Shown here one piece after another: positions 1 through 33,800 of a stretch of DNA of 33,800 nucleotides (positions are counted from its first letter, which is position 1; every line of letters starts with the position of its first letter). Origin of the DNA: Candidatus Iainarchaeum sp. (GTDB lineage: Archaea > Iainarchaeota > Iainarchaeia > JAADDC01). The stretch covers positions 1 through 33,800 of the forward strand of contig JAADDH010000074.1 of NCBI GenBank assembly GCA_013154035.1. Reading direction: 5' to 3'. A program made the translations under genes and the position numbers. The notes beneath the pieces are model-generated. The model was given only the letters and a program-made list of their open reading frames with translations. It did not search any database and was not told the DNA's origin.

Positions 1-3000
1 TCCCTGTAATCCTTCTTCGGGTTCAGCCAGACGTTTGCATCCACCGTCCCGTCCGTGTTCACCGTGAAGGTTGCGTTCTTGGCGAGGATCTTCTGGCTGT
101 CCTTTGCCTTCACGAGGATATTCACGTCACTTGCATCGGCACCGTTCACCGCGAAGCTCAGCACCTTGAACGTTCTTGGCACGCCATCCACGCCGAGGTT
201 GAACGTCAGCGTTCTCCAGGACCACACGCCGGGCATGACGAAGATGTCGTTGGTTGCGGCGGTCTTGGTCTTGGCGAGGTTCTCGTTATAGCCGCGGACG
301 AGGAAGGCACTGCCCTGCATGCAGCCCTGGACGGATCCATCCATGCTCAGGAAGCGCTTGAACGTCTGGGCCAGTTTGTTCACCCGTGTGTCTGTGCTTG
401 GATCGGATATGCCGGAGATGTAGGATTCGCAGATGGTCAGGGTCACGTCGTTGTTCTTGTTCACCTGCGCCAGGAACATGCCGTTGCAGTCGCCGAAGTC
501 TATGACCATGTATGGTCCCTTTCCGCTGGGCGGCGTCTGGGTATACGTTGGCACGAGGCGGGTGCTGCTGAACGCCTTTGCCAGCATCTCCTGTGCTATG
601 ATGCGCTTCAGCGCGCTGTTTTCTGCGTCGGTGGGTATGTATATGTATGTCGGCGTGCCCTGCTCAACAGTCGTCTGGCCGATTCCCTGCCCCGTGTACT
701 CACCGAGGTTGATGAAGAGCGGGGCGTAGAAGCCGTTGTAGTAGTCATTGCCCAGGCCCTCTCCCTGTATCTGCGCGTATATCACTACCTCGTCGGGGTA
801 GAGGCGGTTTCTGTACACATGGAAGGTAATCTTATAGTCACCGGGGGATTTAATCGTGTCCCCATTGTAGTAGAGCATGCTCGCGGCGGACTGTGAGAGG
901 TTCGGCTTGCCCTCAACTACCTGCAGCTGTATCCCTGCGGTCTTTGCCACCATATCCGCCACGTCGCTCCAGTTCACCATGTTCGGTAGGGACTTGACGT
1001 GTATGGTCATCTCTGTGTCCGCCACCTGTCCCGTCACGTCGCAGAACTGGCCGGTGCAGGAGCCCACCTGCTGGGCGCTCTGTGCTGCCTGGTACATGCG
1101 TGCGATCTGCTTGGCCAGGAACTTCTCCGTTTCCGCATAACCGCAGTAGTCTATTCTACAGTCTCCTGTGCCGGAGAACGGGGCGTCGTTGATGGAGAAG
1201 AGCTGCACGGTTGCGGGTTTTTCATTGGGTTTGCCCCCACATTTTGGCACGCTTGCGCTTGTCTTCCGCTCCTGCACGCTCTTGACGGGGATTGTGATCG
1301 TGTTGGAGCGTATGTCGGAGTAGATCCCCGTGCCGCTCACGTATGTGGCGTATGTTCCCGGGGCGGAGAACGTCAGGGTGTAGTAATTGCCGTCCGTCCC
1401 CACGTGTATGCTTGTCCCTGGCTGGATCTTCGTCGCGCCGCTGGCGTGGATCGTCACGTCAACGGGGAATCCGCAGGAGTTCTGGACTGTTACGGCAACG
1501 GGCTTGTTAGGCGAGGCGCTCCCGCCGGTCAGCGCAAGGGCGATCTTCAAACACGTCGGGCTGTGGCGGCTAAACGTGAGGGGGAACACCACGTCGGGAA
1601 CGGGGTAGACCATTCTACCGTCTGCGCTCTTTGCTGCGATCTTGAACGCAAGGCGGATCGTTTCGGGATCAAAGGGTGCTGCGCTCGTCGTTGTAATGGA
1701 GTAGCTTACCGTGTATGTTCCGTGCGGCTTGACTACGGCGGGGGACTCTCGTGATCCGAGCATGGACAGGATTGCATGATCGCCCTTCGCCACGATGTTC
1801 TCGGGGTATATGTAGATCTGGTGGGACGTGAGGTTGCGGATCCGCAGGCTGATCTTGCCCGCCGTGTAGAATCCGAGATCCAGCATTGCGGATGTTCCAT
1901 TGACTTCCACGCCTGGCTCTCCATTCTTCGGGCTGATGATGTTGGCTTCAACGACGCTCGGATTCTCCACGTGCACGGTGGTCTCCGCGTCGTTGGAGTG
2001 GACCGTGTATAGGCCCACCTTTCCAGATGCGTCAAACTTTATGTGTGTTGTTCTGCTCTCCCCCTTCGCACTTACAATGACCGTGAAGGAGCGCGTCTCT
2101 CCCGGCGGTAGTTCCACGCGGTTGGGGTGGATGCTCACCTGTATTCCGTCATCCAGGGTGTGGGCAACGAGGCTTACGTTCTTCACGTCTGTCTTGTTGT
2201 TGTTATTCGTGCCCACGATGACGTTGAACTCCGTGGATACGCCGGGGATGACGTAGATATCCGTCGGGGCGTCAACTGCAAGCGCAAGATCGCCGGTAGC
2301 CACGGTGAACGTATACTTTGCGGTCATGTAGCGCCTCACGCCGTTGGGCGCCTGGTAGTATCCGCGGGCGAAGATCGTGCAGGGGAAGCTACTCGCGCTG
2401 CCTGCGTAGGATACCTTTACAAGGAAGTCTGAATACGTGCCTGGCTGTATGGTGCCTGGGAGTGTTGCCGTCGCCTCCGCGGCAGGGTCGTCGCAGGTCA
2501 CGTTCACCTCGTCTATCCGAACGGGGTATATGGTGTAGTTGAACACGTGGTATGTACCCATGTTTATGCGCTTGACGCCGTTGTGGTTTGCCTTCGGTAC
2601 CCAGAAGATCTTCTGCCCGGTGATCTCAATACCGTTCTTCGCGAAGATCCACACCGTGCTGGGCTTCACTGCCTGGCAGGAATAGACCGAGGACTTACAG
2701 GCGAACATCACGTCGCCGTAGCGCTTCGGAGTGAACGTGTAGACGAAGTGGTCCCCTGTGCGGTCCATGTAGAGCGGCGGGTTGTCCACCGCGTGCCCAC
2801 CCGTTATGATCATGTTGATTTCATTTATGTTCACGGGGACCGTGTTTCCGTTGCAGTCAGTTGGGGTCGCCGTCACGGTTACGGTCTGGCCCACGTATGG
2901 GATGTTGGGGGTGGTCGTGATCTTCATGCAGATTGCCTGACCCTGCCCGAGCACCGTGTAGTATCTGAACTTGCGTGCCGTCACGTTCTCATCGCTCCCT

Positions 3001-6000
3001 GCGATCAGCCGCACATCCAGTTTCCTATCTCCCTTCTGTTCGGCGGAGAACTTCACGGGTAGATCCACTGTGCCGAAATCATATCTGCGCGTCGCGGCAA
3101 TCGCCCCAGTCGTCACCTTATTCTTGTCCACGTAGAGCACGGCGGTTACGCTCGGGGCGTTTGCATCACAGCGAGCGTACTCCACGTGCACTTTATAGTC
3201 TGTGCCCTGGAAGAGCTTGGTCGGTGCGGGCTTCGGGCCGTCCACACGGAAGTTTACAGCCCAGCCGTCGCCACAGCGTAGAGCCTGCTCCGTTATGGCG
3301 GGGTATATGTAGCCGGTGATCGTGTGGGTGCCGTTGTTGTCCGTGTATTTATACGTCCACGCGATGCGTATGTGTTCTTCATTGTTCTTAGGATCATTTA
3401 CTACCCTCACGGGAACGGTGATCGTCTGTATGCTCTCCGCGTAGCTGCTTAGGTCATAGGATGCAGATGTGCCGCCGTTTATGCTGGCCATGGAGAGGAT
3501 CTCCTTACGGGTCATCCACTTCGCGCCGAGGGACACGTTGAACTCAGCGGACGTTACGTTGTATGGAACACCGATCTGGAACTTGAGGGTGACCGTCTCG
3601 CCCATTGGAAGCGTGCCCACGCTTGCTCCGGCATCCGTGTATATGCCCATGAGGTCCACGAATGCGTTGTAGTCGTGGTGCAGGCGCACGGTTACTGGAG
3701 ATACACCAGGGGTCACCTTTAGGGGCATGGTAGTGGATACGTATTGCATGGGCGGTACGATGCTAACGGAATACTGTCCCAGGGCGACGTTTCCTTCTGC
3801 AACGCCTCTATTGCCGGAGATGAGTGTGTAACTGTGTGCGTTGTTGTCGAGGACCACCGTCACGTTGTTCACATCCTCCCCGGTGAGTGCATCAACAAAG
3901 TGGAACGTCACGGGGGTCAGGTAGTCCGTCACCTTGAAGCTGTTGGTCTCCGTGTATAGCACCTTGCCCTGGGCAGAGAGGAAGCGGATCGTGGTGGTGA
4001 TCTGGCCGCCGTAGGGAGTTATGTTGAACTCGTCGTAGGTCCACTGCTCGTAGGGCGGGAACATGACACTCTTTGATACGTTCTCCGTATTGCCATCTCT
4101 CCCCACGTAGGATACGTTGATCATCGCTGACGCTATGTTGCGGTCGTGCGCCCACACGCCTACAGTTACTGTTGTCTCCAGCCCGCGATATGCAATCTTC
4201 GCGCCGTGGGGCAGTCCGACGGAATATTTGTATGCGGGCGGAACCTGCTTCACCACTGCGTAGAACGCGTATTTTCTCGCAAGGACGTTTTCCTCGCCGG
4301 CAACGATGCGCACGTCAATCTTTCTCTGCCCCGCCTGTGCCGGGCTGAAGCGCAGGGGCAGATCCGTCGTCCCGTAGTCGTAGCGCTTGCTCGCGCTCAC
4401 GCTGCCAGTTGCAATCTGATTGCGGTCCACATAGAGCGCTACCTGGGGCGTTGTTCCTCCAGAGATGCATTTTGCATACTCCACGCGGACTGTGTAGTCT
4501 GTGTCTGGGTATAGAACGAAGGGCTTTGGCATGGGGCCTACGACATGGAAGTTCACAGCCCAGCCGTATCCGCATTTGAGCAGGTCCTTTGTGATGGTGG
4601 GGCGCACTTCGCCCTTGAGGGTGATTGTCTCTCCGTTCTTCTCAACTACCTTATATATCCAATATATGCGGGGGTTATCTCCGATATTCTCGGGGTTGTC
4701 CGTTACACTTACCGTTACTGGGATCTCTCGGATACTCTCCGCGTAGCCCGTGAGGTTGTATGTTGTGTTCACATCTCCGTTTATGGACAGTTCTGAGAGA
4801 ATCTCTTGCCTCTCTTGCCACCTTTCCCCGACGCCAACGGTGAGTGTGGCACTCTTTACCCCGTATGGCACCGCGACCTGGAATTTGAGCGTGGTTGCTG
4901 CGCCGTTCTGGAGGGTTGCAACCTCTCCCTCCGGTCCGAATAGTCCGAGGAGCGTGATTGCAGGGGAGTAGTCGTGGTGCATGGGGAGTGTGATCCACTG
5001 GCCGCTCTTGGATATCTTGCGTGTGATCGTGTATGTTATGTAGTTTTCGTCGGACACGGATATGTTATATTCCCCGATCGGCAGGTTCACGTCTGCTATG
5101 CCGTTCTTGTTCGTTCTTGCGCTGGTGCTGAACGTACCGGATATTATGGAGATCTGCACGCCCTCGAGGGGCTTGCCGGTCTTTGCATCATACGCCTCGA
5201 AAATTACGGGTATGCTTGGACCCTCGAATATGCCCGTTCCACCCTTGCCCACGTTGCCATTGGCGTTTACCTCCTGGACCTCTGCGTTCACCTCGTTCTC
5301 GTCTGTTGGCCCCACGTTGACGGGCACGTAGTTATTCCCCTCATATGTGTATGCGTTGCTGCTGTTCATCTCCACGTTCAGATCCTTGTCACCGTCCACC
5401 TGGATCGTTTCGCTCACAGCCTTGTGCGTAGCTGGATCCGTTGCCACGAGCAGGTATTGCCCCGCGGGAACGGAGTCAAAACTCGCCATTCCGTTGTTGT
5501 CCGTCACGGTCTGGGTGATGAGCTTCTTTCCGTCTGCGCTGTATATGTATACAGGAGTATACGTGAGGGGCTTGCCGTCGGGTCCCAGCACCTTTACGCC
5601 AACAGAGTATGTGGCCCCCGCGGCGCTTGCCGTCTCGGGAGTGAGGGTTACGACAAAGGGATTGCTCTTTGTCCCCTGCTTTGCCGAAACGGTGTTCGTG
5701 TATGTGGAGAAGCCGTCTGCCATCACCGTTATGGATACTGTATCCGAGCTCACCTTTGCGCAGTATTCATCGTTGTTGGGGTCATATTGGGCAACCTGTC
5801 CCCCTATGGTTACCTGTGCGTTTGTCACGGTATTGCCCGAGTTGTCCAGCACCTGCAGGCAGAACTCGTTGTGAGGCGTCAGGGGCTCCAGCTGTATGGA
5901 TGCCGTGCTCATATTAGACGAAACAGTTAGTGTGCTCGTTGCAGGGCTGTATTTATCCGCAAGCACCTTCACCGTGTATGTTCCACCCTTCACGCCGGAG

Positions 6001-6341
6001 AATATTGCTGTTCCCGCCGAGTTAGTTGTGGTCGTGGCGATTATGGTGCCTCCAGATAACAGCTCCACTGATGCGTTCGCCACACCTAGCCCTGTCTGTC
6101 CGTCGGTCACGGTGACCATGACCGTGTATGTTGGGCTGCTGAGCAGGAAGAAAGCCAAGCCTCCGATTAGCAGCAGCAACGTTGCCGCGAATGCGGGGAA
6201 GGGCGGGATCCCGTGATCCTCTAGCCAGTCATGCACGTTGTATACGGGGATACCCCTTTCGTCGAGCCAGTCCAGCATGCTGTAGAATGCGTCTTCAGCC
6301 TTGCGGTATATACCCTCTAACGCCTCACGTATGTCAGCCAT
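1..6341 (-). CDS. Giant cell-surface adhesin-like protein, partial (C-terminus beyond the window); short cytoplasmic N-terminus, one TM helix, then carboxypeptidase-regulatory/PEGA-like, Ig-like and CARDB-like beta domains
   Basis: Reading the minus strand from ATG at 6341: MADIREALEGIYRKAEDAFYSMLDWLDERGIPVYNVHDWLEDHGIPPFPAFAATLLLLIGGLAFFLLSSPTYTVMVTVTDGQTGLGVANASVELLSGG... The frame reads as coherent protein through 1 (...FTVNTDGTVDANVWLNPKKDYR). Not in the ORF track because no stop occurs inside the window. Confidence 0.93.
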   Translation of the reverse strand, partial: MADIREALEGIYRKAEDAFYSMLDWLDERGIPVYNVHDWLEDHGIPPFPAFAATLLLLIGGLAFFLLSSPTYTVMVTVTDGQTGLGVANASVELLSGGTIIATTTTNSAGTAIFSGVKGGTYTVKVLADKYSPATSTLTVSSNMSTASIQLEPLTPHNEFCLQVLDNSGNTVTNAQVTIGGQVAQYDPNNDEYCAKVSSDTVSITVMADGFSTYTNTVSAKQGTKSNPFVVTLTPETASAAGATYSVGVKVLGPDGKPLTYTPVYIYSADGKKLITQTVTDNNGMASFDSVPAGQYLLVATDPATHKAVSETIQVDGDKDLNVEMNSSNAYTYEGNNYVPVNVGPTDENEVNAEVQEVNANGNVGKGGTGIFEGPSIPVIFEAYDAKTGKPLEGVQISIISGTFSTSARTNKNGIADVNLPIGEYNISVSDENYITYTITRKISKSGQWITLPMHHDYSPAITLLGLFGPEGEVATLQNGAATTLKFQVAVPYGVKSATLTVGVGERWQERQEILSELSINGDVNTTYNLTGYAESIREIPVTVSVTDNPENIGDNPRIYWIYKVVEKNGETITLKGEVRPTITKDLLKCGYGWAVNFHVVGPMPKPFVLYPDTDYTVRVEYAKCISGGTTPQVALYVDRNQIATGSVSASKRYDYGTTDLPLRFSPAQAGQRKIDVRIVAGEENVLARKYAFYAVVKQVPPAYKYSVGLPHGAKIAYRGLETTVTVGVWAHDRNIASAMINVSYVGRDGNTENVSKSVMFPPYEQWTYDEFNITPYGGQITTTIRFLSAQGKVLYTETNSFKVTDYLTPVTFHFVDALTGEDVNNVTVVLDNNAHSYTLISGNRGVAEGNVALGQYSVSIVPPMQYVSTTMPLKVTPGVSPVTVRLHHDYNAFVDLMGIYTDAGASVGTLPMGETVTLKFQIGVPYNVTSAEFNVSLGAKWMTRKEILSMASINGGTSASYDLSSYAESIQTITVPVRVVNDPKNNEEHIRIAWTYKYTDNNGTHTITGYIYPAITEQALRCGDGWAVNFRVDGPKPAPTKLFQGTDYKVHVEYARCDANAPSVTAVLYVDKNKVTTGAIAATRRYDFGTVDLPVKFSAEQKGDRKLDVRLIAGSDENVTARKFRYYTVLGQGQAICMKITTTPNIPYVGQTVTVTATPTDCNGNTVPVNINEINMIITGGHAVDNPPLYMDRTGDHFVYTFTPKRYGDVMFACKSSVYSCQAVKPSTVWIFAKNGIEITGQKIFWVPKANHNGVKRINMGTYHVFNYTIYPVRIDEVNVTCDDPAAEATATLPGTIQPGTYSDFLVKVSYAGSASSFPCTIFARGYYQAPNGVRRYMTAKYTFTVATGDLALAVDAPTDIYVIPGVSTEFNVIVGTNNNNKTDVKNVSLVAHTLDDGIQVSIHPNRVELPPGETRSFTVIVSAKGESRTTHIKFDASGKVGLYTVHSNDAETTVHVENPSVVEANIISPKNGEPGVEVNGTSAMLDLGFYTAGKISLRIRNLTSHQIYIYPENIVAKGDHAILSMLGSRESPAVVKPHGTYTVSYSITTTSAAPFDPETIRLAFKIAAKSADGRMVYPVPDVVFPLTFSRHSPTCLKIALALTGGSASPNKPVAVTVQNSCGFPVDVTIHASGATKIQPGTSIHVGTDGNYYTLTFSAPGTYATYVSGTGIYSDIRSNTITIPVKSVQERKTSASVPKCGGKPNEKPATVQLFSINDAPFSGTGDCRIDYCGYAETEKFLAKQIARMYQAAQSAQQVGSCTGQFCDVTGQVADTEMTIHVKSLPNMVNWSDVADMVAKTAGIQLQVVEGKPNLSQSAASMLYYNGDTIKSPGDYKITFHVYRNRLYPDEVVIYAQIQGEGLGNDYYNGFYAPLFINLGEYTGQGIGQTTVEQGTPTYIYIPTDAENSALKRIIAQEMLAKAFSSTRLVPTYTQTPPSGKGPYMVIDFGDCNGMFLAQVNKNNDVTLTICESYISGISDPSTDTRVNKLAQTFKRFLSMDGSVQGCMQGSAFLVRGYNENLAKTKTAATNDIFVMPGVWSWRTLTFNLGVDGVPRTFKVLSFAVNGADASDVNILVKAKDSQKILAKNATFTVNTDGTVDANVWLNPKKDYR
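2952..3683 (-). repeat. Internal protein repeat, copy 2, of about 240 aa in the giant surface protein (LHHDYNAFVDLMGIYTD...RKFRYYTVLGQ)
   Basis: Aligns along its length with copy 1: HHDY, LKFQ.GVPY.V.SA, ILS..SING, YAESI, CG.GWAVNF.V.GP.P.P, TDY.V.VEYA.C, ALYVD.N...TG...A..RYD.GT.DLP..FS..Q.G.RK.DVR..AG..ENV.ARK.. Confidence 0.9.
4250..4982 (-). repeat. Internal protein repeat, copy 1, of about 240 aa in the giant surface protein (MHHDYSPAITLLGLFGPEG...RKYAFYAVVKQ)
   Basis: Paralogous to 2952..3683, diverged but clearly homologous at protein and DNA level. Confidence 0.9.
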
Positions 6342-6347
6342 GTTCTA

Positions 6348-6758
6348 CTAATCGCTTCCGTATTTTATAACCTTAACATAGGCCCAGAATAGAAGAAGCA
6401 CGAGGGTGAATCCACCCCAGCGGAAGAGCACGTCGTGGAGCAGGGGGTTCGGGTGGTTGCTCGTTATCCATATGCGAAGAACGTTGTATGCCTCAAAAAT
6501 CGCCGCCGCCAGCGCGAATCCTATTATTTTCTTTTTGGGGGGTGCAGGGGTGGCGAAGATGGCGGATGCAAGGAGGATCACCTCGTCTATTCCGGTGCAT
6601 GCCCAGATGATGTGGTAGTTGCCGGGGATGATGTTATGTATATGAACGTCTATCCACGCCGCGATTTTGTCCTTGAACGGTGTTATTATCGCCTCCGCAA
6701 TCAGGAAGGGCCCGAGGATTTTTGCAACGGCGCGGAGGAATTCGTTCAGTTTATCCAC
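6348..6758 (-). CDS. Small archaeosortase/exosortase-family (ArtA/EpsH-like) membrane transpeptidase
   Basis: 136 aa, about 4 TM helices; ACTGIDEVILL (candidate catalytic Cys), AYNVLRIWIT (Arg), LLHDVLFRWGGF (His), in the order expected for exosortase/archaeosortase proteins. GTG start at 6758; stop 7 nt before the giant surface protein start. Confidence 0.78.
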   Translation of the reverse strand: MDKLNEFLRAVAKILGPFLIAEAIITPFKDKIAAWIDVHIHNIIPGNYHIIWACTGIDEVILLASAIFATPAPPKKKIIGFALAAAIFEAYNVLRIWITSNHPNPLLHDVLFRWGGFTLVLLLFWAYVKVIKYGSD

Positions 6759-6792
6759 AAGGCATATATATCATTGTAGCCTTTTAGCAGTT

Positions 6793-9072
6793 GTGCCGGA
6801 GCAGCAGTATGAGGTTCGCGAGGTAGGCGAGAAAAGGGTTCTTGTCGTTAAGGCGAGCCCCCCCACAGTCGGTCCGTCCATTGCGAACTATCCAGAGACT
6901 ATGCGCGTGGTAGTAAAGGCGCTGATGCACAACCGTGTAGATGCAATTGTTCTTTCCGATGTTTATGAGCGGTATTACGATGGGAAGCAGGTTAAGCTGC
7001 TCCAGGAGGTCGCTCTTGCCGCTAAGAAGTTCAAGGATGCGGGGCTTTGGAGTTTTTCCGTAGTTGAGAACATGGGGAAAGAGTGCGCAAAGGTGTTCAA
7101 GAAGGAGGGCACGGATCTAGTCAAGATACTTCACGATCTATGGCTCTCCGATCCCGTTGCCGCCTACGTTCAGACGCTCGGGCTGATAAAGCGTGTCGCT
7201 GCGAAGGCCGAGGCTGCCCCACAGTATAAGGAGTGTGCCACGAAGCTGTTGAAGATTTTAAAGACTGTCAAGGCAGTCATGGAGAGCACCGCGCTTATTG
7301 CAAAGGCGAAATCTTATATTCTCCGCGTGGGCAAAATCCCAAAGGACCGTTCTCTTTACTCCTTGCTCTTCCAGCCGCAGCTGAAGCCGTCCTTCGTCGA
7401 ATCCCGCGTTCTGCTAGCTGCCGAGGAGGACCTCGAAATATTGGATCAGTATTCGGTGCTCGATGCGGAGGTGTTTATATACAAGCACCCGGACCAGGTA
7501 GAGCCCCTCTACTACCTTGTTCCCCCCGAATTTTCCCTCCCCGAGCAGCAATACGTTGTCATGGAGAAGACAAAGGAGCTCGTCTCCCAGTACTCCCCGA
7601 AGTCCGCGATTCTCATGCACGGGAGCCCCGGGCGCGAGCAATTCCTTGAGATTTATGAGGATACGATCCGCGACGTTGCCAAGAACCTGAATGTGAAGCT
7701 ATCCTCCAAGGACGTGCGCTTCCTTGCGAACATCCTCGCCCGCCACACCGTGGGTTATGGTCTCCTCGAACTGCTCCTCATGGATAAGCGGATCACGGAC
7801 ATATACGTGGACGCTCCGCTTGGATCCAAGCCCGTGTATTTGGTTCACTCAGAATATGGCCAGTGTCAGAGCAACGTTGTCCTCTCCGCCGATGATGCAC
7901 TCTCCCTCGTGTCTAAGTTCCGTGCCATGAGTGGGCGCCCCTTTGATGAGAGCCACCCTGTTCTTGACTATGATCTGCCTGACGTATCCGCGCGTGTCGC
8001 TGTGATCGGCCCGCCTCTCTCGCCGGACGGCATTGCGTTTGCGTTCCGCCTCCACAAGCCTACTCCCTGGACACTCCCCCAGTTTATTGACAACAATATG
8101 ATCTCCCCCCTCGGCGCGGGTTTGCTCTCCTTCTTCATAGATTCCCAGGCGACCATGCTCGTTGCGGGTTCCCGCGGTGCCGGTAAAACATCGCTTATGA
8201 CCTCTCTTATCCTTGAGATCCCCCAGAACCAGCGCATTTTAACCCAAGAAGACACTCTCGAGATTCCCGTGGAGGAGATAAGCCATCTCGGTTTCCATAT
8301 ACAGCGCCTGAAGACCAAGAGCCCCATTGCCGGCGGTGCATCGGGGGAATTGCCGCCAGAGGATGCCCTAAGAACTGCACTGCGTCTCGGTGATTCCGCC
8401 ATCGTCATTGGAGAGGTGCGTTCTAAGGAGGCGAAGGTGCTCTACGAGGCCATGCGTGTGGGTGCAGCGGGCAGCGTCGTTATGGGTACGATCCACGGCG
8501 ATTCCGCATACTCCGTCTGGGACCGTGTTGTGAATGACCTCGGCGTCCCGACCACGTCTTTTAAGGCAACGGATCTGGTCGTCGTGAACGCACCGATTCG
8601 CTTTGCCGGTTCCCTGCGCAGGCACAGGCGTACCGTTGCAATTACGGAGATCCGAAAGCACTGGAACCACGATCCTGTGGAGGAGGGTGGTTTCCTCGAT
8701 CTTATGCGCTACGCCGCAAAGGACGATAAGCTTCAGCTTCTCGAGGACAACATAAAGGAATCCGACCTGTTTTCCAAGGTTATGGAGCTGCGCGGTCTTT
8801 CCTATGAGCAGATCTGGGAGGAGATTAACGCCCGAGCGTTCACGAAGAAGTACCTCGTGGATCTTAAGCGTAAGCACAACGTCCCCGAACTCTTGGAGGG
8901 GACATACACCGTTCCAGCCCACAACAAGTTCCTTCTGCTCAAGGAGAAGAGCATTGAGGAGCACGGCTCCCCTGACTACGATTCAGTCTTAGATGAGTGG
9001 AAGACTTGGGTTGAAGAGGTTCTTCTAAAGCGCGTGCTCGCCAGAAGGGAGGCCCATGGCAAGCATACTTGA
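6793..9072 (+). CDS. Type II/IV secretion system ATPase, FlaI/TadA/PilB-like
   Basis: Walker A VAGSRGAGKTSLMTS, LRLGDSAIVIGEVRSKEA, TIHGDSAYSVWDRV; upstream NTD. The listed ORF starts at 6667, but GTG at 6793 (MPEQQYEVREV) sits 26 nt after TATA-like catatatatc. Confidence 0.92.
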   Translation: MPEQQYEVREVGEKRVLVVKASPPTVGPSIANYPETMRVVVKALMHNRVDAIVLSDVYERYYDGKQVKLLQEVALAAKKFKDAGLWSFSVVENMGKECAKVFKKEGTDLVKILHDLWLSDPVAAYVQTLGLIKRVAAKAEAAPQYKECATKLLKILKTVKAVMESTALIAKAKSYILRVGKIPKDRSLYSLLFQPQLKPSFVESRVLLAAEEDLEILDQYSVLDAEVFIYKHPDQVEPLYYLVPPEFSLPEQQYVVMEKTKELVSQYSPKSAILMHGSPGREQFLEIYEDTIRDVAKNLNVKLSSKDVRFLANILARHTVGYGLLELLLMDKRITDIYVDAPLGSKPVYLVHSEYGQCQSNVVLSADDALSLVSKFRAMSGRPFDESHPVLDYDLPDVSARVAVIGPPLSPDGIAFAFRLHKPTPWTLPQFIDNNMISPLGAGLLSFFIDSQATMLVAGSRGAGKTSLMTSLILEIPQNQRILTQEDTLEIPVEEISHLGFHIQRLKTKSPIAGGASGELPPEDALRTALRLGDSAIVIGEVRSKEAKVLYEAMRVGAAGSVVMGTIHGDSAYSVWDRVVNDLGVPTTSFKATDLVVVNAPIRFAGSLRRHRRTVAITEIRKHWNHDPVEEGGFLDLMRYAAKDDKLQLLEDNIKESDLFSKVMELRGLSYEQIWEEINARAFTKKYLVDLKRKHNVPELLEGTYTVPAHNKFLLLKEKSIEEHGSPDYDSVLDEWKTWVEEVLLKRVLARREAHGKHT

Positions 9073-11176
9073 ATTCCTGGGGCTGAAGAAGCCCAAGCAG
9101 GGGAAGAAAAAGTCATCGTCTGAGCAGTTCATAGAGTTCTGCGAGCAGGCGGCGAAGAAGTATCCATACAATGGGAAGATCGCTCCGGAACTACGTCATG
9201 CCCTTGAGTATCTCGAATGGCCCATTGATCCCGCCGCAGTGTATTCTGGCGCGAAACTTGCAGGTCTCTACGCCGCGGTTGCAGGCGTTTTCGTTTCAAT
9301 GATGCTCCTTTACGTCATGTTCATCGAGCCGAACGGAATCGAAGACATTCTCACGTACCCCATGGACTATTTGACGAATCCGATGTTCCTGCTGTTTCTT
9401 TCATTTCCTCTGCTCTTTTGGGCGGGCGGATATTATTCTGTGCTCAGCATGCCGATCTCGGAGGCGAAGAAGCGGTTCCAGCAGGATATGTTCCCCGCGT
9501 TGAGGACATTGGGCTACTTTGTAATGTCTATGAAGCTGGTACCGAATCTAGAGCATGGCGTGAAGTTTGCTACGGAGCACGGTAAGGGGTTCTTTGCGGA
9601 TAAGCTTTCCCGTGTGCTTTGGAACACGCAGTTGGGCGTTCTTCACACGATAGAGGAGGGCATTGACAAGATCGCGTATCAGATTGGATATTACTCTGGC
9701 GAGTTTAAGCACGCTTTGATGCGTGTTCGCTCATCTCTTATGGAGGGAGACGACGCGAAGCGCTACGTCATTCTTGATTCGGCTCTCCGGGAGGCAAAGA
9801 CGGGGATAAAGGAGCGTATGCTCGAGCACGCCGAGTCGCTCTACATGCCCTCCATGCAGTTGTTCTACGTCGGCGTATTTTTGCCACTTCTTGTTTTCAT
9901 TATTCTCCCAATCGGCGCAGCATTCTCCAAGAACGCGATCGTTTCCAGCCCATATTTCATATTTGGTGCGTACGATGTTGCTCTACCTCTGCTGACGTTT
10001 TTCTTTGCGAGGTATATCATCTCCCAGCGCCCGAACGTGTACGAGATGCCATACATTCCTGATTCCTTTGTGAAGGACTATGACAAGATTCGCAGGCGCG
10101 CCATCATTACCGCAGTTATTGCGTTCGTAGCGGTGGTTGCTTTTGGCTATGTTGCCCACCTGTTCCTAGATACTACGCCTCAGCGCGTAGCACCAATGGT
10201 TGGCATGAGTGCCGAGCAGATCGAGCAGATTTTGGCACACCCCAACCAGAACCCATATAAGTATCAGTTTTTGACGCAGAGCTATGATTTCACGCCATAC
10301 GTTCTTATATACTCCGTTTATTTGGCAGTAGCGCTTGCAATATTCGTGTATCTTCGTATGCTCTATGCCCCCAAGGCCAAGCACCAGGCAGACATCATGA
10401 AAATGGAAGATGAGTTCAAAGACGCAGTTTACGTGCTTGCGTCGCGAATGGGAGAGGGCAAACCCCTGGAGAACGCCCTCCTTGCTGTCAATGAGAACCT
10501 TCCTGAGACGAAAATTGCAAAGGTTTTCGAGCGCATCGCATATAACATCCGTGTTCTTGGGCTGACGATTCGGGATGCTGTCTTCTCTCCTGCCTTTGGC
10601 GTGCTGAAGAATATCCCGTCCAAACGCCTGCAAGATGCCTTTGACGTGCTCGTATCGTCTGTGACTCTCGGCACGGAGCTTGCCGCGAAGGCCCTTGTTG
10701 TTCTTTCCGAGCAGCTACGAGATGAAGAGGATGTTGTGAAGGCAATCCGAACTAAACTCAGCGAGATTGCTGGTATGATGATTATGATGGGTATGTTTAT
10801 TGCTCCTGCAGTCCTTGGGATCACGATCGCGCTGGAAAAGGTTATTATGAGCTCTCTTTCAGGTCTTGATCTATCTAACCTCCAAAATAATGGTATTAAC
10901 CAGGCGATGTCTCAGTTCGGCCTAAACTCGGGGATAATGAATAAGATTGGCAATGCGAAGGTTCTTCAGATGCCAGTTTGGGTTTTCCTGGTTTCTGTGG
11001 GCATATACGTGCTCGAGGTCGCCGCGCTACTGACATACTTTTCCATATATCTGCTTAACGGTCGCGATAAGATCGGGATGTTCCTTAAGTTGGGCTACGC
11101 CGTGCTCATTGCGGCGGTGGTTTATATCGTTGTATCCTATGCCTCCCTGCAGATGGTCGGTTCAATGGGGGTGTAA
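9056..11176 (+). CDS. T2SS/T4P inner-membrane platform protein (GspF/TadC/FlaJ-like), 706 aa, probably two T2SF domains
   Basis: Overlaps the ATPase gene; polytopic, with two cytoplasmic helical segments (FQQDMFPALRTLGYFVMSMKLVPNLEHGVKFA... and MEDEFKDAVYVLASRMGEGKPLENALLAVNENLP...). Confidence 0.88.
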   Translation: MASILEFLGLKKPKQGKKKSSSEQFIEFCEQAAKKYPYNGKIAPELRHALEYLEWPIDPAAVYSGAKLAGLYAAVAGVFVSMMLLYVMFIEPNGIEDILTYPMDYLTNPMFLLFLSFPLLFWAGGYYSVLSMPISEAKKRFQQDMFPALRTLGYFVMSMKLVPNLEHGVKFATEHGKGFFADKLSRVLWNTQLGVLHTIEEGIDKIAYQIGYYSGEFKHALMRVRSSLMEGDDAKRYVILDSALREAKTGIKERMLEHAESLYMPSMQLFYVGVFLPLLVFIILPIGAAFSKNAIVSSPYFIFGAYDVALPLLTFFFARYIISQRPNVYEMPYIPDSFVKDYDKIRRRAIITAVIAFVAVVAFGYVAHLFLDTTPQRVAPMVGMSAEQIEQILAHPNQNPYKYQFLTQSYDFTPYVLIYSVYLAVALAIFVYLRMLYAPKAKHQADIMKMEDEFKDAVYVLASRMGEGKPLENALLAVNENLPETKIAKVFERIAYNIRVLGLTIRDAVFSPAFGVLKNIPSKRLQDAFDVLVSSVTLGTELAAKALVVLSEQLRDEEDVVKAIRTKLSEIAGMMIMMGMFIAPAVLGITIALEKVIMSSLSGLDLSNLQNNGINQAMSQFGLNSGIMNKIGNAKVLQMPVWVFLVSVGIYVLEVAALLTYFSIYLLNGRDKIGMFLKLGYAVLIAAVVYIVVSYASLQMVGSMGV

Positions 11177-11178
11177 TT

Positions 11179-11631
11179 GTGAAGGGCCAAGAGTATACGG
11201 TGATGAACTACCTTGTGTGGGCAGTGTTCGCAGTGGTATTTGCGATTGTCGTCAGGATGGTCGCGTCGAAGCTTGCAACGCCAATGGAGCCAATTTTTTG
11301 GAAGGAGACGCAGACGGTGTTCCTCAGCGCCTATAAGGCATCGCAGACTACCCTTGGGGCTGCGTGCAGATGCGCGTCGTCTAACGGCCCGATTGCATAT
11401 TCTCCCGGTTTCTATATGGATTCTAAGTATGCTGCTGATATGCTGTCCAGTGGGAGTCATGGTTCTGTGCCCGTTTTCTTCAAGTGCGGCCATGGCTTTC
11501 GCTGCGGAGACAGCGGAGATTATGTGAGGGCAAAAGCCAACGTGCGTGCTACACTTACCGTGTGCTGCAATGGGATCCGTTGCGTTGCATACTTCAACAT
11601 TCCTCCGGGTGCCACCCCATGCACGCCGTGA
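11179..11631 (+). CDS. Pilin-like protein, cysteine-rich (8 Cys after the N-terminal helix)
   Basis: GTG start; MKGQEYTVMNYLVWAVFAVVFAIVVRMV: short basic leader with KG/Q then a hydrophobic helix, as in class III archaeal prepilins; directly after the GspF gene. Confidence 0.75.
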   Translation: MKGQEYTVMNYLVWAVFAVVFAIVVRMVASKLATPMEPIFWKETQTVFLSAYKASQTTLGAACRCASSNGPIAYSPGFYMDSKYAADMLSSGSHGSVPVFFKCGHGFRCGDSGDYVRAKANVRATLTVCCNGIRCVAYFNIPPGATPCTP

Positions 11632-11667
11632 TACGTTTTTATTTGAGGACACCCTTTCATACACGAG

Positions 11668-12129
11668 GTGATTCGCGTGAGGCGTGGACAAGCATTCGAA
11701 GTATTTAGGCTTTTGATTGCAGCGGTTGTTGCAGGTGCAATTCTCATGGTTTTGCTCAACATCCTTGGGGGGCTTACGATCACCACCCAGGATCCAGACG
11801 ACTTCATCAAGCAGTCTATCAAGAGTATGGCTACCGACGGTGGTGTGAAGACCTCCAGCACGATAGTGTTCAAGCCGGGCATGGCAGTGAACCTCAAGGC
11901 GGCCGCGGCAGCGGCGACCCTCAACCCTGATTGCGTTAAGAAGGCATCTGATGATAGCATGTGCAAAAGCGGCGGGGCTGCTGATGGCTGGAGTTGCAAT
12001 GATGGTATCTGCACATACTCCGGGGGCAAAGTGCGCGGATATATAGCAGTGGTTTGCAATCCTTCAAGCGGGAGCGACACTTCTTGTCCTGTGACGTGCG
12101 ACGTGTACTTCTGCCAGGGTGCACCGTGA
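11668..12129 (+). CDS. Pilin-like protein, cysteine-rich (8 Cys in the C-terminal half)
   Basis: MIRVRRGQAFEVFRLLIAAVVAGAILMVLLNILGG; RRG/Q prepilin-like cleavage context (alternative GTG start at 11677). Confidence 0.78.
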   Translation: MIRVRRGQAFEVFRLLIAAVVAGAILMVLLNILGGLTITTQDPDDFIKQSIKSMATDGGVKTSSTIVFKPGMAVNLKAAAAAATLNPDCVKKASDDSMCKSGGAADGWSCNDGICTYSGGKVRGYIAVVCNPSSGSDTSCPVTCDVYFCQGAP

Positions 12130-12167
12130 TCTCACATCTTTTTATTTTCCCACATCTTTTTCTACAC

Positions 12168-12302
12168 ATGGATGATCGCGGCTCGTCGGACTGGACGGTC
12201 ATATATCTCCTTGTGCTCGCGGTGATTGCTGCGATCCTGATGTTCGGCGTGATTAAACCCATGTATGCGCGGGCTGGAGCGCAGGTGGGGCGTGCACCAT
12301 GA
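12168..12302 (+). CDS. Very short pilin-like protein (44 aa)
   Basis: MDDRGSSDWTVIYLLVLAVIAAILMFGVIKPMYARAGAQVGRAP; the ORF track gives a longer in-frame start (12054), but ATG 12168 is 26 nt after ttttattttcc and fits the operon. Stop overlaps the next ATG (ATGA). Confidence 0.65.
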   Translation: MDDRGSSDWTVIYLLVLAVIAAILMFGVIKPMYARAGAQVGRAP

Positions 12303-12877
12303 GGCGCGGCATAGAGGGTGTGTTCCAGCTGCTCATTGGTGTATTTACTGCAGCCATGATTGTGGCGGTGGCGTACCGTGTTCTCGGCCAGGTGCAGATG
12401 AACCGTTGCCATGAAAACTGGCAGGATTCGGCGGTTCAACTCGCCAACGCAATTGGGGATGCTGCCCGCGCATCCGATGCGACGAATTTCGTGCAGATTG
12501 CGGGTCGTTGTGGCTCAGCAAGGTATGTGACTTACCGTATTGTTACGTACTCTGGGGCAAAGATTTGCAACGCTGTATGTCACAAGCCAGTCCCCACCTG
12601 CTATTCAGTACAGTATACGGCATACTCTGGGCAGGGCGGAAAATTTGCCATGTTGGATCGGGGGCACTACTGTTTGGATATATCTCCATATACTTACTAT
12701 CGGCTCCAGCAGTCCACCCGTGAGCCGTGCACATCTTCAGGCGTCCGTTACCATAACGTTACGCAGGACCTGTTGGATGGAGAATTTAACGTCCAGTTAT
12801 CTACACTCAGTGCGTATGTCCGCGCTACTGGATACGGCACAGGGAAGTTGATTTTTGTCTGCGCGCAGGGTGATTGA
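12299..12877 (+). CDS. Pilin-like protein, cysteine-rich (8 Cys)
   Basis: MRRGIEGVFQLLIGVFTAAMIVAVAYRVLGQVQ; RRG/I prepilin-like N-terminus. Confidence 0.75.
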   Translation: MRRGIEGVFQLLIGVFTAAMIVAVAYRVLGQVQMNRCHENWQDSAVQLANAIGDAARASDATNFVQIAGRCGSARYVTYRIVTYSGAKICNAVCHKPVPTCYSVQYTAYSGQGGKFAMLDRGHYCLDISPYTYYRLQQSTREPCTSSGVRYHNVTQDLLDGEFNVQLSTLSAYVRATGYGTGKLIFVCAQGD

Positions 12878-12879
12878 GA

Positions 12880-13413
12880 GTGATGGAGTATATCCTTTCC
12901 AAGACCGTTATGCTCATATTCCTTCTTCTCACTGTTGCGGCGTTCGTAATGGTCAAGGACGGCCTTGCGAATTATTTCGTCCAGCAGTCCGCGGTGCAGT
13001 TTGCCAAGACGTCAGTGGGGCGCATATCCTCGATTGTTGCCGATTCGACGACCATGTCCTACAAGGAAGTAGTGCCTATCGCCCCAGGCATCTCTGGAGG
13101 GGGCGAGTCCATGGCGTATGATGTGAATATTCTGTGCAGAAGGGTGGATCAGCACACTGTTCTCATAGGTTTTGGCGTATACTCGCTTGTTGGTAAGTTG
13201 GTGGCCTTCGCCCCCGCCCAATTGCACGTGAATATGGGGACACTCGAATTGAAGATTGCCTATCACGACAATGGGTTTGTTGCAATGAGTACCAAGGATC
13301 ACTATATTATTATTTCCAAATCATCGGATAGTACGGGCAACGTTGTTGTTGAAATTTGTCCATCAGTTGATGGTATTGGCTGTGATGTGACGCCCAAGGA
13401 TGTATGTGATTAG
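12880..13413 (+). CDS. Pilin-like protein with N-terminal hydrophobic helix
   Basis: MMEYILSKTVMLIFLLLTVAAFVMVKDGLANYFVQQSAVQFAKTSVG...; start ambiguous among 12874 TTG, 12880 GTG and 12883 ATG; sits in the pilin array. Confidence 0.7.
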   Translation: MMEYILSKTVMLIFLLLTVAAFVMVKDGLANYFVQQSAVQFAKTSVGRISSIVADSTTMSYKEVVPIAPGISGGGESMAYDVNILCRRVDQHTVLIGFGVYSLVGKLVAFAPAQLHVNMGTLELKIAYHDNGFVAMSTKDHYIIISKSSDSTGNVVVEICPSVDGIGCDVTPKDVCD

Positions 13414-13421
13414 GTGGTGTT

Positions 13422-13868
13422 GTGAGGGGCTTCGTCGCGTTAGAGGATGTGTCCATTGTGGTTCCAATAGCAGTGGCAATCATACTCTTCTTTGCAGCGC
13501 TCGCGTGGGCCATAAGCACAGTTCAGAAGACTAATGGCAGTACGGATCTCACCCTCAAACTCATTGATATTGCGGACGTTTTTACGAGCCCTGGCGTGCT
13601 AACTAAAAGTGCCTTTAGCCAGCTCTGCGGGTCTGCAATGACTATAGCAAGTGGATACGGCTTCTGCGCATATATCACAAGCCCAACGTCCCCAACGCCC
13701 TTGCGTAGTGCGAGTGGTGCTGCTTTACATTGTGGCGCTTGCGATTCGATTCCAAAGCACGTTACAGTATTGTCCAGAGCTTTTCCCATCCCTCTGCAAA
13801 CACAATACAATGGACTCCCTTACAATGATGTGAACCTATTGGTGGTGGCAGTATGGCAAGGGGGATAG
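13422..13868 (+). CDS. Pilin-like protein
   Basis: MRGFVALEDVSIVVPIAVAIILFFAALAWAIS: RG/F with Glu at +5, close to a classical prepilin cleavage/Glu5 arrangement. Confidence 0.78.
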   Translation: MRGFVALEDVSIVVPIAVAIILFFAALAWAISTVQKTNGSTDLTLKLIDIADVFTSPGVLTKSAFSQLCGSAMTIASGYGFCAYITSPTSPTPLRSASGAALHCGACDSIPKHVTVLSRAFPIPLQTQYNGLPYNDVNLLVVAVWQGG

Positions 13869-14452
13869 CATCGCTCATTGATGCCGTGTTTCTCATGCTG
13901 ATCTCTGCGACTGCGGCGGCGATTCTGGTGTATTCCGCTGCGCATTACGGTTCCGGCCTTCAACGCCAGACGTCCCGGCTTGTTATGGAGTATTACACGA
14001 GGCAGGCTGTCCGCACCCTTGCGGCTGCCAGCGTTGTTCGACCTGGCTGTGATCAGCCGGATTACCTACTGGCGTACATGAAAGAATCCCTTGCCAAAAA
14101 CCATAGTTTGGATAGTGCAACGTTGCGTGATGTCAATTCGGTAATCTCCAAGATCATGGCGCCGCTTACGGGATATTACGACTATGCGATTTACCTTTCG
14201 GACGATAAGAGTATACACCAGATCTTTGGCATCTGTCACAACTGTAGTGGGAAGAGTTGCTCTGCACACTTTTTCAATTCGGCTGATGAGACAAATGTCT
14301 CCTCAATCGTCAATACAATCAACTCATCTTTCTACGTTTATTCCTCTTATGCTCCCGTAAGGATCCGCTACAGTGAAGGTAGCTACGGTTTGCTTGTTAT
14401 CCACTTTTACATCTGGCCTGCTGGCGCCATCTCGGGATGTGACAAGTGGTGA
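13853..14452 (+). CDS. Pilin-like protein
   Basis: MARGIASLIDAVFLMLISATAAAILVYSAAHYG; RG/I leader plus hydrophobic helix; overlaps the previous gene. Confidence 0.75.
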   Translation: MARGIASLIDAVFLMLISATAAAILVYSAAHYGSGLQRQTSRLVMEYYTRQAVRTLAAASVVRPGCDQPDYLLAYMKESLAKNHSLDSATLRDVNSVISKIMAPLTGYYDYAIYLSDDKSIHQIFGICHNCSGKSCSAHFFNSADETNVSSIVNTINSSFYVYSSYAPVRIRYSEGSYGLLVIHFYIWPAGAISGCDKW

Positions 14453-14454
14453 TC

Positions 14455-16638
14455 TTACTTCAACAGCGCCCCTAAATCCCCAAGATCTTCGTCGTCAACG
14501 TCGCTGCTTCCCAGATCCAGGTCCCCGAGGTCATCATCGCCGCCACCGAGTAGATCTGCGATATCATCGCCACTGTCACTCTGACCCGCTTCGTCTCCGC
14601 CGAGCAGGCTGAGTATGTCCTCGTCGCCGGATTTCTTCTTCTTTTTCTTCTCCTTTTTGCCTTTTTCCTCTGCCTTTTCTTCCAGCTCCTTGCTGTGCCT
14701 ATGCCCCCTGCGGTGGTGTTTTTGCTCTTGGTCCTTTTTATCATTTTCCTCCATCCCGGTTCCGCTCCCTTCGTTCTCCCCCATTGCTGTTTTTACCTGC
14801 TCAAAAACCTCTTCCGCTATCTTTGCGATGTCCTCGCGGCGCATAACGCCCTTCGTTTCCACAGTCTTTGGTTCCTGCTCTGGCGGCTCCTCTGCTTCTG
14901 CCGGTTCTGCGGGTGCTGTGCCTCCCTGTATCTCCGCCAGAATCTGCGCTGCCATCTGATGCGGGTCTATGTCCGTTCTTCCCGTTTCCATTATTCTCTG
15001 TCTGATTATCGGCTCGGCAGTCTTTGCGATTTTCTCCGCTGCCTCCTTGGCCGCGCGAACCTCTCTCCATGTGTGAATCTTCTTGTTGCTACGTGCCAGA
15101 ATCTCCTTCTTTGCACTTTCCTTTAGTTCGTCGAGGATTTTTCTTACTGTGCGCTCTACGTCGCGCTGGCGTATTTTCCTGCCGGCTGGCTTTTCTACAG
15201 TCACGTTCTGCACGGTTGCTGCCTTTGAGTGCTTTTCGGGTGATATTATCTGTTCTTTCGGTTCGCTCTCGCTCGTGGTTGCTTTCTGCTCAGTATTTGT
15301 TTTAGTTTCCATATTCTTCTTTGCAATGACTTGCTTTACTTCCGTCTCCAATATTGCCGCTGGCATAGCAACCTTCGCGGAGCGCCACGATGCCGTACCT
15401 GCTTTGAGTATGTATTTCTGCTCCATCTTCTTGAGGACGTCTCGGAACTCTTGTACTTCGGGATCGACCTGTGGTGTGGGGGGCCCTTGTTTTGATGGGG
15501 CGGCTGCCTTCGCCTCCCTTTTCTGCACGTGCCCCGCCGTGCTCTTCGGTTTGGTTTTTTCTACTGTGTCCTTTTCTGGATGCTTGCCTTCTGGTATCTT
15601 TATTTCCTCTATCTTGACGTGCTTCTGAAGTGGGATTTTGATGTGCCGCTTGGGTTCGAGTTCTTTCCTCTGGGCCTGCGGGCCTAATTCTTCTACAACG
15701 ATTTTTGGCTTTTCGGGCCGTTTCTTTCCGCCCTTTTCGCCTTCACTCTTTTTGGATTTTGGCACCTTACCTACAAGACTTGCGATGATTGAGAATACGC
15801 TTCTACTGTTCTTTTTTGGCGTTCCCGCAGGTTTCTTGGTCGGGGTAACTCTGTGCCCGCGGTGTTTTTCGTGTGCAGGCTTGTGCTCTGTTTCCGCCTG
15901 TTCTGGCTTTTGAACCTGCGGCTTTGGCGCTTCTGGTTCTGGCATAGGTGCGATTTGTGTCTGCTTGTGCTCTGCTTTGTCTTGAGGGGTTTCAGTCTTT
16001 TTGTGGAATCGCGCGAGGATGCCTGTGAAGGGGTTCGTATGTGTTTTTTTGGGCGTTTGCGGAATATCTTTGCTTGCCACGTGTGTGGTTTGCTCCATTT
16101 TCTCTTTTTTGGGCGTGTTTGGTTTTGGGATTGTCGCTACGTTCTGCTCGCGCTTCGGTGCTACAGGGGTCTCCATCTCCTTTGCAAGGTCGTCCAGGCT
16201 AATATCGGGCTTTCTTTGTGGAATCTTTTGAGTATTTGTTGTTTTTTCCATCAGCGTTTGTTTGCTGTCCTTGCGTGTGGGCCCGTTGACGAGCACATAC
16301 GGGAGTGCGACGGATCCGATTAGAAACCCGCCAGCGCTTCCATACGGCCCCAGTATATATCCTGCCGATGTTAGAGCTGCGGACAGCCCTCCGAACACGA
16401 GCCTAATGCCTGCCCTGCTTTCTTCTGGAAGTTCGGAATGATGCTGCTTCAATTTCGCGCGGACGACGGCTTCTGATACGTATTGGCCCGCCATGTATCC
16501 TACTGCCGCAAGGCCCGCATACTCTGCAACGTTGACTATGATGGGAGGAATGTGAATGTCGTATGTGGATGAGACGATGCTCCACCATGCGCGGAGCATT
16601 TGCCCGATATCCGCCATCACTCCTTTAATATCCTCCAT
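14455..16638 (-). CDS. Membrane-anchored, K/E/P-rich, probably disordered protein with acidic DxxxLLGG-type C-terminal tail
   Basis: N-terminal hydrophobic segments (NVAEYAGLAAVGYMAGQYVSEAV; LVFGGLSAALTSAGYILGPYGSAGGFLIGSVALPYVLV), then about 570 aa low-complexity charged sequence ending ...GDEDILSLLGGDEAGQSDSGDDIADLLGGGDDDLGDLDLGSSDVDDEDLGDLGALLK. Start uncertain: 16659, 16638 or 16617. Confidence 0.82.
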   Translation of the reverse strand: MEDIKGVMADIGQMLRAWWSIVSSTYDIHIPPIIVNVAEYAGLAAVGYMAGQYVSEAVVRAKLKQHHSELPEESRAGIRLVFGGLSAALTSAGYILGPYGSAGGFLIGSVALPYVLVNGPTRKDSKQTLMEKTTNTQKIPQRKPDISLDDLAKEMETPVAPKREQNVATIPKPNTPKKEKMEQTTHVASKDIPQTPKKTHTNPFTGILARFHKKTETPQDKAEHKQTQIAPMPEPEAPKPQVQKPEQAETEHKPAHEKHRGHRVTPTKKPAGTPKKNSRSVFSIIASLVGKVPKSKKSEGEKGGKKRPEKPKIVVEELGPQAQRKELEPKRHIKIPLQKHVKIEEIKIPEGKHPEKDTVEKTKPKSTAGHVQKREAKAAAPSKQGPPTPQVDPEVQEFRDVLKKMEQKYILKAGTASWRSAKVAMPAAILETEVKQVIAKKNMETKTNTEQKATTSESEPKEQIISPEKHSKAATVQNVTVEKPAGRKIRQRDVERTVRKILDELKESAKKEILARSNKKIHTWREVRAAKEAAEKIAKTAEPIIRQRIMETGRTDIDPHQMAAQILAEIQGGTAPAEPAEAEEPPEQEPKTVETKGVMRREDIAKIAEEVFEQVKTAMGENEGSGTGMEENDKKDQEQKHHRRGHRHSKELEEKAEEKGKKEKKKKKKSGDEDILSLLGGDEAGQSDSGDDIADLLGGGDDDLGDLDLGSSDVDDEDLGDLGALLK

Positions 16639-16651
16639 GTATTTTAATGAG

Positions 16652-17125
16652 ATGGGCATAGTCGCGGCGATACTGCTGTTTCTCCGCAGCGTTTTTGGAG
16701 TGTTTGTAGTCGCCGTTGTTCCATGGATTTTCGTAGAGTTGCTGTCGCCGTTTTTCTCGGGTAAAACTCTTGGTCGTGGCCTTGCTTGTTCCGCGGTGCT
16801 TGCGTTTCTCGCAGTTTTGCTCTACAAGGTCTATCTGATCTATACTGCGTATCCCTGCCCATCCTACACTCTTCCGAACGTGCAGGTTGAAAACTGTGGT
16901 TTTTCGGCTGTGCTCGCCGCATTGCCCGGTATTATATCGCACGTCATCCTTGCATGGTTTTTGCTGCTGCTCTTCATCTCGGTTGGCGCTGTAGCCTACG
17001 TTTATATTCCAGAGGATCTTAATATTCATCTGAGGCGGTATCTTGCCACGTTCATTGCCGTTGCCGTTGCCGTTGCCTGGGTGGTGATATTTCCATGGAG
17101 CGCTCCCCTCTTGCTTGGCTTGTGA
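16652..17125 (+). CDS. Polytopic membrane protein of unknown function
   Basis: MGIVAAILLFLRSVFGVFVVAVVPWIFVELLSPFF...; about 4 TM helices; ATG 16652 lies 26 nt after TATA-like ctttaatatc; overlaps the start of the next gene. Confidence 0.78.
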   Translation: MGIVAAILLFLRSVFGVFVVAVVPWIFVELLSPFFSGKTLGRGLACSAVLAFLAVLLYKVYLIYTAYPCPSYTLPNVQVENCGFSAVLAALPGIISHVILAWFLLLLFISVGAVAYVYIPEDLNIHLRRYLATFIAVAVAVAWVVIFPWSAPLLLGL

Positions 17126-20100
17126 TTCTCCTGCTTGCCGTTCCGTCGGCCCACGCTCTCTGTGGCGTGAGTCAGATCCCCCTATCTCAGTATAACCGCT
17201 TTGAAGTCGCGATCCACGATTCCAATGGGGCCATCGATTTCAACACGCTCCGCTCGCTCTTTCCTGCAAAGGTATCGAAACTCGACGTTAATTCGACGGT
17301 AATCGCAGACCCGTCCATGAAGAGCTACTACGTGGATGATTTCAATGGTTACGCGGCGGATCCCAAGACATCCGACCTCTTTATTAACCGATCCACATCG
17401 AAGGGTGCCCCCTTTCTTATCGCGGGCGTTGTTGCTTCCGAAATGCGCATCGCGAAAGACACGCCCAATGGTCCTGGATATGGGGAGATGCTTCACGAGC
17501 ACTATACGGGGCGTGCTGAAACGTCTGTATGGAACGTGCAAGGCATGAAGACTGCAGCTTCTGCCATGTATGATAACTTTAAGCTCCTCACGGGCATGGA
17601 ATCCATTCTCAGCCACTCGCCGCGCATAGTCAACGTGCTGCGTTCAGGGGATTTTAACGTCGTTATTGTCTGCGCATCGAATATTTGTAATCAGGAGGTT
17701 TATTCGCTCTTTACGAAGTATTTGAACATAGGGACGAGCTCGGAAATGTTTGCAGAGTTCGGAATTACGTCCATGTGGAACAAGGTTCTGCCATCTTCGT
17801 TCAAGCGTAGTGTCCGTGCAACTGCGCTGAAGATAAAGAGCACGACGCCTGTGTCCAAATTCATTGACAAGTGGAATGTCCTTGCTGAGCATGTTCCTGG
17901 CGTGCGCAAGATCGAGACGTTCCAAGATCAGATCATGAACGACGTTGCCAAGCAGTCCGATGATGTGAAGCAGGCGTATGTTCAGTGTTTGCTCACGAAC
18001 AAGTGCAGCGGGTTGGAGGATGCTAAGATTCTGGAGAAGCTAACGCCGGAGCAAAAGGCCCGCCTTGCCCGCGCTTTGACTGAATCTTCGGTGGCCCTGG
18101 AGGATCTTTCTAAGGTGCTCTCCTCTCCCGAGGTGCGCGCTCATCTAGATGATGCTTTGCGCGCCATGTCTCCCACCCAGCGAGAGCAGACTGTGGTGGC
18201 CCTTAAGACGTATGATTCTCTTGCTTCCGGGCTGGACGATGCTGCTCGACAGCAGTTGGATGATATTCTGGAGCGTGCGGCGAAGGGAGAGCCCGTTGAC
18301 GACCTGGTAAAGGAGTTTGCCGAGAAGTATGGCGCGCGCCGCCAGACCTTTGCAGCTCTGCAGAAGGCTCTCTTCTCCCAAGACGTGATGGAGCGGTTGA
18401 GCCCGAGTTATCGCGAGATCCTGAATCTTGCTAAGAAGACGGGCGCCTCGGAGAGCGCGGTTTACAAGGGGCTGGACGACGTCCTTCGTGCTGCAGCTGA
18501 AGGCAAGGCAGATCCTAATACGCTTGTCGCAATCTTCATGAAGGATACTGGGATTCCCAACAGTCCCGAGCTAAAGTCTGCGATCGAATCACTGGTTAGT
18601 AATGCGAAGTCTACGGGCTTCCTCCAGGACTACGTGACCGCATCCCAGATGCTCGGAGAGAGTGGCAGCCTCCGTCTCCAGCAAATACTTGCTGGCACAT
18701 ATACTGGCGAGCTCTCGCAATCTCAGGCCATCGCATCTCTTCAGGCGCTCACATCCAAGCCGCTTAATGCTGGCGCGATTCAGGCGCTTCTCCAAAATCC
18801 TGAAGAGGTAAAGAACCTCGTTGCGCTCCGCGATTTCTATTCGGCTCTTCAGTCTGCGGATCACGGGAGTTTGGAGATTATAGCGAAACAGTTGGAGGGT
18901 GCTGGATATCCAGATCTTGCGAAGGCCCTGACTGCCAAGGATTTCACTACTTTCGCCGACACTCTTTCCAACATGCCCGATGAGGACTGGACATATCTAC
19001 GTAGTTTCTTCGCCAACGCACGGAGCACGTCTGCCGATGTCCAGCGGGCATCAACTGAGCTCCAGAAGATCGCCCCCCTCGACTTTGGTTTGGCCGGTGC
19101 TACCCGCGAGTGGACCGCTGATCTCCTCCAGGACGGTGCGCTTCGGCGAGTTTTCAAGGAAGGCGTTGTGGTTCCTGGTTTGATGTATATTGTGCGCTCG
19201 GGCTTCCTCCAGACGAGTCAGCAGATTCCCGGCGCGGTTGTGGGGTTCTCAAACCTGGGTGCGCTTGCAGGGCCTTATCACGTTCCAAAGGAGTGGAAAT
19301 TTACGCGCATTGCCCCGACGGAGGGTCAAATGGGCGATGATGCCTTTGTGGACATCCTCATCGGCGGCGGTTCGGATCCCGGAGATTTCTTCAAGACTGT
19401 GCTAAGCATCTTCCCCTGGAGCATGCTGGAGGACACCGTGTTCCACGGCCATCAACCAGGAATCATGTCTGCTTTCGTTGTGGGCAAGCAGCAGGAGCGC
19501 ATGTACGAGATGGGCCCATCGCTTGTGAGCCTTGCCGTCGCTGAGAAGTCCTGCCCCACATGCACACTCTCCTCGCTTGGTAACGGCCACTTTGTTTTCT
19601 CCGCGCAGGGTGCGTCGGTTACCGGTTCTGTCGTTGAGGCTCAGCGGGATAACATCGGCGCGACATCCATCGTGTTTGCCCACCACGATAATATAGACTT
19701 CGGTGACGCATCTGTGGATATTGCCAAGGCTGCTACGGACGGCGAGGCGTGCGAGCAGAAGTGTACCGTCGTTCGCTCGCTGAGGAAGTTGTCCGGGAAT
19801 CTCCTTGGTGATCCGACACGTGCCGCCTTTGTGGCGACTTTCTTGGAGAGTCTCGGGTATACTGCCTTTGGCCCAGGCTTCCTTGTGTTCGATATGCCGA
19901 TACAGATGAAGCTCTATGGGGGTTGCCACGACTGTGTTGATACTTGGGGCGGATATTACATCCACTCTTTTGTCCCCTACGTTAAGCAGTCTGACGAGAC
20001 GTCCATTCTTGCGAACAACCCGTCCGCGTCAATAACCGATGCGATCCACCGCCTGATCCCAGTTGCATCTCTTGGGAGCCTCGGGAACGAACTGAATAAA

Positions 20101-21534
20101 TTTGCATCCAAGTTGAAGGCGAATGAGCTGGAGAAGGGTGCCCCTTACGTGGATTTCTACCTGAACAACTTTGATAGTGGGGAGCTGCTCTTCACAAAGC
20201 TCGTATCCGTTGTTATGGGTCCCGGAGAGCAGATGCCCAGCAAATACAGCGAGCAGGGTTCGATAGTTCTTGGCAAGGGTGGTCACCGCCTTGTGATCAA
20301 CACGAAGAACGGAACGGTATCCATGGATGGCAATACGCTCATATCTGCTCCAGACCACGTGCGGCTCTACAGTGTGGATCCAGAGGTGCCGGGCATTGTT
20401 ATTCCCGCCACTCTTGTGGTCACGTCCTTTGCACACTCCCCTGCGATTACAGCACACTCACGAGCGGACTACAGCTTTGATGACAATGCTTTCATCTCCT
20501 GCGTTAAGTCTCATTTTGCCGATCTTAATGCAGGGGATATCACGTTGAAGGAGGCATTCGGGGATATCATCGAGGTGCACACGACTACGGGGCAGATCGC
20601 ATTCGGCAAGACCGGGTCGACAGCCACTACGCAGGGGTGGTCCGGGAAGATGTCCGTGGTGGACGTTGACGGTGCCGACAAATCCTACGCTGTCGAGGGC
20701 GATGCTGTTGATTTCGGTATTGAGGGCAACGAGCTGACACTGAAGACGAACCACAAAGTGCTCGGCATGCTGGACAGCGTTGTGTTCCAGAACGGCGTTA
20801 TTATACGCAAGGGGAACTACCTCCTTGTTTGGCGTAAGTGGCTCGTCCGTGTTGTTGCACAGGACATCGGTCGCGTTGATATGATTCCGAATGAGAAAAA
20901 CGGAACGGTGCTCCCGCAGTTTGTTCCCAAGCCTGATGCCAGCCCCCAGACTAAGCAGGACGTCAAGCGTCTCAACGAACTGATAAAGCAGATGGGTGGA
21001 ATTACCGCCGTGGATGCGCAGCATGGCTACTTCCAGCTCTTTGACAAGAATGGGCAGTTATGGATGCGATACTACGACGCGGATACCAACAAATTCGTGG
21101 AAGCACCCGTTACCGGAATGCACCAGGATCCCAATGATCCCAGCACGTTCATTGTGGATACGCCCAAGGGTCAGTATCGCGTCTCCCTTCCAATTGATTC
21201 CAACGGGGCTGTGCACCTAAAGATCGACGGGAAGGATCTGGGGATTGTGACGAGAATGCAGGGCCCGAACGGCGCGCTCATATACGATCCCAACAACGGT
21301 ACGTGGTCTTTGCTCAATGGGCTTATTGCGGGACTGAGCAAGGCTTTCAGCAACGGCATAAAGATCTCATTTAACGGAGCGGGCTATGCGAATATGACTC
21401 CGGCGAACTATTCCAACATATACAGGAATATTTCCCCAATGAGCCACTCGGGAATCAGCCTGCCCTTGTTGGATGGTTGGGAGGTTGCAGCGCTGCTCGT
21501 TGCGCTGGCGGCGGTGTATGCAATTACCCGATAA
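17095..21534 (+). CDS. Large secreted/surface protein (1479 aa) with signal peptide, helical-repeat middle, beta-rich C-terminal part and C-terminal TM helix
   Basis: MERSPLAWLVILLLAVPSAHALCGVSQ signal peptide; CPTC, CHDC and other paired cysteines; C-terminus LPLLDGWEVAALLVALAAVYAITR*. Confidence 0.9.
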   Translation: MERSPLAWLVILLLAVPSAHALCGVSQIPLSQYNRFEVAIHDSNGAIDFNTLRSLFPAKVSKLDVNSTVIADPSMKSYYVDDFNGYAADPKTSDLFINRSTSKGAPFLIAGVVASEMRIAKDTPNGPGYGEMLHEHYTGRAETSVWNVQGMKTAASAMYDNFKLLTGMESILSHSPRIVNVLRSGDFNVVIVCASNICNQEVYSLFTKYLNIGTSSEMFAEFGITSMWNKVLPSSFKRSVRATALKIKSTTPVSKFIDKWNVLAEHVPGVRKIETFQDQIMNDVAKQSDDVKQAYVQCLLTNKCSGLEDAKILEKLTPEQKARLARALTESSVALEDLSKVLSSPEVRAHLDDALRAMSPTQREQTVVALKTYDSLASGLDDAARQQLDDILERAAKGEPVDDLVKEFAEKYGARRQTFAALQKALFSQDVMERLSPSYREILNLAKKTGASESAVYKGLDDVLRAAAEGKADPNTLVAIFMKDTGIPNSPELKSAIESLVSNAKSTGFLQDYVTASQMLGESGSLRLQQILAGTYTGELSQSQAIASLQALTSKPLNAGAIQALLQNPEEVKNLVALRDFYSALQSADHGSLEIIAKQLEGAGYPDLAKALTAKDFTTFADTLSNMPDEDWTYLRSFFANARSTSADVQRASTELQKIAPLDFGLAGATREWTADLLQDGALRRVFKEGVVVPGLMYIVRSGFLQTSQQIPGAVVGFSNLGALAGPYHVPKEWKFTRIAPTEGQMGDDAFVDILIGGGSDPGDFFKTVLSIFPWSMLEDTVFHGHQPGIMSAFVVGKQQERMYEMGPSLVSLAVAEKSCPTCTLSSLGNGHFVFSAQGASVTGSVVEAQRDNIGATSIVFAHHDNIDFGDASVDIAKAATDGEACEQKCTVVRSLRKLSGNLLGDPTRAAFVATFLESLGYTAFGPGFLVFDMPIQMKLYGGCHDCVDTWGGYYIHSFVPYVKQSDETSILANNPSASITDAIHRLIPVASLGSLGNELNKFASKLKANELEKGAPYVDFYLNNFDSGELLFTKLVSVVMGPGEQMPSKYSEQGSIVLGKGGHRLVINTKNGTVSMDGNTLISAPDHVRLYSVDPEVPGIVIPATLVVTSFAHSPAITAHSRADYSFDDNAFISCVKSHFADLNAGDITLKEAFGDIIEVHTTTGQIAFGKTGSTATTQGWSGKMSVVDVDGADKSYAVEGDAVDFGIEGNELTLKTNHKVLGMLDSVVFQNGVIIRKGNYLLVWRKWLVRVVAQDIGRVDMIPNEKNGTVLPQFVPKPDASPQTKQDVKRLNELIKQMGGITAVDAQHGYFQLFDKNGQLWMRYYDADTNKFVEAPVTGMHQDPNDPSTFIVDTPKGQYRVSLPIDSNGAVHLKIDGKDLGIVTRMQGPNGALIYDPNNGTWSLLNGLIAGLSKAFSNGIKISFNGAGYANMTPANYSNIYRNISPMSHSGISLPLLDGWEVAALLVALAAVYAITR

Positions 21535-21892
21535 TAATGTGCTCAGAGCGTCGAATCGTGGCTTGGGGGATTTCCCCACCGTTTATTTCCTCAATCTCTC
21601 CTATTGCACTGAACTCCAGCCGTAGTCTGGCTCGCGTGATTTCCTTTTCATCGCCGAAGTGGTTTGCGGATACCCTGCTTTCTCCAATGTCCTTCTGGAC
21701 GATTCTCGCGACTATTCCGATCGTTCCTCTCGCCAGATCTTCGTAGTATTCGTGCGTGATGAATATTTCGTCCCCCTCTTCGCATGCCCTTGCCGCGCGC
21801 ACGTTTCTACAGGATACGAGCTCCACTGTAACGCTGCCCCTTGTGCGCAGTCTTCGTAGCACCTCTTCCTTTATGGATGAGATTACGCGCAT
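21524..21892 (-). CDS. Conserved-looking hypothetical protein, 122 aa
   Basis: MRVISSIKEEVLRRLRTRGSVTVELVSCRNVRAARACEEGDEIFITHEYYEDLARGTIGIVARIVQKD...; ATG 21892 preferred over the longer ORF because it directly follows the PAC2 gene. Confidence 0.7.
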   Translation of the reverse strand: MRVISSIKEEVLRRLRTRGSVTVELVSCRNVRAARACEEGDEIFITHEYYEDLARGTIGIVARIVQKDIGESRVSANHFGDEKEITRARLRLEFSAIGEIEEINGGEIPQATIRRSEHIIIG

Positions 21893-21896
21893 TTGA

Positions 21897-22592
21897 TCAC
21901 CCGTACATTGTACTTGCAGCCTTGCTGTGCTGCATAACGGAAGATACGTCCTTTTCAATTGCTTTTGCCCGCTCTAGCAGGGAGTCATAGTTTACATCGA
22001 GTTCGAGCATCATGTCTAGCATCTGTATTATCTCCGCCGCAGCCCGGAAATCTTCTTTTGCGTGGAGTGTTCCCAACAGCAGAAGGACCGGCACGCCCTC
22101 TGCCCTTCCGCTGACGAGTAGCGATGCAGATATGCCTGTCGTGACCCCCTTTGGAACTGGCTTGATGCCGTATTCATCAAGTGTTCTCAGGAGTGTGTCT
22201 TGCGATACAACCCCGTATATATCATCCTGGCCGGCGCTCGGCATGAGCACGCCCGCAATCGAGATTATCTGCTTTATCCCCGCCTTTTTAGCGTATTTCA
22301 CCAGTTCTGTTCCGAGCTCCTTTGCAGAACCCTCCTTGAACATGATTTCCGAGAGAATTACGGCAACTTTCTTCTTGGGGTCGGCGTATATGCGCACAGG
22401 GGATTCTGCAACTCCGTTGGCTATTGCGGATACTGCTGGGAATGTATCTGAGGTTACGTGGCCCACTATTTTCATATTTCGCGTTTCCACGATGTGCTTC
22501 GCCACGATCGGACCGACCACGCCGATTCCGGGGAACCCTGCAATGAGCGTATATCCTTTCAGACTGCCCTTCACACGAATATCTACTGTCAC
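21897..22592 (-). CDS. PAC2-family protein (archaeal proteasome-assembly-chaperone-like)
   Basis: MTVDIRVKGSLKGYTLIAGFPGIGVVGPIVAKHIVETRNMKIVGHVTSDTFPAVSAIANGVAESPVRIY...; characteristic GFPGIGVVGPIV and C-terminal helix. Confidence 0.88.
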   Translation of the reverse strand: MTVDIRVKGSLKGYTLIAGFPGIGVVGPIVAKHIVETRNMKIVGHVTSDTFPAVSAIANGVAESPVRIYADPKKKVAVILSEIMFKEGSAKELGTELVKYAKKAGIKQIISIAGVLMPSAGQDDIYGVVSQDTLLRTLDEYGIKPVPKGVTTGISASLLVSGRAEGVPVLLLLGTLHAKEDFRAAAEIIQMLDMMLELDVNYDSLLERAKAIEKDVSSVMQHSKAASTMYG

Positions 22593-22619
22593 CTTGGAAA
22601 TATGCTGTGGTTATTTTTA

Positions 22620-23306
22620 TTACATGCCCATTGCGATGGCGTAGCTGGTTAGCCCCATCCCCGTTAGCACCGCGGCGTAGTATAGCGCGTGTTTCATTCT
22701 ACCGTCGAGAAGCGCGAGAAACACCGCGGATTCCACCGCCAGGATAACGATGTATGGCAGTATACTCGTACGTATCGCCGCAGATATTGGGTTCCATACT
22801 GTTGGGTCCACCTTTGCAGCCATTCTCGCAGATATTCCGAGAAGTGCGGGTACAAACACGCCTGCAGATAGCAGAACGTTGTAGCGCTGTAGTGCTAGCC
22901 CCGCTCGCCGCTGCCTATCCATGTCCACGACCGCTTCGATGTCCTCCGCGGTTTTTCGTATAATCCTGTTCCAATCTGCTCCGCTTTCGTATCCTGCGAT
23001 GATCATCTGGATCGCGTGCTCGAGTAGTGCTGTTGTTCCCTCCGCGGCAGATCTCAGCGCCCTATCCGGTGGAATCCCCCTGTCGATCAGTCTCTTTGCC
23101 TTTTTGAAAACGTCGGAGACTGGCCCGTATCCGTGCGAGAGTTGGTCTGCAACGTCCCTCAATCCATGTATTGGCAGCGTTGAAAGCTCCAATAGTGCTA
23201 TGGGAAGGATTTCATTTATTTTTGCTCGCCTCTGCTCCCGCAGGTAGTCTCTGCCGATGGGAATGGTGATGAGCGCCACGAGCAATATTATGTATACGAT
23301 CTCCAT
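22620..23306 (-). CDS. GspF/TadC-like T2SF-domain membrane protein
   Basis: ILPIALLELSTLPIHGLRDVADQLSHGYGPVSDVFKKAKRLIDRGIPPDRALRSAAEGTT..., flanked by TM helices; downstream of a second T2SF gene and an ATPase. Confidence 0.8.
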   Translation of the reverse strand: MEIVYIILLVALITIPIGRDYLREQRRAKINEILPIALLELSTLPIHGLRDVADQLSHGYGPVSDVFKKAKRLIDRGIPPDRALRSAAEGTTALLEHAIQMIIAGYESGADWNRIIRKTAEDIEAVVDMDRQRRAGLALQRYNVLLSAGVFVPALLGISARMAAKVDPTVWNPISAAIRTSILPYIVILAVESAVFLALLDGRMKHALYYAAVLTGMGLTSYAIAMGM

Positions 23307-23309
23307 GCC

Positions 23310-24062
23310 CTATCGCCTCATGTATGCGGGTATTCGCGTGTATATGTATGCGAGTGACAGTCCGCTAGCGATGGGAAACGCCCCTAGAAACAGCATCTGG
23401 ACGTCTCCGGTACTCATTTCCATATCCAGTATTGTCGATCCTATCATCACATACATTGCGAAGAGCGCGGGAACCAGTGCAGCCACCGCGACGAATATGA
23501 GCGTGAACATGGTCAGTTCCGATGAGAATTTCTTGCTTTCCGCTTTATGTATTGTGATGAGCTCATCCGCCATTTTCTTCAGTGCCGTTGCTTCAGACCC
23601 GCTTTGATAGAGTATTGCTATGTGCAAAAAAGCTCGCCGCACGATGTCTGATGCGTATCCTTCCCCCATTGATTTTAATGCTCTATCCAATGGGATTCCG
23701 CGGCTGTACAGTTTCAAAGCTCTACTGATGTCTGCGCCCAGCGTTTTGGATAGGTGTGCTGCGTCTCTAAGAGCCGTGTGGAACTCAATTCCCGCTTCTA
23801 CCTCCGATGCGATACTCCGTAGCACGTATGGGAGATCTGCCTCTGCCCTTTCTGCGCGGATCTTTGCGGCAATTGCTGGTGCGTATAGCCCGGCCGCAGC
23901 CACTACGATTCCGATTGCAATTGCGGTTAGTGCCGTAGCCCCCGATGCAGCCGCTGCGATTGCTGCGCTGGCACCCAGGGTTGCTGTAGCTGTTACGAAC
24001 TCTTTCTCGGATATGTGCCAGATCCACCCGGACAGTACTAGATATCTGTGGATCGTCTCCAC
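23310..24062 (-). CDS. GspF/TadB-TadC-like T2SF-domain membrane protein
   Basis: LPYVLRSIASEVEAGIEFHTALRDAAHLSKTLGADISRALKLYSRGIPLDRALKSMGEGYASDIVRRAF...; overlaps the ATPase gene. Confidence 0.83.
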   Translation of the reverse strand: METIHRYLVLSGWIWHISEKEFVTATATLGASAAIAAAASGATALTAIAIGIVVAAAGLYAPAIAAKIRAERAEADLPYVLRSIASEVEAGIEFHTALRDAAHLSKTLGADISRALKLYSRGIPLDRALKSMGEGYASDIVRRAFLHIAILYQSGSEATALKKMADELITIHKAESKKFSSELTMFTLIFVAVAALVPALFAMYVMIGSTILDMEMSTGDVQMLFLGAFPIASGLSLAYIYTRIPAYMRR

Positions 24063-25564
24063 GTCTCCACCTCTTTCGCGTATTCTTCTATGCTTGCCGC
24101 GCGAATCTTCCTAACTGCAGCGACCCTTTGCTCTATTTCCTGCTGGTTTGGCTGATTTCCCCTGATTTCTATTTCCGTGATTCTGCGCACCTCTTTGCCA
24201 CCTTGCCGCAGCCTGCGCTGTATTACAATTACGTCGAGGGCGTTGAGGTCCTCTTCTGGTATGCCCATACTTCTTATTCTGTTTTCTGTCTCTTGCACGG
24301 TCCTTCCGTGCATTGTTGCGTAAGACCCCCTTCCTTGCCCTGCCAGCATCGTGTCGAAGAGTGCGCGCATCTCATTAGGTCGCCTTACTTCCCCCACAAC
24401 TACGCGGTCCGGTCGCATTCTGAGTGTATCGTATACAAGCTCCTGCATGCTCGTGTTTTCGTCGGGTATTAGACGCACCCTATGGGGATGGGGGATCCAT
24501 ATTTCCGGCGTTTCCTCCACGAGGATTATGCGCTCGTCAAGAGGAATGAATGCCATCACTGCGTTCAGTGTTGTGGTTTTACCAGATCCTGTATTGCCTG
24601 CTATTATTATGTTTAGATCGTGATCTATTGCCCACCACAGCTTTGCAATATCTTCTGGAGTGGCCGTGTTCGTGCGGAGCAAATCCCACGGTGTCCAACG
24701 CCTCTCTGTGAACCGTCTTATCGTTAGTGCGTGGCCTTCACGTGACAGGGGCGGAATCACTGCGTGCAACCTCGATCCATCTGGCAGCGTTGCATTAACC
24801 CTTGGTGTTTTGAGCGTTATCCTGCGCCCCATGCTTGCGGCGTACTTGTTTACAATGTACTTAAAGTATTCTTCCGTCCAAAACGCGAGGTTCGTTGTTT
24901 TCCATCCCTCCCCGCGTATGTATATGCGTATGGGCTCCTTGAGCCGCACGGTGGCTATCTCTTCGATCTCCAGATCCTGCAAAAAGTCTAGGGGTCCGTA
25001 GCCCTCATACGTCCGTTTTATCCACCACATTACCCTTTGTTTTGTATCATCAGCTATTTCTCCGTATTCGTACTCCAGCCCTGCGAGTATCTCATCCCAT
25101 GTGAACTCGCCCTTCGTGCTCTGGTATCGCTCAACTACTTCCTTGAGTATTGCAGCGTCGCTCATCCGTATTTCTTCTGTTACTACCTTGTATTCTCCCC
25201 CTTCTAGCACTGCCCAGCCGATAACGTTCCAGATTTTGTTTAATTCGCTTTTACTATACTTTATTCTTGCCAGACCTGCCAGTACGCACTGCGGTTCGTC
25301 AAAGAGGGCGAGGCATAGATCACATTTGAATGCTTTTCCCGCTTTGATCTCTATTGCGCCGTATGGACAAGCCCCCACGCATTTCCCGCAACCGTCGCAT
25401 TTGTCGTAATCTATTGCTAGTATTCCGTCGGACACCTCGTATATTGCTCCTTTCGGGCAGGCTTGCACGCACGGCGCGTCTTTTGGGTCGCAGTGCATGC
25501 ATTTGGACTCAGTGAGCTCGTATGGGCAGATTTTTGACAGGTCCGCCTTTGCCTCAATCTTCAT
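24038..25564 (-). CDS. Fusion protein: N-terminal polyferredoxin (HycB/DmsB-like 4Fe-4S) module plus type II/IV secretion ATPase (TadA/FlaI-like)
   Basis: KCMHCDPKDAPCVQACPKGAI...KCDGCGKCVGACPYGAI...KCDLCLALFDEPQCV, then Walker A IAGNTGSGKTTTLN, ILVEETPEI, LRMRPDRVVVGEVRRPNEMRALFDTMLAGQGRGSYATMHGRT. ORF can start at 25612; ATG 25564 (MKIEAKADLSKICPYE) preferred. Confidence 0.93.
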   Translation of the reverse strand: MKIEAKADLSKICPYELTESKCMHCDPKDAPCVQACPKGAIYEVSDGILAIDYDKCDGCGKCVGACPYGAIEIKAGKAFKCDLCLALFDEPQCVLAGLARIKYSKSELNKIWNVIGWAVLEGGEYKVVTEEIRMSDAAILKEVVERYQSTKGEFTWDEILAGLEYEYGEIADDTKQRVMWWIKRTYEGYGPLDFLQDLEIEEIATVRLKEPIRIYIRGEGWKTTNLAFWTEEYFKYIVNKYAASMGRRITLKTPRVNATLPDGSRLHAVIPPLSREGHALTIRRFTERRWTPWDLLRTNTATPEDIAKLWWAIDHDLNIIIAGNTGSGKTTTLNAVMAFIPLDERIILVEETPEIWIPHPHRVRLIPDENTSMQELVYDTLRMRPDRVVVGEVRRPNEMRALFDTMLAGQGRGSYATMHGRTVQETENRIRSMGIPEEDLNALDVIVIQRRLRQGGKEVRRITEIEIRGNQPNQQEIEQRVAAVRKIRAASIEEYAKEVETWRRSTDI

Positions 25565-25883
25565 TCCATACCAACTCGTCGCCGATTCGTATGGGCCAAT
25601 CCGTTCTTGCATCCAGCTCTATGACAGTCTCGCAGTCTACGGGAACTATCGCCCATGGCTGAAGCGTTTTTATTGCTTTGACGCGGTTTTGCTCATCCAG
25701 GCACACGATCAGGATTGGAAAGAAGCAGAAGAATCCGTGGAACGCTTCCCGGCCGACGTGAGGGAATACTAGTGCCCCATCGTATCTCGTTTTGAACATA
25801 AGCCCTGTTGCCCGCTTCCAGAAACTGTCTGCCACTTCCACGTGCTCTACTATTGTCGCTCCATTTGTGCGGTTGACCAGCAC
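25554..25883 (-). CDS. DUF192-family protein
   Basis: VADSFWKRATGLMFKTRYDGALVFP...FHGFFCFFPILIVCLDEQNRVKAIKTLQPWAIVPV..VIELDA; typical DUF192 layout; GTG start at 25883. Confidence 0.85.
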   Translation of the reverse strand: MLVNRTNGATIVEHVEVADSFWKRATGLMFKTRYDGALVFPHVGREAFHGFFCFFPILIVCLDEQNRVKAIKTLQPWAIVPVDCETVIELDARTDWPIRIGDELVWNED

Positions 25884-25913
25884 AATAATATTGGTTTTCC
25901 CTCATTTAAATCC

Positions 25914-26510
25914 GTGCTAGGGGTGCTTTTTGATCTTGACGGAACGCTCATCGATTCGACGGAGGTACACCTATACTCTTTCATGGACGCGCTTGATGCT
26001 TTGGGCATTCCTCGCAAGCCGGGAGTAGCCGAGCGTTTCCGTTCTGAGGTCGGCAGACGCTTTTTAGATATTGTACGTGATCTATATCCCGAACTGGACG
26101 AGCGAACCGTTCAGCAGATCAGACAGAAGAAGTGGGAGTTTACACCGAGGTATTTGGATAGAATAAGAGTGCTTCCGCACGTTTATGAGAGTTTAAACGC
26201 TCTTCATGGTAATTATCCACTCGCGCTCGTTACTTCGGCCTCGCGGCGCTTTGTGCAGTGGGTATTTGGTGCCACCAATCCTTCCCTTGGTATGTATTTC
26301 GACGTGGTTATCACGGCGGAAGATGTCACCCATGGCAAGCCCGATCCCGAACCGTATTTGCTAGCGGCCGAGCGTCTCGGGGTGGATCGAGCGGTGGTCG
26401 TGGGGGATACTGAGTATGACAGGATATCTGCCATACGCGCTGGCTTCTCCTTTGTGCACGCCCGCGAGATGGCGCGTCTCCCAAGCATTGTTGCAGACCT
26501 CGCAAAATAA
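25914..26510 (+). CDS. HAD-superfamily hydrolase (phosphoglycolate phosphatase / beta-PGM-like)
   Basis: MLGVLFDLDGTLIDSTEVH (motif I), ALVTSASRR (motif II), GKPDPEPYLLAAERLG...VVVGDTEYDRISAIRAG (motifs III/IV); GTG start at 25914. Confidence 0.9.
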   Translation: MLGVLFDLDGTLIDSTEVHLYSFMDALDALGIPRKPGVAERFRSEVGRRFLDIVRDLYPELDERTVQQIRQKKWEFTPRYLDRIRVLPHVYESLNALHGNYPLALVTSASRRFVQWVFGATNPSLGMYFDVVITAEDVTHGKPDPEPYLLAAERLGVDRAVVVGDTEYDRISAIRAGFSFVHAREMARLPSIVADLAK

Positions 26511-26518
26511 AAACCTTT

Positions 26519-26533
26519 TTTAACACTGTTAAA
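26519..26533. promoter_or_regulatory. Perfect palindrome TTTAACA-C-TGTTAAA in the sufC promoter; candidate operator
   Basis: Sequence read directly; 2 nt before the GTG at 26536 and downstream of the AT-rich TATA-like element aaaataaaaac. Confidence 0.75.
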
Positions 26534-26535
26534 GC

Positions 26536-27240
26536 GTGCTAGAGGTAAAGGATCTTCACGCGCGAGTTGGGGAAAAGAACATCCTCCACGGTGTTTCTCT
26601 TCGTGTTCGGCCTGGAGAGCTTGCTGTTCTTCTAGGCCCCAACGGTTCGGGCAAATCATCCCTTGTCCGAACGATTGCAGGGGATCCAAGGTACGAAATT
26701 GTCTCCGGGCAGATTCTCCTCGACGGTGCTGACATTACTGGGCTTTCTCCCGACGAGCGGGCAAGACAAGGACTGTTTCTCGCGTTTCAATCACCCCCAG
26801 AGATCGATGGAGTCACGCTGGCGACGCTGCTTCTGAAGGCTGCTGGAAGAGAACGAGATGTCCGCGCATTCTCTGAATTGGCAAAGCTTGCACAGCGGGT
26901 TGGCTTGGACCCCTCTTATCTGTCTCGGCCCCTCAATGTGGGTTTTTCGGGCGGAGAGCGCAAGCGTTCTGAGCTGCTGCAGGCTATTTTCCTAGATCGC
27001 AAATATTTGTTGCTCGACGAAATTGATAGCGGCGTGGACATTGCTGGAGTTCGTCTTATTGCTCAGATCGTGGAGGATCTTCGCGGTGCGGGAAAGGGCA
27101 TACTTCTCATATCTCACAATCCCAACATTCTGAACTATTTGACCGTTGACCGTGTTTATCTGCTGAAGGATGGGGCAGTGGTTCGATCCGGTGACGGGTC
27201 CATTCTTCAGGATGTCATTTCGGAGGGTTTCCATGATTGA
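26536..27240 (+). CDS. sufC: Fe-S cluster assembly ATPase SufC
   Basis: Walker A LLGPNGSGKSSLVRTIAG, GFSGGERKRSELLQ signature, LLLDEIDSGVDIAGVRLIA; followed by sufB and sufD homologues. Confidence 0.95.
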   Translation: MLEVKDLHARVGEKNILHGVSLRVRPGELAVLLGPNGSGKSSLVRTIAGDPRYEIVSGQILLDGADITGLSPDERARQGLFLAFQSPPEIDGVTLATLLLKAAGRERDVRAFSELAKLAQRVGLDPSYLSRPLNVGFSGGERKRSELLQAIFLDRKYLLLDEIDSGVDIAGVRLIAQIVEDLRGAGKGILLISHNPNILNYLTVDRVYLLKDGAVVRSGDGSILQDVISEGFHD

Positions 27241-28546
27241 TGAGGCCCTCGTGCGCCAGATCTCGGAGGAGCACGGGGAACCAGAGTGGATGTTACGCCT
27301 TCGTCTGAATGCCCTGCACTTATACGAACGTATGGAGGAACCAAAGTGGCTTCGTGGCGTGGATGGACTGAATCTGGAGGATCTTGTGCTGTATAACGGC
27401 CCGAAGCTTCACGCCACCTCTTGGGATGACCTACCGGAGGATGTCCGCAGAATATATGAGCGATTGAGCCTTCCAGAGTACGAGAAGGAGTATCTTGCGG
27501 GGCTGGCCACGTCTCTGGATAGCGAGACCGTTTATTCCAATGTGCTTGACTCTCTCCGCGAAAAGGGCGTAATTTTGGAGCCCATGGACGTTGCTGTGCG
27601 TGAGCATTCTGATCTGGTGCGGAAATACTTCTCGCGCATCTTTCCCATGGCAGAGCATAGGTACGCAGCCCAGCACTATGCGCTGTGGTCAGGAGGTGTT
27701 TTTGTTTATGTCCCGCCGGGAGTGAAGCTGAACTTGCCCATAGAGGCTTTTTTCTACATTTCCACAGAGCTTGAGGGGCAGTTTGAGCACTCTCTCATCG
27801 TTGCAGACAGGGCTTCGGAAGTGCACTTCATAGAGGGGTGTTCTGCCCCCCTTTTCCGCAACTTTTCCTTCCACAATGGCGCCGTGGAGATCTACGCCCA
27901 CGAGAACGCGTATGTGAAGTTCACCACTGTTCAGAACTGGAGCAAAAACGTCATCAACTTCAATAACAAGCGAGCCATTGCGGAGAGGGGCGCATTCATA
28001 GAGTGGGTTGAAGGGAGCATCGGGGCAAAGACATCCATCGTCTATCCTTCCGTTGTTCTTCGAGGGGAAGGTGCAAAGACGACTATGAACGTTTTCTCCA
28101 TCGCTCATGGGCCCTATGTGAAGGACGGCGGTGCTAAGATCTTCCACGTGGCGCCGAACACGCGGAGCACCGTTGTTTCCAAGGGCATCTCCTCGGATGG
28201 TGGCGTCAATATTTACCGTGGCCTTATCCGTATTCTTCGCGGGGCAAAGAACGCGGTTTCTCACGTTTCTTGTGACTCGCTTCTTCTAGATGATCGAAGC
28301 GAGGCGTCCACTTACCCTCATGCTCAGGTGGATGAGCCCACCGCCGTTTTTACCCATGAGGCAACCACTTTCCGTTTCTCGGAGGATCAGCTCTTCTACC
28401 TCCAGTCTAGGGGGTTGAACGAGGATGAGGCGAAGGGTCTGGCAGTTTTAGGCTTCATACAGGATATTTTGCGGGATCTTCCACTTGAATACGCCTCGGT
28501 ACTCCGCGAGGTGCTGAACGCTGACTTTTCAAAGGGTGTTGGGTGA
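27233..28546 (+). CDS. sufB: Fe-S cluster assembly scaffold SufB
   Basis: EPEWMLRLRLNALHLYERM...; YVPPGVKLNLPIEAFFYI; VHFIEGCSAPLF; ILRGAKNAVSHVSCDSLLLDDRSEASTYPHAQVDEPTAVFTHEATTFRFSEDQLFYLQSRGL. Confidence 0.95.
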   Translation: MIDEALVRQISEEHGEPEWMLRLRLNALHLYERMEEPKWLRGVDGLNLEDLVLYNGPKLHATSWDDLPEDVRRIYERLSLPEYEKEYLAGLATSLDSETVYSNVLDSLREKGVILEPMDVAVREHSDLVRKYFSRIFPMAEHRYAAQHYALWSGGVFVYVPPGVKLNLPIEAFFYISTELEGQFEHSLIVADRASEVHFIEGCSAPLFRNFSFHNGAVEIYAHENAYVKFTTVQNWSKNVINFNNKRAIAERGAFIEWVEGSIGAKTSIVYPSVVLRGEGAKTTMNVFSIAHGPYVKDGGAKIFHVAPNTRSTVVSKGISSDGGVNIYRGLIRILRGAKNAVSHVSCDSLLLDDRSEASTYPHAQVDEPTAVFTHEATTFRFSEDQLFYLQSRGLNEDEAKGLAVLGFIQDILRDLPLEYASVLREVLNADFSKGVG

Positions 28547-29568
28547 TGATACGTTTGGATGATGTTCGGGAGCGGGCGAGGGCCGTCCTTCCATCCACTG
28601 CATATCAGCCTTACAGCGATTCGCCCACCATTCGTTCCTACACGAATTGGGATGCGTTTGAGGATGCATTCTCCGCAGATCACTGGACTGTTGGCCGTGT
28701 TTCTGGCGCTACTCCCACCGATGCGATCCCATCCCTTAGCTTTGATCCGTCGTCAAACAGGGCCCTTGCCCATCACTTTGCCAGGTTACCATCTTTCCAT
28801 CTTTGGGATGGGTCTGACACTGTGGCCCTTGAAGCGAGCGGGAATCACACTGCGCAGCATGTAGTTTTTTGCATACGGGAAGATGCTTCCATTCTGCTTA
28901 AGGATATTGCACCATACTCAAAGTCCGCGACGCTGGATGTGCTCGTTCGCCCCGGTGTTTCTGCGGATCTCTCTCTTTTGGTTCAGGGGGCTGCGGTACA
29001 GTATGTTCATTTACGTGTGCACCTGGGCGCTTCATCCTCTTTTTCGTCTCGGCTTGCCGTGGTCGGGAAAAATACCCATGTGCACTACGAAGTCTTCCTC
29101 AACGGCGAAGGTGCGTCTGTGGATGTTTCAGGGGGCTCTGTGGGCGGTCGCTCTGATGTGATAACAGACGTATTTACGCGCTCCTCTAACAACAGGGCAT
29201 ATGTGCGTCATGTTCTTTTCTCTGCTCCTGGCGACTTCCTCGTTCACAGGGGGGTGATTCGCGTTGAGCGCGGTGCTGTTGCCGCGGATGTAGACATGGA
29301 CTCTGCATTTCTTACTACAGGGGGCTTAGCCGTGTCTGTTCCGCAGCTAGAGATTCTGACAGATGATGTATCCCACGCAGCGCACCGCTCCAGGGACCTC
29401 TCCCCCAGTTCCGAGCAACTGTTTTATGCACAGACGCGTGGCGTGCGCTCTGCTGAGTTCATGCAGATGTATGTGGACAGCATTCTCCGTTCGCGCGTCG
29501 GGTCGCTTGCAGACGAGGACATTGTCATATCTGCGATTAAATCCTTTTCAGAATCTCTTCCGCGTTGA
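28546..29568 (+). CDS. sufD: SufB/SufD-family protein (SufD-like)
   Basis: YVRHVLFSAPGDFLVHRGVIRVERGAVAADVDMDSAFLTTGGLAVSVPQLEILTDDVSHAAHRSRDLSPSSEQLFYAQTRGV; next to sufB. Confidence 0.88.
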   Translation: MIRLDDVRERARAVLPSTAYQPYSDSPTIRSYTNWDAFEDAFSADHWTVGRVSGATPTDAIPSLSFDPSSNRALAHHFARLPSFHLWDGSDTVALEASGNHTAQHVVFCIREDASILLKDIAPYSKSATLDVLVRPGVSADLSLLVQGAAVQYVHLRVHLGASSSFSSRLAVVGKNTHVHYEVFLNGEGASVDVSGGSVGGRSDVITDVFTRSSNNRAYVRHVLFSAPGDFLVHRGVIRVERGAVAADVDMDSAFLTTGGLAVSVPQLEILTDDVSHAAHRSRDLSPSSEQLFYAQTRGVRSAEFMQMYVDSILRSRVGSLADEDIVISAIKSFSESLPR

Positions 29569-30355
29569 TGTGCTTTAGAATTCGCTCTACGGGTACGGGA
29601 TACGTTCGCAAGATGTCCGGATCGTAGGGAATCCGCCCGATGTATGTGCCGCCCCTTTCCGTGAACGTGTTTACGATATCCTCTACCCTCTCCTCTGCAA
29701 GGTCATATCTATTTATTAGGAACAAGAATGGCACGTTGAAATGTTTTAGGACTGAGACGACCGCTTCAGCGTCAGATATTCCTGTGGGCGTGTTATCCAC
29801 GACTAGAATTGCAAGATCTGCGCCCCTTATTGATGCGATGACCGGGCAACCTCTGCCTGCCGCCGCGTCTATTAGTTGGATGTCGCGCTTCTCTTCTTTC
29901 CCTCTCCTGTCTGCAAGATCTCTAAGCTCTGCCACGATCTTGCCAGATCCGGATCGTCCAGGTTCCAGTTCTGCGGTCATCAGGGGGACGTTGTCCCACC
30001 TGTATTCCAGGATCTCAGCACCCTTTACGTTTTTCAGCCTGTAGCTCTTTGGAAATTTCTTTACGCAGACGCCGCACCCCTCGCAGAGCAACTCGTTCAC
30101 GTTTCCATCTGTGCCGATCGCGCCAAATGGGCAGATTTTTGGATCCGTGTTGCCACCTACGTATTCTGCAACCACTAATCCCCGCCAGTCTTCCTTTGTT
30201 ACTGGCCTTTCTAGCCCCAGCGCCAGCGCTAGGTTTGGTGTATCCACATCCGCATCTATGAGCACTATTCTATCCTTTGGCATGGCGTGGGCGACTGCTG
30301 CTGTAATGCTCGTTTTTCCTGCGCCCCCCTTTCCGGAAACAACTGTGATTATCAT
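29537..30355 (-). CDS. MinD-superfamily P-loop ATPase with inserted ferredoxin domain
   Basis: MIITVVSGKGGAGKTSITAAVAHAM...LIDADVDTPNLALALGL...CPFGAIG..LLCEGCGVC...; start set at ATG 30355 (overlaps the previous gene stop). Confidence 0.9.
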   Translation of the reverse strand: MIITVVSGKGGAGKTSITAAVAHAMPKDRIVLIDADVDTPNLALALGLERPVTKEDWRGLVVAEYVGGNTDPKICPFGAIGTDGNVNELLCEGCGVCVKKFPKSYRLKNVKGAEILEYRWDNVPLMTAELEPGRSGSGKIVAELRDLADRRGKEEKRDIQLIDAAAGRGCPVIASIRGADLAILVVDNTPTGISDAEAVVSVLKHFNVPFLFLINRYDLAEERVEDIVNTFTERGGTYIGRIPYDPDILRTYPVPVERILKHINAEEILKRI

Positions 30356-31146
30356 TGGATCACCAGCGGAGCGAACCTCCCCTGCGCGTATGCTCTTGCG
30401 AAGTCTGGGGAGTATGGTATTTTTTTCAAGGCGTATCCGTGTTTCTCCGCGATTTCTGTGATTCTTTGCTCGTAGTGTTGGGATATCCCCCACTTGTTTG
30501 CATAGATCTCCGCCGGTTTTTTTAGTCGCTCAACGAGTTTTACGATTTTTTCAAGATCGTGAACTCCATAGGGCGTCGGTTCTGTCACGATTGCCACTCT
30601 GTCCGCTGGCAGGATTGCGCGCACCACGTTGCAGTGGATGCCCGCTGCGGTATCTATGATTACGTCTCCCTTTGCTTTGTTCAGTGCAATTTCCAGTAGT
30701 TTGGACACAATGGGCGCCGTTTCCTCCACGCCAGGTAGCGCCACTCCGTCGTATATTGTGATTTCTCCCGTATGTCCCTGTCTTATGGTTCCTATCTGCT
30801 CTTCTACCTCTTCTATTGCCCCGACGGGACAGGCATCCTTGCAGAGCATACATCCGACGCAGTTTTCCTCAAAGAAGAGAGGTATCTTTCCGGGAATGTG
30901 TACCAGCGCCGCTACGGGGCAGGCCTGCGCACATAGCCCGCATTTTATGCACTTCTCCTCGTTTATGCGCGGTATCTTTTTTGTTACATCTCCGATCGCA
31001 GTCATCTCCGCGCCGAGGAGTATTGCAGCATTTGGGGCCTCTACGTCGGCGTCTACGTACGTTGCCTGCCCCATCCGCTGGGCGATGCTCAGGGCGACAC
31101 TTGTCTTGCCTGTGCCTCCCTTTCCCCCAGTTACTGTCAGAATCAT
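30352..31146 (-). CDS. MinD-superfamily P-loop ATPase with inserted 2x[4Fe-4S] ferredoxin domain
   Basis: MILTVTGGKGGTGKTSVALSIAQRM..VDADVEAPNAAILLGAE...EKCIKCGLCAQACPVAALVHI...ENCVGCMLCKDACPVGAIEEV. Confidence 0.93.
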   Translation of the reverse strand: MILTVTGGKGGTGKTSVALSIAQRMGQATYVDADVEAPNAAILLGAEMTAIGDVTKKIPRINEEKCIKCGLCAQACPVAALVHIPGKIPLFFEENCVGCMLCKDACPVGAIEEVEEQIGTIRQGHTGEITIYDGVALPGVEETAPIVSKLLEIALNKAKGDVIIDTAAGIHCNVVRAILPADRVAIVTEPTPYGVHDLEKIVKLVERLKKPAEIYANKWGISQHYEQRITEIAEKHGYALKKIPYSPDFARAYAQGRFAPLVIQ

Positions 31147-32360
31147 TCCTTCTTCACCGTTGGTGCGTGGAGCTCCTTCAGTTTGCCTGACAGCATTTTC
31201 TGTATCTCTTCTTCCGGATCGTCACCCTCTGCTTGATATACTAGAACCATGGCGTCCCGCAGCGTGTGGTAGGAGATTTCTCCGATGTTTTTCACGATCA
31301 CCGCGTATGGCTTTGTCCTGAGTACTGTTTTTGCGGCTGCCAGGCCCCGGCGTACCTTTCTCTTCAGCGCCTCGTTTTCTATCGTGTCGATTCTTTCAAT
31401 GCCTCCGTCTGCTCTGTATACTGCGAATTTCGGCGCCGTGGCGAACGTTTTGGATATTTTTCCCGTTTCGTCGATGGGAATTACTACTATTTTTTCCTTT
31501 GGCTCTTCCTGTTCCACGAATACGCGGAAATCTTCAATCTCTGGGATTGTTAGGACGTATTCCCGTATGCGCCTGGCCACTTCGTCTGCCTTTCCAACGG
31601 GCACGTCCGCGGGAATCGTCACGGTCACTTCTCCGAAGACCATAGGCCCAGATTTCCTCAGTTTCAGATCTTTGAAACCGCTTATTTCGTCGGCGTGCTT
31701 CAGTATTTCTTCTACTTCCTTCTTTGTTTCCTCGGGGGCTACGTCCATAAGTGCGAGGATTGCTCCCCACGCAGTCTCCAGGCCTATTTTGAATACCCAT
31801 GCTGACACGAGTACCGCACCGACGCCCTCTGCCCAGGGGATGTGCAGGTATGCGCCTGCGACGATCGCAGCGAATACGACGATTGCGGAGAGTGTGTCTG
31901 CCATCGCCTCGATTGAGACTGCCTTGAGTGCCTGGGAGTTAGATGCGTCCGCTGCTTCTCCTTCTAGCTTTGACAGGTAGTACGACGTGATTGATGCTAT
32001 AAGTGCTACTCCTGCCGCCAACCACGCATCGTTTACGGTGGTAGGATGTTGGATTCTGTGGATTCCGTCCAAGAACAGCTCGAACGCCCCAAATATTACG
32101 ATACCTGCTACGACTAGTGCCACCAGCGATTCAGCGCGATAGTACCCATAGGGGAATCGTTCGTCTGCTGGCCTTCTTGCTATCTTTAGTCCAATCCACG
32201 TGCCTAGCGTTGTAAGAACATCCACTGTGGAGTGCAAAGCGTCTGCGAGCAACGCCGCAGAGTTTGTTACGAATCCGACGATGCCCTTTGTTATTGCGAG
32301 CGCTGCGACGATAAGCGTGGCCTTCTGTGCTGCCTGCTCTCCGTGCTCCAGATCTACCAC
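31143..32360 (-). CDS. Cation diffusion facilitator (CDF) transporter fused to a C-terminal NifX/NifB-type (dinitrogenase Fe-Mo cofactor) domain
   Basis: CDF: TNSAALLADALHSTVDVLTTLGTWIGLKIARRPADERFPYGYYRAESL; C-terminal: KIVVIPIDETGKISKTFATAPKFAVYRADGGIERIDTIENE...AVIVKNIGEISYHTLRDAMVLVYQAEGDDPEEEIQKMLSGKL. Confidence 0.92.
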   Translation of the reverse strand: MVDLEHGEQAAQKATLIVAALAITKGIVGFVTNSAALLADALHSTVDVLTTLGTWIGLKIARRPADERFPYGYYRAESLVALVVAGIVIFGAFELFLDGIHRIQHPTTVNDAWLAAGVALIASITSYYLSKLEGEAADASNSQALKAVSIEAMADTLSAIVVFAAIVAGAYLHIPWAEGVGAVLVSAWVFKIGLETAWGAILALMDVAPEETKKEVEEILKHADEISGFKDLKLRKSGPMVFGEVTVTIPADVPVGKADEVARRIREYVLTIPEIEDFRVFVEQEEPKEKIVVIPIDETGKISKTFATAPKFAVYRADGGIERIDTIENEALKRKVRRGLAAAKTVLRTKPYAVIVKNIGEISYHTLRDAMVLVYQAEGDDPEEEIQKMLSGKLKELHAPTVKKE

Positions 32361-32815
32361 TGGCCTCGCCCCCAGCCGCCTCCGCGGCCCCAGCCTCTAC
32401 CTCTTCCCCATCCTGCCCCTCGGCCGAATCCTCTACCGTAACCCATGCTGGGACCAGGCCCGTAGCCAGCAGGGGCAGATACTGGCGTGCATCTGTTTTG
32501 GGCCAGCGCTTCTGCAACATCACGGACCGTAGATCCACTGCAAGCATACATGGCGATCCCTGCCTGTGAGAGAACCATGTGTGCGTTGGGCCCCACGGAC
32601 CCGGAGATTACTGCGTTTACGCCCTCTCCAATGAGTGCCTGTGCAGCCATAATCCCTGCGGAGCGCACTGCCTGTGCTGCAGGGTTTGGAATGCTCTTGA
32701 CCTCTCTAACGCTACCACCGTCTAGTTCCACTATTACAAAGTATGGACTCCTTCCGAAAACGGGAACGAAGGCTGCATTGAGCCCTGCTCCCGCCGCAGA
32801 TATTGCGACTCTCAT
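32354..32815 (-). CDS. NifX/NifB-type dinitrogenase iron-molybdenum cofactor-binding domain protein with Gly/Arg/Trp-rich C-terminal tail
   Basis: MRVAISAAGAGLNAAFVPVFGRSPYFVIVELDGGSVREVKSIPNPAAQAVRSAGIMAAQALIGEGVNAVISGSVGPNAHMVLSQAGIAMYACSG...YGRGFGRGAGWGRGRGWGRGGGWGRGQW. Confidence 0.92.
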   Translation of the reverse strand: MRVAISAAGAGLNAAFVPVFGRSPYFVIVELDGGSVREVKSIPNPAAQAVRSAGIMAAQALIGEGVNAVISGSVGPNAHMVLSQAGIAMYACSGSTVRDVAEALAQNRCTPVSAPAGYGPGPSMGYGRGFGRGAGWGRGRGWGRGGGWGRGQW

Positions 32816-32837
32816 GTTTACAATTATGGACAGTGGT

Positions 32838-32847
32838 TGTTTAAACA
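32838..32847 (-). promoter_or_regulatory. TATA-like element (TGTTTAAACA) about 26 nt upstream of the NifX-like gene ATG
   Basis: Centre near 32842, start codon at 32815; fits a leaderless archaeal promoter. Confidence 0.55.
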
Positions 32848-32862
32848 GTTAACATTGTTAAA
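32848..32862. promoter_or_regulatory. Near-perfect palindrome GTTAACATTGTTAAA (minus strand TTTAACA-A-TGTTAAC); candidate operator shared with the suf promoter
   Basis: Matches 26519..26533 in both half-sites except one outer base and the central base. Confidence 0.7.
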
Positions 32863-32887
32863 TGAAAGAAAAGAAGGAATGAATGTG

Positions 32888-33064
32888 CTAGTTGTTCCTG
32901 CTGCAGTTTTGCGCAGCCCACTTATACGCATCCATTGCCATAATCGTGCCCAGTGCGATCAACAACCACCCCCGTGGGTCGTGGCCCATCAAGAAAAACA
33001 GTCCACCTCCTATTAGCAGGGCTGGGGGCGATTCAAAAGCCGGACGAGGTTCAACCCCCCACAT
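32888..33064 (-). CDS. Small (58 aa) probable membrane protein
   Basis: MWGVEPRPAFESPPALLIGGGLFFLMGHDPRGWLLIALGTIMAMDAYKWAAQNCSRNN; two hydrophobic stretches; the longer ORF start (33199) would place the TATA-like sequences inside the gene. Confidence 0.5.
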   Translation of the reverse strand: MWGVEPRPAFESPPALLIGGGLFFLMGHDPRGWLLIALGTIMAMDAYKWAAQNCSRNN

Positions 33065-33404
33065 GTTTCCGCCCCAACCCGCACCAGCGGGCAATAATAC
33101 TACCTCTCGGTGGTTTATATGGTACCACGGCAGGGTTATAAAAATCGCGAATTCCATATATGTTCTGTGCAAATTCTTCCCAGCGAGAAATCGTACCACT
33201 TCATACTATCCCCGAATGTGGTTTCCCAGTAAATTTATTGCAGAAGAACTAACTGTTTAAAAACGCTCCTTTCTCTTTTTTCTGCACCTGTTCATGGGCC
33301 CGTAGCTGGGCCGACGCGGCCTGCGGGTCTGCGGGTGCAGTACAAGACCGCACGCACATTTGGGCATAATTGCCCGTCGTAGGCGATTGGCGTTGGGAAT
33401 TGGT

Positions 33405-33478
33405 GGGCCCGTAGCTCAGTCCGGCAGAGCGCCCGCTTGGCATGCGGGAGGCCCCGGGTTCAAATCCCGGCGGGTCCA
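33405..33478 (+). tRNA. tRNA-Ala (anticodon GGC)
   Basis: Hand-folded cloverleaf: acceptor GGGCCCG/CGGGTCC with G3:U70; D-arm GCTC/GAGC; anticodon stem CCCGC-TTGGCAT-GCGGG; T-arm CCGGG-TTCAAAT-CCCGG; discriminator A; no encoded CCA. Confidence 0.96.
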
Positions 33479-33658
33479 TTCATTTTCTATGTTTTCATCT
33501 GTATGGAGTCTGATTTCTGTTCCGACTGACCGTTTCTCAAAGTGTTCCCTCAGAAGTATTGTGATGATCGCAGATAGCGAGATATCCTCGCGCATAGCTG
33601 CTTCTACTAGATACTCGGGCAGATACACCGTAACCCGTTTTTTACGCCTCTTTTCCAT
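33416..33658 (-). CDS. Ribbon-helix-helix (RHH)-like small protein; its ORF runs antisense into the tRNA gene
   Basis: MEKRRKKRVTVYLPEYLVEAAMREDISLSAIITILLREHFEKRS has RHH strand-helix-helix character; the last about 20 codons (WTRRDLNPGPPACQAGALPD) are antisense tRNA. Confidence 0.5.
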   Translation of the reverse strand: MEKRRKKRVTVYLPEYLVEAAMREDISLSAIITILLREHFEKRSVGTEIRLHTDENIENEWTRRDLNPGPPACQAGALPD

Positions 33659-33693
33659 GGTGGTCTCCCGCCACGCTTTATGTCATTTTTACG

Positions 33694-33800
33694 TCAATTT
33701 TGCGTCGCTGGGTGAAGCTCATCTGCGTACACTTCCTCAAATACATCGCTGATTGTTCTTGCCTCCCAGATAGGATGCTCGCGCAGCTCGTCAAACAGCT
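33694..33800 (-). CDS. C-terminal end of an unidentified protein, truncated at the window edge
   Basis: Minus-strand frame reads ...LFDELREHPIWEARTISDVFEEVYADELHPATQN*; normal protein-like composition. Confidence 0.5.
   Translation of the reverse strand, partial: LFDELREHPIWEARTISDVFEEVYADELHPATQN

Follow-up and report, generated by a model that had tools for sequence, protein, structure and literature searches.

A DmsB/NarH-type iron-sulfur module fused to a type IV filament-like motor ATPase in small-genome archaea

Nucleotides, partner proteins, phospho-binding domains and disordered tails are known regulators of pilus and archaellum motors. Among the described members, FlaI (4ii7), Archaeoglobus GspE (2oap) and TadA/CpaF (8rkd, 9e24) are built as a three-helix bundle (3HB) followed by an N-terminal domain (NTD) and an ATPase core with Walker A and B motifs and a His box. 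The N-termini of FlaI are the tips of the hexamer crown and have been proposed to lock into loops of the platform (PMC4307647), and the CpaF 3HB is predicted, with lower confidence, to touch helices of the T2SF platform (PMC12019362). Some CpaF proteins carry an additional N-terminal module, disordered in class II (IDR) and phospho-peptide-binding in class III (FHA), and truncation of the IDR reduces pilus dynamics, not ATPase activity; no Fe-S class is mentioned (PMC12019362). A 2016 census of archaeal type IV pili likewise makes no mention of ferredoxin or Fe-S (PMC4858521). The closest Fe-S modules are those of NarH, DmsB, PsrB/NrfC, FdnH and HycB/HydN, which share a four-motif order with a swapped fourth ligand; in NarH, the ligands are residues 16, 19, 22 and 263 for FS1, 26, 244, 247 and 259 for FS2, 184, 187, 192 and 227 for FS3, and 196, 217 and 223 for FS4 (PMC5338063). 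Finally, the ATPase ABCE1 has at its N-terminus an Fe-S domain with two clusters, to which a structural and no redox-catalytic role is ascribed (PMC8153317).

The protein analyzed here has the motor architecture of FlaI, GspE and CpaF and, unlike type IV filament ATPases, an Fe-S module at its N-terminus. It is encoded in a 33,800-nucleotide stretch of DNA (the window) from a Candidatus Iainarchaeum genome of 1.01 Mb. The earlier note had placed the gene correctly at 24038-25564 without giving a strand, which is minus. The open reading frame spans 24038-25612 (524 aa), and the plus-strand frame across it is riddled with stops; the true start is most likely the ATG at 25564, where conserved homology begins, yielding a protein of 508 aa (24038..25564). 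Residue numbers run from this start; Pfam spans, counted from 25612, run 16 higher. The protein consists of the Fe-S module (residues 13-93, 12 Cys; 25286..25528, minus), supported by alignments, a Cys matrix, a pairing test and comparison with NarH; a linker with a near-invariant GW (116-117) and a predicted 3HB (24965..25219, minus); and the NTD and ATPase core (residues ~201-508; 24041..24964, minus). Pfam assigned Fer4_11 at 33-111 (E 2e-11, over the curated cut-off), which, with the NarH alignment, bears out the note's reading of a HycB/DmsB-like module joined to an ATPase. In the same frame, T2SSE (PF00437) matched at 222-486 (E 2.4e-34, 119 bits against a cut-off of 24.9), and the ATPase is complete as claimed, with Walker A GNTGSGKTTT at 323-332, the Walker B Glu E392 in VVVGEVR, and the His-box H419; G323, K329, T330, E392 and H419 do not vary over the aligned fused set. 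Scores fell far under the cut-off for the TadA equivalog TIGR03819 (177 of 373 bits) and for the equivalog NF058587 of the archaellum motor FlaI (180 of 550 bits).

An AlphaFold2 model built from 36 aligned sequences (pLDDT 92.8, pTM 0.79) has archaeal GspE 2oap, FlaI 4ii7 and CpaF 8rkd as its best solved matches in Foldseek. Between the Fe-S part and the NTD, the model contains helices at 134-149, 156-167 and 172-187, which we read as a predicted CpaF-type 3HB. With the crown tips of FlaI proposed, and the CpaF bundle predicted, to contact the platform, the Fe-S head may by analogy be placed at the platform-facing rim of the hexamer. Class II and class III CpaF likewise have a module added at the N-terminus of a comparable motor; in the fused protein, that module is Fe-S. 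ABCE1/Rli1, a P-loop ATPase whose N-terminal domain holds two [4Fe-4S] clusters, is a works-like analogue only, an ABC ATPase of ribosome recycling from an unrelated ATPase family.

The window protein contains the motifs C22xxC25x6C32xxxC36P, C56xxC59xxC62xxxC66P and C81xxC84x8C93, and a further conserved ligand, C13P. The earlier note had recognized the three motifs and counted them as two complete sites plus an additional one; the motifs stand, the count does not, since C13P had been missed and the ligand sets are three, all complete: FS2 (C13, C81, C84, C93), FS3 (C22, C25, C32, C66) and FS4 (C36, C56, C59, C62). FS1 is absent. Motifs II-IV of the fused proteins align with NarH 184-263 in a profile alignment, and the ligand Cys of relatives number 16, 12 or 8. 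The window module, as its ligand pattern indicates, is a truncated 16-Cys (four-cluster) polyferredoxin that keeps three complete ligand sets: with 12 Cys it falls outside the four-motif, four-cluster definition of the NarH/DmsB family and has the swapped fourth-ligand topology of that family.

Cluster assignment was examined by scoring all 24 possible pairings of motifs over 38 proteins, L203 of genome G112, which misaligned, being left out. The NarH/DmsB pairing (swapped fourth ligand, I-IV and II-III) performed best, leaving 2 of 152 clusters partial, a count that is not a set of independent trials because the losses are few events (at least four, FS1 perhaps lost twice by the tree). Both partial clusters belong to G103. 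The arrangement in which each motif binds its own cluster was rejected, as 40 of 152 clusters would then be partial. All 16 Cys are present in 11 Iainarchaeota proteins from seven families and in most proteins of a second phylum. In the five genomes of the window genus and in the Forterrea family, the missing ligands are exactly I1-3 and IV4, which together make up FS1; the sister genus g2 additionally lacks II4 and III1-3, or FS4; two genomes (G100, G102) lack II1-3 and III4, or FS3; and L203, read by eye, keeps motifs I and IV only, hence FS1 and FS2, with FS3 and FS4 gone. FS2 is present in every fused form, complete save in G103, where three of four ligands remain. Each loss event takes out a complete ligand set of the NarH topology, so the clusters are very probably bound, and lost as units. 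Such removal of whole clusters suggests that the clusters are real and that motor action depends on iron-sulfur chemistry. The G103 protein (L193) is the only fused protein with partial sets, II1 being replaced or shifted and IV2 changed from Cys to Gly; 3Fe-4S or altered clusters are possible there.

The earlier note had proposed a search for the architecture and its operon context across archaea, which found both conserved and the fusion in three phyla. Independent in-frame orthologues have identities of 81, 70 and 66% within the genus and of ~35-48% outside it. A profile of the Fe-S part alone matched within the T2SSE frame in 24 of 93 Iainarchaeota genomes, from nine families (one match, G004, is cut by a contig end). 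The remaining Iainarchaeota orthologues begin at the conserved GW linker region, and no Fe-S open reading frame was found near them, one- and two-contig genomes (G012, G013) included. A pattern scan over 85,462 species returned 80 loci, 12 of them fused, all from Iainarchaeota save SMBSF43 (contig JAIOSL010000038.1), a member of the second archaeal phylum. There, 16 of 19 genomes carry the orthologue, 14 of the 16 with the module fused in frame: the module lies in one frame from the N-terminus in 13, is shortened in G112, split in G116 and missing from G105. Separate homologues, which would have spoken against the fusion, are not the rule, the sole unfused match to the module profile in Iainarchaeota being a generic 199-aa polyferredoxin (G032) and just one of the 16 second-phylum orthologues being split. 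In that one (L202), module and ATPase occupy neighbouring frames that overlap, through a natural split or through a frameshift in the linker. In a third phylum, recovered in a domain-wide sample, one genome (G1178) has two fused copies and other members are unfused. G1178 is a 3.8 Mb archaeal genome, and of its two fused ATPases (L221, L244), one lies behind a proline-rich tail of ~150 residues. Samples of 285, 246, 250 and 148 genomes from four other phyla gave no match at the strict threshold, a search that had no positive control and could miss divergent fusions. Viral contigs gave no relative. The fused set includes Forterrea multitransposorum, which NCBI lists under Iainarchaeota, and the complete Forterrea chromosome CP045477. 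The best-matching named relatives bear Micrarchaeota or Diapherotrites labels; as all these genomes fall in a single class, the lineage is read as Ca. Iainarchaeota.

In a tree of the ATPase part, fused and unfused Iainarchaeota orthologues form one clade against the paralogues of the window genome (100/100), and in a quick tree with the other phyla, fused and orthologous unfused rows again form one clade (SH-aLRT 100). In the latter, G1178 splits off first and unfused rows are nested among fused ones, with many inner forks weak. This nesting fits an old fusion and several losses; the sequences fit one ancestral fusion followed by repeated loss of the module, gain and loss being formally inseparable.

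Like the motors of type IV filaments, the fused ATPase adjoins two T2SF genes. As the earlier note had stated of the downstream pair, the next two genes match PF00482: T2SF protein a (23310..24062, minus) and T2SF protein b (22620..23306, minus). They are followed by a PAC2-family, proteasome assembly chaperone-like protein (21897..22592, minus), whose place behind the T2SF genes is conserved in two phyla, and by a DUF473 protein (21524..21958, minus), which some members of both phyla also have downstream of PAC2. On the other side, a DUF192 gene (25554..25883, minus) shares 11 bases with the start of the fused gene and keeps this position in many relatives. The order [DUF192]-ATPase-T2SF-T2SF-PAC2-[DUF473] is common to fused and unfused Iainarchaeota and to the second phylum, and the T2SF pair is kept beside the ATPase in most relatives with readable flanks; in G1178, it follows one of the two copies, and PAC2 was not seen. 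Several orthologous lineages lack the module and keep the same operon, so the machine as such can do without it, and its role is at most that of a modulator.

The operon probably encodes a machine for secretion or for the assembly of a filament. A prepilin scan of the locus stretches found no prepilin gene in the operon of the window, and found prepilin-like genes (a KGQFF-type start, then a hydrophobic stretch) upstream of the operon in SMBSF43, G111, G103 and G116. A second type IV filament-like cluster lies elsewhere in the window (6667-13413, plus), with a divergent 801-aa T2SSE ATPase (6667-9072), a 706-aa T2SF-like protein and two prepilin-like proteins, at 11179 (KGQEYTVMNYLVW..) and 11668 (RRGQAFEVFRLLI..). 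G010 has, next to the fused gene, an 802-aa ATPase with a T2SF pair of its own. The window also encodes a predicted secreted protein of 1479 aa (17095-21534, plus), which has a hydrophobic stretch at its C-terminus and matches no Pfam family; several relatives, fused as well as unfused, have a homologue close to the ATPase operon, and the protein is possibly a surface partner of the machine.

Our main reading, to which we give a probability of about 0.5, is that the Fe-S head stabilises or redox-gates the coupling of a type IV filament-like motor to its platform. The fused protein would act as the motor ATPase of a type IV filament or secretion-like machine, with the downstream T2SF pair as its platform. 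Its head, a degenerate DmsB/NarH-type ferredoxin predicted to bind three [4Fe-4S] clusters in each subunit of the window protein and four, three or two in those of relatives, would sit on the hexamer crown formed by the 3HB, where related motors touch the platform. Intact clusters would hold the head in a shape that lets ATP hydrolysis couple to the platform, and cluster loss or oxidation would change this coupling, so that the machine would be fully active only in reduced, iron-sufficient cells. Cluster occupancy of the head may be read from the ligand pattern, and redox state or Fe-S supply would be the signal that controls coupling. More tentatively, these proteins may form a new motor class, old in several small-genome archaeal phyla, in which the redox or assembly state of a polyferredoxin, varying from four clusters to two around a conserved FS2, gates coupling.

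The main rival, possible and rather doubtful, is a purely structural, ABCE1-like head whose clusters hold a rigid lever or docking surface, redox state being irrelevant. ABCE1 is a precedent, and the loss of FS1, FS3 and FS4, each somewhere with the protein kept, suits a scaffold better than a conductor; the clusters of a scaffold would, however, be expected to be fixed in number, and here both number and identity vary. The present sequence data would fit structural and redox-responsive roles alike. Quite unlikely is electron transfer, in which the head would exchange electrons with a partner in the membrane or at the surface, as a wire or extracellularly along a filament. The homologous modules of NarH, DmsB, FdnH and HycB are electron wires, but the fused module differs in sitting on a motor, having no catalytic partner and having lost whole clusters (FS1 in the window). 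The chain is shortened at either end or broken midway (FS1; FS1 and FS4; FS3; FS3 and FS4), no oxidoreductase catalytic subunit occurs among the operon neighbours (DUF192, T2SF, T2SF, PAC2, DUF473), and orthologues without the module retain the operon. An end-to-end wire is thus unlikely, as clusters at the end and in the middle of the chain can be lost and the neighbouring genes include no oxidoreductase partner. The idea of a relic, a once-useful module decaying by neutral loss, would account for the recurrence of cluster and module losses over the clade and is very unlikely: the losses are cluster-wise and nearly clean, FS2 persists in all fused members, and dN/dS in the Fe-S part is ~0.03 against G003 (approximate, as dS is saturated), a value that argues for strong purifying selection on the remaining module within the window genus. 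An artefact, the frameshift or join of two genes that the earlier note had named as a refutation and that the adjacent frames of G116 might recall, is ruled out by one open frame conserved in dozens of independently assembled genomes, a complete chromosome among them.

A motor that binds Fe-S clusters would put a surface machine under the direct influence of redox or iron status, in small-genome archaea whose life is thought to be one of attachment to hosts. The losses of whole clusters provide a natural series of four, three, two and no clusters on one orthologous ATPase and operon, which makes the role of the head directly testable by swaps and cluster-specific mutants. Both halves of the protein are known from elsewhere. 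The open-access papers searched contain no description of the two fused, of the spread of this architecture over three phyla or of its erosion by whole clusters; entries for such proteins may already exist, without remark, in domain databases.

Elsewhere in the window, two adjacent MinD/Mrp-type ATPases are encoded at 29537-31146 (minus), one of which (30352-31146) has clear inserted ferredoxin motifs, and a CDF cation-efflux transporter (31143-32360, minus) is fused to a C-terminal dinitrogenase iron-molybdenum cofactor (NifX-like) domain.
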